A stretch of 64,000 bases of DNA from a virus. The stretch lies in the IMG/VR virus record IMGVR_UViG_3300010885_030180, positions 39,606-103,605 of that record; one strand, written 5' to 3'. Shown here piece after piece: positions 1 to 64,000 of this stretch (its first letter is position 1; each line of letters begins with the position of its first letter). Below the pieces are notes generated by a model that was not told where the DNA came from, did not search any database, and saw nothing but the letters and a program-made list of their open reading frames with translations. The position numbers were made by a program, and so were the translations under genes.

Positions 1-1
1 G

Positions 2-502
2 AGTGGTACAGGTACTTATTCAGCAGGTAGTGCTAAGAAGAACAACAAAAATGTTACTGATACTCGTACTGCACAGGTAAGAAACACAAATGCTCCTCAG
101 TCAGCATCATCTATTAGTAGCAATAGTTTAACAGTTACAGGTATATATCCGTACTTCTGGGGCAAGTCAAATACATTGCCGACCACAGCAAGTATCGCAG
201 CAGCAATATTAGCAGGATCAACTAACAAGGTATTGTTAGATGCTAGCGGAACTGTTTCAGTTACTTTTGCGGCAGCAGGACAATATGTATGGATGGCACA
301 TGCAGCATCTTATACTTCTAAAACAAAATGGTTCAACACACAGTTAAATCAAGGTAACATAGGTGCAGGTAATTTTATTCTATCTCCAGTTACACAATCA
401 GTTTCATCACCTGATAGTTTTTGGTCAGGTGTGTCATTTAAAGTATATATTAGCAGTGGTGCTACTAATACAGATGGTATAATACAGTTTACTAATACTT
501 AA
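2..502 (+). CDS. C-terminal part of a tail-fibre/adhesin protein (5' truncated by window edge)
   Basis: The frame is open from base 2 with no stop before it, so this is the 3' end of a longer gene whose start lies outside the window. A TTG at 176 could be read as a start, but the upstream frame encodes sensible Ser/Thr/Asn-rich fibre sequence, so I treat that codon as internal. The last ~100 residues (AAGQYVWMAHAASYTSKTKW, then a Gly/Asn-rich stretch ending in IIQFTNT) look like the beta-rich C-terminal tip of a phage fibre. A 6-base gap separates it from the next fibre gene. The fibre assignment rests on composition and context; no catalytic motif is visible. Confidence 0.7.
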   Translation, partial: SGTGTYSAGSAKKNNKNVTDTRTAQVRNTNAPQSASSISSNSLTVTGIYPYFWGKSNTLPTTASIAAAILAGSTNKVLLDASGTVSVTFAAAGQYVWMAHAASYTSKTKWFNTQLNQGNIGAGNFILSPVTQSVSSPDSFWSGVSFKVYISSGATNTDGIIQFTNT

Positions 503-508
503 AAAAAT

Positions 509-2551
509 ATGTCAATATTATTAAATGACAATTTAAATATTTCAGCTGCTAAGGCAGTTGATAGTCGGTACGGTCCCTATGCAAGTACCGCAGTTGCATT
601 GGCTATAATTCCTGCATTCCAACGATATCAAGGTCTTGTTATTGGTGTTGTCCTATCCAATATACTAACAGAATATTGGTTTAAGGATGGAATATTAGAT
701 ACTGATCTAATAGAAAAATATACAACTGGGTATACTGGTAGTAGTGGTTATTTAGGTAGTAAGGGAAATCCCGGTACATCAGTAAAAATTGTAGGTAGTG
801 TTGTAACAGCAGGTAGTTTACCAGCTGGATATACTGGTGATATTGGTGATGGATACATTACACAAGACCTTGGACATTTATGGGTGTGGACTGGGAGCGC
901 CTGGGTTGATGCAGGCGAGATTAAAGGTCCAACAGGTGGTACAGGATTTACAGGTAGTATTGGTTATACTGGCAGTACAGGATATACAGGTAGTGCAGGA
1001 TATAACGGATCAATAGGTTATACGGGTAGTGTTGGTTATACTGGTAGTTACGGTTATACTGGTAGCAATGGCTATACCGGCTCAATTGGATATACTGGTA
1101 GCAATGGCTATACTGGATCAGTTGGGGATATAGGATATGCCGGTAGTAAAGGTGATGCGGGCTATACTGGTAGCGAAGGTTATACTGGTAGTATAGGAGT
1201 GGGTTACACTGGCTCTGTTGGTCAGTTAGGTTACACCGGTTCTCTTGGTATAGGCTATGCAGGGTCAATTGGCTATACAGGTAGTGTTGGCCGCGATGGA
1301 TATACAGGTAGTATTGGTAGTTTAGGTTACAGTGGTAGTAAAGGCGAGTTAGGATACTCTGGATCAACTGGCTATACAGGTAGCGTTGGCCGCGACGGCT
1401 ACTCGGGTAGTATAGGTGAAATTGGTTTCACTGGTAGTATTGGTGATTTAGGATATACTGGATCACTTGGATATGCCGGCAGTACAGGTAATTCGGGTTA
1501 TACTGGTAGTATTGGAGTGGGATATGCGGGTAGTAAAGGAACTGACGGCACATCAGTTACTATCTTAGGTACTTACTATGATCTGACTGCATTGGCAGCA
1601 GCACATCCAACCGGCGCATTAGGTGATGGTTATATATTATCATATAACGGTCATTTGGCAATATGGAATGGTGCTGCCTGGGCCGATGTAGGAAATATAA
1701 CAGGCCCACAGGGAGCTGATGGGTTTGTTGGAAGTGTCGGATACTCTGGAAGTATAGGTTACAGTGGTAGCAAAGGTGATTTAGGTTACAGTGGTAGCAT
1801 TGGTGGATTAGGATACACTGGTAGTATTGGTGGATTAGGTTATACTGGAAGTTTAGGATATTCAGGTAGTGTTGGCCAAGATGGATACACTGGTAGCATC
1901 GGTGGATTAGGATACACTGGTAGTATTGGTGGATTAGGTTATACTGGTAGCAACGGATACACAGGTAGTGTTGGCCGTGACGGCTACTCAGGTAGCATTG
2001 GTGGATTAGGATACACTGGTAGCAAAGGAGACTTAGGTTATACTGGTAGCAACGGATACACAGGTAGTGTTGGACGTGATGGATATACTGGTAGTGTTGG
2101 TGGATTAGGATACACTGGTAGTAAAGGAGATTTAGGATATTCTGGATCCACTGGATATTCTGGCAGTAATGGATACACTGGTAGTATTGGCGTAGGCTAT
2201 GTAGGTAGTAAAGGTACCGATGGTGTAATTGGATACGACGGTAGCATAGGTTATGCAGGTAGTCGAGGACCTGGTGCTAATCAAGATTTAAACACTACCA
2301 GCAGTGTTATATTTGCAAACTTAACAATTGGACCAACTGGAGTAATTACTTTTGCTAACGGGGCAACACAAAGCGGCCGTGCTCCTAGAATGATAATTGA
2401 TGACGACTTTATTAATGCTCCGGATTATGATATATTTTTTGCTACATTACTACCCGGTGATTTTTACTGGAGCGTATATGCTGGAACTATTATGATTTTA
2501 GTAGATTACGGTGGATATTACGACTGGCAGGATTTAACTGTCTACGCTTAA
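509..2551 (+). CDS. collagen-like tail-fibre protein (GYTGSx repeats)
   Basis: This 680-residue protein starts with a short N-terminal module (about residues 1-72, with SAAKAVDSRYGPYAS) of a type I associate with phage fibres. Long collagen-like tracts of G-Y-T/G-S-x triplets follow (about 73-590). Two copies of a ~55-residue globular module interrupt them (about 92-145 and 347-402, each with GDGYI, a GHL.(V/I)W segment and W(A/V)D(A/V)G). The ~90-residue C-terminus is non-repetitive and acidic. The Gly-x-y register is kept throughout but proline is almost absent. Expected role: a trimeric, rod-like virion fibre. The upstream leader (A-rich, no Shine-Dalgarno) gives weak start support, but the ATG sits 6 bases after the previous stop. 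Confidence 0.8.
   Translation: MSILLNDNLNISAAKAVDSRYGPYASTAVALAIIPAFQRYQGLVIGVVLSNILTEYWFKDGILDTDLIEKYTTGYTGSSGYLGSKGNPGTSVKIVGSVVTAGSLPAGYTGDIGDGYITQDLGHLWVWTGSAWVDAGEIKGPTGGTGFTGSIGYTGSTGYTGSAGYNGSIGYTGSVGYTGSYGYTGSNGYTGSIGYTGSNGYTGSVGDIGYAGSKGDAGYTGSEGYTGSIGVGYTGSVGQLGYTGSLGIGYAGSIGYTGSVGRDGYTGSIGSLGYSGSKGELGYSGSTGYTGSVGRDGYSGSIGEIGFTGSIGDLGYTGSLGYAGSTGNSGYTGSIGVGYAGSKGTDGTSVTILGTYYDLTALAAAHPTGALGDGYILSYNGHLAIWNGAAWADVGNITGPQGADGFVGSVGYSGSIGYSGSKGDLGYSGSIGGLGYTGSIGGLGYTGSLGYSGSVGQDGYTGSIGGLGYTGSIGGLGYTGSNGYTGSVGRDGYSGSIGGLGYTGSKGDLGYTGSNGYTGSVGRDGYTGSVGGLGYTGSKGDLGYSGSTGYSGSNGYTGSIGVGYVGSKGTDGVIGYDGSIGYAGSRGPGANQDLNTTSSVIFANLTIGPTGVITFANGATQSGRAPRMIIDDDFINAPDYDIFFATLLPGDFYWSVYAGTIMILVDYGGYYDWQDLTVYA
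728..2276 (+). repeat. collagen-like GYTGSx coding repeat
   Basis: Units of about 18 bases (ggt-tat-act-ggt-agt-x) encode alternating G-Y-T and G-S-x triplets. Synonymous variation is high but the amino-acid pattern is almost invariant. The same repeat recurs in two other genes at about 8695-8990 and 18955-19900. Confidence 0.9.
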
Positions 2552-2554
2552 TCA

Positions 2555-2561
2555 ATAAATA
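2555..2561 (+). promoter_or_regulatory. weak late-promoter-like ATAAATA
   Basis: ATAAATA lies in the 17-base gap before the ATG at 2569. If used like a T4 late promoter, the transcript would start only a few bases before the start codon. It may be coincidental in AT-rich DNA. Confidence 0.3.
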
Positions 2562-2568
2562 TTAAGTT

Positions 2569-5500
2569 ATGGCAATTTTCTTTTATCCCTATCCCACTAC
2601 TCAACCTAATACAGTCTTATCTCAATTTGTATTAAATGACATATGGGTAAGCCAAAACGGCGCACCTGTACAGCTAACATACAATGCAATTACTAAAAAG
2701 AATGCCTGGACAAAGTATACAACACCACCAGCAGTAGGAGGAATTAGTGCGTCGATTAATGGCGGTCCACCAGTAATTGCATCAACATTAGTCAGTAATA
2801 CATCTTTAACTAAAGACCAAAGTACTTCATTTGTACCAGTAACTGCTTACGGTGGTGCAGCCGTTGCATCGTCTTATACTGTCACTGGCGCTACGGTAAC
2901 TGGATTAACAGCAACAATTAGTCCTGCATTACCTGCAGGTTTAACATTGAGTACTACTCTAACCGTTAAGTCGGTAACAGGTGCAGATAGCGTTCCAAGA
3001 TTGTATAATTCAGTAGATGTTACAATTTCAGGTACACCCACTGTAGCAATTGCCGGTACTACTTTTATAGTTACATTTACTGATGCAGGTGGTCAAACTT
3101 CCGGAGCATCGTTTAATTTAACTGTAACTGGCCCAGTTATTCCAACTTTGGTAGCTACCCAGTCTGTAGCATCTACTTCATTAACAAAAAATGTAGCGGC
3201 CGCAGCATTTACTCCAGTTACTGGTTCAGGTGGACAAAATCCTTTAAGTTATGGAGTAAGCCCAAGTTTACCAGCAGGGTTAAGTTTTAATTCTACTAAT
3301 GGACAAATAACCGGTACTCCAACAGTTGCACTTTCTGCAACTACATTTACTGTAACGGTTACTGATAGCCTAGGGCAAACAGCCAGTAACACATTTAGTT
3401 TAACAGTAGTAAATCCACCAGCATTGGTATTATCTCAATCAGTTACCACTAAAGATTTAACACAAAATGTAGCGATAACAGCATTTATTCCAGTAAGTGC
3501 AACAGGCGGATATGGAACACTTACTTATAGTATAAGTCCAACATTACCTGCAGGATTAAGTTTTAGTATTGTTACTGGACAGATTAGCGGAACACCTACT
3601 GTATCTAGTGCTGCTAACAATTACACGGTAACTATTACTGATACACTTGCACAATCAGTTAATGCAACATTTTCGTTAAGTGTTACTCCTGCGCAAGTAA
3701 TAACAGTACAGGCTGTACCAAATACAACACTAACACAAAAGATTGTTGCAACAGAATTTACTCCTGTTACGGGCAGTGGCGGCACCGGCACACTAACTTA
3801 TGCAGTTAGTCCATCATTACCAACTGGATTGAGTTTCAATAGTTCAAACGGTTTAATATCTGGTACTCCAACTGTAACTTCTGGCCTTACTGTTTATACA
3901 GTAACCGTAACTGATTCACAGACACAAACCAGCAGTAAGACATTTAGTTTAACAGTTAACGCACCACCTGCATTAAGTACTACTCAAGCAATTGCTACAA
4001 AATCGTTGTCGCAAAATGCAGTAGCAACACCATTTATACCTGTAACTGCAACGGGTGGTGTTCCTTCATTGGTATTTGCAATTAGCCCAGCACTACCAGC
4101 AGGATTAACATTTAGTAGCACTACTGGACAAGTTTCTGGAACACCAAGTGTTGCCACTATTGCTACTACCTATACTGTTACTGTTACTGATGCGGTAGCT
4201 CAAACTAGTAGTAAGACATTTCTTTTAAATGTAGATGCGGTATCTTTAACTACTACACTGGTAGTTCCTACTACTGTATTATTGCAAAATGATCTAGCAG
4301 CATCATTTACTCCTGTAACAGGCAGCGGCGGTATTGGTACATTAAATTATGCTGTCAGTCCTGCACTACCAACTGGATTGACATTTAACACTAATAATGG
4401 TTTAATAAGTGGTACACCTACTGTTATTTTAGCAACTACTAATTTCACAGTAACCGTTACCGATAGCAATAATATACCACAGAGTAGCAGCAAGACATTT
4501 AGTCTAACTGTTAATCCAAAAGCAGTAGTTACTGTACAGGCCGTTCCTAGCACAGTAATAACTCAAAATATTAGTATTACTCCGTTTATTCCTGTAACAG
4601 CTAGTGGAGGTACCGGCACATTAACTTATGCGGTTAGTCCTGCATTACCAACTGGATTGAGTTTTAATACTGTCAATGGACAGATTAGTGGAAACTCCGG
4701 TTCTGTACTAAGTCAAACTACATATACCGTTACAGTTACAGATTCTAATACTGTACCTCAAAGCAGTAGTAAAACATTTACATTAACTGTTAATGCATTA
4801 CCTGCACTTACTACTACATTGGTACAGGCTACAGCAACTTTAACTCAGAATACAGCAGTAACAGCATTTATTCCAGTAACAGGTACAGGTGGGTATGGAA
4901 CGCTTGCTTATAGTATAAGTCCTGCATTACCGAGCGGATTAAGTTTTAATACTTCAAATGGTCAAGTAACTGGAACTCCATCGGTTCTTAGTGGAACCAC
5001 TAATTATATAGTAACGGTCACTGACGGTGCATCACAATCTAGTAACAAGACATTTAGTTTAACAGTCAATGCTGGACCTATTGTTACAACAGTATTGGTA
5101 GCCGCTCAAACAATCACTCAGTATATACTGGCTACTACATTTAAACCAGTTAATGGTACAGGCGGATATGGAACATTATTATATAGTGTTAGTCCAACAT
5201 TACCAAGTGGATTAAATTTAAATAGTTCAACTGGTTTTATTACTGGTACTCCTACAGTTGTACAAGGTGCAACTACCTATACTATAACAGTTACTGATTC
5301 AGTACCACAGACCAGTAGTAAGACATTTACATTAACTGTAGAAGCACCTCCGGCAATATCTACAGTTTTAGCAGTCCCAACTAGTGCATTAACGATTGGT
5401 GTTGCAGCAAGTGCATTTACTCCGGTAACTGCTACTGGCGGATATGGCACATTGTCATATGCTATTGGTACTAGCTTACCGGGTGGATTAATATTTAATA

Positions 5501-8500
5501 CTTCAACCGGAGTAGTAAGTGGTACTCCTACAGTAATATCAAGTAGTAATCCTTATACCGTTACAGTTACTGACACGCTATCACAACTTAGCAGCAAAAC
5601 ATTTAGTTTATCGGTAAGTTATCCTTTATTGAGTACTACTCAGGTAATTGCTACTAAAACTATTACACAGAATATCGATACAGCATCATTTACACCGGTT
5701 ACATATACTGGTGGTTATGGGGCTGTTGCATATTCCATTGCTCCTGCTTTACCAAGTGGACTGGCAATTAATACATCCACTGGATTGATCAGTGGAATAG
5801 CAATTACATCTAGTACTGTTGCCCTTTATACAGTTACCGCTACTGATGCCGCGGCGCAAACTAGTAGTAAGGGATTTAGTTTAACTGTATTACCTGAACC
5901 ACCACCTCCAGCGGTAGTTGCTACACTATCAACATCAAGCTATTCGTTTGTTAAAAATGTAGCCGTTACTACATTTACTCCTGTAGTAGGTAGTGGTGGT
6001 AAGGGTACTCTTTCGTATTCTATTGATATTGGATTACCTAGCGGATTAACTTTCATTCCAACTACAGGACAGATATTAGGAACACCAACTGGTACAAGTA
6101 ACACTACTACATACTCAGTAACAGTTACTGATTCAATATCACAGACTGCTAGTAAGTCGTTTAGTATCTATGTGGCGCCACCACCACCTCCACCTGCATT
6201 AGTTGTAACAGCCACAATTGTTACAAAAACATTAATAAAGAATGTAGCAGCAACAGCATTTATTCCAGTAACTGCCACCGGAGGAGTTGGAGCATATACA
6301 TTTAATGTTAGTCCAAGTTTACCAACAGGATTAACTTTCTTAAGTTCCAATGGACAGATTATTGGTACTCCAAGTAGCACCAGTTCTACAGCTACTTATA
6401 GTATAACTGTTGCAGATACAGTACCACAATATAATACAGCAACATTCTTATTAAATGTAATTAATCCGCCTGCGTTAGCCACCACCGCTACTGCGGCTAC
6501 TTTCTCATTGCAGAAAGATGTTACAATTTCTGCATTTTATCCTGTAACTGCAACAGGCGGTTATGGAACACTTACTTATAGTATAAGTCCAACATTACCA
6601 AGTGGATTGAGTTTTAATTCTACAAATGGTCAGGTAACTGGTACTCCAACAATATATAATGCTAGTACCAGTTATACAATAACAGTAACTGATCAAGCAG
6701 CACAATCAAGCAGCACAGCAGTTTCAATAAGTGTGATACCTGCGTCATTGGTTACAACATTAGCAGTAACATCTAGCACATTTGTTAATGGAGTTACTAT
6801 TACAGCGGTTACTCCAGTAACTGCAACAGGTGGATATACTCCGTACACATATGAAATAAGTTCACCGTTGCCTACCGGATTGGCATTTAGTACAAGTACA
6901 GGGCAAATAACAGGTAAACCTACCGCATCAATATCTGCCACACCATTTACTATAACAGTTAAAGATTTTGGAGTTACTCAAGCTAGCAGCAAGGTTTATA
7001 CATTAACAGTTAATAATCCACCTGCATTAGTTACTGTACAGGATGTTCCTACAGTTAGTTTAACTAGATATGTTGATGTTGCAAATGTATCACCTGTGAG
7101 TGCTAGTGGTGGTTACGGAACTATTTCTTTTGCAATTACTCCTACATTGCCTAGTGGATTAAGTTTCAATGCATCAAATGGTAAGATCACCGGAACTCCT
7201 ACACAATTAGATAATCGTGTATATACTATAACTGCCGCGGATTCTTTAGGGCAAACTAGCAGCAAGACATTTACATTATCAGTTGTACCTGTTCCAATTG
7301 TTACAACATTAGCAGTAGCCAGTAAAAATCTACAGGTACTTGAGTTAGCTACTCCTTTTACTCCTGTTACTGCAACAGATGGGTCAGGTACATTAACCTG
7401 GGCAATAGATAAACTATTACCAAGTGGACTTACAATCAGTACATCTACTGGTTTAATTAGCGGAACTCCTTCTGTAATAAGTTCATTAACAAACTATGCG
7501 GTTACTGTTTCAGATGCAAGTACCTCTAGTAGCAAAACATTTAGTTTATTAATTGACTTTTTACCATTAACCGTTGAACAATTAATTACAGTTAATACAT
7601 TAACACAAAATGTAGCAGCGGTTGCATTTAAACCAGTTAATGCTATTGGTGGTGTTGGTACTTTAGTATATTCAACTGTACCTAGTTTGCAGGCCGGCCT
7701 TAGTATCAATACCAGCACCGGTTATATCAGTGGTACTCCTACTATTGTAACTGCTGGTACTGTGTATTCAGTAGTTGCAACGGATACTATAAGCAATGTC
7801 AATAGTAGTACATTTACTTTAGTTGTTAATGCACCGCCTGCATTAACTACTACCGTAACTACTAGTTCTATCTCACTTACAGTTAATAACGGTGTTGTTC
7901 CTAATATTAGACCAATATTAGGTACAGGTGGATATGGATCACTACGTTATAGTCTTAATAATTCTCCTATCTTTCCTCAAGGATTAACATTTAATACAAG
8001 TACTGGATATATCAGTGGTACTCCAACATTATTAGGGTCTGTACAAACATATACAGTTACCGTAAGAGACGATCTATCTCAAGTTAGTACACAGACATTT
8101 AATTTACAAGTAATTCCACTTCCGATTACTATTACAGTACCTTATCCTACAGCAGCATTAACACAGTATACTCAAGTTACACCATTTGTTCCTGTAGTAG
8201 GCACACTTGGTTATGGTGCATTGACCTATAGTATAAATCCACCATTATCAACGGGATTAAATTTTGATATCAATACTGGAGAAGTTAGCGGCACACCTAC
8301 CAGTACAGTCGGTGATGCTGTACATTATGTAACTGTTACTGACCAAGCTGGACAAAATAATACTGGAACAACTACTATTGTTATTAGTGATAATCCACCT
8401 CCTACATTATTGGCAGTATTACAATCTTCTTATATTGCGTTAACATTGGGTGAATTATCTGAGACAATACCAGTAACTGGTAGTAGCGGTTATGGCACAT

Positions 8501-9090
8501 ATAGTTATTCAATAAGTCCTAGTCAGTTGCCAGCTGGACTAACATTTAATACAGTTAACGGATTAATTAGTGGAACGCCTACAGCAGTATTCACAAGTAC
8601 AAGTTTTACTATTACTGTAACTGACGGTGTTCCACAAACAGCAATACAATCTTTTAATTTAGCAGTAATAGAGGCTATAGTAACACAGGGCAAGGGATAT
8701 ACAGGTAGTCGTGGATATACAGGTTCAATAGGCGTAGGATACACTGGCAGTAAAGGCAATATTGGCTATATAGGTAGTTTTGGCTACACGGGCTCAATTG
8801 GTTATACCGGTAGTGCTGGTCAAAATGGTTATACCGGATCAGCAAGTACCGCAAGTGGATATACCGGTTCAATTGGCGCAGGGTACACTGGTTCGGTTGG
8901 CAACACAGGTACTGGATATACTGGATCTATTGGAATAGGATATACTGGTAGTCGAGGTTATGTAGGTAGCAAAGGTGAAAAAGGCGACCCGGGAACAGGT
9001 GGTGGCGGCGGCTATTTTGGTAACTTTGACGGAGGTCAACCTGACTCTAATTATGGTGGAATCACTAGTATCGATGCTGGTGGGGTCTAG
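2569..9090 (+). CDS. giant adhesin/fibre with ~21 putative Ig (He_PIG-type) repeats and collagen-like C-terminus
   Basis: This 2173-residue protein is built from about 21 tandem repeats of ~85-90 residues. Each carries a core such as SPALPTGLSFN, then xxGxISGTPTV, then YTVTVTD and KTFSLTV. This is the signature of 'putative Ig' (He_PIG) beta-sandwich domains of bacterial surface adhesins. The first ~60 residues are non-repetitive (MAIFFYPYPTTQPNT) and likely attach the protein to a partner. After about residue 2040 it switches to GYTGSx collagen-like repeats and ends with a glycine run and a short tail. Expected role: a very long extended virion fibre contacting the host surface. No enzymatic motif is seen. 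No Shine-Dalgarno precedes the ATG. Confidence 0.8.
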   Translation: MAIFFYPYPTTQPNTVLSQFVLNDIWVSQNGAPVQLTYNAITKKNAWTKYTTPPAVGGISASINGGPPVIASTLVSNTSLTKDQSTSFVPVTAYGGAAVASSYTVTGATVTGLTATISPALPAGLTLSTTLTVKSVTGADSVPRLYNSVDVTISGTPTVAIAGTTFIVTFTDAGGQTSGASFNLTVTGPVIPTLVATQSVASTSLTKNVAAAAFTPVTGSGGQNPLSYGVSPSLPAGLSFNSTNGQITGTPTVALSATTFTVTVTDSLGQTASNTFSLTVVNPPALVLSQSVTTKDLTQNVAITAFIPVSATGGYGTLTYSISPTLPAGLSFSIVTGQISGTPTVSSAANNYTVTITDTLAQSVNATFSLSVTPAQVITVQAVPNTTLTQKIVATEFTPVTGSGGTGTLTYAVSPSLPTGLSFNSSNGLISGTPTVTSGLTVYTVTVTDSQTQTSSKTFSLTVNAPPALSTTQAIATKSLSQNAVATPFIPVTATGGVPSLVFAISPALPAGLTFSSTTGQVSGTPSVATIATTYTVTVTDAVAQTSSKTFLLNVDAVSLTTTLVVPTTVLLQNDLAASFTPVTGSGGIGTLNYAVSPALPTGLTFNTNNGLISGTPTVILATTNFTVTVTDSNNIPQSSSKTFSLTVNPKAVVTVQAVPSTVITQNISITPFIPVTASGGTGTLTYAVSPALPTGLSFNTVNGQISGNSGSVLSQTTYTVTVTDSNTVPQSSSKTFTLTVNALPALTTTLVQATATLTQNTAVTAFIPVTGTGGYGTLAYSISPALPSGLSFNTSNGQVTGTPSVLSGTTNYIVTVTDGASQSSNKTFSLTVNAGPIVTTVLVAAQTITQYILATTFKPVNGTGGYGTLLYSVSPTLPSGLNLNSSTGFITGTPTVVQGATTYTITVTDSVPQTSSKTFTLTVEAPPAISTVLAVPTSALTIGVAASAFTPVTATGGYGTLSYAIGTSLPGGLIFNTSTGVVSGTPTVISSSNPYTVTVTDTLSQLSSKTFSLSVSYPLLSTTQVIATKTITQNIDTASFTPVTYTGGYGAVAYSIAPALPSGLAINTSTGLISGIAITSSTVALYTVTATDAAAQTSSKGFSLTVLPEPPPPAVVATLSTSSYSFVKNVAVTTFTPVVGSGGKGTLSYSIDIGLPSGLTFIPTTGQILGTPTGTSNTTTYSVTVTDSISQTASKSFSIYVAPPPPPPALVVTATIVTKTLIKNVAATAFIPVTATGGVGAYTFNVSPSLPTGLTFLSSNGQIIGTPSSTSSTATYSITVADTVPQYNTATFLLNVINPPALATTATAATFSLQKDVTISAFYPVTATGGYGTLTYSISPTLPSGLSFNSTNGQVTGTPTIYNASTSYTITVTDQAAQSSSTAVSISVIPASLVTTLAVTSSTFVNGVTITAVTPVTATGGYTPYTYEISSPLPTGLAFSTSTGQITGKPTASISATPFTITVKDFGVTQASSKVYTLTVNNPPALVTVQDVPTVSLTRYVDVANVSPVSASGGYGTISFAITPTLPSGLSFNASNGKITGTPTQLDNRVYTITAADSLGQTSSKTFTLSVVPVPIVTTLAVASKNLQVLELATPFTPVTATDGSGTLTWAIDKLLPSGLTISTSTGLISGTPSVISSLTNYAVTVSDASTSSSKTFSLLIDFLPLTVEQLITVNTLTQNVAAVAFKPVNAIGGVGTLVYSTVPSLQAGLSINTSTGYISGTPTIVTAGTVYSVVATDTISNVNSSTFTLVVNAPPALTTTVTTSSISLTVNNGVVPNIRPILGTGGYGSLRYSLNNSPIFPQGLTFNTSTGYISGTPTLLGSVQTYTVTVRDDLSQVSTQTFNLQVIPLPITITVPYPTAALTQYTQVTPFVPVVGTLGYGALTYSINPPLSTGLNFDINTGEVSGTPTSTVGDAVHYVTVTDQAGQNNTGTTTIVISDNPPPTLLAVLQSSYIALTLGELSETIPVTGSSGYGTYSYSISPSQLPAGLTFNTVNGLISGTPTAVFTSTSFTITVTDGVPQTAIQSFNLAVIEAIVTQGKGYTGSRGYTGSIGVGYTGSKGNIGYIGSFGYTGSIGYTGSAGQNGYTGSASTASGYTGSIGAGYTGSVGNTGTGYTGSIGIGYTGSRGYVGSKGEKGDPGTGGGGGYFGNFDGGQPDSNYGGITSIDAGGV
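3136..8670 (+). repeat. tandem He_PIG-type Ig-like domain repeats (about 21 copies)
   Basis: The DNA repeats with a period of about 255-270 bases. I counted 21 copies of the LP(A/T/S)GL...GxITGTPT core by eye, including divergent copies near 7680, 7980 and 8250. Confidence 0.85.
8695..8990 (+). repeat. collagen-like GYTGSx coding repeat at the adhesin C-terminus
   Basis: This shorter tract of the same G-Y-T/G-S-x coding repeat is interrupted once by an A-S-T-A-S spacer. That spacer also occurs repeatedly in the 12607-22188 gene, linking the two genes by shared sequence. Confidence 0.85.
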
Positions 9091-9091
9091 G

Positions 9092-9098
9092 ATAAATA
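9092..9098 (+). promoter_or_regulatory. late promoter (GATAAATAT)
   Basis: An ATAAATA element follows the stop of the giant adhesin, 26 bases before the ATG at 9125. Its spacing matches the other late-promoter-like sites in the window. Confidence 0.55.
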
Positions 9099-9124
9099 TC
9101 GTACAGCAGATATAAAAGGTAAAA

Positions 9125-12100
9125 ATGGCAATTCAAATCCAATTTAGAAGAGGAACCGCGGGAGAATGGACCGGAGTTAATCCTACTCTGGCTCTTGCAG
9201 AAATGGGTATTGAAACAGATACTAACTTGTTTAAAATTGGTAATGGTACATCTACATGGATTCAATTAGACTACGGCGGTATACAAGGTCCACAAGGGCC
9301 TGCGGGTAGTACAGGTACAGCAGGCGCAACAGTAGTAGATAATGTTTTATATGTTAGTGAAAGTGGTAATGACAGCAATGATGGCCGTTCTCTAACTTAC
9401 TCTAAACGCACAATTAAATCTGCGGTATCAGTTGCATCAACTGGTACTACTGTTTTTGTTAAGAGCGGAGATTATACTGAAAATACACCAATTACTGTTC
9501 CTGACTTTGTTTCTCTAGTAGGTGATAATCTTCGTACAGTAACCGTAAGACCTACAACTTCAACAAACAATATATTTTATGTAAACAACGGAACATACAT
9601 AAGTAACATGACATTTAAGGGTCATGAGTATCCTTCAGCTGCAATATCATTTAATCCAGATGGGTCTGCAGGTGTAATATCTACAAGTCCATACGTACAA
9701 AATTGTACAAGTATGACAACAGATGCTACTGGCATGCGTGTAGACGGAAATTTAGCACTTGGTACAAAAAGTATGGTCGTGGATGCATATACTCAATATA
9801 ACCAAGGTGGTATTGGTATCCACATGTTAAATGGCGGTTATACACAATTAGTTTCTGTGTTTACTATCTGTTGTGATAAAGGATTCTATGCTGAATCAGG
9901 TGGATTTTGCTCTATAACTAACAGTAATAGTAGTTTTGGTAACTATGCATTGTATGCCGATGGTGTTAGTTCTACATTATATACAGGTAAGGTAAATGGG
10001 GCCAAATCTGGTAAAGTATTTGTTATTGATAATTTAACCACTAAACCTAGTGTAGGAGATGCTATAAGTTTTGGTGATGGGAACTATTATACAATTAGTA
10101 CATCAAGTGCATTTAAAACAGGTAGTACTGATATTGTTTATCCCACACTTATTCAAGAAGATGCTGCATTAAGAAATGCTAGACAAAATATATTAGATGA
10201 CAAGGCTAAATTACAAACATTAGTAATTGATCATGTAAGGAATACATTCCCTTTATTTGATTTTAATCAATTTAAATGCAGCAGAGATGTTGGTAATATT
10301 ATTGATGGAATTTGCTATGACATGGTGTTACATACTAACTATCAAACTGTAAAAGCAGGTACAAGTTATTATAGAGCAGCAAGTTCTACAGTAGTAACTG
10401 AACAACTAGTAGAAACTGTTAATGCTGTTAATTTTTTAAAGATTAGAGTATTAGCATTACTAACACCTGCTACAACCGCATACACTAGAGTATCCGACTT
10501 GTTTGATATATTAATAAACATTATGCAAAATGGATTAGGTGCAGCACCTAGCTATACATATAATCCACCTACCGGTGCTAGCGCCAATACTGTTAATGCC
10601 GGTTTAATATTGCAGGCTAATAAATCATTCATTGCTGAAGAAACTGTTGCTTATGTTAGTGGATTTACTTATGATTCAGTAAAATGTCAAAGAGATGCTG
10701 GTCTTATTGTTGATGCAATAGCATTTGATTTGTTATATGATGGTACTAGCCAAAGTGTATTTGCAGGATTGCAATACTGGAACAAAACTGGATATGTCGG
10801 TGATGTTGCCAATGAAATAACTACTACTACTTCTGCAATTGCTCATGTAAGAGACTTAGCAATTAGCATTGCTAATGCAGCCGGAGGTAGTGTGCCAGCA
10901 GCAACTGTTTCTGATAATTTTAATTTAATTTTGTATGTTCTAAATACAGGTACTAACGGTATTACTGATTTAATTGTTTCTAATTTTCCAGCAAGTTCTA
11001 ATAGTGATACTGTTGCAGCATATAATGCTCTGTTAGCTAATAAATCAGTTATACAAGATAATACCATTGCGTGGATTAATAGTACATATCCTGGATATAG
11101 TTATGATCAAACTATCTGCCGTAGAGATATAGGCTATATGATTGACAGTGTGGCATTTGATCTGTTACATTTTGGTAATAAACAAAGCATAATGAGTGGA
11201 GTATACTATTATGGTTTTAGTAGTACCTCCACTTCAATTGCTACTGAAATTCCACAAACTACTGCTGCTTACGAATTTATTAAATCTATATCAGCAGACA
11301 TTGTAACAGGTAAATTAATCACAGGTACATATCAAACTTCAATAAGTCAAACCATAAGTGCTAGTACTGCAACCAGTGTAGAAATTGGATTGATTAACAG
11401 TAAGATATCTACAATAACTAATATTATTAATAATGGTCCAAGTGTAGCTCCTGCTCGTGTACCAATCGGGCTTGTAGCAAATACATCTACTACAATACTT
11501 AATGCGTTTAACTTATTAAGAGACAACAGAAATTTTATTACTGCTGAAACTGTGGCGTATATTAATACCAGTTATGTAGGAGTTGTATATAGTACCGCAA
11601 CCTGTAAACGAGATGTTGGCTATATTATAGATGCAGTTACTTACGATGTGTTGTACGGTGGCAATAGTCAAACTGCTTATGCTGCTAATGCATATTATGA
11701 TGGTGCTGTATATCAAATATCAAATACTGAAAAGTTAGCCACTATTGCTGCATATTCGTTTATTAAAACTATCATAGATGATTGTATAGTTGATAATCCT
11801 ATAACTCCATTACAAAGTGCAGTAGCACAAAATACAAGTATTACCGCGGCTTCTGCAACTGAATCTGCTACTGCACAAAGTTTAATGAATATAGTTGCTA
11901 ACATAGTAGAGAATGCATATTCAAGTACTGTTACATTAGAACAATCAATTACTTCAACTATTAATGATAATACTCCTGTAACTTTCCACAAATATAGTCA
12001 AATAACAAGTTCCGCACATTCATTTGAATGGATTGGTGCAGGCACTAATATCAATTCTGCATTGCCATATTTAGGTGGAGAGCCGATTAGTGCCAATCAA

Positions 12101-12274
12101 GCAGTGGCTGTTAATAACGGTAAAGTATACTTTACTGGAACAGACCAGAAAGGCGATTTCCGAATTGGTAATGACTTGGTAATAAATAACAGCGTAGGAA
12201 CAATTTCCGGAAGAACATTCAATCGTAGTTTGTTCGCAGTTATGACGCCATACATACTGGCAATAGGATCGTAA
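9125..12274 (+). CDS. pectate-lyase-fold virion protein with four C-x-R-D repeats
   Basis: The 1049-residue protein begins MAIQIQFRRGTAGEW and continues with ALAEMGIETDTNLFKIGNG. This is the N-terminal adaptor typical of phage tropism-determinant and hyaluronidase-like fibres. A short Gly-rich linker follows, then a beta-helix region (about residues 75-300: SGNDSNDGRS, AVSVASTGTTVFVKSGDY, then VPDFVSLVGDNL) typical of DUF1565/pectin-lyase-fold proteins. From about residue 340 a helical unit recurs four times, each with C-x-R-D-x-G-x-I-(I/V/M)-D followed by a (D/Y)-x-L-hydrophobic segment. It probably forms a long fibre or baseplate-proximal spike. Polysaccharide cleavage is possible, but I see no defined catalytic residues. 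A weak AAGG precedes the ATG. Confidence 0.7.
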   Translation: MAIQIQFRRGTAGEWTGVNPTLALAEMGIETDTNLFKIGNGTSTWIQLDYGGIQGPQGPAGSTGTAGATVVDNVLYVSESGNDSNDGRSLTYSKRTIKSAVSVASTGTTVFVKSGDYTENTPITVPDFVSLVGDNLRTVTVRPTTSTNNIFYVNNGTYISNMTFKGHEYPSAAISFNPDGSAGVISTSPYVQNCTSMTTDATGMRVDGNLALGTKSMVVDAYTQYNQGGIGIHMLNGGYTQLVSVFTICCDKGFYAESGGFCSITNSNSSFGNYALYADGVSSTLYTGKVNGAKSGKVFVIDNLTTKPSVGDAISFGDGNYYTISTSSAFKTGSTDIVYPTLIQEDAALRNARQNILDDKAKLQTLVIDHVRNTFPLFDFNQFKCSRDVGNIIDGICYDMVLHTNYQTVKAGTSYYRAASSTVVTEQLVETVNAVNFLKIRVLALLTPATTAYTRVSDLFDILINIMQNGLGAAPSYTYNPPTGASANTVNAGLILQANKSFIAEETVAYVSGFTYDSVKCQRDAGLIVDAIAFDLLYDGTSQSVFAGLQYWNKTGYVGDVANEITTTTSAIAHVRDLAISIANAAGGSVPAATVSDNFNLILYVLNTGTNGITDLIVSNFPASSNSDTVAAYNALLANKSVIQDNTIAWINSTYPGYSYDQTICRRDIGYMIDSVAFDLLHFGNKQSIMSGVYYYGFSSTSTSIATEIPQTTAAYEFIKSISADIVTGKLITGTYQTSISQTISASTATSVEIGLINSKISTITNIINNGPSVAPARVPIGLVANTSTTILNAFNLLRDNRNFITAETVAYINTSYVGVVYSTATCKRDVGYIIDAVTYDVLYGGNSQTAYAANAYYDGAVYQISNTEKLATIAAYSFIKTIIDDCIVDNPITPLQSAVAQNTSITAASATESATAQSLMNIVANIVENAYSSTVTLEQSITSTINDNTPVTFHKYSQITSSAHSFEWIGAGTNINSALPYLGGEPISANQAVAVNNGKVYFTGTDQKGDFRIGNDLVINNSVGTISGRTFNRSLFAVMTPYILAIGS

Positions 12275-12275
12275 A

Positions 12276-12614
12276 ATGGCATCAACATTACCCTTAAATT
12301 CGTTTAAAACCAAAGCATTTGAATTAACTACTGGTACACAGTTAATCTATCTCACCCCCGATGCTATAACAACTATTGTATTAGGTGCACAGGCCACTAA
12401 TATCAGTAACGCACCAGTTACTGTAAAATTCACATTGGTTAAAAACGATACAACTTTTGTTATGTTGAAAGATTTTGAGATTCCAGTTAATGATGCTTGC
12501 GAAGTTACTACCGGTAAATTAGTAATTGAAGCAGGTGCCTCTGTTACTGCAAGTGCTGGCGCAAATAACAGTGTTAACCTAGTGTTAAGTATATTGGAAA
12601 CCAGCAATGAGTAA
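12276..12614 (+). CDS. small beta-rich structural protein, likely fibre-associated
   Basis: This 112-residue protein has alternating hydrophobic strands (TGTQLIYLTPDAITTIVLGA, then ITNIS-like and VNLVLSILE segments) and no signal peptide or membrane segment. From memory, similar proteins of this size sit beside fibre genes in marine T4-like phages, but I know no assigned function. It starts 1 base after the previous stop. Its last 8 bases overlap the start of the 3193-residue fibre gene, which suggests translational coupling and a shared virion structure. Confidence 0.65.
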   Translation: MASTLPLNSFKTKAFELTTGTQLIYLTPDAITTIVLGAQATNISNAPVTVKFTLVKNDTTFVMLKDFEIPVNDACEVTTGKLVIEAGASVTASAGANNSVNLVLSILETSNE

Positions 12615-15600
12615 GAGTAGACTGTTTAGTGGCAAGATAAAGAAAAAAACTGGCACAGCCCTTGACGGGTCACGCTATGAATATCTTGATGTAAGCCAAG
12701 CAGAACCAGACCTTGGTATACCGTTATCAAACAATGCGGTATTAATAGCTAACACCAGCGGCCAACGATTTTGGTCAAACACATTAACTGATATTACTTT
12801 AGCTGGTACTGTTATTAGCAGTGGAACAGTTACTGGTGATTTGTTACCAAGTATTACTAATACATTTAATTTAGGCCGTGCTGATCTAAGATTTAAAACT
12901 CTATTTGTTAGTAGTGCTACATTGGATATCGGTGGTGTTACTATTTCTAGTACTGGTGCTGATTCCTTAAACATATCAAAATTAATAGTGTCTACTTCAA
13001 CTAACAGTACAAGTACTGTAAGTGGTGCATTACAAGTTGTTGGTGGTGTTGGCATTGGATTAGATTTAGTTGTTGGCGGCTCAATTACTTCCAACTCATT
13101 AACTATTGGAACAGTTTCAAATAATCAGGGTACTTTAAACATTCAAAGTACTGTTGATTCAACATCCACTAATTCAGGTGCGTTACAAGTTGTTGGTGGT
13201 GTTGGCATTGGTGGTAATTTGTATGTTGGTGGCGATATCGTTGCTCAGAAATTAACTATACAACTTACCACAGTAACGACTACATTTATTGTTACAGATG
13301 ATGTAATTAGTACCTATAATACGACTCAATCTACTAGCACTGACTCTGGTGCATTAATTATTGCCGGTGGCGCAGGGTTTGGTAGAGATGTATATGTAGG
13401 CGGATTAATTTATAGTTCAGGTAGTCAAGTATTAACCTATAATAGTACACAGACACTATTAGTAGCAAGTGCTCTTTATGCAACCACAAGTGGATATGCA
13501 TTGGCATTTGATACTGGTACAGTTGTAACTACTGCAATTAATGCAATTAATGCAACTACTGCATCATTTGCAACCACAAGTGGATATGCATTGGCATTTG
13601 ATACTGGTACAGTTGTAACTACTGCAATTAATGCAACTACTGCATCATTTGCAACCACAAGTGGATATGCATTGGCATTTGATACTGGTACAGTTGTAAC
13701 TACTGCGGTTAATGCAACCACTGCTACTAGTTTGGGTCCTGATATTATTAGAATTTCTAATACTACAAATTCTACCTCAACTGATAGTGGCGCATTACAA
13801 ATTGAAGGTGGTGTCGGTATTGGTAAGAATTTAAATGTCGGTAACTTATTGACATTTAATCCAGTAATTTGGAATTATGTAGCAACTACGTTTACATCTA
13901 TTCCTGTAACCTATGGACAAACAAGTTTAACATTTACTGTACAACCGGATAATACCATTACCAATATGAGTGTGGCCGCAGGTGCCGGTGGATATGGTCC
14001 AACTAGTGTTAATTTGACTATTCCTGGAACAACTTTCCCCGGTGGAACAAGTCCTGCTAATGACATTGTTTTTAATGTAGAAACGTTTGTATCTGCAGGC
14101 CCAGTGTACTCAACAGCAGTAAATAGTGCTGTAAGTTATGTAAGCGGAACCCTGCCTCAACGATATGATAATATTTATAGTACAGGTAACGTGGGTATTG
14201 GGGCTGGAACCCAGCATTGGGTATTTGGCACAGATGGTAAATTAACTGCGCCTGGTAAGATAGAAGTTCAATCAAATGTAAATTCAAATTCAATAGCTAC
14301 CGGTGCGTTTACAGTTGTTGGCGGCGCCGGCATTGGATTAGATTTATATGTTGGTAATAATTTATATGTAGCAAATACTGCGTATCTTAATAATGCAGAA
14401 ATATTAACTACATCAAGTGGTTTTTCTAGTGAATCTGGTATTTCTATTATTAACCAACGACTAGTTGTTAATACAAGTACAAACTCCACATCAACTACTA
14501 CTGGTGCAATTGTTACGCCAGGCGGTGTTGGTATTGGTCAGGATATGTGGGTTGGTGGAAAAATTTATGCCGGCGATTTCATCTACAGTAATGGCCAACA
14601 AGTTATTACTACTTCAACTATTAATACATTTGCCAATCAAACTGTAATCACAGCTGGTACTGATACTGCAATTAGTACAAGTACTGGCAATGTAACAATT
14701 TGGAATACTAGTACATTTCAAACTGTAACCGATCGTGGTCATACTACTACTAATGCTATATCAATTACTAGTACAGCTTCTAGTACCTCATCAACTACCG
14801 GTGCATTAACTATTACCGGTGGTGTTGGGGTTGGTGAAAATTTGTATGTTAATGGGTTAATTTATAGTTCAAGTAGTCAGGTATTAACTTATAATAGTAC
14901 ACAGACATTATTAGTAGCAAGTGCGCTTTATGCAACTACAAGTGGATATGCATTAGCATTCAATACCAATACTGTTGTAACCACAGCAGTTAACGCTACT
15001 ACAGCATCATATGCATTAGCATTTGATACTGGTACAGTTGTAACTACAGCAGTTAATGCTACTACAGCATCTAGTTTAGGCACCGGTGTAATTTATATTG
15101 TTAATAGTAGTACTTCTACATCAACTAATACTGGTGCATTAGTTGTTACTGGAGGGGCTGGTGTAGGCGGAGATTTATGGGCAGGCGGAAGTATCTATGC
15201 TGCTGCATTTCTTTATAGTAATGGTCAGCAAGTTATTACTACTTCAACTATTAATACATTTGCCAATCAAACTGTAATCACAGCTGGTACTGATACTGCA
15301 ATTAGTACAAGTACCGGTAATATTACTATTTGGAATACTAGTACATTACAAACTGTTACTGATAGAGGTGCTACAACTACCAATGCTATATCAATTACTA
15401 ATGCAACCGCCAGTGACTCAACTATTACTGGAGCATTAATAGTTGCAGGTGGTGTTGGTATTGGTGGAGATATATATGTTGGCGGTGCATTATATCAAAA
15501 TGGCCAACAAGTTATTACAACTTCTACTATTAATGATTATGCAAACCAAACAGTTATAACTGCTGGTACTGATACTGCAATTAGTACAAGTACTGGCAAT

Positions 15601-18600
15601 ATTACTATTTGGAATACTAGTACGTTACAAACGGTTACTGGTAGAGGTCATACTACTACTAATCAAATTAGAATTGATAATACTCTCACTAGCACAAGTT
15701 CATTTGCATCTAATGCATTATATGTGGCAGGCGGAATTGGCGGTAACAGTGGATTTAATATCAATGGTGATGGATACTTGCACGGTGATTTAATTGTTTT
15801 TGGTACTATCACCGGAACCAACGTAACATTAACAACCTTAGTAGCTAACAGTGGCACCTTCTATGGTGATACTTCGGGATCAGGCGCATTATATGCTGGT
15901 ATTATAGGAGCAACGCCATTTTCACAGACCATGGCACAATTTACCGGTGATCTTAATGATTACATGGAAATTAATGTACAAAATATTAATGCAGGCGCCA
16001 TTGCTAGTACCGATATTGTTGCAAGCGCAGACAATGTCACTGAAACGGGCGCATTCATTGATATGGGTATTACCAGCAGCGGATGGGACGGATCTGCTAC
16101 ATTAAGTTTTGGTAATGCACTTGGTCCTAATGATGGCTATTTGTTAGTAGGAAATAGTAATCTTCCTACATCGGGTCACTTGGTAATAGGTACTATGGCT
16201 CTGGATACTAGTGTTAAGATCATAGTAGCAGGTACAAATTCAAATTATATCACTGCTATCTTTAATACTGCAACCACTGAATCAATCTCAACTACTACAG
16301 GTGCATTAGTAGTACGTGGTGGATTGGGCGTTGGTGGCTCTATATATGCAGCATCTACCAGTTACATAAACAACTCTAAGATCCTTGTTGCTGGCGATTT
16401 AGAAACAGTAACGCACACTGCTACTTACATTACTAACAATCCCGGATCTGTAGCAGTTGCTGGAACTAGCACCATCTACGGTACTTACGACTTTGGCGCA
16501 GTAAGTGATGTTTGGACTTTTAACGATTACAACACTGGTACTAATTTTGGATACTACAGTATTCACGATGCAGCAACACAACCTGCGTTTATTGTCTACA
16601 TTGGATTTAGTGGTATCACTGATTTCAATCGTATTGTATTAAACATTAATTACACACAAAATTCAGGCCATACACAAGAGATTGATTTATACAACTATGT
16701 ACAGAACCAGTGGGATACGTTTACTACCTATTCTGGGTCAACTGGTTGGTTTGAATTCATTCTTGGTACTGTCGATCCTGCACCTTATATTTCCAGCGGT
16801 ACTGTTACTGCTCGTATATATCATGTGTCATTCGGTAATACAGCACATAGAACATGGATTGATTATGTTGCCCTTGAAAAATCTATACAAGGCGGTCAAG
16901 GTCCACGCGGTGCCACCGGCGCTACTGGAGCAACTGGTGCTCAAGGATTAACTACAAGTACAACAAGTACATTTATATTTTCTAATACATTAGCTAGTAC
17001 ATCAACTGTGGCAAGCAATGCTGTTTATATAGAAGGTGGATTGGGTATTGGTAAATCTTTATTAGTAACTGGAGAAGCAATATTTCAAAATAATGTAACA
17101 TTTGCTGGTACTACTACTTTTGTATTATCTACTAACACAGTTTATACAGATAACATTATTGAATTGCATTATCCAAATACTCCCGGAAATGTATGGGCTG
17201 TAAATGACGGTAAGGATATCGGATTAAGATTCCACTATTACGATGGTGCAGACAAAAATGCCGGATTAGTATTAGCCAATGATACCAAATATTTAGAATG
17301 GTATTCTAGCGGAACAGAAGATGGCACAAGTACATTTGCAGGCAGTGCGTATGGTACCTTTAAAACTGGCAGTATTGTATTAACTAATACTACAGTTTCT
17401 ATTAGTACCTCAACCGGTGCATTACAAGTCGCAGGTGGTGTTGGTATTGGTGGTAGTTTATACATTGGTGGTGCATTATATCAAAATGGTCAGCAAGTTA
17501 TTACAACTGCTACAATTAACAACTTTGCAAATCAAACAACAATAACTGCCGGTACTGATACTGCAATTAGTACCAGTACTGGCAACATTACTATTTGGAA
17601 TACCAGTACATTACAAACCGTCACTGATAGAGGTAATACTACTACTAATGCAATTAGTATTACTAATGCAACTGCAAGTGGCTCAACTATTACCGGCGCA
17701 TTAACAGTTGCAGGTGGTATTGGTGTAGGTGGCGATTTATACATTGGTGGTGCATTATATCAAAGCGGTCAGCAAGTTATTACAACTGCTACCATTAATC
17801 AATATGCAAATCAAACAAGTATTATTGCTGGTACAGACACAGCAGTAAGTACCAGCACTGGTAATATTATAATTTGGAATACTAGCACTTTACAAACAGT
17901 TACTAGTAGAGGCGCTACAACTACCAATGCAATATCAATCACTAATGCAACTGCAAGTGGTTCAACTATTACCGGAGCATTAACTGTTACTGGCGGTGTT
18001 GGGATTGGTGGCAATTTATATGTTGGTGGTGCATTATATCAAAGCGGGCAAGCAATATTATCCACTGCTACCATTAATCAATTTGCTAATCAAACCAGTA
18101 TTATTGCTGGTACTGATACAGCAGTAAGTACCAGTACTGGTGCTATTACAATTTGGAATACCAGTACATTACAAACGGTTACTGGTAGAGGTGCTACAAC
18201 CAATAATGCAATTAGTATTACTAATACCACAAGTTCTATTAGTACCACAACTGGTGCATTAATTGTAACTGGCGGGGTTGGTATTGGCGGTAGTTTAAAT
18301 GTTGGAGATGCCAGTGTTGTTAACGTAAACAGCACCAGCACAGCCTTACGTATCACCCAGCTTGGCGCAGGTAATGCGCTGGTAGTTGAGGATGAGGCTA
18401 ATCCTGATGCATCACCATTTGTAATTGCTAGTAATGGTACCGTGATTATTGGTCACACTGCACGGGTCACACAAGTTAATGTCCTCGAAGTACATAGCAG
18501 CGCCGCCATTAACAGTTCACCTGCTATGGGGGTTTACAGTTGGGGAACACTTGCCACTGGCGGTGGTCTGAATTTGTACAAATCTCGCTCAGGTACTGTA

Positions 18601-21600
18601 GGAACGTACTCGACTGCAACAAATGGATCCCAATCCAGTATTCGTTTCCAATTTGATGACGGTGCAGCTTTTCAACAAGCTGCTTCGATCATTGGCTCAG
18701 TAGAAGGAACGCCTGCACTTAACAGTACGCCTGGTCGCTTAACCTTTGGTACCACACCGGATGCTTCTACCACGCCAGTTGAGCGTATGCGTATTGACAG
18801 CGTAGGTCAGACTAAATTTAGCACTGTCATTACTGCAACCTCAACAACTACTGGCGCATTGGTAGTAACAGGTGGCGTTGGGATTGGTGGCAATTTATAT
18901 GTTGGCGGAGCATTTACTGCAACATCAATTAGCATTGGTGGTATCAATGTGGGGTATGGATATACTGGTAGTTTAGGTTATACTGGATCAATAGGTTATA
19001 CTGGCTCAATAGGCTACACTGGTTCAGCAAGTACCGCTACTGGTTATACTGGTAGTATTGGTTATACTGGCTCAATAGGATATACTGGTTCGGCAAGCAC
19101 AGTCTCTGGGTATACTGGTAGTATTGGTATAGGTTATACTGGATCAGCAAGTACTGCAACTGGTTATACTGGTAGTATTGGCTATACTGGAAGTAAAGGT
19201 ACTGACGGAACCAGTGTTACTATTAAAGGGTCGACTTCAACTTCAGCAGCGTTACCAGGATATCCAACTTCGTATATTGGTACAGCAGGTGATGGATATA
19301 TAACAACAGATACTGGGCACTTATGGGTATGGAGTGGTAGTGCATGGAATGATGTTGGCAATATTACAGGTCCATCTGGTGGACTTGGTTATACTGGGTC
19401 AAGAGGATATACTGGTTCGGCAAGTACTGCAAGTGGATATACTGGTAGTATTGGTGTAGGATACACTGGCTCTGCAAGTACCGTAACAGGCTATACCGGC
19501 AGTATTGGTTATACTGGTAGTATTGGTTATACTGGATCAGCAAGTACTGCAAGTGGATATACTGGAAGCCAAGGAACAGGTGGTGGGGCAGGATATACCG
19601 GATCAGCAAGTACCGTAACAGGATATACTGGATCAGTGGGGTATACTGGTAGCATTGGTAGTACCGGAACAACTGGATATACTGGTAGTATAGGCAATAC
19701 TGGTACTATAGGATATACTGGCAGCATTGGTACTATTGGATATACTGGTAGTATAGGCAATACTGGTACCATTGGATATACTGGCAGTATAGGTTATACT
19801 GGTAGTTTGGGTTATACTGGTTCAGCAAGTACTGCTTCTGGGTATACTGGTAGCACTGGTACTATAGGATATACTGGTAGTTTAGGATATACTGGTAGTG
19901 CAGGTGTGTCTGGTACCTTTAGCGCCGTTCAGGTATTTAATACACAAAGTGGTACAACTTATACATTGGTATTGGCAGACGCAGGTGATTTGGTTAAATT
20001 AACTAATGTTTCAGGCGTTACAGTTACTATTCCATTAGAAAGTTCTGTTAACTTTGCCATTGGGCAGCGTGTAGATATAGAACAAGCAAGTGCAGGCAAT
20101 GTCGCAATAGTAGGGGCAAGTGGAGTTACATTAAACTCAACTGATTATCCGGTACTAAGTACACAATATAGTGTGGGTACATTGATCAAAACTGGATCAA
20201 ATGAATGGCTGTTTGTTACACCACAGGGCGGATTAGGTTACACAGGAAGTACAGGCGTTGGCTATACGGGCAGTTTAGGTTACACTGGATCAGCAAGTAC
20301 CGCTAGTGGCTACACTGGATCAGCAAGTACTGCAAGCGGCTATACCGGTAGTTTAGGATATGTTGGAAGTGTTGGTAACTTTAGTTCTGTACAAACATCT
20401 AACACACAAACTGGTACCACTTATACATTGGCATTAACTGATGCTGGGCAGTTGATAAAATTAACTAATGCTTCAAATGTTACAGTTACTATTCCATTAG
20501 AAAGTTCAGTTAATTTTGCTATAGGACATAGATTAGATATAGAACAGGCTAGTACAGGTATTGTTGCAGTAGTAGGGGCAAGTGGAGTTACATTAAACTC
20601 AACTGATTATCCAGTACTAAGTACACAATATAGTGTGGGTACATTGATCAAAACTGGATCAAATGAATGGCTGTTTGTTACACCACAGGGTGGCACAGGA
20701 TATACTGGTAGTACGGGCGCCGGTTATACTGGATCTGCATCAACAGGATCATCATTTACAGGTGGAGTGATTACAGGTATTACTACTGTTACAAACACAA
20801 CAAATGCAAGTTCAACTAATTCAGGTGCATTACAAGTTGTCGGTGGTGTTGGCATTGGTGGCAGTTTGTTTGTTGGTGGTGTTATAACTGCAACTAACTT
20901 CTTTGCAGGTACATTAAGAATTGATGCTGGTAGCACAATGACTAATTTAGTTGTTACTGGTACTGCTACATCAACTAGTACTACGACCGGCGCTGTTATT
21001 ATATCTGGTGGATTAGGAGTTGGACTTGGTATAGTTGCCGGCGGAACTGTTACTGCCACAAACTTTATATTAAACGGATATCAAGTTAGTACTGCTACAG
21101 GTAGCGCAACTTTTACCGGTGGATCTGTAGCAAATACTACTACATTTGTAAGTACAGTCACTATTACTTCAACTGCAATTTCAACATCAACTACAACTGG
21201 CGCTTTACAAGTTGTAGGTGGCGTTGGTATTGGTGGTAACATTAACTTTGGCGGTAGTTTATATCAAAATGGTGTATTGTTTACCGGAGGTGGCGGAGTC
21301 GGCAGCTTTAATTCAGTACAAACTTTTAACACACAAACTGGTACTAGCTATACATTGGTATTAACTGATGCTGGTACTTTAGTTAATATGAATAATGCTG
21401 TTGGTGCTACTGTTACAGTACCGCCAGAAAGCTCAGTTAACTTCAGTATTGGACAGCGTGTTGATATAGCACAAAATGGTGCTGGACCAGTGGTAATATC
21501 AGCAGGTGTGGGTGTTACATTACATACCACTGATCTTCCATTATTGAATAATCAATACAGTATTGGTACATTGATCAAAGTAGGTTCCAATGAATGGACA

Positions 21601-22188
21601 TTTGCCGGTCCAAGTACTGGCGTTATTGGGTATACTGGTTCAGTTGGTGCAGGTTACACTGGTTCAATTGGTAGCACTGGTACAATAGGTTACACAGGTT
21701 CTGCAAGCACCGCAAGTGGATATACTGGTTCTGCAAGCACCGCAAGTGGATATGCTGGTAGTGCTGGTGGATTTACTTCAGTTCAGGTGTTTAATACACA
21801 AACCGGTACTGCTTATACACTAGTATTAGCTGATTCTGGTTACTTGGTTAATATAAACAATGCTGTGGGTACTACTGTTACTATACCACCGGAAAGTTCA
21901 GTTAACTTTGCCGTTGGCCAGCGTGTTGATATAAGTCAGAACGGACTAGGGCCTGTGGTAATATCAGCAGGTGTGGGTGTTACATTACATACCACTGATC
22001 TTCCATTATTGAATAATCAATATAGCATGGGTACACTACTTAAGGTGGGCTCAAATGAATGGACATTTGCTGGACCCAGTGCAAGTGTTGTAGGTTATAC
22101 TGGCAGTGCAGGCGCTAACGGTGTTATCGGAACTAATGGTACTAACTATGTAGATACATTAAATACATTTTTATTAATGGGTGCATAA
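12607..22188 (+). CDS. 3193-residue mosaic fibre/adhesin protein
   Basis: This is the largest gene in the window. The N-terminus (MSKSRLFSGKIKKKTG, then YEYLDVSQAEPDLG) is a charged attachment segment. The body carries about 20 copies of a ~30-residue motif ST(T/N)(T/S)GALxVxGGVGIGGxLYVGG, separated by variable spacers and by distinct globular inserts. Insert positions are about residues 415-540, 1080-1215, 1255-1420, 1485-1585 and 1900-2080. From about residue 2118 it changes to GYTGSx collagen-like repeats with A-S-T-A-S interruptions. The C-terminal third has four copies of a ~100-residue beta domain (TYTLVLADAG, VTIPLESSVNF, GSNEWLF(V)TP). The whole reads as a long trimeric fibre assembled by domain shuffling. 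It ends exactly one base before the next gene's GTG. Confidence 0.8.
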   Translation: MSKSRLFSGKIKKKTGTALDGSRYEYLDVSQAEPDLGIPLSNNAVLIANTSGQRFWSNTLTDITLAGTVISSGTVTGDLLPSITNTFNLGRADLRFKTLFVSSATLDIGGVTISSTGADSLNISKLIVSTSTNSTSTVSGALQVVGGVGIGLDLVVGGSITSNSLTIGTVSNNQGTLNIQSTVDSTSTNSGALQVVGGVGIGGNLYVGGDIVAQKLTIQLTTVTTTFIVTDDVISTYNTTQSTSTDSGALIIAGGAGFGRDVYVGGLIYSSGSQVLTYNSTQTLLVASALYATTSGYALAFDTGTVVTTAINAINATTASFATTSGYALAFDTGTVVTTAINATTASFATTSGYALAFDTGTVVTTAVNATTATSLGPDIIRISNTTNSTSTDSGALQIEGGVGIGKNLNVGNLLTFNPVIWNYVATTFTSIPVTYGQTSLTFTVQPDNTITNMSVAAGAGGYGPTSVNLTIPGTTFPGGTSPANDIVFNVETFVSAGPVYSTAVNSAVSYVSGTLPQRYDNIYSTGNVGIGAGTQHWVFGTDGKLTAPGKIEVQSNVNSNSIATGAFTVVGGAGIGLDLYVGNNLYVANTAYLNNAEILTTSSGFSSESGISIINQRLVVNTSTNSTSTTTGAIVTPGGVGIGQDMWVGGKIYAGDFIYSNGQQVITTSTINTFANQTVITAGTDTAISTSTGNVTIWNTSTFQTVTDRGHTTTNAISITSTASSTSSTTGALTITGGVGVGENLYVNGLIYSSSSQVLTYNSTQTLLVASALYATTSGYALAFNTNTVVTTAVNATTASYALAFDTGTVVTTAVNATTASSLGTGVIYIVNSSTSTSTNTGALVVTGGAGVGGDLWAGGSIYAAAFLYSNGQQVITTSTINTFANQTVITAGTDTAISTSTGNITIWNTSTLQTVTDRGATTTNAISITNATASDSTITGALIVAGGVGIGGDIYVGGALYQNGQQVITTSTINDYANQTVITAGTDTAISTSTGNITIWNTSTLQTVTGRGHTTTNQIRIDNTLTSTSSFASNALYVAGGIGGNSGFNINGDGYLHGDLIVFGTITGTNVTLTTLVANSGTFYGDTSGSGALYAGIIGATPFSQTMAQFTGDLNDYMEINVQNINAGAIASTDIVASADNVTETGAFIDMGITSSGWDGSATLSFGNALGPNDGYLLVGNSNLPTSGHLVIGTMALDTSVKIIVAGTNSNYITAIFNTATTESISTTTGALVVRGGLGVGGSIYAASTSYINNSKILVAGDLETVTHTATYITNNPGSVAVAGTSTIYGTYDFGAVSDVWTFNDYNTGTNFGYYSIHDAATQPAFIVYIGFSGITDFNRIVLNINYTQNSGHTQEIDLYNYVQNQWDTFTTYSGSTGWFEFILGTVDPAPYISSGTVTARIYHVSFGNTAHRTWIDYVALEKSIQGGQGPRGATGATGATGAQGLTTSTTSTFIFSNTLASTSTVASNAVYIEGGLGIGKSLLVTGEAIFQNNVTFAGTTTFVLSTNTVYTDNIIELHYPNTPGNVWAVNDGKDIGLRFHYYDGADKNAGLVLANDTKYLEWYSSGTEDGTSTFAGSAYGTFKTGSIVLTNTTVSISTSTGALQVAGGVGIGGSLYIGGALYQNGQQVITTATINNFANQTTITAGTDTAISTSTGNITIWNTSTLQTVTDRGNTTTNAISITNATASGSTITGALTVAGGIGVGGDLYIGGALYQSGQQVITTATINQYANQTSIIAGTDTAVSTSTGNIIIWNTSTLQTVTSRGATTTNAISITNATASGSTITGALTVTGGVGIGGNLYVGGALYQSGQAILSTATINQFANQTSIIAGTDTAVSTSTGAITIWNTSTLQTVTGRGATTNNAISITNTTSSISTTTGALIVTGGVGIGGSLNVGDASVVNVNSTSTALRITQLGAGNALVVEDEANPDASPFVIASNGTVIIGHTARVTQVNVLEVHSSAAINSSPAMGVYSWGTLATGGGLNLYKSRSGTVGTYSTATNGSQSSIRFQFDDGAAFQQAASIIGSVEGTPALNSTPGRLTFGTTPDASTTPVERMRIDSVGQTKFSTVITATSTTTGALVVTGGVGIGGNLYVGGAFTATSISIGGINVGYGYTGSLGYTGSIGYTGSIGYTGSASTATGYTGSIGYTGSIGYTGSASTVSGYTGSIGIGYTGSASTATGYTGSIGYTGSKGTDGTSVTIKGSTSTSAALPGYPTSYIGTAGDGYITTDTGHLWVWSGSAWNDVGNITGPSGGLGYTGSRGYTGSASTASGYTGSIGVGYTGSASTVTGYTGSIGYTGSIGYTGSASTASGYTGSQGTGGGAGYTGSASTVTGYTGSVGYTGSIGSTGTTGYTGSIGNTGTIGYTGSIGTIGYTGSIGNTGTIGYTGSIGYTGSLGYTGSASTASGYTGSTGTIGYTGSLGYTGSAGVSGTFSAVQVFNTQSGTTYTLVLADAGDLVKLTNVSGVTVTIPLESSVNFAIGQRVDIEQASAGNVAIVGASGVTLNSTDYPVLSTQYSVGTLIKTGSNEWLFVTPQGGLGYTGSTGVGYTGSLGYTGSASTASGYTGSASTASGYTGSLGYVGSVGNFSSVQTSNTQTGTTYTLALTDAGQLIKLTNASNVTVTIPLESSVNFAIGHRLDIEQASTGIVAVVGASGVTLNSTDYPVLSTQYSVGTLIKTGSNEWLFVTPQGGTGYTGSTGAGYTGSASTGSSFTGGVITGITTVTNTTNASSTNSGALQVVGGVGIGGSLFVGGVITATNFFAGTLRIDAGSTMTNLVVTGTATSTSTTTGAVIISGGLGVGLGIVAGGTVTATNFILNGYQVSTATGSATFTGGSVANTTTFVSTVTITSTAISTSTTTGALQVVGGVGIGGNINFGGSLYQNGVLFTGGGGVGSFNSVQTFNTQTGTSYTLVLTDAGTLVNMNNAVGATVTVPPESSVNFSIGQRVDIAQNGAGPVVISAGVGVTLHTTDLPLLNNQYSIGTLIKVGSNEWTFAGPSTGVIGYTGSVGAGYTGSIGSTGTIGYTGSASTASGYTGSASTASGYAGSAGGFTSVQVFNTQTGTAYTLVLADSGYLVNINNAVGTTVTIPPESSVNFAVGQRVDISQNGLGPVVISAGVGVTLHTTDLPLLNNQYSMGTLLKVGSNEWTFAGPSASVVGYTGSAGANGVIGTNGTNYVDTLNTFLLMGA
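13480..13731 (+). repeat. near-perfect tandem repeat within the mosaic fibre gene
   Basis: Three copies of an 81-90-base unit begin at 13480, 13570 and 13651. Each starts gcaaccacaagtggatatgc and encodes ATTSGYALAFDTGTVVTTA. The first copy carries a 9-base internal duplication. Related, more diverged copies occur near 14930-15070. Confidence 0.85.
18955..19902 (+). repeat. collagen-like GYTGSx repeat with A-S-T-A-S interruptions
   Basis: This is the third locus of the GYTGSx coding repeat. It carries one copy of the same ~55-residue globular module seen twice in the 509-2551 gene (about 19196-19380, with DGTSVTI, GDGYI and GHLWVWSGSAW). Confidence 0.85.
20113..20228 (+). repeat. 116-base direct repeat, copy 1 (copy 2 at 20575-20690)
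   Basis: The two 116-base stretches differ at a single base by eye (tatccggta versus tatccagta). They lie in the first two of the four C-terminal beta domains of the mosaic fibre. Such near identity inside diverged flanks points to recent duplication or gene conversion. Confidence 0.9.
21490..21557 (+). repeat. 68-base direct repeat, copy 1 (copy 2 at 21955-22022)
   Basis: This stretch is identical by eye to 21955-22022. The two copies lie in the third and fourth C-terminal beta domains of the mosaic fibre. Confidence 0.85.
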
Positions 22189-23382
22189 GTGGGAGTTTTA
22201 TCAACATCATACAGGGTTTTAGGCAGAGTTGCACTGTCAACTGCTACAACGACTGCTACTTTATATACAGTACCTGCTAATGCAAGTGCGGTAGTATCAA
22301 CATTATCAATATGTAATCAAACAGCCAGTGTAGGAACATATAGTATTGCAGTTAGTCCAGGTGGCGCCACAATAGTTCCTAAACATTATATTGCATATAA
22401 TGCTAGTATTGCTGCACAGGAAACTATTGCATTAACTATAGGCATAACATTGGCTACTACTGATGTAGTATATGTCTCTGCTAGTAATACTTTGACAAGT
22501 TTCAACCTATTTGGTTCTGAAATAACTACAACTGTAACCGTTCCAAGCACTATTGAATATCTAATAGTAGCCGCAGGTGGTGGCGGAGGCGGTAATGGCT
22601 CAGGAGGTGGCGGTGCAGGCGGCGTACTATATAATGGTGCTACTGCAATAACATCAAGTACTGTATACACTATCACTGTTGGTTCAGGCGGGACTACTAA
22701 TGGAGATGGAACCCCGGGTAGTACCGGTACTATTAGTTCAATAGTCGGCGGCGCATTAAATATTTTTGCACGTGGTGGTGGTGGTGGCTTTAGCCGTTCC
22801 GGTGGCACTAGTCCTGGATTTGTTTTTGGGGGATCAGGTGGTGGTGGTAGTGATGCAGGTGGTACTACTGAAACTATACCTGGAGCAGGTATTGTTGGTC
22901 AAGGTAATAATGGCGGATATGGGTCACTTAATGGTGGTGGCGGCGGTGGCGGTGGCGCCGGTACAACTGGATTTTCATCCAATGGTGCTGGACAACCAGG
23001 TGCCGGCGGCAATGGAGCATCAATATACTCAGACCTATTAGCATCAGCAAGTGCCGGTGTTCTTACCACAGGTACATATTATATTGCAGGTGGTGGCGCT
23101 GGCGCACGATGTGGTGGACTTGGAAGTCAACAGGCTGTAGGTGGATTGGGGGGTGGCGGCAACTCAAACGCTTCACCAAATGGAACTACTAATACCGGCG
23201 GTGGCGGAGGTGGTGGTGGCTATTATGCTGCTGGTGGGCAAGGAGGTTCGGGTATTGTAATTATTCGATATCCTGATATAGGTAATACAGCAGCAACTAT
23301 TACTACAGGTAGTCCTACATATGCGGTATCAGGCGGATATAAGGTATACAAATTTACCGGTTCTGGATCAATCACTTTCTAA
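22189..23382 (+). CDS. glycine-rich fibre-tip protein with N-terminal beta domain
   Basis: The GTG start at 22189 directly abuts the previous TAA. The 397-residue product has two parts. Residues 1-~110 form a beta domain (YRVLGRVAL, TLYTVPANAS, VSTLSICNQ, then FNLFGSEI) that recurs at the start of the next two genes. The rest is a glycine-rich domain opening with IEYLIVAAGGGGGG and closing with GSGIVIIRYP and VYKFTGSGSITF, a pattern of the phage 'glycine-rich domain' family. Glycine-rich sandwiches at fibre tips are known to bind receptors (for example the T2-type adhesin gp38). Here that role is inferred from composition and position. There is no Shine-Dalgarno; translation is probably coupled to the upstream gene. 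Confidence 0.65.
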   Translation: MGVLSTSYRVLGRVALSTATTTATLYTVPANASAVVSTLSICNQTASVGTYSIAVSPGGATIVPKHYIAYNASIAAQETIALTIGITLATTDVVYVSASNTLTSFNLFGSEITTTVTVPSTIEYLIVAAGGGGGGNGSGGGGAGGVLYNGATAITSSTVYTITVGSGGTTNGDGTPGSTGTISSIVGGALNIFARGGGGGFSRSGGTSPGFVFGGSGGGGSDAGGTTETIPGAGIVGQGNNGGYGSLNGGGGGGGGAGTTGFSSNGAGQPGAGGNGASIYSDLLASASAGVLTTGTYYIAGGGAGARCGGLGSQQAVGGLGGGGNSNASPNGTTNTGGGGGGGGYYAAGGQGGSGIVIIRYPDIGNTAATITTGSPTYAVSGGYKVYKFTGSGSITF

Positions 23383-23391
23383 TTTTAAAAT

Positions 23392-25185
23392 ATGTCATAC
23401 TATTACTACAAAGTGTTAGGTCAAGCAAACCCTGCTGCCTCCACATTAACCACATTATACACAGTACCTGCTAGTACGAATGCAATAATATCCACTATAA
23501 CTGTATGTAATCAAGCCGCAAGTACAGCAACTTATAGTATTGCCGTGCGCCCATTTGGTGCAACTATTGATCCTAAACATTACATTAATTATAATGCTGC
23601 TATTCCTGCATCAGACACTATTGGTGTAACAATGGGACTAACTTTAGCGCAAACTGATGTAATATCAGTGAGTTCTAGTAATAGTTCTACTAGTTTTAAT
23701 GTATTTGGCACACATATTACTGAAACAGTTCCTGTGGCTGATCAGACTACTGCAACTTCAGTTCAATATTTGGTAGTCGGCGGTGGCGGTGGCGGCGGTT
23801 TTTTATTAGGTGGAGGTGGTGGTGCCGGTGGAGTTGTAGTATCATCAGCCTATACTGTTACCCCTGGATCAGTAATCACTGTAACTGTAGGTGCAGGTGG
23901 TACCGCCGGAACTGGTGGAGCGGGAGGCACTGGCGTTAATTCATCAATCGTTGGACCTACTGAATATTCGCTATCATTAAATGGTACTAGTCAATATCTA
24001 ACCGTTCCTAGTAATGCCGCATTAGCATTCGGAACTGGAGACTTTACAGTAGAATGCTGGCTTTATGTAAATGTAGCACCTTCTGGTTCGCCAGAAATTT
24101 TTACTGCGGGAGATTTTCATCTTAACTTTAGAACCGGGTCAACTATTGCAATAACTAACAATTCTACAGTATTATCAAATACGGCTGCAATATCAACTGG
24201 TGCATGGACTCATATTGCAGCCGTTCGTAGTTCTGGTAATATGACAATATATATAAATGGTGTTGCTAATACCGTTGCAACTAATGCATACAGTTTTGTA
24301 CAAGGTACTGGTCAAATTGGATCAGGAAATGGGGCATCGGGCCCTTTCATGAATGTATATATGTCCAACCTACGAGTATTGAAAGGAACAGCACTTTATA
24401 CTAGTGGATTCACTCCATCTAGAGCGGCATTAACTGCTATTACCAATACCAGTTTATTAACTTTACAAAACTCTACATTTATAGATAATTCAGGTAATGG
24501 CATTGTTCTTACCGCAGTTAGTAGTGCAGCCATGACAAATACTCTTTCACCATTCAACACAGGGTTAGGTGGGGGTGGCGGTGGGACTTGGCAAGGTGGA
24601 GCCGGTATCGCAGGTGCATCCGGTGGCGGCGGTGCTGGATCTGATAGTAGTGGCGGCGCAGGTGGCGGTGGTACACAATCTACAAATTCTAGTGGTGGAT
24701 TTGGCAATGCCGGTGGTGCAGGCAATGGTGGCCGATTGGGTGGTGGTGGCGGCGGTGCTGGTAGTGCTGGTTATGCCGCTGGCGCAACTGCTCTTAGTGC
24801 AGGTACAGGGGGTGTTGGATATCAATCAATTATTACTACTACATCTACTTACTTTGCAGGAGGAGGAGGAGGTGGATTTGAAAGCGCCAACGCTGGAAAC
24901 ACTTACGGTCGAGGTGGTGCTGGTGGCGGCGGTAATGGTGGATATTCAAACAGCTCATACAATGGAACTGCTGGCTCTACCAATACTGGAGGTGGTGGTG
25001 GTGCAGGTGGTAATCAGTCCGGATCAGTTAGCGGATCAGGTGCCGCTGGTGGGTCTGGTACTGTTATTATTAGATTTTCTTCTGCTAACTATTATCCTGC
25101 TACTGCAAATACAAATGCAACATATACATCAACAGGTGGATATAATATATATACATTCAACTCAAGCGGAACACTTACTATATAA
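23392..25185 (+). CDS. glycine-rich fibre protein with nested LamG-like domain
   Basis: The 597-residue protein starts with the same beta domain as its upstream neighbour (YYKVLGQANPAAS ... VCNQAAS ... FNVFGTHI). A glycine-rich domain then opens at about residue 125 (VQYLVVGGGGGGG). At about residue 190 that domain is interrupted by a ~190-residue LamG/concanavalin-like module (SLNGTSQYLTVPSNAALAFG, FTVECWLYV, WTHIAAVR, MTIYINGV, VYMSNLRVLKGTALY). The glycine-rich domain resumes near residue 385 and closes with GSGTVIIRF. LamG modules bind glycans, so a host-polysaccharide receptor role is plausible. It begins 9 bases after the previous stop, with an A/T-rich leader and no Shine-Dalgarno. Confidence 0.7.
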   Translation: MSYYYYKVLGQANPAASTLTTLYTVPASTNAIISTITVCNQAASTATYSIAVRPFGATIDPKHYINYNAAIPASDTIGVTMGLTLAQTDVISVSSSNSSTSFNVFGTHITETVPVADQTTATSVQYLVVGGGGGGGFLLGGGGGAGGVVVSSAYTVTPGSVITVTVGAGGTAGTGGAGGTGVNSSIVGPTEYSLSLNGTSQYLTVPSNAALAFGTGDFTVECWLYVNVAPSGSPEIFTAGDFHLNFRTGSTIAITNNSTVLSNTAAISTGAWTHIAAVRSSGNMTIYINGVANTVATNAYSFVQGTGQIGSGNGASGPFMNVYMSNLRVLKGTALYTSGFTPSRAALTAITNTSLLTLQNSTFIDNSGNGIVLTAVSSAAMTNTLSPFNTGLGGGGGGTWQGGAGIAGASGGGGAGSDSSGGAGGGGTQSTNSSGGFGNAGGAGNGGRLGGGGGGAGSAGYAAGATALSAGTGGVGYQSIITTTSTYFAGGGGGGFESANAGNTYGRGGAGGGGNGGYSNSSYNGTAGSTNTGGGGGAGGNQSGSVSGSGAAGGSGTVIIRFSSANYYPATANTNATYTSTGGYNIYTFNSSGTLTI

Positions 25186-25197
25186 TGAGAATTTAAT

Positions 25198-25521
25198 ATG
25201 TCAGTTACATACAAAGTTTTAGGACAAGCAAATCCTGCAGCAACTACTACTACTACATTATATACATCAAGTAGTACAGTAGTAGTATCTACTCTTGTAG
25301 TTTGTAATCAAGCTAATGCCGCTACTACTTATAGAGTTGCAGTTAAACCTACCGCTAATACATTGAGTACATTACATTATGTTGCATACAATAGTTCTAT
25401 AGCCGCATATGATAGTGTGGCATTAACATTGGGTATTACTATGGGAACTGCTGAAAATGTTATAGTTTATAGTAGTACTAGTACTACTAGTTTTAACTTA
25501 TTTGGCACGGAGATAATTTAA
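25198..25521 (+). CDS. stand-alone copy of the fibre N-terminal beta domain
   Basis: This 107-residue protein is homologous along its whole length to the N-terminal domain of the two preceding genes (YKVLGQANPAA, LYTSSSTVVVSTLVVCNQA, LHYVAYNSSIAAYDSVALTL, FNLFGTEI). It stops exactly where those proteins enter the glycine-rich domain. The stop overlaps the next ATG (TAATG), and the next gene encodes the missing glycine-rich half in another frame. It is either a naturally split fibre-tip protein with coupled translation or a former fusion broken by a frame change. Its function is probably attachment of the glycine-rich partner. Confidence 0.65.
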   Translation: MSVTYKVLGQANPAATTTTTLYTSSSTVVVSTLVVCNQANAATTYRVAVKPTANTLSTLHYVAYNSSIAAYDSVALTLGITMGTAENVIVYSSTSTTSFNLFGTEII

Positions 25522-26540
25522 TGAGTTTGAATATTTTTAGTTATAATAAAATTAGTTCATTTATTTCTCGCAATTCAAAACGTAATATAGCAAATCCAGG
25601 TATTTCTCTAGTGGCACCTTCTACTATAGAATATCTAGTAGTCGGCGGTGGCGGAAGTGGTGGTACCGGTACTACCGGTAATACCGGCGGTGGCGGTGGC
25701 GGTGGTGCAGGTGGATACAGAACCGGTACCGGTCTTGCTATTACTCCTGGATCTATTATTAATATAACAGTAGGTGCTGGTGGTGCATGGGGAGGATTAT
25801 TAACAGGTGTTGTGGGCAATAATGGAACAGATTCTTCTATTACAGGTACTAGTATTACTTCAATAGTAAGTACCGGCGGTGGCGGTGGCGGTGGAGTTAA
25901 TGGAGCAAGCTCCAGTATTGCAGCTAAGACAGGAGGATCCGGTGGTGGTGCCCATTCTAGAACCGCAGGATCGTTTGGTGCAGGCAATACTCCTAGCACT
26001 AGTCCTTCTCAAGGAAATAGTGGCGGCGATAGAGCTGGCGCAACTTTTTTTGGTGCCGGCGGTGGTGGGGGGGCTGGTGCTAGTGGTGGGAATGGTTCAG
26101 AATCAACAGGCCAATCGTCAATAACAGGTGCATTGGGAGGAAACGGTGGTGTTGGATTACAATCTAGCATAACTGGAATTCCTACTTATTATGCAGGTGG
26201 TGGTGGTGGTGGCCACAGCGCCAATGTTGGCACCGGAGCAGGTGGGGTAGGCGGATTAGGTGGCGGTGGAAGAGGCTCAATTGGTCTAGGTTATACTACT
26301 GATGGTTCAATTGAACAACCAGGAGTAGCAAATACAGGTGGTGGTGGTGGCGGCGGCGCATATGGTTCTGCTTCACAACAAACATACACAGTAACACCAA
26401 ATGGGGGCTCTGGAATAGTTATACTTAGACATTCTTCTAGTAATGCATTGGCTGTATCTACTACAGGAAGTCCATTCATATATACAATTAATAGTACTGT
26501 TGTATATGTATTCACCGTCACTGGAACAATTACATTTTAA
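25521..26540 (+). CDS. glycine-rich fibre-tip protein
   Basis: The 339-residue protein has a ~30-residue polar N-terminus (MSLNIFSYNKISSFISRNSK) followed by the family glycine-rich domain (IEYLVVGGGGSGG ... GSGIVILRHS ... VFTVTGTITF). It lacks the usual N-terminal beta domain, which is encoded separately just upstream (25198-25521). The ATG overlaps the upstream stop as TAATG, the typical sign of translational coupling. The expected role is receptor recognition at a fibre tip, inferred from family resemblance. Confidence 0.65.
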   Translation: MSLNIFSYNKISSFISRNSKRNIANPGISLVAPSTIEYLVVGGGGSGGTGTTGNTGGGGGGGAGGYRTGTGLAITPGSIINITVGAGGAWGGLLTGVVGNNGTDSSITGTSITSIVSTGGGGGGGVNGASSSIAAKTGGSGGGAHSRTAGSFGAGNTPSTSPSQGNSGGDRAGATFFGAGGGGGAGASGGNGSESTGQSSITGALGGNGGVGLQSSITGIPTYYAGGGGGGHSANVGTGAGGVGGLGGGGRGSIGLGYTTDGSIEQPGVANTGGGGGGGAYGSASQQTYTVTPNGGSGIVILRHSSSNALAVSTTGSPFIYTINSTVVYVFTVTGTITF

Positions 26541-26549
26541 CAATATAGT

Positions 26550-27524
26550 ATGACAACATTTAAAACTTTTAGTCAGCAAAAGTTCAGCGAAATGGGAACT
26601 GTGATAAAAAGCACCGTAGCAGTAACAGCAGCAACCACCTCATCAATTGAATATCTTGTAGTTGCAGGTGGTGGATCTGGTGGAAGTTACGGTGGCGGTG
26701 GTGCTGGCGGATATAGAACTGCAACTGGATTTACAGTTACTTCAGGAGTCACTGTTACTGTTTCTGTTGGTGGTGGCGGTACGTCTACTGGGATTGATAC
26801 CGCAGGAAATAATGGAACAAATTCTTACATAACCGGTACAAATGGTTACTTTGTTATTTCACTCGGGGGAGGCGGCGGTGCTGGCGGCGATACTACTCCG
26901 TTAAAGGGAAAAACTGGCGGATCTGGTGGCGGTGGGATGGGCGGAACCAATCGTACCACTAGCTTTGGAACAGGCACGGCAGGCCAGGGAAATGACGGAA
27001 GTCCAGGATCTACATCTAACATACGAGATCCTGGAGGTGCTGGTGGAGGTGCTGGTGCAGTTGGCGGCGGTGCTGGTGTTAACGGACCTTCGGCAATAAA
27101 TGCATATGGTGGTGGGAGAGGTGGTAATGGATCACAATCTAGTATAACTGGAATTTTAACTTATTATGCTGGTGGAGGTGGTGGGGGTGGAAATGGCAAC
27201 TCTATTAGTACAGGAGGCGGCGGGTTAGGAGGCGGCGGCGCCGCATCTCCCCATGTTAATATAGTTAACAATTATGATGGGTATGCTGGTGGTACAAATA
27301 CTGGCGGGGGCGGCGGCTCAGGTGGTCAACAATCAATGCCAAATAATACCGCAGTACCAGCTTATCCAAATTCCGGAGCAGGCGGATCAGGCATTGTTGT
27401 ATTGAGATATCCAACCGCATACCGGTTACCGGTATCTTCCACAGGAACTGTATATACGTTAGTATCCGCATCTGCCCGATATAACATATTCATATTCAAT
27501 AGTTCTGGATCAGTAACATTCTAA
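26550..27524 (+). CDS. glycine-rich fibre-tip protein
   Basis: The 324-residue paralogue of the preceding gene has a ~30-residue Thr/Lys-rich N-terminus (MTTFKTFSQQKFSEMG). The glycine-rich domain then opens with IEYLVVAGGGSGG and closes with GSGIVVLRYP and IFIFNSSGSVTF. There is no LamG insert. It starts 9 bases after the upstream stop and has no Shine-Dalgarno. It ends the first glycine-rich block, followed by an 83-base gap holding a perfect late promoter for the next gene. Confidence 0.65.
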   Translation: MTTFKTFSQQKFSEMGTVIKSTVAVTAATTSSIEYLVVAGGGSGGSYGGGGAGGYRTATGFTVTSGVTVTVSVGGGGTSTGIDTAGNNGTNSYITGTNGYFVISLGGGGGAGGDTTPLKGKTGGSGGGGMGGTNRTTSFGTGTAGQGNDGSPGSTSNIRDPGGAGGGAGAVGGGAGVNGPSAINAYGGGRGGNGSQSSITGILTYYAGGGGGGGNGNSISTGGGGLGGGGAASPHVNIVNNYDGYAGGTNTGGGGGSGGQQSMPNNTAVPAYPNSGAGGSGIVVLRYPTAYRLPVSSTGTVYTLVSASARYNIFIFNSSGSVTF

Positions 27525-27565
27525 AATAATATCTCACCGATTAGATTTTAGATAAATTATTAAGT

Positions 27566-27573
27566 TATAAATA
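27566..27573 (+). promoter_or_regulatory. late promoter, perfect TATAAATA
   Basis: TATAAATA followed by C is an exact match to the T4-type late promoter core (gp55-dependent in T4). It lies 35 bases before the ATG at 27608, with AGAGGA as ribosome binding site in between. Confidence 0.75.
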
Positions 27574-27607
27574 CATTATAACGCATTAAACAAAAGAGGA
27601 TTTTAAA

Positions 27608-27988
27608 ATGAGTCATTTCGCAAAAGTAGAAAACGGTGTAGTAACACAGGTAATTGTTATCGAACAAGATGTAGTTAACACTGGATTATTTGGTGACCCA
27701 GCATCTTGGGTACAAACAAGCTATAATACATATGGTGGGCAACATCGCTCAGGTGGTGCACCGCTGCGTAAAAACTACGCAGGTATTGGTTATACATATG
27801 ATAGTATTCGCGATGCGTTTTATGCACCACAACCATTCCCAAGTTGGTTATTAGATGAAGATACTTGCATTTGGGCAGCACCAGTAGCTATGCCTGATCC
27901 TGTAGAAGGCAAATATTACACCTGGGATGAAGAAACAGTATCCTGGGTAGAACATGTAATACCAACTAACGATACTCCTGTAGTTTAA
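27608..27988 (+). CDS. conserved marine-phage small protein (fibre-region, unknown function)
   Basis: The 126-residue protein starts MSHFAKVENGVVTQVIVIEQ. It contains GDPASWVQTSYNT, LRKNYAGIGYTYD, then a YTWDEETVSWVE ending. I recognise this as a family found in many T4-like cyanophages and other marine phages, usually near tail or structural genes; its function is not established to my knowledge. It has a perfect late promoter and a good Shine-Dalgarno (AGAGGA, about 8 bases before ATG), unlike the surrounding fibre genes, so it is probably made abundantly and independently late in infection. Confidence 0.75.
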   Translation: MSHFAKVENGVVTQVIVIEQDVVNTGLFGDPASWVQTSYNTYGGQHRSGGAPLRKNYAGIGYTYDSIRDAFYAPQPFPSWLLDEDTCIWAAPVAMPDPVEGKYYTWDEETVSWVEHVIPTNDTPVV

Positions 27989-28002
27989 CGGTATAATCAA
28001 TA

Positions 28003-28740
28003 ATGGTATATGACCTTGGTATCATCAAGCGCCAACGATACATTCCTGCATCAAACACATTTGGAGTAGGCGGCACAATAGTAAAAGCAGGTGGATATGT
28101 TAATCACATATTCACTGCATCTGGCGCATTCATTGCTAGTTCTATTATTTCTGCCACTACTGCATCTGTTGCTACACCAACAGCTATTCCTGTAGAATAT
28201 CTAGTAGTTGCAGGTGGGGGTGGTGGGGGTGCTGCCGCAGGTGCTGGAGGTGGCGCTGGAGGTTATACCACTGGAACATTTAGCATTGTTACTGGAACAT
28301 CATATCTATTAGCAATTGGCGGGGGTGGTGCTGGATCTACTAGTCAAAATACAGTAGGTTCCAAAGGAAGTAGTTCTACTTTTAGTACTGTTTTTGCAAT
28401 TGGCGGTGGTGGAGGCGGATCTAATCAAAATAGTCCAGTTGACTTAGGGTCGGGCGGTAGTGGCGGTGGAAATGCCGGAACTGGAGCGGGCGCTGGTTCC
28501 CCAGGAAAAGGTACCGTGTATCAAGGATACGACGGCGGATCTCGTATAACAGCAGGCCCAGCATTCGGGTCAGTGGTGGTGGCGGTGCCGGCGCAATTGG
28601 TGGTGCTGGTAGCGGCACAGCAGGCGGTAATGGTGGTGTTGGCGTACAATCATCAATCACTGGTACAAATGCATATTTTGCAGGTGGCGGTGGTGGTGGC
28701 ACATATAATGGCGTACCAGGCTGGGGTGTTGGCGGATTAG
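28003..28740 (+). CDS. 5' fragment of a frameshifted glycine-rich/LamG fibre gene
   Basis: It starts MVYDLGIIKRQ, the same N-terminal tag as the next large gene (35023). The glycine-rich domain opens with VEYLVVAGGGGGGA. Up to about residue 190 the reading is normal. After codon 'tca' at 28570-28572 the frame gives an unnatural Val/Ala/Gln-rich tail (VVVAVPAQLVVLVAAQQ) that runs to a stop at 28740. The frame one base back continues the proper glycine-rich sequence without a stop to 35012. Restoring one G after 28572 rejoins the two parts into a single ~2336-residue gene. It could be a real mutation, a sequencing or assembly error, or, less likely, programmed frameshifting. Confidence 0.75.
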   Translation: MVYDLGIIKRQRYIPASNTFGVGGTIVKAGGYVNHIFTASGAFIASSIISATTASVATPTAIPVEYLVVAGGGGGGAAAGAGGGAGGYTTGTFSIVTGTSYLLAIGGGGAGSTSQNTVGSKGSSSTFSTVFAIGGGGGGSNQNSPVDLGSGGSGGGNAGTGAGAGSPGKGTVYQGYDGGSRITAGPAFGSVVVAVPAQLVVLVAAQQAVMVVLAYNHQSLVQMHILQVAVVVAHIMAYQAGVLAD

Positions 28741-31700
28741 GTGGTGGTGGCGCAGCAACTAGCACAACAGGAGTTTCTGGTACAGCAAATAAAGGTGGTG
28801 GAGGTGGTGGAGGTGGACAATCGGATGCAAGCCCAGGAACTGGCGGCAATGGTGGCAGTGGAATTATTATTCTAAAATTACCCAATACGCATAGTGCTAG
28901 CTTTGCTGGTATAAGTGCATCAACCTCAACTGCGGTAACAGGTTATAATGTATATAGTATAACTACAGGTTCGGGTAGTGTATCTTTTAGTACTGCTGCT
29001 CCAACTACTATTATTAGTACTACTAGCATTCCTATTGAATACCTAGTAGTAGGTGGTGGCGGTGGAGGCGGCCCTGGAAATAATGCAGGAAACTTTGGTG
29101 GTGGCGGCGCAGGTGGCGTTGTATCAGGTGGCACCTATGTATCTGCAGGTGTACCATTCAATGTAACAGTGGGGCAAGGTGGCGCCGCAACTGGAGGTGT
29201 AAGCACTTATAGTTGGAACGGTGATAGTTCTAGTTTATCTGTACCTGCAACTTTATCATATTATGGATCGTTTTTTAGTAGCGGTAGAATAGTAGTAACA
29301 ACTTCTACCGCTTTTTCATTCGGCGCAACTGCCAACGATTTTACAATTGAAGCATCTGTAATGTGGCCAGCAACTGCTGGGGTAACTCAATCATTTTTGG
29401 ATCTTAACGGTGGTACTAGAATTATCCTTGGTAGAACAACTTCTGGCTGGCGGGTATATATAAATGGTGCCGAGGCTGGATTCACTTTTAACATTGCAAG
29501 TAATTTTTGGTATCATTTTGTATTCCTTAGATACAGTGGCACATATTATATATATGTCAATGGTTCATTAATGAAATCAGCCGCCGAAACAACCACCTGG
29601 GCATTTACTAGTTTAACTGTCGGAACTGAAGTTGACGGCGGATCAACAATGGCAGGATATGTTTCTAATCTGAGAATTTTAAAAGGGTCAGCAGCATACA
29701 CCGCAGCATTCATTCCTCCAACTGGTGCATTAACTGTGGTTAATAATACACAGTTATTAACACTACAAAACGCTACATTTATTGATAATTCATCTAACAA
29801 TTTTAGCTTTACACAAACAAGTAGCCCAACAATAGGATCAACATATACTCGACCAGTTGGCGTAACTGCATATGGGGGTGGCGGTGGCGGTGGATACAGT
29901 GCAAGTAATGGATGGGGCGGAGCATCAGGTGGTGGTGGTGGACAAGGAACAACACCGGGTGCAGGATTGCCAGGTCAAGGTAATGCAGGTGGTGGCGTTG
30001 GTGGCGGAGACTATTCAGGCGGGGGTGGTGGTGGTGCAGGCGGGGTTGGACAACGACCAACCGGTACTAATTTTGCAAACGGTGGATTAGGTGGAACTGG
30101 AACACAATCAAGCATTACTGGTACTCCTACATACTACGGTGGCGGTGGTGGTGGATCAACTCACGGCAGTGGTACTGTACAATCAACTGGTGGTGCTGGT
30201 GGCGGCGGTGCTGGTAGATTTGGCGCAACTCTTGGTCAACCCGGTACTCCTAATACTGGTGGCGGTGGTGGCGGTGGTTCTGAGAATGTTGCTGGTGGCA
30301 TAGGTGGATCTGGTGTTGTTATTATTAAAATACCTAATCAGTATGCTGTTAGTTTTACTACTAGCACTACCTATACCGTTTCGTCAGCAGTATCTGGCTA
30401 TAATATATATAGAATAACAGCCGGTTCGGGGTTAGTAACAGCCGGGACAGGTATAGCTGTTGAATACTTAATAGTAGGTGGTGGTGGCGCTGGCGGTGCA
30501 GGTGTAAGCACAAATGCTCGTGGTGGTGGTGGTGGTGCTGGCGGTTTACTATATCAATCAGACACCATTGTATCAGGTTCCAGCAATACTATTACTATTG
30601 GCGCAGGCGGGACCACAGTTGTTGGACAAAATGGAACCAACGGTGGTAATACCGTTGCATTCGCTAACACTATGTTAGGTGGCGGTGGAGGCGGGTCCTG
30701 GGGTAATAGTGGTACTCCAAACAGCGGTGCTTCGGGTGGTGGTGCTGGCCAAGGGTCTGGCAGCGTCATTGGAGGAACAAGTACCCAGTTTGCTACTTAT
30801 GGATATGGCGTTGGGTTTGGTGGCGGTACAAACGGCGGTGCCTATACTAACAATAATGCTAGTAGCGGTGGTGGTGGTGGTGGATCTGGCGGCGCTGGTA
30901 ATAATGCTTCAGCAGGTGTTGCAGGTGCTGGCGGTACTGGAACTAATGCATACAGCACATTCTTACAATATGCAGGTGCTGGTGTTTATTCTACCGGTAC
31001 ATTTTATATTGCAGGCGGTGGCGGTGGTGGTGGCGGAACTGCAATTGGGCGCGGTGGTATTGGTGGTGGTGGTGATGGCGCTTATGCAACAGATACTCCA
31101 TCAGATGCTACTATCTTTACAGGTAGTGGTGGTGGTGGTGGTGGTGGATCAGGTGGTGGTACTGGCGTTGGTGGTGCAGGTGCCAGCGGCATTGTAATTG
31201 TTCGTTATCCCTCTGGAATAAACAATGATATATTATATAATAACAGTGATCCATATTTTAACAAAACATCTTTACTGTTAAGCAATCCGCAAACGGTAAG
31301 TAATGCTCCTACCATTGATTACTTAGTAGTTGCTGGTGGTGGCGGTGGCGGTGGAGCCGGTTCTACTAATGGTGGATCAGGCGGTGGTGGTGCCGGTGGT
31401 TTACTCACAGCATCAAGTCAAACATTTTTACTAGCAACACTTTATACAGTTACAGTTGGCACAGGAGGCAACGGTGGTGCAAGAGATACAAATGGTTCTA
31501 ATGGTAGTAACTCAATATTCTCAACTCTAACTGCAATAGGTGGCGGTGGCGGTGCCGGTGGTACAAGCAGTAGTGGTAATTCTGGTGGGTCAGGTGGCGG
31601 CGGTGGACAACTTGGTGGTACTGGTGGTAGTGCTACTAGTGGACAAGGTAACGCCGGTGCTACAACGGTTGGAAACAACAACGGTGGTCAAGGTGGTGGC

Positions 31701-34700
31701 GGTGCTGGTGCAGCTGGATCTGCTGATACCGTAACCAATCAAGCAGGTAATGGTGGTACTGGAACATTTACTACATTAATTTCTACCACAACAGCAATAG
31801 CATTAGGTATAGGTCAATATGTTACCGCTACTAATGCAATTTACTTTGCAGGTGGCGGCGGCGGTGGTAATTTAGGAAGTAATGGGTATGGGTTAGGAGG
31901 TACCGGTGGAGGAGGTGCTGGTTCACCAACTGGTGGTACAGGTGGTGTTGCTGGAACAGCAAATACTGGTGGTGGTGGTGGTGGTGGTCAAGGTGATTCA
32001 CCTGGACCGGGTACTGGTGGTCGAGGTGGATCAGGTGTGGTTCTATTAAGAGTACCCAATACTCATGCTGCTTATTTTTCTTCGGGTATTACTGCTTCTG
32101 CAACAACTGCAACTGGTTATAATATATATGCTGTAACATCAGGTACTGGTACTGTATTGTTTGGTGCAGCACGGACAGAAACCATTCTATTAGATTACTT
32201 GATAGTAGCAGGTGGCGGTGGTGGTGGTGCCAATGATGCTGCGGGTGGCGGTGCCGGTGGTGTATTAACAACATCTGGCTTTAATGTATTACCGGGATTT
32301 AACTATGCAGTGGTTGTTGGTGCTGGTGGTGCAGGTGCAGTTAATAATGCACAAGGAACCTCTGGCAATGATTCAGTATTCTCTGCCTTACGAAGTTATG
32401 GTGGAGGTGGTGGTGGTGCTGACGCAGCAAGTAATGCAGCTTGGGGATTTGGTAAAAATGGTGGATCTGGTGGTGGTGGTGGCGGTGGTTCTAACGCAAC
32501 AACTCCAGCAGGTGGATCAGGTGTAGCAGGACAGGGTAATGCAGGTGGTGCAGGTGGCGCTAATCAACCCGGCGGATATGGTGGTGGTGGTGGTGGTGGC
32601 TGGGGTGCAGCTGGAACAGCAACTACATCAGGTGGTGGTGGTAATGGTGGTGCTGGATCATCTAGTACTATATTTGTTACTACTGGCACAGCAATATCTG
32701 CAACTGTTGGTCAATATGTTACCGCTACTAATGCTATATACTTTGGTGGTGGCGGTGGCGGTGGCTCTAGAACTGTTCCCGGTACTGCTGGTATTGGAGG
32801 AGGAGGTACCGGCACTGGATCAGGCGGCGGCGCAGTTGGCGGTTCAGCACAGGCACGAACAGGCGGCGGGGGCGGCGGTGCTAGCAATGACTGGGAAAAT
32901 GCCGGGCAAACCGGAACCGGTGGCGCTGGTGGATCAGGTGCTGTTGTACTTCGACATCTAACATCAGTAGCTCAAACAGTTACAACTACTGGCAGTCCTA
33001 GTATTGCCACTGCTGGCGCATATACAATATATGCATTCACTAGTAGTGGATCAATTCAAATTAGTACCAATCCACCTGCCGTTGCAACCACAAATACATC
33101 ATTTATAGATTCAAGTGTTAATGCATTAACTATTACTCCTACCGGTACTCCAACACAAGGAACATTTAATCCTTTTGGTACAAATTGGAGTAACTACTTT
33201 AATGGTAGTAGTAACTTAACTATTCCTACTAATGCTGCATTAAATTTTAGTACAGGTGATTTCACAATTGAGGCATGGATATATCGTACACTATTAGGAA
33301 CAGATTATTATATTATATCAGGATCTGGTACCGGTGGATTGGGGTTTGGATTTACTAGTACAGGTGCAAATTTAGGATGGGTAAGAGCAGCACTAGCATG
33401 GGACTATAGTTATGCACATGGTATGAGTCTGAACACTTGGTATCATGTTGCATTAACACGAAGTGGCACTAGTATGAGACTGTTTGTAAATGGTACACAA
33501 ATTGGAGTTACACAAACTCTTGCAACAGCGTATGATTTAGGAATAGGTAGTACTAATATAGGTAGTGAGGGTGCTAATTATTATTTCAATGGTTATATTT
33601 CTAATCTAAGAGTATTGAAGGGTACTGCACTTTATACAAGTAACTTTACACCTGCTACTGCGCCATTACCTATAGTAACTAATACTAGTTTACTAACCTG
33701 CGCAAATAATAGATTTATGGATAAGAATAGCACCGCTACTTTTACCGCAGCAGGTACACCGAGTGTACAACGCTTCACTCCATTCCCAACACAGACCTAT
33801 GCTTATAACACAGTGGTCAATAACGGCAGTGCTTATTTTAATGGTACTACTGATTATTTGAGTATGTCTGGTGCAATATCGCTAACTGGTCAATTCTCAG
33901 TAGAATGTTGGTTTAATAATACAAATGTAGGCGGCACCCAGCGAACTATATTTGCATTTAATTCAGTTGCGGCATCTTATGGTTCTATACGAGTTGATTG
34001 TGATGCCAGCGGCACAGCAAATGTTTTTCAATTGCTTCTCAGCACAAATGGCACATCCTGGGCTAGCATTACTACAGGCGCTTATGTAAAAAATATGTGG
34101 AATCATCTCGTAATCACAAGAGATGCATCTAATGTTGTTAGACTGTTTATAAATGGTTCTACAGCAATTGCTAGTTTTACGCAAGCAGGAACACTTTATA
34201 ATGCATCCTCTGTACATGGTATCGGCATTAATGGTCTACCAGGTAGTGCTAGTAATTTTTATTTAGGATATATAAGTAATCTTCGATTGATCAACGGATC
34301 TATTCCTAGTCAATATCAAACTGCAATAACTACTTCAGGAACTTTGGTATTCACACCACCTGCTGCACCATTATTTCCATTAGATGCAACCACTAGTACA
34401 AGTGTACTATTAAACTTTACTAATCCTGCTATATATGATGCAACAATGAATAACGATGTTATCACTGCAGGAACATCTGCTCTATCAACTGCTGTCACTA
34501 AATTTAATAGTCGCAGTATGAAGTTTAATGGTACTAGTGATTATTTGTCTATACCAATTAATCCATTATTTGGGTTTGGTACTGGTGATTTTACCGTTGA
34601 ATTTTGGTTTTATCAAACTTCTGTTGTAACTACTGAAATGGAAATATGGGAAGCGCAAACTACTAATGCTTTTGCAATTTATAAAGCTACTACCAGTGGA

Positions 34701-35012
34701 GCATTAAGTTGGAGACCCTATGCCGGAACAGATCAAACTATTTTAGCACACGCTAGTATACCTATTAATACTTGGACGCATGTTGCAGTTTGTAGAGCAT
34801 CAGGTGTTACTAAAGCGTTTGTTAATGGAATGCAAGTAAATAGTGTTGCCGATACAACTAATTATGCAACTCCTACAGTTGTATATACTTTAGGTGGTAG
34901 GAATGCTGGATCAAACTATTTTCCTGGTTACATTGACGATTTCCGTATTACTAAATTTGCACGATATACCGCAAACTTCCTACCGCCAACCGCGGTTCCA
35001 CTACTTAAATAA
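28575..35012 (+). CDS. main body of the frameshifted fibre gene: five glycine-rich and four LamG-like modules
   Basis: This frame is open from before 28563 to the stop at 35012. The only start codon within its first 600 bases is a GTG at 29169, which lies inside a domain, so I read it as the continuation of the 28003 gene. It contains glycine-rich modules opening near 29033 (IEYLVVGGGG), 30463, 31318 and 32190, plus the one in the 5' fragment. It also has four LamG-like modules (near 29220-29790, 33190-33640, 33830-34310 and 34510-34980; typical cores FTIEAWIY, SVECWFNN, WYHVALTRSG, FVNGTQIG, YISNLRVLKG). The first LamG is nested inside a glycine-rich module. The likely role is a multivalent glycan-binding fibre. 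If the frameshift is real in the virion population, this part would be untranslated or start at the GTG. Confidence 0.7.
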   Translation, partial: GGGGAGAIGGAGSGTAGGNGGVGVQSSITGTNAYFAGGGGGGTYNGVPGWGVGGLGGGGAATSTTGVSGTANKGGGGGGGGQSDASPGTGGNGGSGIIILKLPNTHSASFAGISASTSTAVTGYNVYSITTGSGSVSFSTAAPTTIISTTSIPIEYLVVGGGGGGGPGNNAGNFGGGGAGGVVSGGTYVSAGVPFNVTVGQGGAATGGVSTYSWNGDSSSLSVPATLSYYGSFFSSGRIVVTTSTAFSFGATANDFTIEASVMWPATAGVTQSFLDLNGGTRIILGRTTSGWRVYINGAEAGFTFNIASNFWYHFVFLRYSGTYYIYVNGSLMKSAAETTTWAFTSLTVGTEVDGGSTMAGYVSNLRILKGSAAYTAAFIPPTGALTVVNNTQLLTLQNATFIDNSSNNFSFTQTSSPTIGSTYTRPVGVTAYGGGGGGGYSASNGWGGASGGGGGQGTTPGAGLPGQGNAGGGVGGGDYSGGGGGGAGGVGQRPTGTNFANGGLGGTGTQSSITGTPTYYGGGGGGSTHGSGTVQSTGGAGGGGAGRFGATLGQPGTPNTGGGGGGGSENVAGGIGGSGVVIIKIPNQYAVSFTTSTTYTVSSAVSGYNIYRITAGSGLVTAGTGIAVEYLIVGGGGAGGAGVSTNARGGGGGAGGLLYQSDTIVSGSSNTITIGAGGTTVVGQNGTNGGNTVAFANTMLGGGGGGSWGNSGTPNSGASGGGAGQGSGSVIGGTSTQFATYGYGVGFGGGTNGGAYTNNNASSGGGGGGSGGAGNNASAGVAGAGGTGTNAYSTFLQYAGAGVYSTGTFYIAGGGGGGGGTAIGRGGIGGGGDGAYATDTPSDATIFTGSGGGGGGGSGGGTGVGGAGASGIVIVRYPSGINNDILYNNSDPYFNKTSLLLSNPQTVSNAPTIDYLVVAGGGGGGGAGSTNGGSGGGGAGGLLTASSQTFLLATLYTVTVGTGGNGGARDTNGSNGSNSIFSTLTAIGGGGGAGGTSSSGNSGGSGGGGGQLGGTGGSATSGQGNAGATTVGNNNGGQGGGGAGAAGSADTVTNQAGNGGTGTFTTLISTTTAIALGIGQYVTATNAIYFAGGGGGGNLGSNGYGLGGTGGGGAGSPTGGTGGVAGTANTGGGGGGGQGDSPGPGTGGRGGSGVVLLRVPNTHAAYFSSGITASATTATGYNIYAVTSGTGTVLFGAARTETILLDYLIVAGGGGGGANDAAGGGAGGVLTTSGFNVLPGFNYAVVVGAGGAGAVNNAQGTSGNDSVFSALRSYGGGGGGADAASNAAWGFGKNGGSGGGGGGGSNATTPAGGSGVAGQGNAGGAGGANQPGGYGGGGGGGWGAAGTATTSGGGGNGGAGSSSTIFVTTGTAISATVGQYVTATNAIYFGGGGGGGSRTVPGTAGIGGGGTGTGSGGGAVGGSAQARTGGGGGGASNDWENAGQTGTGGAGGSGAVVLRHLTSVAQTVTTTGSPSIATAGAYTIYAFTSSGSIQISTNPPAVATTNTSFIDSSVNALTITPTGTPTQGTFNPFGTNWSNYFNGSSNLTIPTNAALNFSTGDFTIEAWIYRTLLGTDYYIISGSGTGGLGFGFTSTGANLGWVRAALAWDYSYAHGMSLNTWYHVALTRSGTSMRLFVNGTQIGVTQTLATAYDLGIGSTNIGSEGANYYFNGYISNLRVLKGTALYTSNFTPATAPLPIVTNTSLLTCANNRFMDKNSTATFTAAGTPSVQRFTPFPTQTYAYNTVVNNGSAYFNGTTDYLSMSGAISLTGQFSVECWFNNTNVGGTQRTIFAFNSVAASYGSIRVDCDASGTANVFQLLLSTNGTSWASITTGAYVKNMWNHLVITRDASNVVRLFINGSTAIASFTQAGTLYNASSVHGIGINGLPGSASNFYLGYISNLRLINGSIPSQYQTAITTSGTLVFTPPAAPLFPLDATTSTSVLLNFTNPAIYDATMNNDVITAGTSALSTAVTKFNSRSMKFNGTSDYLSIPINPLFGFGTGDFTVEFWFYQTSVVTTEMEIWEAQTTNAFAIYKATTSGALSWRPYAGTDQTILAHASIPINTWTHVAVCRASGVTKAFVNGMQVNSVADTTNYATPTVVYTLGGRNAGSNYFPGYIDDFRITKFARYTANFLPPTAVPLLK

Positions 35013-35022
35013 ATAAACAACA

Positions 35023-38000
35023 ATGGTATATGATCTTGGTATAATTAAACGACAGAAGGCAATGGCCTCTCCTATTGCTGCTGCTGGCGGAGTAATAACT
35101 AACATTGGTTCAAGTACCATACATACTTTTACATCATCTGGTGTATTTCAACCACTAACAAGAAACGGCAGCACCAGCACACCACTAACAGTATCCTACC
35201 TAGTAGTAGGTGGTGGTGCCTCTGGCGGAAGAGATAACTCATCTTCGGGGCTAGGTGGTGGTGGTGGTGCTGGCGGTTTTTTAACTTCGAGTGGTTTTGC
35301 AGTCACTCCTGGTACTGCGTATGCAATAACAGTTGGAGCAGGCGGTGCAGCAATTGGTGCTGCTGCAACTGGTGTAGGTAATAATGGAAATATTTCAGCA
35401 ATACTTGCACCCAACGAAACAACATATTCTGGTTTTTTTAACGGTAGTGCTCAATACCTAACTGTAGCAAATAATACAGTATTAGCATTTGGAACTGGTG
35501 ATTTTACAGTTGAATGCTGGGTATATCCAACCGCTACAACACAAGGCACAGTACTGTGGTTGACAACTACTTTTCAGTTTTTTGTATATAATGGTTCACT
35601 TTACATATACGATAATGGCACACAAACTAATGGTGGAACAATAACAAAAAACCAATGGCAGCACATTGCTATTACAAGAAACGGAACTTCATTAAAATGT
35701 TTCATTAATGGAGCATTGGTTAACACACAAGTAAGTAGTACAAGTTTTGTATCTGGTACAAATTATATTGGTAATCAAGGTGGTACATATCTATTTGGAT
35801 ATATCAGCAATCTTCGTGTAATAAAAGGTACTGCATTATATACTAGTGCATTTACCCCACCAACACGCATATTAACAGCAGCCGCACCTTCTTTGTATGG
35901 TATTTCTTTTAGTGGAACTACACAATATTTGACAGGACCTGCACTTGCATCAAATCAATTAACAGCAGATTTTACTATTGAATGTTGGATAAATCCAACA
36001 TCTGTACCATCACACACAGGCATAATTACTATAACTAATACTGCTTCCTCGGGTGCAAACGGCTGTGCAATTGGGATAACAACAACCAACGCAGTAGAAT
36101 TTTTTATTGCCGGTAATACTTTTTATGCATCGGCTAATAATGTTCTTACTCTTAATCAATGGCAACATATTGCGCTGGTCCGTTCAGGAACTACAAACAC
36201 ACTTTATCTTAATGGGATATCAGTTGTAACAAATACAGTAACTCCAACCTGGCCTGCTACTCCTACAATTAGTGTTGGTAGATTGTATGCTGATAATTCT
36301 ATTGCTAACTTTCCCGGTGCTATCTCTAATGTGCGTATTACTAAAGGAGTTGCAGTTTATACAGGTAACTTTTCTCCTCCTACTACTAACTTATCTACTA
36401 CACAATCATCTGGTACTAATATTTCTGCTATTTCTACAGCAAGTTATGTTATTTTATTAACAGCACAATCTAACACCATAGTTGATAATAGTATCTCTCC
36501 ACAAATTTTAACAGTTACTGGATCGCCAACGGTTATTAGTACCGTAACCGTATGGTCAGCAAGTTTATTAACCTTACAAAATGATACATTTATAGATAAC
36601 TCAGTTAATAATCTTACTATTACACCTACTGGTAGCCCAACTACTACATCTACTGTTGTTCCACCATTTGGACAATATGCATATGGTGGTGGTGGTGGAG
36701 CCGCATTTAATACTGGACCAGGCAATGCAGGTGGATCAGGTGGTGGTGGTGATGGAACTCAAATTGCCGGTGTTGGTACAACGGGGCAGGGATTTGCAGG
36801 TGGTGCGCCTTACTGGACTGGTACAGGTGCTAGTTCTGCTGGTGGTGGCGGCGGTGCTAGTGCAAACGGAACATCTGGTGCATCAAATCAGGGGGGTGCT
36901 GGTGGTGCTGGGTCAACATCAACTTTGTCAGGAGTCTCTACTTACTATGCAGGTGGTGGCGGTGGCGCCGCTTATTTTGCCGGTGGGTGGGGTGCTGGTG
37001 GAGTTGGAGGTGGTGGAAAAGGTGCAGTTAATACCACATCAGTATCAGTAGATGGTACTAGCAATACTGGTGGGGGTGGGGGAGGTGGTGGAAATTTTGG
37101 TAGTGGACAAAGCGGCGCCGGTGGGTCCGGTATTGTTATTATCAGTTATCCAAATCCTGCATATACTGCTCCACTTACAAAACAATCCGATCCATATTTT
37201 AAATCTAATTCGTTGTTATTAACTGGAAACACTTTACAACCAGTATCTATATCTGTAGATTACTTGGTAGTAGGTGGTGGTGGAGGGGGCGGCACAGGTG
37301 CTAATACAAATAATGATTATACAGGTGGCGGCGGTGCAGGTGGGTTGGTAACCACTTCAACTATCTTAACTAATAATGCCATATATACCATACAGATAGG
37401 TGCAGGAGGATTGGGTGGTGCCCTTAATTCAAACGGAACATCTGGAAATAATTCTTCTATAACATCAACTACAATAACTTCAGTGATTGCATTGGGCGGC
37501 GGCTATGGTGGAACAAAAGATACAGCAGGCGGGTATGGAGGGTCCGGTGGTGGTGGTGGTGGGACTACTACAGGTGGCGCCGGAGGACTTGGTGTGCAAC
37601 CACTAAGTCCAAGTGGTGGATTTGGCAATGCCGGCTACGCTGGACAAACTTCAACTCAACCGGGTGGTGGTGGTGGTGGTGGTGCAGGTGGTGCTGCACT
37701 TGGAAACGCAAATCCAGGCGCTGGTTTATATGTTGCAAACTTTTCAGCATATGGTGAAAGTGGATACTTTGCCAGCGGTGGTGCAGGTGCTAAAAATGGA
37801 TCTGCTGGTAATAATTCTGGTCAGTATGCACTCGGTGGTGGTGGTGGATTTTCAAGTAACGGCCTATGGGGCGGTGGCGCTGGAGTTCCTAGGTCTGCTA
37901 TGACTGCAACTGGTGGTGGTGGTGCACTTCAAATGCCAGGAGGATCAGGTACGGTTATTATTAGACATCCTTCTAATTATAGTGTTGCTAGCACAACAGG

Positions 38001-39975
38001 TTCTCCTACAATCGTTACTACTAGTGGGTATGTATACTATTCTTGGACAACTTCAGGATCTATTGAGTTACAAGCATATAATTTAACAAATACATCATTC
38101 ATAGATTCGAGTGTTAATACATTAACTATTACATCTACTGTTGGTACTCCAACACAGGGATCATTCTCACCGTTTGGACAAAATTGGAGTAATTACTTTA
38201 ATGGTAGTAGTTATTTGTCTATACCTAGTAATTCTGCTTTTGCATTCACTGGAAACTTTACTTTTGAGTCTTGGGTATATGTATCAGCATACGGGAGTAC
38301 TTCGGCATTTTTTACTATAGGTAGTGAAACAACAGGTAGATACTATTTTACATTAACTGGTAGTGGTGGGCAACTTTGGTCCAATCAGTATGGCGGTGCA
38401 AATTTTACCTGGGGCACTTCTACTTCTGTTCCATTAAATGCATGGACTCATGTTGCTTGGGTTAGAGTTGGTACAACTGTAACTGGTTATGTTAACGGTA
38501 TTTCTGTAGGAACTAATACAATTTCAGGAACTGTTGGTAATACGGGAGGAGTTACTATAGGTGCTAATCCGGCCGGCGGGTATTTATGGAATGGTTACAT
38601 GAGTAATATTAGACTAATAGGAACAGCGGTATATACCAATAACTTTACCCCTGCTACTGCACCGTTACCTATGGTAACTAATACAGTATTGTTAACTGCT
38701 GCTAGCAATAGATTTATGGATAAAAGTGGTACAACTTCTACTTTTACCGTAGGTGGTACACCAAGTGTACAACGTTTCTCACCATTCAACAATCTCGGAG
38801 CATATAATACAACATTGATTGGCGGCAGTGCTTATTTTAATGGCAGTAGTTATTTGAGCAATACCAGTGGATCTATTGTTAATTTTGGTACAAGTGCATT
38901 TACATGGGAAGCATGGCTATATATGCCATCCAATGCAAATAATCAAATTATATTATATGCAACCAGTGGCGCAGGTTCATTCAATGTTATTACGCAAGCA
39001 AGTGGGTTATGTTGGGGAATTTATGGAAATCCTTCATTCTTCTTCTGTACTTTAGCAAATATTCCATTAAATCAGTGGTTCCATCTTGCTGTGTCAAGAG
39101 TTAGTACATCGGCTAATCAAACATTTGGATATATAAATGGTTCATTAGTGGTAACTGCTACAGATACCAATAATTATACAGGAATAGGAGCAAGGATTGG
39201 AGGAGACGGGACATACTATACTGGATATATGTCTAACATGAGAATAGTAAGAGGAACCGCACTATATACCGCAGCATTCACTCCACCTGCTGCTCCTGTA
39301 GGTACAATAAATACAACTACTAGTACAAGTTTATTATTGAAATTTAATGATGCCGGTATATATGATGCAACAATGAATAACGATGTTGTTGCTGTAGGAT
39401 CGGCAAAATTATCATCAACCGCTACTAATTATAATCCTCGCAGTATGTATTTTAATGGTAGCACTGATTATTTGTTAATGCCATCATCTAGCGCATATAA
39501 CTTAGGATCAGGAGACTTTACTATGGAATGCTGGATTTATCCAACCACTGTAGTGTCAAATGGAATATTTGGTATAGGGTCGACGGATCCAGATAGTAAT
39601 TTAGTTAGAATTGGATCAGGTTCAAAATTGCAATTTTGGTTAGGCGGATCAAATAGTGGCGGGACGGGTGCTGGTACCAAAACAGGTATGATAACTTGCG
39701 CTACTACCTTAGTAGTAAATACTTGGTATCACATTGCATTAGTGCGCAGCGGCTCTGCAACAAATAATGTTAAGTTATACCTTAATGGCGTGTTAGATGG
39801 ACAAGGAACTGCTACTTATTTTATAGCATCAAATTACGCTGTATTAGGAAGAGATTATCCAACTTATTCAGCAGAATATTTTGCTGGCTACATTGATGAT
39901 TTTAGAATTACCAAAGGTGTAGCACGTTATACAGCAGCATTTACTCCACCTACACAAACATTACTACTTCGTTAA
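35023..39975 (+). CDS. large glycine-rich/LamG fibre protein
   Basis: The 1650-residue paralogue of the frameshifted gene upstream starts with MVYDLGIIKRQK. It has two glycine-rich modules (opening with VSYLVVGGGASGG and VDYLVVGGGGGGG). It has five LamG-like modules (near 35420-35860, 35900-36380, 38180-38660, 38830-39290 and 39440-39960; typical cores FTVECWVYPT, WQHIAITRNG, LKCFINGALV, YISNLRVIKGTALY). The first two LamG modules are inserted in tandem within the first glycine-rich module. It probably displays several carbohydrate-binding sites on one fibre. No Shine-Dalgarno is visible before the ATG, and no terminator follows. It closes the 40-kb fibre cluster. Confidence 0.75.
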   Translation: MVYDLGIIKRQKAMASPIAAAGGVITNIGSSTIHTFTSSGVFQPLTRNGSTSTPLTVSYLVVGGGASGGRDNSSSGLGGGGGAGGFLTSSGFAVTPGTAYAITVGAGGAAIGAAATGVGNNGNISAILAPNETTYSGFFNGSAQYLTVANNTVLAFGTGDFTVECWVYPTATTQGTVLWLTTTFQFFVYNGSLYIYDNGTQTNGGTITKNQWQHIAITRNGTSLKCFINGALVNTQVSSTSFVSGTNYIGNQGGTYLFGYISNLRVIKGTALYTSAFTPPTRILTAAAPSLYGISFSGTTQYLTGPALASNQLTADFTIECWINPTSVPSHTGIITITNTASSGANGCAIGITTTNAVEFFIAGNTFYASANNVLTLNQWQHIALVRSGTTNTLYLNGISVVTNTVTPTWPATPTISVGRLYADNSIANFPGAISNVRITKGVAVYTGNFSPPTTNLSTTQSSGTNISAISTASYVILLTAQSNTIVDNSISPQILTVTGSPTVISTVTVWSASLLTLQNDTFIDNSVNNLTITPTGSPTTTSTVVPPFGQYAYGGGGGAAFNTGPGNAGGSGGGGDGTQIAGVGTTGQGFAGGAPYWTGTGASSAGGGGGASANGTSGASNQGGAGGAGSTSTLSGVSTYYAGGGGGAAYFAGGWGAGGVGGGGKGAVNTTSVSVDGTSNTGGGGGGGGNFGSGQSGAGGSGIVIISYPNPAYTAPLTKQSDPYFKSNSLLLTGNTLQPVSISVDYLVVGGGGGGGTGANTNNDYTGGGGAGGLVTTSTILTNNAIYTIQIGAGGLGGALNSNGTSGNNSSITSTTITSVIALGGGYGGTKDTAGGYGGSGGGGGGTTTGGAGGLGVQPLSPSGGFGNAGYAGQTSTQPGGGGGGGAGGAALGNANPGAGLYVANFSAYGESGYFASGGAGAKNGSAGNNSGQYALGGGGGFSSNGLWGGGAGVPRSAMTATGGGGALQMPGGSGTVIIRHPSNYSVASTTGSPTIVTTSGYVYYSWTTSGSIELQAYNLTNTSFIDSSVNTLTITSTVGTPTQGSFSPFGQNWSNYFNGSSYLSIPSNSAFAFTGNFTFESWVYVSAYGSTSAFFTIGSETTGRYYFTLTGSGGQLWSNQYGGANFTWGTSTSVPLNAWTHVAWVRVGTTVTGYVNGISVGTNTISGTVGNTGGVTIGANPAGGYLWNGYMSNIRLIGTAVYTNNFTPATAPLPMVTNTVLLTAASNRFMDKSGTTSTFTVGGTPSVQRFSPFNNLGAYNTTLIGGSAYFNGSSYLSNTSGSIVNFGTSAFTWEAWLYMPSNANNQIILYATSGAGSFNVITQASGLCWGIYGNPSFFFCTLANIPLNQWFHLAVSRVSTSANQTFGYINGSLVVTATDTNNYTGIGARIGGDGTYYTGYMSNMRIVRGTALYTAAFTPPAAPVGTINTTTSTSLLLKFNDAGIYDATMNNDVVAVGSAKLSSTATNYNPRSMYFNGSTDYLLMPSSSAYNLGSGDFTMECWIYPTTVVSNGIFGIGSTDPDSNLVRIGSGSKLQFWLGGSNSGGTGAGTKTGMITCATTLVVNTWYHIALVRSGSATNNVKLYLNGVLDGQGTATYFIASNYAVLGRDYPTYSAEYFAGYIDDFRITKGVARYTAAFTPPTQTLLLR

Positions 39976-39985
39976 ACCAAGATTG

Positions 39986-40013
39986 TTGACACACTGATCA
40001 AAGAGTATATAAT
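39986..40013 (+). promoter_or_regulatory. sigma70-type promoter with almost no leader
   Basis: TTGACA at 39986-39991 and TATAAT at 40008-40013 are both exact consensus, separated by 16 bases. The ATG at 40023 lies only 9 bases after the -10 box. The predicted transcript would be leaderless or nearly so, and no Shine-Dalgarno is present. Confidence 0.75.
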
Positions 40014-40022
40014 TAATAGCAT

Positions 40023-43000
40023 ATGAAACTTGCTATTATAGATATTATCGGTATACCATACGATGGTAGTACACTAACTAAACAAGGTTTGGGCGGCAGC
40101 GAAAGTGCTGTTATACTAATGGCGCAGGAACTTGCTGCTATTGGATTTGATGTTACAGTCTTTAATGATTGTAATGTTGATCACACCAGCCCTGGTATAT
40201 ACAACAATGTTAGATATCTCCCACTAAACGAGCTAAACAACAATCACTACTTTGATATTGTTATTAGCAGTAGAACGGTAATACCATTCACTGCACCTAG
40301 TGACTATCCTAAACTAGGTGACCACAGAGCAATGCCATTCCAAAATATGGATCTCTATAATAGGATCTTAAGTAAAGCAACTATGCGTGTGCTATGGATG
40401 CACGATACATTCTGCTTAGGTGATAATTTAATTGAAGAACTAGCAGTGGCCAATAGAATCACTGACATCTTTACACTCAGTGATTTCCACTTGACCTATG
40501 TTACTAATTGCAATCACGGACGTAGACGTAACTTCGAAGTCTTGAAAAATAAGATGTTCATTACACGCAATGGAGCTCGTAATTACAAAACCGAGGTTGA
40601 TATCAAAGCTAAGGATCCTAACTTGTTTGTCTACAATGCAAGTGTGACTAAAGGTATGATTCCATTAGTTAAATTAATTTGGCCCAGAGTTAAACAACAA
40701 CTACCTCAAGCAAAATTAAAAATTATTGGTGGTTACTATGTGTTCAGTACCAAGTCCGCGATGGATGAGCAGGAAAAGAACTGGCGTGAGATGAGTACTG
40801 ATCCACGCAATGCTGCTCTTGGTATTGAGTATACTGGAGTTATTGCACAAAAAGAAGTTGCTGACATTTTAACCGATGCTAGTTATATGTTATATCCATC
40901 AGCATTTCCTGAAACTTTTGGTATATCTGCATTAGAGTCGTTGCTGTACAATACTCCTATTATTACTTGTAAGTTTGGTGCATTGGAAGAAATTGCATTG
41001 CCAGGTGCTTGCTATACTATTGACTATGCTATTGAATCCAACGGATTGTTCCCTGATATTAATAATGCAGAACAGGTAGATAAATTTGTTGCTATGACTG
41101 TACAAGCATATCACAACAAATATTTACATCAACAAAAACAATACTATTGCAATATTGTCAAAGACCTTGCAGGTTGGGATACTGTAGCATTGCAATGGAA
41201 ACAGTTGATGACTAAACGCTTGGGCAAATATCTAAGCAGAGCAGAATATCGTAAAGTTTCAGATATCAATCGTAGAGTGCATAAAGTATGGAATCGTAAG
41301 TTCCATAACAGCGTAGAGTTGGAAAACTATAAAACAGGCAATGAACAAAACATTGCTATCATTAGCCCATTCTATAACTGTGCTAATTATATTGCGAGAT
41401 GTATTAACAGCGTAGCATCACAGGACTACAACAACTATCTACATATTTTAATAGATGATGCTAGTACTGATAACACGTTTGAAGTTATTAATGCAACACT
41501 GGCAGATTTACCAATGGATGTTAGAAATAAATTTCTAGTTATTTCTAACTCAGAAAATGTAGGTGCAGTTAAGAACCAAATACAAAACATTAGAGCAATG
41601 ATTGCTGATGATACTATTGTTATGTTACTAGATGGCGATGATAGTTTGATTAACGACAATAATATACTTGCATATTATAATAATATCTATAATGGATCCA
41701 CTGAGTTTACATATGGGTCATGTTGGAGTATGGTTGACAACATTCCTTTAATTAGTCAACCTTATCCTGAAGATGTAAAAAAACGTAAATCATACAGGAA
41801 TCATCATTTCAATTGGATCCTACCATATACACATTTACGCACATTTAAGAAGTCACTGCTTAACAACATAGATGACTCAGCATTTAAAGATGCACAGGGG
41901 CAATGGTACAAAGCCGGTGGTGATGGTAGTGTATTCTATGCATTAATAGAAGCAGCAGATCCATCCAAGGTAAAATGTTTGCAAGATATTGTTTATAACT
42001 ATAACGATGCTAGCCCGTTAAATGATTACAAAGTTAATGCTCAAGAACAAACTCGTAATGCTAGACAGATTGTTAAAGGTAATCCTGAAAAATTTTCTGT
42101 GGTAGTTCCTACTATGTGGAAAGTAACAGATCAATTTGTTAATTTTTTAAAAGTACTATGTGAGTATCCATTAGTAGATGAAATTATTATTATCAACAAC
42201 GATGTTATGAAAACACCGCCTGCTAGTATACTAGCACATGATAAAATTAAATTGATAAATTTTAAACAGAATATATATGTTAATCCTGCTTGGAATTTAG
42301 GAGTTAGCACAGCACGTAATAATAAAATTTGTATTGCTAACGATGATGTAACATTTGATACTGCTGTGTTTGAACAATTGCAAGATTTAATAACTAAAGA
42401 TAATGGAGTATTTGGATTATGTCCAGGTGAATCATTTTTCCATCAAATACCAGTAACTGATAAAACTATTAACATAGTACCCTGGACCAATCAACATACA
42501 TATGGATTTGGTTGCCTTATGTTTATGCATAAGAGTGCATGGGTAGATATCCCCGAGGGTCTCGAGATTTACTTTGGTGATAATTTTATATTTGATGTAC
42601 AACTTAGCAAAGGTAGAAAGAATTACCTCATTACCAATATGGATCACTTTACACCATTTGCATCCACTACATCAGATTTGTCTATTACTAGCGGATTTTT
42701 AGAAAGAGAACGTATAATATACGACAAAATAAAAAGTAACTTAACTATAATGCCTGAAAAAATAATTACCCAACCAGTTGCTAAGAAACGAATATTAATT
42801 GCTATTCCTACAGCAAAAAATATTGAAGCAGATACTTTTAAATCAATATACGATCTTGAAGTTCCGGACGGATATGAAACAACTTTTCAAGCGTTCTTTG
42901 GATATAATGTAGATCAGGTTCGTAATTTAATTGCTGATTGGGTTGTTAAAGGATTTGATTATTTGTTTAGTGTAGATAGCGATATTGCTTTCCCTACAAA

Positions 43001-44081
43001 TACACTGAAAAAGTTATTGGAACACGACAAGGATATAGTATCAGGTCTTTATATACAAAGAAAGCCAGGGCAACATACACTTGAGATTTACGAACCTACT
43101 CCTAACGGCGGTGTTACTCAAATGCCTTATGCAAAATTGAAAGGTAGATCTATTGTGGAAGTTGCGGGTTGTGGTTTTGGATGTGTATTAGTTAAATCTG
43201 AAGTAATGAGAGAAATAGGATATCCTCAGTTTAAATATCACAGCGCCATTGATCATAACAACACCGTTTCTGAAGATGTTGATTTCTGCGCTAAGGCAAA
43301 GAACAAAGGATTTAAAATATGGGCAGACCCATCGATACTTTGCAAACATATTGGTAGTTTTACATTTGAAGTTGATGCTGGCATACAAGCAATTGAAACT
43401 ATGGAAACTGTTGATGTTGCAACCCATTTAAAAAATCTAAGCACACAACCACTGATACCTACAATTCATCTAGATTATTTGGCTAAGTTAAAAGCATCGG
43501 GTGTTGAACCTAAGGTTGTATATGATATAGGTGCATGTGTTCTTAGTTGGACCACCGAGGCAAGTAAACTATGGCCCGATGCTGAATATGTAGCGTTTGA
43601 TGCAATGGCAGAAGTTGAATCTATATACAAAGAACGAGGTATAAAATATCACATTGGTGTTCTCAGTGATGTTACTGGTAAGTCTGTAGATTTCTATCAG
43701 AATAATTATTGGCCCGGTGGAAATAGTTATTATGTAGAAAATCCAGAAATTAAAATTGATGCCTTGGAGTATTTTAACGAATCACATAAACGATCATTGA
43801 ATACTGTAACATTGGATACTGTGGCTAGACTAAAAGCATTTCCTAAACCCGATCTAATTAAAATGGATGTGCAGGGTGCAGAATTAGATGTTCTTAAAGG
43901 TGCAGAAGAAATATTAAAAACTGCTAAACATGTTATCCTTGAATTGCAAGTAATTGAATATAACAAAGGTGCACCACTTCGAGATACTGTTATAGCATAT
44001 ATGGATCAGATAGGGTTTAATTGTTTAGGATTATTCTGCGATAACGGACCTGATGGTGACTATTATTTTGTACAAAGATAA
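40023..44081 (+). CDS. multidomain glycosyltransferase-FkbM methyltransferase polyprotein
   Basis: This 1352-residue protein joins several sugar-modifying domains. Residues ~1-400 form a GT-B (GT4-like) transferase with GLGGSESAVILMAQEL near the N-terminus and YPSAFPETFGISALES near residue 290 (E-x7-E motif). Residues ~440-670 form a GT2 domain (IAIISPFYNCANYI, DDASTDNT, DGDDS). Residues ~690-905 form a second GT2-like domain (FSVVVPTMWKVT, IIIINND, WNLGVSTARNN). Residues ~920-1135 form another GT-A-like domain (RILIAIPTAKN, FSVDSDIAFP). Residues ~1160-1352 form an FkbM-type methyltransferase (VVYDIGACVLSW, LIKMDVQGAELDVLKGAE). It may glycosylate virion fibres or host envelope glycans; the substrate is unknown. 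Its promoter is sigma70-like, not late-type. The stop overlaps the next ATG (TAATG). Confidence 0.85.
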   Translation: MKLAIIDIIGIPYDGSTLTKQGLGGSESAVILMAQELAAIGFDVTVFNDCNVDHTSPGIYNNVRYLPLNELNNNHYFDIVISSRTVIPFTAPSDYPKLGDHRAMPFQNMDLYNRILSKATMRVLWMHDTFCLGDNLIEELAVANRITDIFTLSDFHLTYVTNCNHGRRRNFEVLKNKMFITRNGARNYKTEVDIKAKDPNLFVYNASVTKGMIPLVKLIWPRVKQQLPQAKLKIIGGYYVFSTKSAMDEQEKNWREMSTDPRNAALGIEYTGVIAQKEVADILTDASYMLYPSAFPETFGISALESLLYNTPIITCKFGALEEIALPGACYTIDYAIESNGLFPDINNAEQVDKFVAMTVQAYHNKYLHQQKQYYCNIVKDLAGWDTVALQWKQLMTKRLGKYLSRAEYRKVSDINRRVHKVWNRKFHNSVELENYKTGNEQNIAIISPFYNCANYIARCINSVASQDYNNYLHILIDDASTDNTFEVINATLADLPMDVRNKFLVISNSENVGAVKNQIQNIRAMIADDTIVMLLDGDDSLINDNNILAYYNNIYNGSTEFTYGSCWSMVDNIPLISQPYPEDVKKRKSYRNHHFNWILPYTHLRTFKKSLLNNIDDSAFKDAQGQWYKAGGDGSVFYALIEAADPSKVKCLQDIVYNYNDASPLNDYKVNAQEQTRNARQIVKGNPEKFSVVVPTMWKVTDQFVNFLKVLCEYPLVDEIIIINNDVMKTPPASILAHDKIKLINFKQNIYVNPAWNLGVSTARNNKICIANDDVTFDTAVFEQLQDLITKDNGVFGLCPGESFFHQIPVTDKTINIVPWTNQHTYGFGCLMFMHKSAWVDIPEGLEIYFGDNFIFDVQLSKGRKNYLITNMDHFTPFASTTSDLSITSGFLERERIIYDKIKSNLTIMPEKIITQPVAKKRILIAIPTAKNIEADTFKSIYDLEVPDGYETTFQAFFGYNVDQVRNLIADWVVKGFDYLFSVDSDIAFPTNTLKKLLEHDKDIVSGLYIQRKPGQHTLEIYEPTPNGGVTQMPYAKLKGRSIVEVAGCGFGCVLVKSEVMREIGYPQFKYHSAIDHNNTVSEDVDFCAKAKNKGFKIWADPSILCKHIGSFTFEVDAGIQAIETMETVDVATHLKNLSTQPLIPTIHLDYLAKLKASGVEPKVVYDIGACVLSWTTEASKLWPDAEYVAFDAMAEVESIYKERGIKYHIGVLSDVTGKSVDFYQNNYWPGGNSYYVENPEIKIDALEYFNESHKRSLNTVTLDTVARLKAFPKPDLIKMDVQGAELDVLKGAEEILKTAKHVILELQVIEYNKGAPLRDTVIAYMDQIGFNCLGLFCDNGPDGDYYFVQR

Positions 44082-44779
44082 TGGCATACAATAAAGAACA
44101 CGCTAGGGCTGAATTTGCCCGCCACGGTGAAGAAGGGCTATTGCGTCATCTATCAAATAAACTATCTACTATAATTGATGCTGGTAGTAATATGGGTGAA
44201 TGGTGTTTAATGGCCAGAGAACATAATCCTAACGCAGAAATACATACATTTGAAATTATACCAGAAGTATACAGAAAGTTTCTAGCAAATGTCGACATTG
44301 ATAATAAAATAATTCCTAATGGATTTGGATTATCAAACAGACAAGGCATGATGAAGATGCAATATAGTGTTGAGTTTGATGCAGTTAGTTCGTATTTTGA
44401 AGGTCTCAATATAGGACCGGTTGAAACTCGAGAGTGCTTTATTGTTACAGGCGATCAGTATGTAGCAAGTAGAAATATAAACTACATTGATTTTTTAAAA
44501 GTAGATGTTGAGGGAGCAGAAGGTCTAGTGCTAGAAGGATTTACTGAAACATTAGCAAGTAATAAGGTAGGTGTTATTCAATTTGAATATGGATTTGCAA
44601 ATGTATTAAGCAGATGGTTGTTAATTGATGCTTATAAAATGCTAACACCTTTAGGGTTTCATATTGGATTGCTTACTACTGAGGGAGTTAAATTTAAGGA
44701 TTATATCCTAACTGATGAAACGTTTATTGGCCCTAACTATGTTGCAGTACATAAATCAAAGATGCATCAGATGATATAA
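44081..44779 (+). CDS. FkbM-family SAM-dependent methyltransferase
   Basis: The 232-residue protein has the SAM-binding motif IIDAGSNMGEW (about residue 30), the acidic FEIIPE strand, and the FkbM signature FLKVDVEGAEGLVLEGF (about residues 141-157). FkbM enzymes methylate hydroxyl groups, often on sugars. The gene overlaps the preceding GT polyprotein by one base (TAATG), so the two probably act in one glycan-modification pathway. That polyprotein already ends in its own FkbM domain, giving two methyltransferase activities. The stop codon overlaps the perfect late promoter of the nuclease gene. Confidence 0.85.
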   Translation: MAYNKEHARAEFARHGEEGLLRHLSNKLSTIIDAGSNMGEWCLMAREHNPNAEIHTFEIIPEVYRKFLANVDIDNKIIPNGFGLSNRQGMMKMQYSVEFDAVSSYFEGLNIGPVETRECFIVTGDQYVASRNINYIDFLKVDVEGAEGLVLEGFTETLASNKVGVIQFEYGFANVLSRWLLIDAYKMLTPLGFHIGLLTTEGVKFKDYILTDETFIGPNYVAVHKSKMHQMI

Positions 44780-44782
44780 ATA
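44775..44782 (+). promoter_or_regulatory. late promoter, perfect TATAAATA
   Basis: This exact late core overlaps the stop codon of the FkbM gene and lies 25 bases before the nuclease ATG. AAGGA serves as the ribosome binding site in between. Confidence 0.75.
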
Positions 44783-44806
44783 ACAGTAGTTAATTTAAGG
44801 ACTACT

Positions 44807-45628
44807 ATGAAAAAACTATTTGCTCTTGTGCTACTTACCTTTGTAGGTCTAGCACAAGCGTGGGAACAACGCCTCCCACTTCCGGTTGACGCATGTAAGG
44901 TACATAGCCCATATGGCTTTGCACAAACACAGCGAACAGCACAACCAATCTGCCGCGAAGCATATCTAGTTGCATATGATGCTCCTGTTAAGATCCCTGT
45001 ATATGTTGCATACACATTACTACCACAAAATGCACTTGGTTGTTTTCCACGCACTAATGCATTCGTAGCAGATCAGTCATTAGGTAGTACAGGTGCAAGA
45101 CCAGACGACTACGCAGGTACTGGCTACGACAAAGGACACGCAGCACCGGATGGTGATCTATCCTGGACACAGCAGGTTGAATACGAATCGTTTCTAATGA
45201 CCAATATGTATCCACAACACGGATCATTAAATCGTGGTATTTGGAAACTACTTGAAACTAGTGTACGCGGATGGTCTGTTCAGTTGAATCAATCATTTAC
45301 AATCTATGTAGGTGCAGTATACGGCGCCGGAGATGAAACTATTGGTAAAGGTATTATTGTTCCGCATGGTTACTACAAGATTGTTATTAATAACAATACA
45401 GGAGCAATGGCTGGTTGGGCATTTCCACACACTAAGCCGTATGTTAATCTAGGAAACGACTTGACTAAGTTCCGTTTACCTATTGCACAGATAGAACAAG
45501 TTGCTGGAGTTAAATTTGCTTTCCCTACTAAGGCGCAGGAACTAGCACCTGGTGCAGAATGGCCTGTGAACTACGGTGATTTAACTAAAGCAAAACGTGC
45601 AAAGTGTGGTGCAAATGCAGCAGACTAA
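44807..45628 (+). CDS. secreted DNA/RNA non-specific endonuclease (Serratia nuclease family)
   Basis: The 273-residue protein begins with a clear Sec signal peptide (MKKLFALVLLTFVGLAQA, predicted cut after residue 18). The family active-site motif is present as YDKGHAAPDGD, with H111 as the expected general base. A downstream NMYPQHGSLNRGIWKLLE segment supplies the metal-binding Asn and structural Glu. Four cysteines after the signal peptide are consistent with disulfides in the periplasm. These nucleases cleave single- or double-stranded DNA and RNA using Mg. A perfect late promoter and good Shine-Dalgarno indicate late expression. Likely roles are degrading host or competing nucleic acid in the periplasm or lysate, or reducing lysate viscosity; these roles are inferred. 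Confidence 0.88.
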   Translation: MKKLFALVLLTFVGLAQAWEQRLPLPVDACKVHSPYGFAQTQRTAQPICREAYLVAYDAPVKIPVYVAYTLLPQNALGCFPRTNAFVADQSLGSTGARPDDYAGTGYDKGHAAPDGDLSWTQQVEYESFLMTNMYPQHGSLNRGIWKLLETSVRGWSVQLNQSFTIYVGAVYGAGDETIGKGIIVPHGYYKIVINNNTGAMAGWAFPHTKPYVNLGNDLTKFRLPIAQIEQVAGVKFAFPTKAQELAPGAEWPVNYGDLTKAKRAKCGANAAD

Positions 45629-45633
45629 CCCCA

Positions 45634-45765
45634 ATGAATATCCAGTCTATCCAGAAGATGATGGGACCGACCGTCCTCGCAATCCTTACAGCCCTGTATG
45701 AAGGGTTAAGTAGATTTGGACTAGAACAAATGGGTATTCCGTACCCAGAAGAAGAATCCACTTAG
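45634..45765 (+). CDS. possible 43-residue peptide
   Basis: An ATG at 45634 opens a 43-residue frame (MNIQSIQKMMGPTV, a hydrophobic LAILTALYEGL, then an acidic EEEST end). There is no convincing Shine-Dalgarno. Together with the following non-coding stretch, its base composition is visibly richer in G+C than neighbouring genes. It may be a small membrane-active or amphipathic peptide, or spurious. Confidence 0.35.
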   Translation: MNIQSIQKMMGPTVLAILTALYEGLSRFGLEQMGIPYPEEEST

Positions 45766-45872
45766 GACCGCGAGACGTAGCGGCAAAGTGAGCTTGCTCA
45801 CTTAGGCGTCCGAGCAATTGAACTGCACCTCGTTAGTGTGCGCCGGATAAAGTCACCGGCACTAAATACACG
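45766..45872 (+). other. structured GC-rich intergenic segment
   Basis: This 107-base gap contains a hairpin AAGTGAG-CTTG-CTCACTT (45786-45803) with a CUUG tetraloop on a 7-bp stem, flanked by GACG/CGTC pairing. A second stem GCCGG/CCGGC (45842-45846 with 45856-45860) follows. A CTAAATA late-promoter-like motif (45862-45868) ends just before the next ATG. There is no U-tract, so neither hairpin is a typical terminator. A structured leader or small RNA is possible. Confidence 0.4.
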
Positions 45873-46742
45873 ATGCGTATAAAAGAACTATTAGCTGAAA
45901 CTCAAGAGGGTATTGAAAAACTTCCAGCTGGCGAATATCGTGGAGGAAAAAGTTCATTATATCACCCCAGGAACATTAAAGCCGAACCTGCACAACCATT
46001 GCCCGGTGGCAGCGGATTTGTATACACAATTGGGCCCGGGCAGTACGGTACTGAAATAAAAATTTGGGATCCAAAAGGTCAAGATTATATTAATTCAACT
46101 GTAGAACCTGTTAGAAAACCCAAAGAACCAGATTGGAAGTTTAAGGGTAGACTAGACTATTGGAAGTGGTCCGTAGAACGAGCAGGAAACACTCCGGGAC
46201 AATTGATTGGCAAACTTTCAATAGCACCGGCTAAATGGTTTCCAATGTCTAATGCAGTAGGTGTAGATACAATCACCGTTGATGAAGACTATCGTGGTCA
46301 AGGCATTGCTAAGGCATTGTATGGTATTGTATTAACTATAATGAAACTGCCATTAGTTGCTGGTGATACGCAAACTCCTGGTGGACGTAGAAATTGGGTT
46401 AGCCTTGCTAGTATACCTGGTGTTGAAATGAAAGGGTATGTTGGGTTAGAGCATTACGAAATAACTCCTAGGGCAGCACCGGCGGATAACGGCCCTGTTG
46501 ATATTGATCCAAATAAAGAAGCCCGAACAGCTGATAAAAACATTGATACAATCATGGGACAACTAGGCGGCGATTATATTGGTCGAGGTCGAGGTCGAGA
46601 TAACGTAGAGTTTTTTGCCTTTGATGTAAAACCTACTACAACTGGACAAGAATTAGAAGCCCATGTTAAAACTAAAATGAGTAACATATACGGCGACACA
46701 GATTACAATTCTGGCTTATATGCAACATGGAGTGGCGCATGA
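45873..46742 (+). CDS. GNAT-like protein with T4-type capsid-targeting N-terminus
   Basis: The 289-residue protein starts MRIKELLAE-T. This resembles the capsid-targeting peptides of T4 internal proteins, which the prohead protease cuts after (L/I)-x-E. The middle (about residues 95-200) has a GNAT acetyltransferase feel: an ITVDEDYRGQGIAKALYG motif, where RGQGIA is the acetyl-CoA pyrophosphate-binding R-x-x-G-x-A loop. The C-terminal ~90 residues are unassigned. It may be packaged in the head and injected to modify host proteins, but this is inferred from the tag and the GNAT loop. The stop overlaps the next start (ATGA). Confidence 0.6.
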   Translation: MRIKELLAETQEGIEKLPAGEYRGGKSSLYHPRNIKAEPAQPLPGGSGFVYTIGPGQYGTEIKIWDPKGQDYINSTVEPVRKPKEPDWKFKGRLDYWKWSVERAGNTPGQLIGKLSIAPAKWFPMSNAVGVDTITVDEDYRGQGIAKALYGIVLTIMKLPLVAGDTQTPGGRRNWVSLASIPGVEMKGYVGLEHYEITPRAAPADNGPVDIDPNKEARTADKNIDTIMGQLGGDYIGRGRGRDNVEFFAFDVKPTTTGQELEAHVKTKMSNIYGDTDYNSGLYATWSGA

Positions 46743-47143
46743 AAATTACAGAGTTATTAATTGAAGGCAAAGAATCTCGAGAAACATTTGTTGATATGTT
46801 TAAAAAATTCCTGCCTCTGGCTATAGAAATATTAGAAATTGATAGTTTGCCTAAGATGAGTTTTGAACCTGAAATACAAACAGATGGTCAACCAAGTTTT
46901 GGTATGTATGTGAATAATGAAAAAACTCTGCATGTTGCTATTACAAATCGCCACCCTGTGGATATACTTAGAACTGTGGCTCACGAACTAGTACACTATA
47001 GACAGGATATTAGAGATGAGTTAAACGACGAGAGTGGTGCTACAGGTAGTCCAGAAGAAAACCAAGCGCACGAAATTGCAGGCGTTATCATGCGTAACTT
47101 CAATAAACAATATCCGCAGTTCTTGCGCAGTCATCCAATTTAA
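46739..47143 (+). CDS. HExxH metallopeptidase-like protein with capsid-targeting N-terminus
   Basis: I choose the ATG at 46739, which overlaps the upstream stop as ATGA. It gives the N-terminus MKITELLIE-G, matching the capsid-targeting pattern of the preceding gene; an ATG four codons upstream (46727) is also open. The 134-residue protein has a zinc-binding HELVH motif (H82, E83, H86) in TVAHELVHYRQD. An acidic stretch follows, then ENQAHEIAG, which could supply a third ligand. It resembles compact phage peptidases of the SprT/IrrE-like size class. A role as an injected or head-localised peptidase is inferred. Confidence 0.65.
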   Translation: MKITELLIEGKESRETFVDMFKKFLPLAIEILEIDSLPKMSFEPEIQTDGQPSFGMYVNNEKTLHVAITNRHPVDILRTVAHELVHYRQDIRDELNDESGATGSPEENQAHEIAGVIMRNFNKQYPQFLRSHPI

Positions 47144-47145
47144 TA

Positions 47146-47724
47146 ATGAAATTAGTGTATATACATGGTGCCAGCGCCACGAGTGAAAGTTTTAATTACA
47201 TTAGAGAGCACATTGATTGTGATCATATAAGCATCAATTACGATAGTGCAGATGGATTTGAAAATAATCTTAATAATATAAAACAACAGTTGGACAATGA
47301 AGATAAACTATTCTTTATTGCTCATAGTTTAGGTGGTATATATTCACTACACCTATCTAACTTAATGCCTTCAAAAGTATTAGGTGCAGTCACTCTAAGC
47401 ACACCGTATGGTGGTGCAGAACACGCTGACTTTGTTAAGTACTTTTTGCCATTTAGTAAATTGCTAAGAGACATTGGGCCTAATAGTTGGCCGATGCGTC
47501 AAGCAGATAACATTGAAATACATCATCCTTGGTGCAACATAGTGACCACTAAAGGAAATGCTCCGTGGATACATGGAAAAAATGATGGGGTAGTAACTGT
47601 TGCAAGTCAACGACATCACCATACAGGTATGGAACTAATAGAAATTAACTACAATCATTACGAAGTAGTTCTTAGTGAACAGGTGGTAGGGTTAATAGAA
47701 GAAAGAATTAACTGGCACAAATAG
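47146..47724 (+). CDS. alpha/beta hydrolase (lipase/esterase-like)
   Basis: The 192-residue protein has the alpha/beta hydrolase layout: an oxyanion-hole strand VYIHGASATSESF near the N-terminus, the nucleophile elbow AHSLGG with S61, a plausible acid D147 (NDGVVTVASQ) and H171 (NHYEVV). STPYGGAEHA after the elbow resembles lipase-like members. The substrate is unknown; membrane lipid, acylated glycans or storage polyester are all possible. It follows the metallopeptidase with a 2-base gap, so the three genes from 45873 form one transcription unit, closed by a strong bidirectional terminator. Confidence 0.75.
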   Translation: MKLVYIHGASATSESFNYIREHIDCDHISINYDSADGFENNLNNIKQQLDNEDKLFFIAHSLGGIYSLHLSNLMPSKVLGAVTLSTPYGGAEHADFVKYFLPFSKLLRDIGPNSWPMRQADNIEIHHPWCNIVTTKGNAPWIHGKNDGVVTVASQRHHHTGMELIEINYNHYEVVLSEQVVGLIEERINWHK

Positions 47725-47749
47725 AAAAAGCACCCTAGGGTGCTTTTTC
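47724..47749. terminator. bidirectional intrinsic terminator
   Basis: This is a perfect 26-base palindrome with GCACCC/GGGTGC flanked by A5 and T5 runs. It lies between the convergent hydrolase (+) and 92-residue (-) genes and works in both directions on paper. Confidence 0.9.
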
Positions 47750-47795
47750 ATTTCTTCTAATTTTTGGCTATGCCTAATTATATTTTTATTATAAA

Positions 47796-48074
47796 TTATT
47801 TCTTTGGGCTTTGATTAACAAAGCCATACATCTTTTCAGCAGTTTCTAGAACTTTCTCAAGTCCTGGAAATGTTGGCATTGCTACGGTAGTTAGGATTTG
47901 ACCAGTTGCAGTATCTTTCGCAGCAGTCATTTGCCAGCCGGCAAATTTAACTTGAAAGTCTTCAGTGACCATTTCTTTTGCCATCCCCAGAATGTCTGCG
48001 CGGATTTCGTAACCATTTTTAGATTGGTTAACTTTGAATTCGGGCAATTTTGGAGTGTTAATTGTATTTGACAT
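47796..48074 (-). CDS. 92-residue conserved-looking protein of unknown function
   Basis: This small soluble protein (MSNTINTPKLPEFKVNQSK, then a helical IRADILGMAKEMV and a C-terminal LEKVLETAEKMYGFVNQSPKK) has no signal peptide, membrane segment or known motif. The overall layout vaguely resembles phasin-like proteins, but I would not assign that. It has its own minus-strand promoters and a leader with a stable hairpin. The ribosome binding site AAGGAA sits just before the ATG, and it ends at a bidirectional terminator. It is therefore a stand-alone, probably well-expressed transcript. The intervening 47750-47795 is A/T-rich and holds nothing else. Confidence 0.7.
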   Translation of the reverse strand: MSNTINTPKLPEFKVNQSKNGYEIRADILGMAKEMVTEDFQVKFAGWQMTAAKDTATGQILTTVAMPTFPGLEKVLETAEKMYGFVNQSPKK

Positions 48075-48105
48075 ATATTTTTCCTTTATGTGTATGTGTC
48101 TGTAT

Positions 48106-48129
48106 GTGCTAACAATTATTTGCTAGCAC
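48106..48129 (-). other. hairpin in the 5' leader of the 92-residue gene
   Basis: On the minus strand GTGCTAGCAA pairs with TTGTTAGCAC: a 10-bp stem with one G-T pair and a tiny ATAA-type loop. It lies in the transcribed leader, about 30 bases before the start codon. It may stabilise the mRNA 5' end. Confidence 0.6.
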
Positions 48130-48132
48130 ATA

Positions 48133-48166
48133 TATTTAGTATATACAGATTGACTGTGTAATACAA
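48133..48166 (-). promoter_or_regulatory. minus-strand promoter pair (sigma70-like plus late-like)
   Basis: Reading the minus strand, TTGTAT (48161-48166) and TATACT (48138-48143) are separated by 17 bases. CTAAATA (48133-48139), a late-promoter variant, immediately follows and overlaps. The pairing of a host-type promoter with a late element also occurs at 49591-49675. Confidence 0.55.
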
Positions 48167-48185
48167 CTGAAGTGATAAAAATATA

Positions 48186-48192
48186 ATAAATA
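48186..48192 (+). promoter_or_regulatory. late-promoter-like AATAAATA
   Basis: ATAAATA lies 62 bases upstream of the GIY-YIG endonuclease ATG. The leader ends with AAGGAA as ribosome binding site. The 48075-48254 gap otherwise holds the minus-strand promoter and hairpin. Confidence 0.4.
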
Positions 48193-48254
48193 AAAGTGCC
48201 AGTCGCGATGTATCAGCATCCACTGACTCTAACAGTTTATAAGGAACTATCAGC

Positions 48255-48806
48255 ATGAATATTTATTACGTCTACCAATACCTTCGCAAGGACCTGACAC
48301 CGTATTACATAGGTAAGGGGAAGAATAACAGAGCGTGGGAATCACATAAAAGATCTAACGGAACTAACCTGTTACCCGATGACCTATCTAAAATACAAGT
48401 AGTAGCACGATCGTTATCAGAAACTGAAGCACATTTATTAGAAACAAAACTAATAGAACATTATGGCAGGAAAGACTTAGGAACTGGTATCCTTAGGAAT
48501 TTAACTGATGGCGGTGAAGGTGTATCTGGTTTGGTTCAAACTCCTGAGCATATAGCAAAGAGAGTTTCAAAAACAATTGGACAAAAACGCCCTAATCAAA
48601 GTAAAAATATGTCCGGGGAGAACAATTCGTTTTATCAAAAGAAACATAGTGACGTAACGAAGCAACAAATGTCACAAAATCATGCAGACGTGTCTGGCAC
48701 TAATAACCCAATGTATGGAAAAACTCACCCTAATAAAGGAACTAAAGGTAAGTGGAAATGGAGTGAGGAATCTAAAGAAAAAGCTAGAAATAAGATCAGG
48801 ACATAA
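48255..48806 (+). CDS. GIY-YIG homing endonuclease with NUMOD3 motifs
   Basis: The 183-residue protein has the GIY-YIG catalytic fold at its N-terminus (YYVYQYL ... TPYYIGKGK ... NRAWESH) with the later Glu-containing ETEAHLLETKLIEHYG helix. The C-terminal half has two NUMOD3-like DNA-binding repeats (SGENNSFYQKKHS and SGTNNPMYGKTHP) followed by a basic GKWKWSEESKEKARNK segment. This is a free-standing (SegA-like) homing endonuclease, a mobile gene that cuts related genomes to spread. No intron is evident. It overlaps the 3' end of the minus-strand acetyltransferase by 11 bases, consistent with insertion between older genes. Confidence 0.85.
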   Translation: MNIYYVYQYLRKDLTPYYIGKGKNNRAWESHKRSNGTNLLPDDLSKIQVVARSLSETEAHLLETKLIEHYGRKDLGTGILRNLTDGGEGVSGLVQTPEHIAKRVSKTIGQKRPNQSKNMSGENNSFYQKKHSDVTKQQMSQNHADVSGTNNPMYGKTHPNKGTKGKWKWSEESKEKARNKIRT

Positions 48807-49353
48807 ATGCCCAGGGTAATTTAGCCGACCTCTTTACTAGATAATCTAACGTACCTAAGTTGCTGTCAGCAGCTTCACTAACGTATGTAACTATGCTAGG
48901 GGTGTCAAGATCAATGTTTGCTTCGGTCTCGCCGTGTTCACTATGAAAGTGTATACCGTGTTTAGTACATAGATGTCTAATGGCCTTGTTATGACTAAGA
49001 CAGACCATACAGCCTTTTAAGATACCGTGTGTGCGGCACCATTGTATGCAACGGCGAATTAATGCATTGCCCATACCCTGAGCTTGATATTCCTTAAGAA
49101 CTGAAAATGCCAACTCCATTTCTCCTTTAGTAGAGATATGTCCTATAGCAATAAATTCTAAATTAGAGTCTTCAATGCAAAACAAGATATGATGACTGTG
49201 GTCTTCTTCAAAGCCATCACATAGCCGGTTAATTACTTCGTCTGTGACTGCGAAGCCAAAGCGGAGCAATCGACTGTCTGCATCCAGGGCAAGTAAATGC
49301 TTGCGATATTTAGGATACTCATTTTCTAATACTCTGCGTACAACGTGTGGCAT
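48796..49353 (-). CDS. GNAT-family N-acetyltransferase
   Basis: The 185-residue protein has the GNAT core: an N-terminal acceptor region (YPKYRKHLLALDADSRLLRF), an acetyl-CoA-binding loop YQAQGMGNALIRR at about residues 90-103 (Q-x-x-G-x-G/A), and a later CLSHNKAIRHLCTKHG segment typical of the C-terminal half. It is complete in length for the family. The acceptor is unknown: a small molecule, protein or peptidoglycan component. It forms a minus-strand pair with the 57-residue gene just upstream (7-base gap) and ends convergently, overlapping the homing endonuclease. It carries no capsid-targeting peptide, unlike the 45873 GNAT-like protein. Confidence 0.8.
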   Translation of the reverse strand: MPHVVRRVLENEYPKYRKHLLALDADSRLLRFGFAVTDEVINRLCDGFEEDHSHHILFCIEDSNLEFIAIGHISTKGEMELAFSVLKEYQAQGMGNALIRRCIQWCRTHGILKGCMVCLSHNKAIRHLCTKHGIHFHSEHGETEANIDLDTPSIVTYVSEAADSNLGTLDYLVKRSAKLPWAFMS

Positions 49354-49360
49354 AGTTTAA

Positions 49361-49534
49361 TTACCATCCTCTGCCTGATTGACGTAGGTCAAATTGACGA
49401 GTTAGGCGATCCACGTCACAAGAATTTTGTGGTGAATTTCTAACGATATATTCTTCTAGTGCCGATCCGTAAGTTTGTGGCTTTTCAAATCTCTGAAACA
49501 TCTTGTGGAAGTATTCAGCAAGTGCGTTTAACAT
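49361..49534 (-). CDS. 57-residue DUF3563-like protein
   Basis: This short minus-strand gene starts MLNALAEYFHKMFQRFEK and ends with DVDRLTRQFDLRQSGRGW. The pattern ALEEYIV..., then VDRLTRQFD resembles the DUF3563 group of small proteins, whose function is unknown. A strong ribosome binding site (AGGAG) sits 6-8 bases before the ATG. The leader contains a 7-bp hairpin and a perfect minus-strand late promoter lies upstream, so the gene is well supported despite its size. It is the first gene of a two-gene unit with the GNAT acetyltransferase. Confidence 0.7.
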   Translation of the reverse strand: MLNALAEYFHKMFQRFEKPQTYGSALEEYIVRNSPQNSCDVDRLTRQFDLRQSGRGW

Positions 49535-49556
49535 ATTTTTCTCCTGTGTGTTAATT

Positions 49557-49585
49557 CTCAGTAATCTCTCATGGTTTCTACTGAG
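49557..49585 (-). other. leader hairpin between late promoter and DUF3563-like gene
   Basis: CTCAGTA (49557-49563) pairs with TACTGAG (49579-49585): a 7-bp stem with a 15-base loop. It lies just inside the predicted transcript start, analogous to 5'-terminal hairpins that protect late phage mRNAs. Confidence 0.5.
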
Positions 49586-49590
49586 TAAAG

Positions 49591-49628
49591 TATTTATACA
49601 TTATGTGCGGTCGCAGCAAAATTTACAA
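49591..49628 (-). promoter_or_regulatory. minus-strand dual promoter: perfect late core plus sigma70-like
   Basis: Minus-strand TATAAATA occupies 49591-49598. A sigma70-like pair TTGTAA (49623-49628) and CATAAT (49600-49605) with a 17-base spacer lies just upstream. Both would drive the 49534-48796 unit. Confidence 0.65.
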
Positions 49629-49630
49629 TG

Positions 49631-49675
49631 TTGTATTCTCCCAAATGTTATGCTATACTAAAAGTAATATAAATA
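49631..49675 (+). promoter_or_regulatory. plus-strand dual promoter: sigma70-like plus perfect late core
   Basis: TTGTAT (49631-49636) and TATACT (49654-49659) are spaced by 17 bases, followed by TATAAATA (49668-49675). The -35 boxes of this and the minus-strand promoter are only 2 bases apart, so 49591-49675 is a compact divergent promoter. The rest of the 49535-49696 gap holds the minus-strand leader. Confidence 0.65.
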
Positions 49676-49696
49676 CCAAGTAATGAGGAAACTATC

Positions 49697-49996
49697 TTGA
49701 AAAGAGCCACTCGTAGTCTATTAGAAGAACTTAATTCTATATCAGAAAAAAAGAATAGCGAAGCCATAATTGAGGCAAGGGCAACACATGTCATTGACAG
49801 CGCCATTAACTTATTAACGCTTATCAAGGAAAATTTTTCTACAGAAGATGCATATGAATTAGAGCGTAGACTAATTAATAGTATTAAGGGCGGCGATTCT
49901 AGCAAGTTTGTACGCAGTATACGCAAATTTAGAGACAATAAAGAAACAGCACGTCATTTAAAAGTTATCGATGGCGATGTTAAAAACGACGATTAA
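49697..49996 (+). CDS. 99-residue charged helical protein, unknown function
   Basis: The start is a TTG at 49697, supported by GAGGAA upstream and by the promoter position; no ATG in frame gives the conserved-looking N-terminus. The product (MKRATRSLLEELNSISEKKN, then HVIDSAINLLTLIKENFS, YELERRLINSIKG) is highly helical and charged, with no membrane segment. It is probably a small cytosolic or structural late protein. I do not recognise the family with certainty. A weak terminator follows. Confidence 0.65.
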   Translation: MKRATRSLLEELNSISEKKNSEAIIEARATHVIDSAINLLTLIKENFSTEDAYELERRLINSIKGGDSSKFVRSIRKFRDNKETARHLKVIDGDVKNDD

Positions 49997-49998
49997 TA

Positions 49999-50018
49999 TG
50001 CCATTTGGGCAATTTTTT
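49999..50018 (+). terminator. weak intrinsic terminator
   Basis: A 4-bp stem TGCC/GGCA with a 5-base loop is followed by A-A-T6. The stem is short but sits right after the 49697-49996 stop and before the next late promoter. Confidence 0.45.
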
Positions 50019-50028
50019 ATTAATTGGG

Positions 50029-50035
50029 ATAAATA
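50029..50035 (+). promoter_or_regulatory. late promoter (GATAAATAA)
   Basis: ATAAATA lies 55 bases before the ATG at 50091, right after the terminator of the previous gene. Confidence 0.6.
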
Positions 50036-50090
50036 AAAACATAATAAGTTTCATGGGGAAACTTAAAACAAAGATCAAGGAGATTTCAAA

Positions 50091-50510
50091 ATGGCAACAT
50101 TAAACAGAGTTCACGGACAAACAAGCGGCGGCGCATTTTATGGTTATTCACCATTAGTAGTTAGAATTACAGCTTCTGGCGGTGCAGCTAACGTTTTCAC
50201 AGCAGACACAGTAAACGGCACAACTGGTGCTATCACTGACGGCGGATACACAATTGCACGTAGAGTACTACAAACAGTTGCTAGCATCGTATGGCTAGGC
50301 GAGCGCGATTCAGGTAATGACGTTTTCACAGCAATTGTTGATCTACCAACAGCTAATCAAGGTGACGGTACAGGCGGAAGCGCTGGTGCTACAACTGGTT
50401 TCAAAGCGTTAAGAGACGCATTGGCCCTAGCTTTAGGTGGTGCATACACTGACTACGCAGTTGCTACAAGTACTGCTCTAAACGGCGTTGGTACATTCAC
50501 ATTCGCTTAA
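50091..50510 (+). CDS. small Gly/Ala/Thr-rich late protein, likely virion-associated
   Basis: The 139-residue protein (MATLNRVHGQTSGGAFYGYS, then VVRITASGGAANVFTADTVN, IVWLGERDSGND) is rich in Ala, Gly and Thr, with beta-like strands in the first half and an Ala-rich helix near residue 110. It has its own late promoter, an excellent ribosome binding site (AAGGAGATTTCAA) and a strong terminator. This arrangement suits an abundant structural or decoration protein. I do not recognise a named family. The next gene has an identical ribosome binding region and similar size. Confidence 0.75.
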   Translation: MATLNRVHGQTSGGAFYGYSPLVVRITASGGAANVFTADTVNGTTGAITDGGYTIARRVLQTVASIVWLGERDSGNDVFTAIVDLPTANQGDGTGGSAGATTGFKALRDALALALGGAYTDYAVATSTALNGVGTFTFA

Positions 50511-50527
50511 TACTTAATTAAGTATAG

Positions 50528-50556
50528 AAAGGGAGTTTTTAACTCCCTTTTCTTTT
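50528..50556 (+). terminator. strong intrinsic terminator
   Basis: A 10-bp stem AAAGGGAGTT/AACTCCCTTT with a TTT loop is followed by TCTTTT, 18 bases after the stop at 50510. Confidence 0.92.
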
Positions 50557-50567
50557 GACTAAAATTG

Positions 50568-50574
50568 CTAAATA
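50568..50574 (+). promoter_or_regulatory. late promoter (CTAAATA)
   Basis: CTAAATA is placed between the terminator and the AAGGAG ribosome binding site of the next gene, 22 bases before its ATG. Confidence 0.55.
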
Positions 50575-50596
50575 TAAACATTAAGGAGATTTCAAC

Positions 50597-51013
50597 ATGG
50601 CAGGAGCTACCAAAACACATGAAACGCTAATTGCACCAGCATACAAGAATGGTGTTACATTACAGTTTATAACAATCACATTTCCGAGTGCAGATCTAAC
50701 AGCAAAACTTGGAAGAGTAAGCGGCGTGCAAAGTCCAGTGGTACAGGCACTTGACGCTATTGCTAAAATAGCCAGCATTGAAATTATTGGTACTCCAAGA
50801 TATTCTGGTGGTGATACAACATTGACCCTTGCTATGGCAGCATTGGGTGGAGCATTTGATACTGCTGACTACGACGGCGATGATGATAATGAAACTTTTG
50901 CACTTGCTTGCCAACAAGCTATTGTTGCAGCGGCTACAGTAAGCGGAGCATTACAAGGTTACGACAATGCTAATACTACAGTAGCAGCAAATGTGCGTGG
51001 TGTAGCTCTTTAA
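50597..51013 (+). CDS. small Ala/Thr-rich late protein, likely virion-associated
   Basis: The 138-residue protein starts MAGATKTHETLIAPAYKNG. It has a beta-strand-rich N-terminal half (VTLQFITITFPSADLTAKLG), an acidic loop DYDGDDDNE and an Ala-rich helix near residue 110. Its length and transcription layout (late promoter, the same AAGGAGATTTCAA ribosome binding site, strong terminator) match the preceding gene. Sequence similarity between the two is weak by eye. A structural or decoration role is inferred from the expression signals only. Confidence 0.72.
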   Translation: MAGATKTHETLIAPAYKNGVTLQFITITFPSADLTAKLGRVSGVQSPVVQALDAIAKIASIEIIGTPRYSGGDTTLTLAMAALGGAFDTADYDGDDDNETFALACQQAIVAAATVSGALQGYDNANTTVAANVRGVAL

Positions 51014-51031
51014 TTAATATTAGATGTAAAG

Positions 51032-51057
51032 AAGGTTCTTGCGAGGACCTTTTTTTT
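51032..51057 (+). terminator. strong intrinsic terminator
   Basis: An 8-bp stem AAGGTTCT/AGGACCTT (one T-G pair) with loop TGCG runs into a T-rich tract of about 8 bases. Confidence 0.9.
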
Positions 51058-51062
51058 ATGAC

Positions 51063-51069
51063 ATAAATA
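51063..51069 (+). promoter_or_regulatory. late promoter (CATAAATAT)
   Basis: ATAAATA lies 17 bases before the ATG at 51087 and directly after the previous terminator. Confidence 0.6.
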
Positions 51070-51086
51070 TATTATATAGGTACATT

Positions 51087-51512
51087 ATGCAAATTATTGA
51101 AATAAAAACTCTCGTAGATATAACAAACACCAACGTCGCAAGGCCCAATCAAGGCAGCGCATTAGCACACGATCAATATAGGAACTTTGTTACATTAAAA
51201 CAATGTGCTGAATTAAGATCAAATATTTCATATGATTTTTCACCAGAGCTTCAAATTATTGATATAAAAGATTTAGGATTTGGTTCCAAGTTCAAAGGCA
51301 AACATGCAGTATGGACTTTTAGATTCAATCCAGAGAGATCAGGAGTATATGTTAACGAACAACATGAGATAGGATGTTTATATGAAGACATGCAAGGAGT
51401 TCCAGTTGTTGAAAAATTAACAGAGACGATAAATATCGAGAAGGCTATTTTCGAACTAATAGATAGCTCTTCCAAGAATACAATCATCAAGGCAATCAAA
51501 GGCACAATTTAG
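51087..51512 (+). CDS. conserved marine T4-like phage protein of unknown function
   Basis: I use the ATG at 51087, downstream of the terminator and late promoter; an earlier TTG at 51039 lies inside the terminator stem and is rejected. The 141-residue product has DITNTNVARPNQGSALAHDQ, LGFGSKFKGKHAVWTFRFNP and a C-terminal VEKLTETINIEKAIFELIDS segment. I recall close relatives in T4-like cyanophages annotated only as hypothetical. It looks soluble and mixed alpha/beta, without a signal peptide. A 47-base gap with an AGGAG ribosome binding site leads to the next gene. Confidence 0.72.
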   Translation: MQIIEIKTLVDITNTNVARPNQGSALAHDQYRNFVTLKQCAELRSNISYDFSPELQIIDIKDLGFGSKFKGKHAVWTFRFNPERSGVYVNEQHEIGCLYEDMQGVPVVEKLTETINIEKAIFELIDSSSKNTIIKAIKGTI

Positions 51513-51559
51513 GCAACATTAAAGTTGGAAATTCGTACACTTAACAGGAGAGACCTAAG

Positions 51560-51886
51560 ATGGCCAGTAAAAATTTAGCACTAGCAACCGTTCCAGAACG
51601 AGTTAGTGTATTAGAAACTAAAGTAGATAACATTGAAGAAAAGATTGACGATCTTAAAGTAGACTTGAAGGCAGTGAGCGACTCTATTGATCAACGAGCA
51701 GCTCATACTATTGCAATTTTAAAAGACATGAAAGATATTAGCACACAGGCTCATGTGGAAATGGCCAATAAGATTAGCAATTTAGAAAAATTTAAAGAAA
51801 AATGGATTTATCTAATTGCGGGTGGTATTGCAGTATTAGGATGGGTAGGCCCACATGCTGAACAATTATTAAGTCTATTAAAATAA
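51560..51886 (+). CDS. coiled-coil, C-terminally membrane-anchored protein (holin/XhlA-like layout)
   Basis: The 108-residue protein has a long amphipathic coiled coil (about residues 12-80: RVSVLETKVDNIEEKIDDLK and following). A single hydrophobic segment WIYLIAGGIAVLGWVG lies near residues 83-98, with a short tail. This tail-anchored layout is like phage XhlA/hemolysin-type proteins that assist lysis, but single-span membrane proteins of other function also look like this. The ribosome binding site AGGAG precedes the ATG. The stop overlaps the next start (TAATG). Lysis assistance is a hypothesis; the endolysin-like gene is far away at 62314. Confidence 0.6.
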   Translation: MASKNLALATVPERVSVLETKVDNIEEKIDDLKVDLKAVSDSIDQRAAHTIAILKDMKDISTQAHVEMANKISNLEKFKEKWIYLIAGGIAVLGWVGPHAEQLLSLLK

Positions 51887-52230
51887 TGAGAATCCAAGAA
51901 CTATTAGAAGCGGTTCCGGTGGGGTCGAGTACACAGCCACTAGTTACACCTGGACAACCACCGGCGCCTGTTCCACCTGGACAACCACCAGCAGTACCTG
52001 GACAAACACCTCCTCCTGCTGTGCCAGGACAACCTCCAGCAGTACCAGGTGCAGCACCTGCTCCTACCTTAGGTAATCAAGCGGCTGGACAACCTTCTAC
52101 GCAACAGCCTGCTATGCAGCAAGGTATGAAAGATACAATGACTGATCTTGATAAGATTGCAGCACAAATTGTAGGACTAAAACAAAAACAACAACAAATG
52201 CAGCAGCAAATGCAGCTACCAACAGTATGA
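51886..52230 (+). CDS. proline-rich protein with capsid-targeting-like N-terminus
   Basis: The 114-residue protein starts MRIQELLE-A, matching the capsid-targeting pattern of the two genes at 45873 and 46739, with a prohead-protease-like site after L-L-E. Residues ~15-60 are repeats of P-G-Q-P-P/P-A-V-P-G-Q. The C-terminus is a Gln/Met-rich helix (KQKQQQMQQQMQLPTV). It is likely disordered in the middle. An internal head protein or linker is possible. It overlaps both neighbours by a few bases, within a tightly packed operon. Confidence 0.6.
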   Translation: MRIQELLEAVPVGSSTQPLVTPGQPPAPVPPGQPPAVPGQTPPPAVPGQPPAVPGAAPAPTLGNQAAGQPSTQQPAMQQGMKDTMTDLDKIAAQIVGLKQKQQQMQQQMQLPTV

Positions 52231-52436
52231 AAATAGGTCAGTTGTTATCAGGTATGAGTATTGTTGTTACTAATGCCGAACAAGCATTTATACACAGACA
52301 TAAAGACAGTGTCTCTATTACTAGTTTAGACGAGCACGATCAGTGGCTCGCTCAAAACCTTGTACGCAAGGGTCTTTACGCGATAAGTAAAGATAACAGG
52401 ACTTTAATAAAGCAACTAGATGAAACTATTAACTAA
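52227..52436 (+). CDS. 69-residue helical protein, unknown function
   Basis: This small soluble protein (MKIGQLLSGMSIVVTN, then EHDQWLAQNLVRKGLYAISK) has no signal peptide or membrane segment. I believe similar proteins occur in marine T4-like phages, but no function is known to me. It overlaps the upstream gene by 4 bases (ATGA) and the downstream gene by 17 bases. Its N-terminus resembles the capsid-targeting peptides but lacks the (L/I)-x-E cleavage site. Confidence 0.6.
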   Translation: MKIGQLLSGMSIVVTNAEQAFIHRHKDSVSITSLDEHDQWLAQNLVRKGLYAISKDNRTLIKQLDETIN

Positions 52437-52890
52437 CGATGTCTTCTCAAGTATAGAACAACTGAGCAAAGATGTTAAAGAAAAATTGCGTCAGAAGGGC
52501 GTAGTAGTACCCACTAAAAGCAAGGATGGATCTATAAACGTAGGACACTTTGCTATTAGAAAAAAGAAAGACGGATTCTACTGTATTGTAGATTTTGAAA
52601 AAGAAATATTAATAGATCAAATAAACTTACCACAAACAGCAGCGGTGATCGCTAACCAATTAGCATTGGGCAAACTGATTGATGACAAGTTATTAGCTGC
52701 TGATAGAGGATACGGACATTCACTGTTTGACGAAGAACTACATGTTAAATTTGCTGAAAAAAGTTTAAAAACTAATTTAATAGATAGAGCCGATATTATG
52801 TTTACTAAATCAAAAATAGCAAGACATAAGAAAGAACAATACAGGCTAACTATTATCAGAGGTTTTGAGAAACTGATAAGAATTGTATAA
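52420..52890 (+). CDS. 156-residue conserved-looking phage protein, unknown function
   Basis: The product (MKLLTNDVFSSIEQLSKDVK, then VGHFAIRKKKDGFYCIVDF, LPQTAAVIANQLALGKLID, IDRADIMFTKSKIARHKKEQ) is soluble and mixed alpha/beta with a basic C-terminus. Its start lies inside the preceding gene, and its stop overlaps a perfect late promoter. I recognise the type as a T4-like phage hypothetical but cannot assign a role. The Lys/Arg-rich surface would suit nucleic-acid binding; this is speculation. Confidence 0.65.
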   Translation: MKLLTNDVFSSIEQLSKDVKEKLRQKGVVVPTKSKDGSINVGHFAIRKKKDGFYCIVDFEKEILIDQINLPQTAAVIANQLALGKLIDDKLLAADRGYGHSLFDEELHVKFAEKSLKTNLIDRADIMFTKSKIARHKKEQYRLTIIRGFEKLIRIV

Positions 52891-52893
52891 ATA
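52886..52893 (+). promoter_or_regulatory. late promoter, perfect TATAAATA
   Basis: It overlaps the stop codon of the 52420 gene and lies 28 bases before the ATG at 52921. Confidence 0.75.
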
Positions 52894-52920
52894 ATACTAT
52901 CAATCTTTCTGGAATTAACT

Positions 52921-54483
52921 ATGAAAACAAGTGACTTTACAACTCAATTAACAAGTGCTAAACTTAACGAAAACATGAACAAAATGTTTGGCGTTCGAGT
53001 TAAATTAGAGAACTATTCTAGAGAGCAACTAGAAGACATGCGTAACAAATTGCGCACCCGTGTTTTCCAACAGGAAGGTACAGCAGGTATTAATGACTTA
53101 CTTACCAACGAAACATATCAAAAAGACAAGGCCATGTTGGACTTGCTTAATACAAGGATTAAAGAAATGCTAGGCGAAAATATCAAACAACTACGTGACA
53201 AAATGACAGAACTTAGCGAAGCTAAGAAATCTAAACCCGACTTCCTAGACATGGATAAAGACGGCAATAAGAAAGAGCCAATGAAGAAGGCAGTTGCCGA
53301 CAAAAAGAAAAATCCTTTTGTCAAAGACAAAAAAGTTTCCGAGGCTTCAACAGATAATGCTTTTACTGCTCATAAAAAACCAGCCGCAGCAACAGATCTA
53401 AAAGTTGGTCAATCAAAGAAAACATCTAGTGGCGGAACAGCTACTAAGACTGCTGGCGGAACAGTTCACAAAGCAGGCTCTAAAGGCTACGGTAACAAGT
53501 GGGATGGTAAGACACAAGACGAACCTGCAAAAGTATCTAAAGCTTCTAAAACTTCTGCAGAGAAGAAAGCAGCTAAAGATAATGATATCAAACTTCCTCC
53601 ACACAAAGGTACGGTAACTCGTCACAGCAGCAATCACGGTGCTGACAGAGATGATGGCACCGGTGATGAAGTTAAAGAAGCACTAAAAGGCAAGCAAGGT
53701 AAACTTGATGCTAACCATAACGGCAAATTAGAAAAGAGTGACTTTGCTGCTTTACGTGCTAAGAAAGTTAAAGAAGAACGCACTGAAGTCAAAGATAAAG
53801 AAGGCAAGGTAACTAGCTGGAAAGACGAAGGCGAATGGAAAAAAGCAGGAGCGAAGAAAGATCCACGTGGCAAGGTTACTAACCTAAGTGACAAGGCTCG
53901 TCGTTCAACTGAAAAGATGAAAGAATCTACAGCAAGAGTTAAACATAATGTTCGCTTTGTTAACGAAAGCCTAGGCTATTTGTTAAGCGAAGACGAAGAA
54001 GGTAAAGCTAAGGCAATTACTAGTGCAGGCGATATGGTCAATGACTTTACATCGTGGATGCAACGTGTTGGTCAATATCAGACTAAGACAATGATTGAAC
54101 TAGCTGATGCTATCAAAGGCGACTTTGGTGCGGCTGAAGCAGAAGCATTTAAGCAAGCAGTTGGTCCAGCATTGAGTGCTACCTTAGAAATGTTAACACA
54201 GCAACGCGAAGCAGTAAGCAGTGCGGTTGCAACATTAGCAGGTGAAGCAGTTCCAGAAGAACCAATGGGAATGGAGCCAGAGATTGGACCGGGCACTCCG
54301 GATATGGACCCAGGTATGGACCTTAGCGCACCCGATGACATGAATCCAGATATGGGTAGTGACGAATTTGGTGCTAGCGATGCAGCAGCAGGAATGGGCA
54401 CTACCGGTCGTGAAATGCGTGAAAGCAAGTTTGCAAGCAAATTAGCTGAATCACATAACATCATGAACTCATTGTCTAAATAA
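52921..54483 (+). CDS. highly charged scaffold/internal-protein-like protein with EF-hand-like loop
   Basis: This 520-residue protein has three parts. Residues 1-~100 form a helical domain (REQLEDMRNKLRTRVFQQEG). Residues ~105-335 are very Lys/Asp/Glu-rich and probably disordered. They include two Ca-binding-like loops: LDMDKDGNKKE near residue 119, and LDANHNGKLEKSDF near residue 262, which matches the D-x-N-x-N-G-x-L-x-x-x-D pattern of EF-hands. A C-terminal Ala-rich helical region with a Met/Pro/Asp-rich stretch follows. L-N-E near residue 17 could be a prohead protease site. The composition fits a head core, scaffold or internal protein. Expression is late, from a perfect TATAAATA. Confidence 0.6.
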   Translation: MKTSDFTTQLTSAKLNENMNKMFGVRVKLENYSREQLEDMRNKLRTRVFQQEGTAGINDLLTNETYQKDKAMLDLLNTRIKEMLGENIKQLRDKMTELSEAKKSKPDFLDMDKDGNKKEPMKKAVADKKKNPFVKDKKVSEASTDNAFTAHKKPAAATDLKVGQSKKTSSGGTATKTAGGTVHKAGSKGYGNKWDGKTQDEPAKVSKASKTSAEKKAAKDNDIKLPPHKGTVTRHSSNHGADRDDGTGDEVKEALKGKQGKLDANHNGKLEKSDFAALRAKKVKEERTEVKDKEGKVTSWKDEGEWKKAGAKKDPRGKVTNLSDKARRSTEKMKESTARVKHNVRFVNESLGYLLSEDEEGKAKAITSAGDMVNDFTSWMQRVGQYQTKTMIELADAIKGDFGAAEAEAFKQAVGPALSATLEMLTQQREAVSSAVATLAGEAVPEEPMGMEPEIGPGTPDMDPGMDLSAPDDMNPDMGSDEFGASDAAAGMGTTGREMRESKFASKLAESHNIMNSLSK

Positions 54484-54830
54484 TGAGATTATTTGAAGTA
54501 GATTTAGGATCAGCTAGAGATGTTCTAGCTGTATTGCAGGGACAGGCAAATAAAATGGGTAATCCATCTACTTTGCCGTTTCCAGCAGTAATGAACATCT
54601 TGAATCAATTTGATTTGGGCATAAGCACACCCGACGGATTAATAGCATTAAAAAACGCTGTTGATCCAGCAGGCGATGTTATTGCTGATGTATTAGATGA
54701 TGGTACTGTATTACTAAAGACTAATGCACAAAACCCAAACCAAGATAAAGCACAACAACCCGCTAGTGGAAGTTCAGGTCTAGATGCTATGGCATCTAGA
54801 AATGCTAAGAAATTAAAACCAGATCTTTGA
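54483..54830 (+). CDS. 115-residue protein, unknown function
   Basis: It starts at an ATG overlapping the previous stop (TAATG), so it is probably coupled to the charged scaffold-like gene. The product (MRLFEVDLGSARDVLAVLQG, then LPFPAVMNILNQFDLGISTP, VIADVLDDGTVLLKT) is a small globular domain with a polar, flexible C-terminus. No catalytic or membrane features are seen. The role is likely shared with its upstream neighbour. Confidence 0.65.
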   Translation: MRLFEVDLGSARDVLAVLQGQANKMGNPSTLPFPAVMNILNQFDLGISTPDGLIALKNAVDPAGDVIADVLDDGTVLLKTNAQNPNQDKAQQPASGSSGLDAMASRNAKKLKPDL

Positions 54831-54855
54831 CCTATAGAGTATATGGTGTTATAAT
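54827..54855 (+). promoter_or_regulatory. sigma70-type promoter with almost no leader
   Basis: TTGACC (54827-54832), a 17-base spacer and TATAAT (54850-54855) overlap the end of the previous gene. The ATG at 54865 is only 9 bases past the -10 box, and there is no Shine-Dalgarno. Confidence 0.7.
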
Positions 54856-54864
54856 TAACACTAT

Positions 54865-55566
54865 ATGACAACACTCTATTCCCCTCCTCCGTTCATTGAA
54901 CGATTCCAATACAAAAATTGCCAACAGGTAAACGACCCGATAACCCGTAAACGTGTTTATCAAACACCCGATGGTGAACGCCTTCCTAGTGTAACAACTA
55001 TTTTAGGCGCTACTAAGGATATGACCCACTTAATTGAATGGCGTAAACGTATCGGAGAAGATAAAGCACAACAAATTACTACAGAAGCAGCCGGAGTTGG
55101 TACAGCAATGCATGCCAATTTAGAACGTTTCTTAATCGGTGAACAACGTCAACCTGGTAATAATCCAGTACACGTACAGGCTAATAAAATGGCTGATGTT
55201 ATTATTGAAAACGGTCTAAGTAAAATGAATGAAGTATGGGCTATGGAACAAAGTCTATATTGTCCTGGGCTATTTTCTGGTACTACCGACTTGGTAGGTG
55301 TATACGACGGTCAGCCTGCAATTTGTGATCATAAACAAACAAACAAACCCAAGAAAGCTGAATGGGTAGAGGACTATTATCTACAGCTAGTTGCCTATGC
55401 AACTGCACATAACGAAGTTTATGGTACAGATATTAAACGTGGTGTTATTTTTATGTGTAGTAGGGACTTCCAATATCAGCAATTTGACCTACTTCCAGAA
55501 AATTTTAACAAATATCAAGACATGTGGTTCAACAAAGTTGAAGAATACTACGCCCTAGTTAAGTAG
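54865..55566 (+). CDS. PD-(D/E)xK exonuclease (MGME1/RecB/Cas4-like)
   Basis: The 233-residue protein has the motifs of the PD-(D/E)xK exonuclease superfamily. LPSVTTILGATKD and a GTAMHANLERFL helix come first. GTTDLVGVY supplies the first acidic residue, CDHKQTNK the D155-x-K157 pair, and YYLQLVAYATA the Q-x-x-x-Y helix. It resembles mitochondrial MGME1 and phage/Cas4-like RecB nucleases that process DNA ends. Likely roles are DNA recombination, replication-end processing or host DNA degradation. Its promoter is sigma70-like, suggesting early or middle expression, which fits DNA metabolism better than virion assembly. Confidence 0.85.
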   Translation: MTTLYSPPPFIERFQYKNCQQVNDPITRKRVYQTPDGERLPSVTTILGATKDMTHLIEWRKRIGEDKAQQITTEAAGVGTAMHANLERFLIGEQRQPGNNPVHVQANKMADVIIENGLSKMNEVWAMEQSLYCPGLFSGTTDLVGVYDGQPAICDHKQTNKPKKAEWVEDYYLQLVAYATAHNEVYGTDIKRGVIFMCSRDFQYQQFDLLPENFNKYQDMWFNKVEEYYALVK

Positions 55567-55575
55567 CACAGTAAG

Positions 55576-55582
55576 ATAAATA
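55576..55582 (+). promoter_or_regulatory. late promoter (GATAAATAT)
   Basis: ATAAATA sits 21 bases before the tailspike ATG, with AGGGGA as ribosome binding site in between. Confidence 0.65.
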
Positions 55583-55603
55583 TCTCATAGAGGGGATATT
55601 TAC

Positions 55604-57286
55604 ATGGCAGTCGTTTCAATTTCACGGATACAAGTCCGAAGAGGACAAGAAAACCAAACAGGTGTGCCTGTATTAGCGGGCGGCGAATTTGGTTGGGCAG
55701 CAGATACTGAAAATTTGTACATCGGTCTACGTAGAGAAGACGGTGGATCTAGAGACGATAATGTTAGAATTCTAACAGAAAACGATCTAGTAAACTTTTT
55801 CAGCAATCTACCAGAACCCTCTGATTCTGTCAGTTATACATATCGCAGTGAAACTGATGATGGCATAACAGATGGTATTACTGCGTTAACAGTTGGCGGA
55901 CAACCATATCAACGATTACTACGTAAAAAATCTGATGATTTTGTTAGTATTGCAGACTTTGGAGTTGTTGGCGTAGGAAACGAAACTACTAAGATACAAA
56001 AAGCTATTGATAATCTATTTTTAGATCCTTTAAAAACTAATAGCAAATACGGAGAATATTCTGCTAAGATTTTATATCTCCCAGCAGGCATATATAATAT
56101 TGATACTGCAATTTTTGTTCCTGCCTACACTACTATCGTAGGTGAAGGTATTGGTAAAACTATTATTAATCTTATATCTGATGCCGCTCATGCATTTCAA
56201 ACAGTAGGATCAGACCAAGCAACTGAAGGACGAACAACTTTTGAAGCTGGAATTAGTTCAGGTATTACACAACCTAACTATCTACACTTAGAAGGAATGA
56301 CTATTCAATACGATAGCGTAGAAACTAATGTAGAAAATGGTTATAGTTTGATCAGTATTGATTGCTCTGAAAATGCATTAATTAAACGTGTTAAATTCAT
56401 CGGACATCATTTACCAGCAGATGGTGTTAATATAGATTATTCAGGTATTGATATACGCGGCAACGGTGCATTACAAGTATCATCTGAAAATGTATTAATT
56501 GACAATTGTACATTTGAAGGATTATACAGCGGAGTTAAATCAAACTACGATATTGTAAATCCTATTGTACAAAATTCTAAATTCTATAATTCAGTACGTG
56601 GCATTTCATTCAATGATACCAAAGATGTAACTGCTACATATGGCCCTAGATATGGTCGTATATTAAATAACAGATTTGAAAATATTGAGAGAGAAGCAAT
56701 TTATGTTGGCGAGTCTGATGTTGGTACATATCACATTAGTATGAATAACCAATTTTATAATGTTGGTAATAACGGTATAGATGAAGAGAATTCCGCTTAT
56801 CCTATCATAACATATCTATCTGATGGCAATATAACTGTTAACGATTACTTTGATAGACAAGATTGGCAAACTCAAAATACTACAGTAGGTACATATAACC
56901 CTTTAGTAAATGGTGTTGCTGCATTAGATAGCGTAAGTGTTAATAGAAAAACTCTTGTAAACGGAGTATATACAACTATTTTAAAACTTCCTATTATAAC
57001 AACTGAAGCACAACAGTTAGTAATTAAATATCATATGTTTGAAGAAGATCAGCTGAATCCAGGTGCATATACTGTTGATAGGATGGGAACATTTAAACTA
57101 CATCTTCAACCGGGTGCTGAACCCACTAATACAAATGTAACTGATGAATACTCCTACGGTGCAGGAGAAGGAGACACTGAATGGTTAGTAGTTACTAATT
57201 CAGCACAAGGGTATTATGAGTTGCAATTAAAATATACCGGACTAACCGATATAACATTTACTTTCCAAACTTCACTGATGCTGTAA
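55604..57286 (+). CDS. pectate-lyase-fold tailspike
   Basis: The 560-residue protein has the adaptor-like N-terminus seen in gene 9125 (VSISRIQVRRGQENQTGVPV, then GGEFGWAADTENLYIG). A right-handed beta-helix begins near residue 110 (VSIADFGVVGVGNETTKIQKAIDN, a classic Pectate_lyase_3 entry). Helix turns continue (GIYNIDTAIFVPAYTTIVGEGIG, LENVLIDNCTFEG-like rungs, GRILNNRFENIEREAIYVGE), and a small C-terminal beta domain closes it. Such tailspikes bind and often cleave surface polysaccharide. Catalytic residues cannot be identified by eye. It has its own late promoter and strong ribosome binding site, and lies away from the main fibre cluster. Confidence 0.8.
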   Translation: MAVVSISRIQVRRGQENQTGVPVLAGGEFGWAADTENLYIGLRREDGGSRDDNVRILTENDLVNFFSNLPEPSDSVSYTYRSETDDGITDGITALTVGGQPYQRLLRKKSDDFVSIADFGVVGVGNETTKIQKAIDNLFLDPLKTNSKYGEYSAKILYLPAGIYNIDTAIFVPAYTTIVGEGIGKTIINLISDAAHAFQTVGSDQATEGRTTFEAGISSGITQPNYLHLEGMTIQYDSVETNVENGYSLISIDCSENALIKRVKFIGHHLPADGVNIDYSGIDIRGNGALQVSSENVLIDNCTFEGLYSGVKSNYDIVNPIVQNSKFYNSVRGISFNDTKDVTATYGPRYGRILNNRFENIEREAIYVGESDVGTYHISMNNQFYNVGNNGIDEENSAYPIITYLSDGNITVNDYFDRQDWQTQNTTVGTYNPLVNGVAALDSVSVNRKTLVNGVYTTILKLPIITTEAQQLVIKYHMFEEDQLNPGAYTVDRMGTFKLHLQPGAEPTNTNVTDEYSYGAGEGDTEWLVVTNSAQGYYELQLKYTGLTDITFTFQTSLML

Positions 57287-57290
57287 AATT

Positions 57291-57725
57291 ATGTTTAACC
57301 TATCTGTAGAAGAGAGACTAACAGAATGGATTGAGCACAGGAGAGCAGTAGATCAAAATACAGACCCATTACAATTAGTATGGGATTTTTGGCAAGCTGC
57401 TCCGTTCATTCCACATAATAGGAATATAGATCCTTACCATCAAAAAAGCTGGCCAAGCCCGTGGCAGATTATCGAAACCAACAAATACGACGATTTTACT
57501 AAAGCCCTAATGATTTGTTGGACTTTGAAATTGACAAAAAAATATCAAGATAGTAAGATAGAACTTAGAACATTAGTTGACTTTAATAAAACTAAAGAGT
57601 ACAATATAATATGTATCAATAATTCTTGGGTGCTAAATTACAGCGACGATGGACCTATTCCCATTAGTAATTTAATTGACGAATTTAAAGTTGAAAATAT
57701 AATAGAGATTAAGGGTCCTAGGTAA
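57291..57725 (+). CDS. 144-residue conserved-looking phage protein, unknown function
   Basis: The product (MFNLSVEERLTEWIEHRRAV, then FWQAAPFIPHNRNIDPYHQK, SWPSPWQIIETNKYDDFTKA) is soluble and Trp-rich. I recall related proteins in T4-like marine phages near structural genes, without an assigned role. It follows the tailspike by 4 bases, so it may be a chaperone or assembly partner for it. This is inferred from position only. Confidence 0.65.
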   Translation: MFNLSVEERLTEWIEHRRAVDQNTDPLQLVWDFWQAAPFIPHNRNIDPYHQKSWPSPWQIIETNKYDDFTKALMICWTLKLTKKYQDSKIELRTLVDFNKTKEYNIICINNSWVLNYSDDGPIPISNLIDEFKVENIIEIKGPR

Positions 57726-57756
57726 ATATCACCTAAGACATAAAAAGGTAAAAATA

Positions 57757-60084
57757 ATGATCACAGTAGTTAAGCGTAGTGGAAATCGGGTAACCATGGA
57801 TATTGAAAAGATACAACGTCAGGTAGCTTATTCATGTAAAGGAATTGATAATGTAAGTCCTAGCATGATTGAAATAAAAGCCCAGATTGAACTACATGAT
57901 GGAATGACTACTAAAACTATCGACGAGCTATTATTAAAGGCCATGGTAGATCTTATTGATGAATCTGAGAACCCAGAAATTAATAATGTAAACTATCAAT
58001 ATGTAGCAGGTCGTCAACGTGTTAGTATGTTGCGTAAAGAAGTATATGGACAATATGAGCCTCCTTCTCTTTATAGTATTGTTAAGAAAAATATCAAAGC
58101 TGGAATGTATACTAATGAATTGCTAGATTGGTACACCGAAGATGAATGGAATATTATTGATTTGTTTATTGAACACAGTAAGGACGAAGAATATACCTAT
58201 GCAGCAATTGCACAACTATGTGAAAAATATCTAGTACAGAATCGTGCTAACGGAGAAATTTTTGAAACACCTCAAGTTCGATATGCTGTCGCCGCTGCTA
58301 CAGCATTCCACAAAGAACCAAAAGAAACAAGATTAAAATGGGTTAAGGAATATTATGAATGTGCAAGTGCAGGACATTTTACATTGGCTACACCAGTTCT
58401 GGCTGGACTTGGAACAACCACTAAGCAGTTTAGCTCTTGTGTATTGATAAGCTCAGATGACACTTTAGACAGTATCTTTGCTAGCGGCGAAATGATGGCC
58501 AAATATGCTTCAAAACGAGCCGGAATTGGACTGGAAATTGGCAGAATCAGACCGTTAGGTGCCCCAATTCGCAATGGTGAGATCAAGCATACTGGAATGA
58601 TACCTTTTCTGAAAAAGTGGTTTGCAGACCTTCGTAGCTGTAGTCAGGGTGGAATTCGTAATGCAAGTTGCACAGTCACATTCCCTATTTGGCATTACCA
58701 ATTTGAGGATTTGATTGTACTTAAAAACAATCAAGGAACTGACGAAGTGCGTGTGCGTCAAATGGATTACAGTGTAGTAGTCAATAAGATGTTTTGGAAT
58801 CGTTACAAGCGTGGCGAAACAATGAGCCTGTTTGATCCACACGATGTTCCGGACCTGTACGAAGCTTACTATCGCAACAGTGAAGAATTTGAACAACTAT
58901 ATTTAAATTATGAGAAGCATCCGACAATTAAAAAGAAAATCGTATCAGCAGATGAGATATTCAAAAATGGCATTCTTAAAGAGCGTACTGATACGGGGCG
59001 CATATATCTTGTCAATATCGATAACGTCATCAATCAAGGTCCGTTTGATACTACACTTGATCCCATTTATCAATCAAACCTATGCCAAGAGATACTTCTA
59101 CCCACAAAACCTTTCCAGAGAATTGAAGATCCAGAGGGACGCATCGCTCTTTGCACTCTTGGGTCAATAAACTGGGGTGCTTTCCGTAACCCACAAGAGA
59201 TGCGCAAGGCTTGTCGTGTGTTGGTTCGTAGTTTGAGTAATTTACTAGGCTATCAGGATTTCCTAAGCATACAGAGCAAACTTGCTAATGATGAATTTGA
59301 ACCACTAGGTGTGGGCATTACTAACTTGGCCTACTGGCATGCACGACGCTCATACAAATATGGCACTCCAGAAGCACTTGCAGAAGTCAAGCGTTGGATG
59401 GAACATCAAGCATTTTACCTAACTGAAACAAGTGTCGAGCTTGCCCAAGAGCGTGGGCCATGCGGGCGTAGCCAGTACACGTATTACGGTAAGGGTGTGT
59501 TTCCTTGGGAACGCAGAGCAGCAGGCAGCAATGAACTAACTGACTTTACACCTAGCCTAGACTGGGAACCATTGCGAGCACGTATGATCAAGTACGGTAT
59601 TCGTAATGCTACATTGATGGCGATTGCTCCAGTTGAAAGTTCTAGTGTTGTTCTTAACAGCACCAACGGTATTGAGATGCCTATGGAACTTATTAGCGTT
59701 AAGGAATCTAAAGCAGGATCGTTTGTGCAGGTAGTACCAGAGTACAAACGCTTTAAGAATCGTTATCAAATGATGTGGGATCAAAAGGATTGTGTTGAAT
59801 ACTTAAAGACAGCCGCTGTACTTGCAGTGTATGTTGATCAAAGTATTAGTACCAATACATTCTATAGTCCCAAGCATTTTAAAGATGGAAAAGTACCCGG
59901 GACACTAATTGCTAAGAATTTAATGTTAGCATATAAGTGGGGTTTGAAATCAATTTATTACAGTCTCATAGACAAAGTGGGTAGTAAGAGTGTATTAAAC
60001 ACTCAAAGTGATAGATTAGTAGCAGCACAACCTGTTACAATATATGAAGAAGATGATGAAGATTGTTTAGCCTGCAAACTCTAA
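57757..60084 (+). CDS. nrdA: class Ia ribonucleotide reductase large (alpha) subunit
   Basis: The 775-residue enzyme reduces ribonucleotides to deoxyribonucleotides for phage DNA synthesis. An N-terminal ATP-cone (VVKRSGNRVTMDIEKIQRQV onward) indicates allosteric activity control. Catalytic features match E. coli NrdA: C228 in FSSCVLISS, N441/C443/E445 in SNLCQEILLPTKPF, C466 in ALCTLGSINWG, the radical-path pair Y734-Y735 in KSIYYSLID, and a C-terminal redox C-x-x-C (C770/C773). Length is standard. It is followed 6 bases later by nrdB and then glutaredoxin, a complete reductase unit. A weak GTAAATAT element and AAAAGG leader precede the ATG. Confidence 0.95.
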   Translation: MITVVKRSGNRVTMDIEKIQRQVAYSCKGIDNVSPSMIEIKAQIELHDGMTTKTIDELLLKAMVDLIDESENPEINNVNYQYVAGRQRVSMLRKEVYGQYEPPSLYSIVKKNIKAGMYTNELLDWYTEDEWNIIDLFIEHSKDEEYTYAAIAQLCEKYLVQNRANGEIFETPQVRYAVAAATAFHKEPKETRLKWVKEYYECASAGHFTLATPVLAGLGTTTKQFSSCVLISSDDTLDSIFASGEMMAKYASKRAGIGLEIGRIRPLGAPIRNGEIKHTGMIPFLKKWFADLRSCSQGGIRNASCTVTFPIWHYQFEDLIVLKNNQGTDEVRVRQMDYSVVVNKMFWNRYKRGETMSLFDPHDVPDLYEAYYRNSEEFEQLYLNYEKHPTIKKKIVSADEIFKNGILKERTDTGRIYLVNIDNVINQGPFDTTLDPIYQSNLCQEILLPTKPFQRIEDPEGRIALCTLGSINWGAFRNPQEMRKACRVLVRSLSNLLGYQDFLSIQSKLANDEFEPLGVGITNLAYWHARRSYKYGTPEALAEVKRWMEHQAFYLTETSVELAQERGPCGRSQYTYYGKGVFPWERRAAGSNELTDFTPSLDWEPLRARMIKYGIRNATLMAIAPVESSSVVLNSTNGIEMPMELISVKESKAGSFVQVVPEYKRFKNRYQMMWDQKDCVEYLKTAAVLAVYVDQSISTNTFYSPKHFKDGKVPGTLIAKNLMLAYKWGLKSIYYSLIDKVGSKSVLNTQSDRLVAAQPVTIYEEDDEDCLACKL

Positions 60085-60090
60085 AATATT

Positions 60091-61191
60091 ATGTCAATAG
60101 AACAATACAATTTAACAAAACCAACAAACTATCTTAAGCGTATGATGTTTCTGGATCCTGCTGGGCCAGTTACAGTACAACGGTTTGAAGAAGTGAAATA
60201 TAACAAACTACAGAAGTACGAAGAATTAGCCCGTGGGTTCTTTTGGGTTCCGGAAGAAATTAGTCTTACCAAAGACAAAATGGATCACAAAGAATCCAGC
60301 GATGCAGTTAAACATATCTTTACTAGCAATCTACTTAGACAAACAGCACTAGACAGTATTCAAGGCAGAGCACCATTCCAAATTTTTGGACCGGTGTGCA
60401 GTCTGCCTGAACTAGAAGCATTGTTAATGATATGGTCGATGTTTGAAACAAATTTACACAGCAAATCATATAGTCACATTATCAGAAATATCTACAGCGT
60501 GCCTAAAGACGAATTCAACAAGATTCACGATACCAAAGAAATTGTTGAAATGGCTGCGAACATTGGACGTCATTATGAACATCTACACTTACTTAACTGC
60601 CGTAAAGAACTGGGTGAGGAAATTGATCTCCATACTCACAAGCGAGCAATTTGGATGGCATTACATGCAAGTTATGCACTCGAGGCATTGCGATTCATGG
60701 TCTCATTTGCCACTTCGCTCGCAATGGTCGAAAACAAAATCTACATCGGCAACGGAAACATTATCAGCCTTATCCTCCAAGACGAACTCCTCCACACAGA
60801 ATGGACCGCTTGGTTGATTAACAATGTAACCAAGGATGATCCAGACTTTATTGCTCTTGATGCAGAATGTGCAGACGAAGTATACGCTATGTATATGGAA
60901 GTTATCAATGAGGAAAAAGCCTGGGCAGATTACCTGTTTAAGAAAGGTCCAGTCATTGGACTTAATGCAAACATTCTAAAAGACTTCGTTGACTTTACTG
61001 CATTCAATCGTTTGAAAGATATCGGTATCAAGTACGAAGAAGAGCATCCAAGAGCAAGTCCTATTCCTTGGTTTAACAAACACGTTAACATCGGCAAGAA
61101 ACAAAGTGCTTTGCAGGAAACTGAAAGTACAAATTATGTTGTAGGCGTTATGAGCGATAGCGTCACACACGACGAGTTGCCAGATCTATAA
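60091..61191 (+). CDS. nrdB: class Ia ribonucleotide reductase small (beta) subunit
   Basis: The 366-residue di-iron subunit generates the tyrosyl radical for NrdA. Expected ligands are visible: D88 (ALDSIQGR), E119 and H123 (FETNLHSKSY), E198 (ALEALRF), E232 and H235 (QDELLH). Y127 is the likely radical tyrosine. The C-terminal tail STNYVVGVMSDSVTHDELPDL-type ending matches the NrdA-docking tail. One oddity: E119 and H123 are four residues apart, where E. coli and mouse R2 have three (E-x-x-H), while H-to-Y spacing is conserved. It has a poor ribosome binding site and is probably coupled to nrdA. Its stop overlaps the next ATG. Confidence 0.95.
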   Translation: MSIEQYNLTKPTNYLKRMMFLDPAGPVTVQRFEEVKYNKLQKYEELARGFFWVPEEISLTKDKMDHKESSDAVKHIFTSNLLRQTALDSIQGRAPFQIFGPVCSLPELEALLMIWSMFETNLHSKSYSHIIRNIYSVPKDEFNKIHDTKEIVEMAANIGRHYEHLHLLNCRKELGEEIDLHTHKRAIWMALHASYALEALRFMVSFATSLAMVENKIYIGNGNIISLILQDELLHTEWTAWLINNVTKDDPDFIALDAECADEVYAMYMEVINEEKAWADYLFKKGPVIGLNANILKDFVDFTAFNRLKDIGIKYEEEHPRASPIPWFNKHVNIGKKQSALQETESTNYVVGVMSDSVTHDELPDL

Positions 61192-61355
61192 TGTCTACCG
61201 ACGCTGATAAAATTACAAAACTTGAACAACAAGTTGCGCAATTGATTAAACAGAATCAAGAATTGAATCAGCGTGTTCAATTTTTAGAAAGAGAAAATAG
61301 TCGCAGACGAGGTGAGACCTCACAGATTGCGGCAGCAGTTAATAGAAGAGGGTAA
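61191..61355 (+). CDS. 54-residue coiled-coil peptide
   Basis: An ATG overlaps the nrdB stop (TAATG) and opens a 54-residue frame: MSTDADKITKLEQQVAQLIK, a continuing Gln/Leu heptad pattern to about residue 36, then a basic SRRRGETS tail. It ends one base before the glutaredoxin ATG. The tight packing supports it as a real gene. It probably forms a short parallel coiled coil; its partner is unknown. Confidence 0.65.
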   Translation: MSTDADKITKLEQQVAQLIKQNQELNQRVQFLERENSRRRGETSQIAAAVNRRG

Positions 61356-61356
61356 A

Positions 61357-61578
61357 ATGAAAGTAGTAGTATGGAGCAAGTATAATTGCACATTCTGTGA
61401 TCAGGCAAAATCATTGTTGGGTCAGAGAGAGATTGCATTTGAAGAAAAGAAAATTGGCGATGGATATTCTAAAGAAGAATTGCTAGAAGAAATTCCCACA
61501 GCTAGATCAGTGCCACAAATCATTATTGATGGAAAAGCAATTGGTGGGTTTTCTGAATTAAAGGAATTTTTAAAATGA
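61357..61578 (+). CDS. glutaredoxin
   Basis: I start at the ATG at 61357, which gives a normal 73-residue glutaredoxin; an upstream in-frame GTG at 61312 would add an unlikely 15-residue Arg-rich extension overlapping the coiled-coil gene. The redox motif is C11-T-F-C14, followed by the SVPQIIIDGKAIGGFSELKE stretch, which carries the cis-Pro (V-P) and GG glutathione-binding features. It probably re-reduces the NrdA C-terminal cysteines. The upstream GAGGG is a plausible ribosome binding site. The stop overlaps the next start. Confidence 0.9.
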   Translation: MKVVVWSKYNCTFCDQAKSLLGQREIAFEEKKIGDGYSKEELLEEIPTARSVPQIIIDGKAIGGFSELKEFLK

Positions 61579-62003
61579 AAGACGTTACTTATAACATAGA
61601 TGATGTAACTATCAACACACTAGATTATGGCAAACTTGCAATAGACACATTAACCTCAAGTATGATTGGGCCATATCCCAGTTACAATACAGGAGTCGGG
61701 GCAGTTGGAGCAAATGGTAGTAATGGAACCTACTATACTACTAACACCGGTGCCAATTGGGGTAGCATTGGTACTAGTACTAGCCAACCTTCAATACAAG
61801 TAAAAGGTGATGCAGTGTTTGAAGGCAAGGTTATGATAAACGGCCGGAATATCTCAGAATTTATGGAAGCTATTTCAAAGCGTCTGTCCATACTGGTTCC
61901 AGACCCTGAAAAGTTAGAACACTTTGAAGCATTAAAGAAAGCATATGACCACTATAAATTATTAGAGGCCCTATGCGAATTACCAACAGAACCAAAGGAA
62001 TAA
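61575..62003 (+). CDS. 142-residue phage protein with virion-like middle, unknown function
   Basis: The N-terminal third is ordinary (MKDVTYNIDDVTINTLDYGK). The middle (about residues 40-70) is a Gly/Asn/Ser/Thr-rich flexible stretch. The C-terminal half is a compact motif VKGDAVFEGKVMINGRNISE followed by a helix (LEHFEALKKAYDHYKLLEAL). I recall this arrangement in marine T4-like phages. The 'GDAVFEGKVxxNG' strand pattern is typical of fibre or tail-associated proteins. It overlaps glutaredoxin by 4 bases. Function unassigned. Confidence 0.65.
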   Translation: MKDVTYNIDDVTINTLDYGKLAIDTLTSSMIGPYPSYNTGVGAVGANGSNGTYYTTNTGANWGSIGTSTSQPSIQVKGDAVFEGKVMINGRNISEFMEAISKRLSILVPDPEKLEHFEALKKAYDHYKLLEALCELPTEPKE

Positions 62004-62004
62004 T

Positions 62005-62292
62005 ATGTTGATTGAAAGAGGATTTACCAGCGCAGACGTTATCAGTTTGAAATTGATCAACGGTGAAGAATTGATTGCGCGGTTTGATAGTGAGACTGCA
62101 GAGACTGTTAAAATTATCAAACCACTATGCGTTACACTAAATGGACAAGGTGTTGGATTGATGCCTTGGATGTTTCTAGGTAATGGTAAAGAAGTAACTA
62201 TTAACAAGTCACACATTTTTGCCATGATGACTAGTAAGCACGATGCTGCTGACCAATATAGAGATAGCACCACTGATATTGCCCTACGGTAA
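62005..62292 (+). CDS. 95-residue Sm-like-fold candidate, unknown function
   Basis: The first 60 residues form five strand-like segments (VISLKLINGEELIARF, VKIIKPLCVTLNGQ, VTINKSHIFAMM). Their spacing fits an Sm/LSm-like beta barrel, where IxLxNGxE is the usual first-strand pattern. Related proteins are common in marine T4-like phages by my recollection. An RNA-binding role, as for Hfq-like proteins, is possible but not shown. It follows the previous gene by one base. Confidence 0.55.
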   Translation: MLIERGFTSADVISLKLINGEELIARFDSETAETVKIIKPLCVTLNGQGVGLMPWMFLGNGKEVTINKSHIFAMMTSKHDAADQYRDSTTDIALR

Positions 62293-62295
62293 ATA
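62289..62295 (+). promoter_or_regulatory. weak late-promoter-like GTAAATA
   Basis: GTAAATATT overlaps the stop of the Sm-like gene, 18 bases before the PAAR-CHAP ATG. It is one mismatch from ATAAATA. A similar GTAAATAT lies at 57722-57729 before nrdA. Confidence 0.3.
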
Positions 62296-62313
62296 TTAGT
62301 TTAGGATATTGAT

Positions 62314-63156
62314 ATGCCATATGTACCAGGCGCAGTAGTTCACGGTGTAACTCACGTTGCCGATGTCTATAATTCACCAAATGTTTACATAAACAATGTT
62401 TTGGTTGCACTTTGGAATCCAGCAGGATCTACTGCACCATTTGGCACAGTGTCTGTATCAGTATCAGTTAGTATTCCAGAAGGTGATCAAGCGGCTGCTG
62501 TGGCGTTAGTTGACGACTATGTTACAGCCCAAACTGGCCAACCTAATGATTATTATAAACCAGAAGCTGTTGCTGACGGAGTTAAAGGTAACTATGCAGG
62601 TACTCCTGAATCATCAAGTGTACCAGACGGGGCTGTGGCCACTGATCCAACTGCATCAGATATTATACCATTCTTACAAGCAAGATTAGCAGAAGCAGCA
62701 ACTGGTACATGGAGAGAAACTGGACAAGGCGGTGCAGCAAGTAATTCTAAGATTACCGGCATTTGGACCAATCTTGGATATCCTGCAAGTAATCCTTGGA
62801 CTACTGATCAAACTGCTTGGTGCATGGGCTTTGTTAACTACACTCTTAAGAGTTGTGGATATAAGTATGTACAGACTGCTAGTGCTGCTGCGATTACTAC
62901 TAGTCCAGAAAAGTGGACCGCGGTACAAGTACCAAAGGCAGAAGCACAACCGGGTGATATTGCATTCTGGAGTTATAGGCATGTAAACTTTGTATATACT
63001 GCGGCCAACGGCAAGTACAGTTTTGTAGGTGGAAATCAAACACCTAGTGGTGGTAAGAACAATCCAGACGACGGAGATTTAACTATCTCGTATCCAGGCG
63101 GTACTGCTGCTAGTAATGCAAATTGGGTTAGTTGCTGGCGTATAACTAAAGCATAA
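62314..63156 (+). CDS. PAAR-like/CHAP-type spike or muralytic protein
   Basis: The 280-residue protein has an N-terminal ~40-residue segment (HGVTHVADVYNSPNVYINN) that resembles a PAAR-type spike-tip repeat. A linker with beta-strand and Ser/Pro-rich parts follows. The C-terminal CHAP/NlpC-P60-like cysteine peptidase domain (about residues 130-280) contains C170 in TAWCMGFVNYTL, H223 in RHVNFVY and the AQPGDIAFW motif typical of these amidase/peptidases (TIGR02594-like). It probably sits at the tail spike and cuts peptidoglycan during entry, or acts as the endolysin. It has an AGGA ribosome binding site. A structured RNA region follows. Confidence 0.75.
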   Translation: MPYVPGAVVHGVTHVADVYNSPNVYINNVLVALWNPAGSTAPFGTVSVSVSVSIPEGDQAAAVALVDDYVTAQTGQPNDYYKPEAVADGVKGNYAGTPESSSVPDGAVATDPTASDIIPFLQARLAEAATGTWRETGQGGAASNSKITGIWTNLGYPASNPWTTDQTAWCMGFVNYTLKSCGYKYVQTASAAAITTSPEKWTAVQVPKAEAQPGDIAFWSYRHVNFVYTAANGKYSFVGGNQTPSGGKNNPDDGDLTISYPGGTAASNANWVSCWRITKA

Positions 63157-63264
63157 GTATTATAGTCTGCAAGGGCATAATGTGTAACATTTAGTAAGGT
63201 GCAAGTCCGGGAGGTTGGAGGGGCCAATACTTGCAGATTCCTCCACTTTTTGGTAAAATTATAG
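63157..63264 (+). other. structured non-coding RNA candidate with terminator-like end
   Basis: The 108-base segment after the PAAR-CHAP gene can form a 10-bp closing helix (63164-63173 with 63230-63239) around an AATGT/ACATT hairpin (63179-63183 with 63187-63191) and a G-rich strand. The segment TGCAAG occurs twice (63168-63173 and 63200-63205) and either copy could pair with CTTGCA at 63230-63235. TGGAGG (63216-63221) can alternatively pair with CCTCCA (63240-63245), followed by CTTTTT, making a terminator. The closing helix and this pairing interlock as a pseudoknot or exclude each other, like an attenuator or riboswitch. It is not assigned to any known RNA class. Confidence 0.45.
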
Positions 63265-63293
63265 TTGACAATACGGTAAAACCGTGTTATAAT
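63265..63293 (+). promoter_or_regulatory. perfect-consensus sigma70 promoter with palindromic spacer
   Basis: TTGACA (63265-63270), exactly 17 bases, TATAAT (63288-63293). The spacer contains the inverted repeat ACGGT-AAA-ACCGT (63273-63285), a plausible repressor or activator site. It drives the 63323 gene, which has a ribosome binding site (CAGGAG) and a ~23-base leader. Confidence 0.8.
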
Positions 63294-63322
63294 TATTACT
63301 TAACAACATACAGGAGTCTACT

Positions 63323-63469
63323 ATGCGTAAATACAAATTATGGGTTCGTATCAGTGCTTATCAAACAGCTAACATTTATATGTATGCTGAAAATTCATTG
63401 CAAGCTAAAATGCTAGCCGAATGCCAATATGGTGTAGGACAAGTACTCCATTATATGGAAGCAGATTAA
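63323..63469 (+). CDS. 48-residue early peptide, unknown function
   Basis: ATG at 63323 follows a strong ribosome binding site (CAGGAG, 8 bases upstream) and a perfect sigma70 promoter. The peptide (MRKYKLWVRISAYQTANIYM, then AENSLQAKMLAECQYGVGQV, ending HYMEAD) is basic at the N-terminus and has a strand-strand-helix look, like small phage host-takeover or DNA-mimicking proteins. Size and promoter strength fit an early host-directed peptide; this is inferred. The next gene starts one base after its stop. Confidence 0.7.
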   Translation: MRKYKLWVRISAYQTANIYMYAENSLQAKMLAECQYGVGQVLHYMEAD

Positions 63470-63470
63470 A

Positions 63471-63821
63471 TTGAAAAATACTATGTACGTAAACAAATCA
63501 AGTAAAAATATTATAGCATTAGCATTGGCTATGTCTGTAAGTTCTACGTGGGCAGATGTTTATCGAGAATATCGATATGCTCCCCGTGTAGTTCAAGTAG
63601 AACGACATGCACAGGCTGATATCTTAGTTCCTCTAATTATTGGAGGAATGGTAGGTGCTGCAATTGCCAATCAAAATCAACCACAGCCTGTGCCACAACA
63701 ACAAGTGTTCATCCAGCGTGAACCAGTAGTTGTACAGCAGCAAACAGTGTGTTATGGTTGGAAGGAAATTCAAATGCCTGATGGGCAAATTTATCGTGAG
63801 CGTACCTGCTACCTACGATAA
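63471..63821 (+). CDS. small secreted/periplasmic protein with glycine-zipper-like segment
   Basis: The start is uncertain: a TTG at 63471 right after the previous stop, with GGAA upstream, or an ATG at 63483. Both give a signal peptide (KNIIALALAMSVSSTWA, cut before DVYREY). The mature part has a hydrophobic, glycine-spaced segment LVPLIIGGMVGAAIANQ like glycine-zipper outer-membrane or lysogenic-conversion proteins. A Pro/Gln-rich stretch (QPQPVPQQQV) follows, then a C-terminal pair of cysteines (VCYGWKEI, RTCYLR). It looks host-derived (a bacterial envelope protein). A role in superinfection exclusion or envelope modification is speculative. Confidence 0.65.
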   Translation: MKNTMYVNKSSKNIIALALAMSVSSTWADVYREYRYAPRVVQVERHAQADILVPLIIGGMVGAAIANQNQPQPVPQQQVFIQREPVVVQQQTVCYGWKEIQMPDGQIYRERTCYLR

Positions 63822-63838
63822 GTAAGAGTTATGATGGT

Positions 63839-63894
63839 ATGAAGTAGATTGAAAAGGATTCAAGACGCGGGTTCGAATCCCGCCAGGTCCACCA
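63839..63894 (+). ncRNA. ssrA-like: tmRNA-like 3' end (T-arm plus CCA), 5' half not found
   Basis: GCGGG-TTCGAAT-CCCGC (63867-63883) is a perfect tRNA T-arm. It is followed by a 7-base acceptor strand CAGGTCC, discriminator A and an encoded CCA (63892-63894). From memory, the last 31 bases match the E. coli ssrA 3' end at all but three positions, including the GACGCGGG lead-in, and the upstream ATGAAGTAG resembles the tmRNA P2 strand. No matching 5' acceptor strand (GGACCTG plus the tmRNA D-arm) exists nearby; upstream is a protein gene. It could be a decayed tmRNA, a recombination or attachment remnant, or a separate acceptor piece. Confidence 0.5.
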
Positions 63895-63908
63895 TAAGGA
63901 AGTTTGTT

Positions 63909-64000
63909 ATGATAGTTAAATTTGCAAATGCAATTGGTCGTGCTCATGGAAAGTTTTTTACCTGGTTAGGTCAAAAAGCGGAATCTAATCCATGGTGGGC
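63909..64000 (+). CDS. start of a further gene (3' truncated by window edge)
   Basis: An ATG at 63909 opens a frame that runs off the window. The visible 30 residues read MIVKFANAIGRAHGKFFTWL then GQKAESNPWW. The leader contains AAGGAAG, a suitable ribosome binding site. The fragment is too short to assign. Confidence 0.5.
   Translation, partial: MIVKFANAIGRAHGKFFTWLGQKAESNPWW

Follow-up and report, generated by a model that had tools for sequence, protein, structure and literature searches.

Few phages are known to glycosylate their virions, and to our knowledge no acceptor motif has been defined for this modification. In the chlorovirus PBCV-1, the single chain of A064R contains a methyltransferase and two rhamnosyltransferases. 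A061L, a small methyltransferase encoded separately, acts only once A064R has done so; the glycosyltransferase (GT) genes are early (PMC9614988). A064R with A061L, and A111/114R (PMC9614988, PMC7826918), resemble the locus analysed here as virus-encoded soluble multidomain chains; they yield a methylated virion glycan. In mycobacteriophages, virion proteins undergo phage-encoded glycosylation, to which methyltransferase genes have been linked (Freeman et al. 2023, as cited in PMC12619734 and PMC12894461), and PMC12619734 places the glycans at the C-termini of capsid and tail tube proteins. Flagellin glycosylation islands of Enterobacteriaceae (PMC4875605) likewise contain cytosolic GTs, GT-methyltransferase fusions and FkbM genes beside the gene of a polymeric surface protein, but they are bacterial and chromosomal, with flagellin as the acceptor.

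The window, the whole 64,000-nt stretch of DNA that was analysed, corresponds to positions 39606-103605 of a 103,605-bp IMG/VR virus record (G000). Its 1352-aa enzyme (domains D1 to D5, from N- to C-terminus) and a 232-aa FkbM methyltransferase are encoded consecutively, the start of the second gene overlapping the stop of the first at TAATG (Table 1). As the original prediction had it, five domains lie in one chain and a second FkbM enzyme follows (PF05050, 38.7 bits, curated Pfam cut-off 22.7); the five are a GT4, three GT-A of which two are GT2-like and one is of the PHROG_1574 type, and an FkbM methyltransferase. The term polyprotein used there is abandoned: nothing points to cleavage, so the 1352-aa protein is a multidomain enzyme. 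It differs from A064R in having five domains instead of three, and A064R serves an algal virus whose capsid glycan is N-linked; a PDB search at E<=0.1 gave no match to domain 1 of A064R, the only domain compared. A064R and A061L are the closest working precedent by analogy, not by family membership. Downstream of the GT operon, as in many relatives, lies a non-specific endonuclease gene (PF01223, window 44807-45628); it has a late-like motif, and the N-terminus of its product resembles a signal peptide.

Table 1. Features of the GT locus and of the fibre genes (window coordinates).
Feature	Coordinates	Strand	Evidence or remarks
Collagen-like tail-fibre protein, many GYTGS repeats (candidate acceptor)	509..2551	+	
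Large fibre-like protein with GYTGS repeats (candidate acceptor)	2569..9090	+	
3193-aa fibre-like protein with GYTGS repeats (candidate acceptor)	12607..22188	+	
Upstream neighbour, LamG/glycine-rich fibre-like, 1650 aa	35023..39975	+	Late-like motif 18 bp before start
Sigma-70 promoter TTGACA-16-TATAAT	39986..40013	+	Score 12/12, 9 nt before ATG
1352-aa GT4-GT2-GTA-GTA-FkbM multidomain enzyme	40023..44081	+	ORF and profile matches
D1: GT4 (GT-B), residues 1-425	40023..41297	+	EX7E motif E297/E305, K210
D2: GT2 (GT-A), residues 440-690	41340..42092	+	D479, D537-G-D539-D540, D634
D3: GT2-like GT-A, residues 690-912, optional in family	42090..42758	+	N773-D774-D775, D853
D4: GT-A of PHROG_1574 type, residues 914-1118	42762..43376	+	D985-S-D987, E1084-D1085, H1109
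D5: FkbM methyltransferase, residues 1135-1352	43425..44078	+	Profile match, motifs, model
Second FkbM methyltransferase, 232 aa	44081..44779	+	PF05050 match

D1 matches Glycos_transf_1 at residues 201-329 (39 bits, cut-off 26.4; Pfam), and its model matches the GT-B/GT4 structures 7qsg, 3c4q and 2gej in a fold search. Two stretches match Glycos_transf_2, the best being 446-601 (86 bits; Pfam), and D3 shows best through its own family alignment. D4 matches phrog_1574 at 916-1116 (5.6e-27; PHROGs) and D5 matches FkbM PF05050 at 1168-1332 (51.2 bits, same curated cut-off of 22.7; Pfam). Fold searches, the D3-D5 model included, gave GT-A matches to heparosan and chondroitin synthases, ppGalNAc-T and STIV A197. 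In the AlphaFold models of residues 1-692 (mean pLDDT 88.3, pTM 0.87) and residues 688-1352 (mean pLDDT 87.5, pTM 0.41), D1-D2 is predicted to form one structural unit and D3-D5 look like beads on a string.

The loss of catalytic residues from most domains, which the original prediction had regarded as fatal to it, is not seen: in each of the five domains, compared in 65-91 unique relatives, these residues vary hardly or not at all. Consistent with the GT4/GT-B assignment of D1, E297 and E305 are invariant in 90 sequences, and the same holds for D479, D537, D539, D540 and D634 of D2 (GT2/GT-A, 91 sequences) and for D985/D987, E1084/D1085 and H1109 of D4 (GT-A, 90 sequences). The NDD and GD motifs of D3 (GT-A) are conserved at 98-100% in 65 sequences, and D1168, G1170 and D1282 of the FkbM methyltransferase D5 are invariant. 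Median dN/dS values of 0.05-0.23 per domain indicate purifying selection in every domain, and the kept catalytic residues together with low dN/dS rule out decayed domains. A fused assembly line for a short methyl-capped oligosaccharide, adjoining the fibre cluster, agrees with the evidence, and the original interpretation as a whole is partly supported.

Scans of IMG/VR retrieved 56 relatives with the full protein as query, most of them lacking D3, and 560 candidates with the D3 alignment, of which 80 were retained. The complete D1-D2-D3-D4-D5 order is present in one ORF at 31 of the 76 new loci (own count; some are near-duplicates), one of them with an additional methyltransferase domain. The suggested search for the same fusion order in other phages therefore shows that the fusion is not unique, and chance or assembly-made fusion is ruled out by the identical order in these 31 further loci. 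Variants retain D1, D2 and D4, and the remainder varies: D5 has a gene of its own in L042-44, L078, L085 and L086; L111 is split as D1D2D3|D4D5; L108 has two D1 domains; L047 has a GT25 domain; L009, L131 and L139 have Methyltransf_24-like domains slightly under the curated cut-off; and in L015 a different FkbM gene comes next. Judging from these arrangements, the family seems to combine a constant D1-D2-D4 core with exchangeable modules for extension and capping. L006 (12022-12744) and L037 (12022-12747) have another D3-type GT as a separate gene, which follows the five-domain gene and overlaps its end. The chain of L016 (8001-11390) is interrupted within D5, giving two ORFs; this may reflect a frameshift, faulty assembly or a methyl cap that was lost naturally.

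A scan of prokaryotes (84,980 species, one genome each) gave no more than two confirmed matches. One is a MAG contig that is itself phage-like and has collagen-like genes together with a split D1D2|D4-methyltransferase pair; the other is a weak match to a generic GT2. Bacterial origin is ruled out by this result, and on the sequences scanned the enzyme family is restricted to phages. Relatives are common in freshwater phages, to which the present phage belongs, and neither the full fusion nor a match to the second FkbM protein was found among 50,697 isolate records. The link to actinobacteriophages that had been drawn for the locus is unsupported: two long relatives encode gp23-type capsid proteins, and the nearest isolate ribonucleotide reductases (RNRs) are those of Xanthomonas/Stenotrophomonas phages (53-60%). 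A 2173-aa fibre gave no match when used to place the phage. Unlike the mycobacteriophage system, this locus gives no sign of an actinobacterial host, and its candidate acceptor is a set of collagen-like fibre repeats.

An ORF is present upstream of the GT gene in 59 of 68 representatives (95% identity); it is fibre-like by composition in 49 of the 59, versus 9 of 71 non-fibre ORFs of G000. The upstream neighbours tested match tail-fibre, virion-structural or LamG/Gly-rich PHROGs, except that of L009, which has no match. In L042, L045, L135 and L137 the neighbour is on the opposite strand and yet fibre-like, so fibre adjacency survives rearrangement. Free-standing phrog_1574 GTs, which are homologues of D4 at 33-37% identity, occur in cyanophages and in other phages and also lie among structural genes (capsid, tail or baseplate): between the major capsid and tail tubular protein A genes in MW202711, close to a tail protein in BK063679, and close to gp25/gp6 in cyanophages. 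They differ in having a single domain and in occurring also in phages poor in GYTGS motifs; D4 alone has no tie to GYTGS. A pectate-lyase-like protein with an Mtd_N-like start, probably a tailspike, is encoded at window 55604-57286, next to the genes for RNR and at a distance from the fibre cluster.

G000 encodes 92 GYTG[S/T]-type motifs, on one strand only, in four fibre-like genes. In hexamers with GS at positions 4-5, the second residue is Tyr in 102 of 113 and the third is Thr in 80 of 113. The codons of GYTGS vary synonymously, which points to selection on the protein. In other collagens, Thr at the third position of Gly-X-Thr is known to be O-glycosylated. A literature search found no description of GYTGS repeats in phages.

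The repeats and the enzyme co-occur in both directions of search. All nine long GT-positive records have 12-129 GYTG[S/T]-type motifs (0-4 for the reversed-pattern control), and two GT-positive contigs sampled by RNR have 35 and 37; the exceptions, with 0-1 motifs, are G014, a 52-kb fragment, and G022, with a divergent GT at the contig edge. Twelve records negative for the GT core, two of them cyanophage isolates, have 0-3 motifs; records of 354, 222, 194 and 181 kb are among the twelve. Conversely, when 22 contigs >50 kb were picked solely by tandem GYTGS repeats, the D1-D2 core (E<1e-100) was found in 17, including 10 of the 11 longer than 100 kb, each time accompanied by D4, and was absent from five. 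None of 21 control contigs with GxKGDTG collagen repeats has the core, and two have a generic GT2 match only (17/22 versus 0/21, Fisher p = 8e-8, a value that ignores ancestry). Many of the records are fragments.

Part of this linkage may be due to shared ancestry, and the repeats might share only ancestry and region with a GT whose acceptor is the neighbouring LamG/glycine-rich fibre or another virion protein. Such an acceptor would agree with the gene order, the immediate neighbour being usually LamG/Gly-rich or otherwise fibre-like and not GYTGS; in the window, the GYTGS genes are located ~18-40 kb upstream of the GT gene. However, GT and GYTGS are jointly present or absent even among contigs with RNRs 81-91% identical to that of the window, and the linkage extends across GTs whose D1 domains have a median pairwise identity of 55% and a minimum of 42%, which makes another virion acceptor rather improbable. 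From these sequence comparisons, the probable function on balance is that of a cytosolic assembly line, carried by the phage, which makes a virion glycan on the collagen-like GYTGS fibres. Of the two targets originally put forward, fibres and host envelope, fibre decoration is favoured by the adjacency to fibre genes, the co-occurrence with GYTGS in both search directions and the D4-type GTs in structural gene runs.

The promoter of the GT gene bears on the second target. Scores of 11-12 were obtained upstream of the GT gene in 32 of 63 representatives, whereas the remaining ORFs of these loci reached them in 22 of 389 cases (Fisher p ~1e-17, optimistic because the sequences are related), and only four gene starts of G000 score at least 11: those of DNA ligase, the 1352-aa GT, a PD-(D/E)XK protein and the RNR large subunit. 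The -10 element mostly ends 5-9 nt before the ATG, a distance so short that the mRNA would be nearly leaderless. No late promoter precedes the GT gene, where the sigma-70 site stands. The window shows no enrichment of the exact T4 late box TATAAATA (6 copies against an expectation of 10.9); ATAAATA, with 28 occurrences in total, is enriched before ORFs (<=80 bp upstream of 18 of 92), and late-like motifs lie ahead of several fibre ORFs. Given the perfect, conserved sigma-70 promoter, and with T4-like phages as the model, we infer that the GT gene is probably expressed early despite its position among late fibre genes. An inverted repeat, TAATAGC...GCTATTA (window 40014-40038), surrounds the start codon and would place the ATG in a predicted hairpin loop (z -1.98); in L105 and L112, the -10 box is within a palindrome, CGCTATATAATAGCG, that may be an operator.

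An early enzyme could instead modify the host envelope by placing a methylated oligosaccharide on LPS/O-antigen, on capsule or on some other glycan there, thereby blocking superinfection or the re-adsorption of progeny, and its gene could travel with fibre genes as fibre and receptor co-adapt. The early-type promoter that the GT gene has in common with DNA ligase and RNR agrees with this, as do weak matches to families of GtrB-like O-antigen conversion proteins (2.5e-6, a PHROG matched by D2) and V. cholerae RfbT (0.007), and modular GTs and methyltransferases that resemble serotype variation. Phage seroconversion gtr clusters also consist of phage-borne GTs, but the present locus has neither membrane proteins nor the three-gene layout of gtrA, gtrB and a type-specific gene: no transmembrane segment is predicted in the 1352-aa or the 232-aa protein, there is no multi-transmembrane neighbour, and a single ORF in the whole of G000 has two predicted segments. 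Thus, no phage-encoded flippase or membrane GT is seen. Envelope modification also does not predict the linkage to GYTGS or the D4 relatives within structural gene runs. It is unlikely, but it is the strongest rival, given the early promoter and the possibility that genes for receptor modification move together with fibres.

Phage GTs often glycosylate DNA bases, and an early-type promoter would also suit glycosylation of a hydroxymethylated base of phage DNA. G000 has genes for an aminotransferase, a carbamoyltransferase and radical SAM enzymes, which belong to classes seen in DNA-modification clusters, and a phage carbamoyltransferase is reported to modify 5hmC (PMC8670742). Against this, no thymidylate synthase/hydroxymethylase (PF00303) was found in G000, G001, G004, G009 and G011, PF00303 being missing from most records, which may be fragments, and the carbamoyltransferase is present in only three of ten GT-bearing records; a search for Tet_JBP carries no information on TET, its control having been silent. 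Four GTs with methyltransferases are more than the DNA glycans known to us would need. DNA hypermodification is very unlikely. The radical SAM/SPASM run, with its Nol-like carbamoyltransferase and DegT sugar aminotransferase (L058, G000 1-20000, at 9652-18682, and L059 at 354-6101), may supply the donor of a modified sugar or amino sugar, or may act on another target. Genes resembling Asp/Asn beta-hydroxylase, fatty-acid desaturase and APS-kinase/cytidylyltransferase are located on the minus strand of L059 (9296-11994).

If the GYTGS fibres are the target, the soluble enzyme would be made early, ahead of the fibres; D1, D2 and D4 would assemble a short glycan at Thr/Ser residues within the GYTGS repeats of the long collagen-like fibres, the optional D3 would add a further sugar, and D5 and the second FkbM enzyme would add methyl caps. 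Exchange of D3 and methyltransferases between phages would vary the surface glycan. More tentatively, enzyme and repeat may constitute a dedicated enzyme-acceptor pair for O-glycosylation of repeated Gly-Tyr-Thr-Gly-Ser, common in freshwater phages, in which swappable GT and methyltransferase modules give rise to glyco-serotypes. The enzyme is classed here as a variant of virus-encoded multidomain glycan synthesis that yields an enzyme-acceptor prediction testable with recombinant proteins, without a cultured phage. If the prediction is true, many uncultured freshwater phages would make glycans in the cytosol with a single chain whose acceptor repeat can be predicted, virion glycosylation could be read from sequence and part of fibre diversity explained, and the compact fused GT set would be usable for making glycosylated collagen-like proteins.

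Follow-up and report, generated by a model that had tools for sequence, protein, structure and literature searches.

Comparative sequence analysis identified positions 63165–63251 of the window (the whole 64,000-nucleotide stretch of viral DNA that was analysed) as a compact pseudoknotted RNA and as a member of a real structured RNA family. This folded RNA of approximately 90 nt, found in lake phages, is very probably a new phage RNA. At a probability of about 0.5, we favour the reading that it represents a new family of discrete folded phage RNA forming the 5′ end of a late transcript, and that it does not act as a switch between mutually exclusive structures. The family is absent from the Rfam 15 library: no Rfam 15 family matched the window at the gathering threshold, and a permissive search of 63100–63330 gave only sub-threshold matches lying outside the RNA or on the opposite strand. 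Besides, an Rfam search of seven homologue loci detected nothing but tmRNA and one weak rsmX match downstream, and the RNA was not found described in the open-access literature searched. HDV-like and pistol ribozymes and SAM-II, cobalamin and TPP riboswitches were considered on account of short resemblances (GGUGCAAGUCC and the UGAGA T-loop) and were dropped, since nothing corresponding was found in Rfam.

All sequence elements listed in the original prediction were recovered by direct reading, including the repeated TGCAAG (63168–63173 and 63200–63205) and CTTGCA (63230–63235). The closing helix was present, but with 9 pairs (63165–63173 with 63230–63238), the outermost being G-U, and not the 10 pairs claimed. 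The terminator-like element was likewise found, with GGAGGGG (63217–63223) pairing to TTCCTCC (63238–63244) and followed by T5 (63247–63251), but its helix was shown to be that of a pseudoknot. The perfect promoter said to follow directly (TTGACA-N17-TATAAT, 63265–63293) matched at 12 out of 12 positions. The parts of the element in the window are as follows.

63152..63159, plus strand: T4-late-type promoter box CATAAGTA, sharing bases with the upstream gene's stop codon; putative function, from the T4 late consensus
63165..63251, plus strand: RNA element, from the predicted start near 63165 through the U-run; model R1 and covariation
63165..63173, plus strand: P1 5′ strand GTCUGCAAG, pairing with 63230–63238
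63230..63238, plus strand: P1 3′ strand CUUGCAGAU; direct reading and covariation
63179..63191, plus strand: P2 hairpin AAUGU-GUA-ACAUU; its RUA loop does not vary across the family
63198..63208, plus strand: P3 T-loop hairpin GG-UGCAAGU-CC; only 2 pairs form in the window
63213..63225, plus strand: P4 hairpin GGU-[UGGAGGG]-GCC, its loop holding the pseudoknot strand
63217..63222, plus strand: pseudoknot 5′ strand GGAGGG, pairing with 63239–63244
63239..63244, plus strand: pseudoknot 3′ strand UCCUCC, immediately abutting P1
63247..63251, plus strand: U5 run, by direct reading; possible RNA 3′ end with putative termination
63265..63293, plus strand: perfect extended sigma70-type promoter of the next transcript, outside the RNA and conserved only in the clade of the window

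The folding energy of the single sequence, compared to chance, gave z-scores of −0.37 (all 108 bases) and −1.15 (first 86 bases); values so near chance make the thermodynamic argument by itself empty, and one sequence proves nothing. The comparative evidence is decisive for the fold, because both pairing and double changes exceeded those of shuffles and of slid controls. In an alignment of 61 distinct sequences (A3), 28 of the 30 base pairs changed on both sides and yet stayed paired. Among the 61 homologues, 92.2% of the cells were paired compared to 76.1% in shuffles, 322 cells were double-changed compared to 91, and none of 500 shuffles attained the observed covariation; when partners were slid by one column, pairing fell to approximately 45%. 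The fold shown by this comparison consists of P1, P2 with its RUA loop, the P3 T-loop hairpin and P4, the loop of which pairs to the tail after P1.

Double changes in A3 were found in all 10 family pairs of P1, in all 7 pairs of P2 (where the window carries a U-A pair and its relatives C-G), in 3 of the 4 family pairs of P3, and in all 3 of P4, which was 92% paired. The counted pairing of P1 is lowered by a one-base bulge present in about half of the members. The pseudoknot joining the P4 loop to the tail was 97.4% paired, with 5 of its 6 pairs double-changed, and it was never included in the model used to fit the alignment; taken alone, it showed 28 double-changed cells compared to 3.1 in shuffles, and slid versions were also beaten. 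Typical pseudoknot pairs were GGCGGA/UCCGUC, GGAGAA/UUCUCC, GAUAGA/UCUAUC (L194), AACGAA/UUCGUU (L108) and AACAGA/UCUGUU (L140). In alignments A2 and A3, the sequences of the clade of the window are misaligned at P4, so P4 and the pseudoknot of the window rest on direct reading. The suggestion of a compact pseudoknotted RNA, offered as one option in the original prediction together with that of a separate transcript, is supported by compensatory changes both in P1 and in the GGAGG/CCTCC helix, which together form a loop-to-tail pseudoknot.

Several unpaired residues were invariant or nearly so. The U and the A of the RUA loop of P2 were each present in 61/61 sequences, and so were U (position 1), R and A (position 5) of the P3 T-loop, the G at position 2 being present in 60/61. 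These invariant residues (RUA and T-loop U-G-N-R-A) suggest a specific tertiary fold or partner. Together with the compact pseudoknot they might also be expected of a self-cleaving ribozyme or an RNA-processing element, which we consider very unlikely, given that no known ribozyme family was found in Rfam even at permissive thresholds and that the topology presumably differs from those of HDV, twister and pistol. Shortened RNAs that seemingly do not contain P3 but retain P1, P2 and a pseudoknot were observed in L023 (4661–4741), L016 (4246–4335), L058 (3652–3720) and L067 (3646–3715); the latter two are located directly 5′ of a permuted tmRNA and score below the model.

The original prediction had regarded the closing helix, the TGCAAG/CTTGCA pairing and the GGAGG/CCTCC helix as interlocking and mutually exclusive, and had taken this as the hallmark of a switch or attenuator. 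Competing pairings can indeed be drawn in the window, and folding without pseudoknots prefers the GGAGG helix in a 108-base fold and P1 in 86- and 96-base folds. However, the second TGCAAG is the loop of the P3 T-loop hairpin, which reads UGARAG in most of the family and is then unable to pair with the P1 3′ strand. An alternative of the TGCAAG type with at least 6 pairs was found in only 10/59 sequences, namely the eight of the clade of the window and L055 and L068, and mutual exclusivity is therefore not a conserved property. Since P1 and the GGAGG-type helix are conserved together and are geometrically compatible as a pseudoknot, an attenuator with mutually exclusive helices was rejected and is the least probable of the explanations weighed here. 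A riboswitch in the broader sense, with a ligand-bound aptamer, is possible.

The family was collected in several ways. An exact 17-base core pattern detected the RNA in additional viral contigs, among which it was nearly identical while the upstream protein was 66–85% identical; downstream of more distant homologues of this protein, clearly divergent versions of the RNA with an identical layout were found. Covariance models R1 and then R2 were run over the fetched loci and matched in more than 60 uncultivated viral contigs with E-values down to 1e-24, the window itself scoring 59.9 bits with R1 (E 8e-12) at 63158–63252. Loci were partly located via one neighbouring gene, which biases the context, but pattern scans independent of this gene gave the same locus in 56 viral stretches; a loose pattern scan yielded mostly unrelated contigs among the matches listed. 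Among 84,980 genomes of bacteria and archaea, the pattern that gave the 56 viral stretches was not found, and a second pattern scan of bacterial and archaeal genomes gave five chance matches, all of which were rejected by the model. When four divergent members were compared by blastn with 50,697 records of cultured phages, no credible match emerged. The cultured phages Phosso, Melnitz, S-BM3 and ACG-2014f carry a homologue of the 95-aa upstream protein, and their whole records gave no model match in a search run without a positive control. Judged by these searches, the RNA was shown to be restricted to phages within the collections searched. It was matched in 21/25 and 19/20 of the whole records, and all 39 distinct records with a match, including contigs of 322, 327 and 353 kb, contained one confident copy; a second match in two records was at chance level (E 0.3).

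A box of the form [N]TAA[AG]TA, related to the T4 late consensus (TATAAATA), was found upstream of P1 in 54/59 distinct members, with a spacing of 6–8 bases in 47/59. Variants of the box were CATAAATA in L003 and GTTAAATA in many relatives, and T4-late-like boxes also precede other genes in the genome of the window. From its position, a T4-late-type box 6–8 bases before P1 would start the transcript at P1, and a late transcript is likely to begin with the RNA. The sigma70 promoter at 63265, which is particular to the clade of the window, serves the next transcript. Downstream of the pseudoknot, at least four U were present within 14 bases in 36/59 members, and the U-run may set the 3′ end; with less certainty than for the start, the RNA would end at or near this run. 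The run is absent or short in many members, which speaks against the discrete late RNA that we favour to the extent that a defined 3′ end is not general.

The same features could alternatively belong to a terminator or 3′-end element of the mRNA of the tail gene, in which the pseudoknot helix and the U-run would act before the sigma70 promoter. GGAGG/CCUCC followed by U5 in the window, the U-run in other members, and an RNA start that is only a few bases away from the upstream stop codon at many loci are all consistent with this. The intrinsic-terminator layout in the window consists of a pseudoknot helix and a U-run with no plain hairpin. A terminator would have no need for conserved P1, P2, T-loop and P4, nor for a promoter box at the 5′ edge; several members do not contain the U-run, and the upstream genes vary too, so we regard this explanation as unlikely.

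In the window the RNA directly follows a tail gene. This gene had been described as a spike gene, which was not evident from its matches: a weak one to NlpC/P60 (Pfam E 0.003, below the cut-off) and one, in PHROG (E 4.8e-6), to a baseplate hub/tail lysozyme family. On the downstream side, a gene for a small secreted protein follows the RNA in 28/59 distinct members, the window included, and in about half of the members its start codon lies 16–67 bases downstream and is accompanied by a ribosome site; in L160 and L029 the distance is 17–18 bases. The corresponding ORF in the window (63471–63821) encodes a small secreted protein in which a stretch with IIGG resembles a glycine zipper; it had no Pfam match but was homologous to His/Gly-rich proteins found directly after the RNA in many relatives (E 5e-19). 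It lies behind a 48-aa ORF (63323–63469; MRKYKLWVRI...), itself located directly behind the perfect extended sigma70-type promoter, which looks like a mobile small gene since, in related phages, its homologues lie upstream or downstream of the RNA. Elsewhere in the window, long ORFs with Gly-rich repeats were tail-fibre-like (24569–25222, 30679–31197 and similar), and these repeats open other long overlapping frames.

Other downstream neighbours were a P-loop kinase, a permuted tmRNA, an alpha/beta-hydrolase-like ORF, or nothing recognisable. The RNA was intact in six close siblings of the window (L005, L085, L087, L091, L095 and L096) in which the gene for the secreted protein was not recognised within 1–3 kb downstream. 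Ten further lineages (L039, L060, L108, L018, L192, L194, L243, L246, L147 and L140) likewise keep the RNA with no recognisable copy of this gene over 1–3 kb downstream. Many sequence stretches end soon after the RNA, and the absence of a gene downstream is therefore not certain in every case.

Many of the phages carry a permuted tmRNA nearby, encoded on the same strand. In the window, its acceptor half (63833–64000; RF04321, 37.8 bits, E 5e-6, below gathering) is cut by the end of the contig, a fragment of 103.6 kb, and related contigs contain a complete permuted, two-piece tmRNA at the same place. The RNA itself does not contain the tRNA-like acceptor and tag-coding parts of a tmRNA, and the acceptor half is a separate feature. 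Sinorhizobium phage Phosso (L291; PV764938) was observed to contain an unannotated permuted tmRNA (8114–8803; RF04321, 113 bits) in a 750-base gap; the genes are arranged as in the window (95-aa protein, PAAR protein, tmRNA), but the RNA is missing.

This context bears on whether the RNA acts on its own transcript. As a cis-acting leader, riboswitch-like or protein-binding, it would control translation or stability of the downstream late mRNA, the target most often being the small secreted His/Gly-rich protein and the regulated part being the loop-to-tail pseudoknot by the ribosome site. We consider such a leader possible, if less than probable. Beginning at a late-type promoter and ending shortly before the start codon of the secreted protein in about half of the members is as expected of a leader and counts against a discrete RNA, and the homologue of this protein in the window agrees with it. 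The layout offers a further parallel: in the glutamine riboswitches glnA and Downstream-peptide, P1 closes a junction and a hairpin loop pairs with the tail after P1, an arrangement that the junction and loop-to-tail pairing of the new RNA resemble. On the other hand, the gene downstream of the RNA is inconstant, and in the clade of the window a promoter lies between the RNA and the next ORF. With modest confidence, a discrete late RNA is therefore preferred over a cis-acting riboswitch, on account of the box at P1 and of the persistence of the RNA without the gene for the secreted protein. Less certainly, this discrete RNA would have a trans-acting, structural or protein-binding role in the late phase; such a role is favoured because the adjacent gene changes between lineages and the RNA stays.

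Leaders of comparable kind are known from phages. The riboswitch candidates manA (RF01745) and wcaG (RF01761), which occur in T4-like cyanophages, are likewise structured and covarying and come mostly from viral and metagenomic DNA of aquatic origin (PMC2864571), but they are located in the 5′ UTRs of metabolic genes, whereas the new RNA follows tail genes, has no constant downstream gene and matches neither family in Rfam. In phage Melnitz, a glutamine riboswitch lies ahead of the permuted tmRNA (PMC9004378), and the new RNA is similarly found directly before a permuted tmRNA in L039, L060 and L108; it differs from glutamine riboswitches in having no Rfam match to them, in its additional T-loop hairpin and in the RUA hairpin, which is invariant. 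The leader of T4 gene 32 also contains a pseudoknot in the mRNA of a T4-like phage, in that case a simple two-stem structure 67 nt upstream of gene 32 that is bound by gp32 (PMC3014915), in contrast to the four helices plus pseudoknot and the unrelated gene context of the new RNA. The permuted tmRNA (RF04321, RF01850) is a neighbour at the same locus and on the same strand, yet a separate gene, with the RNA lying outside the tmRNA model. None of manA, wcaG, the glutamine riboswitch and the gene 32 pseudoknot shares its sequence or full layout.

To our knowledge, only a small number of well-supported RNA families are specific to phages, and the majority came to light as riboswitch candidates in leaders. 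The present RNA persists in phages of approximately 50 to more than 350 kb while neighbouring genes come and go. Tentatively, it may represent a new class of trans-acting late phage non-coding RNA, present as a single copy in a broad range of T4-like and very large aquatic phages beside the permuted tmRNA, with host or phage translation or the assembly of particles as its target. A role in trans would make it the phage equivalent of 6S RNA, tmRNA or the unexplained stable RNAs of T4; a role in cis would make it a new riboswitch-like leader class.
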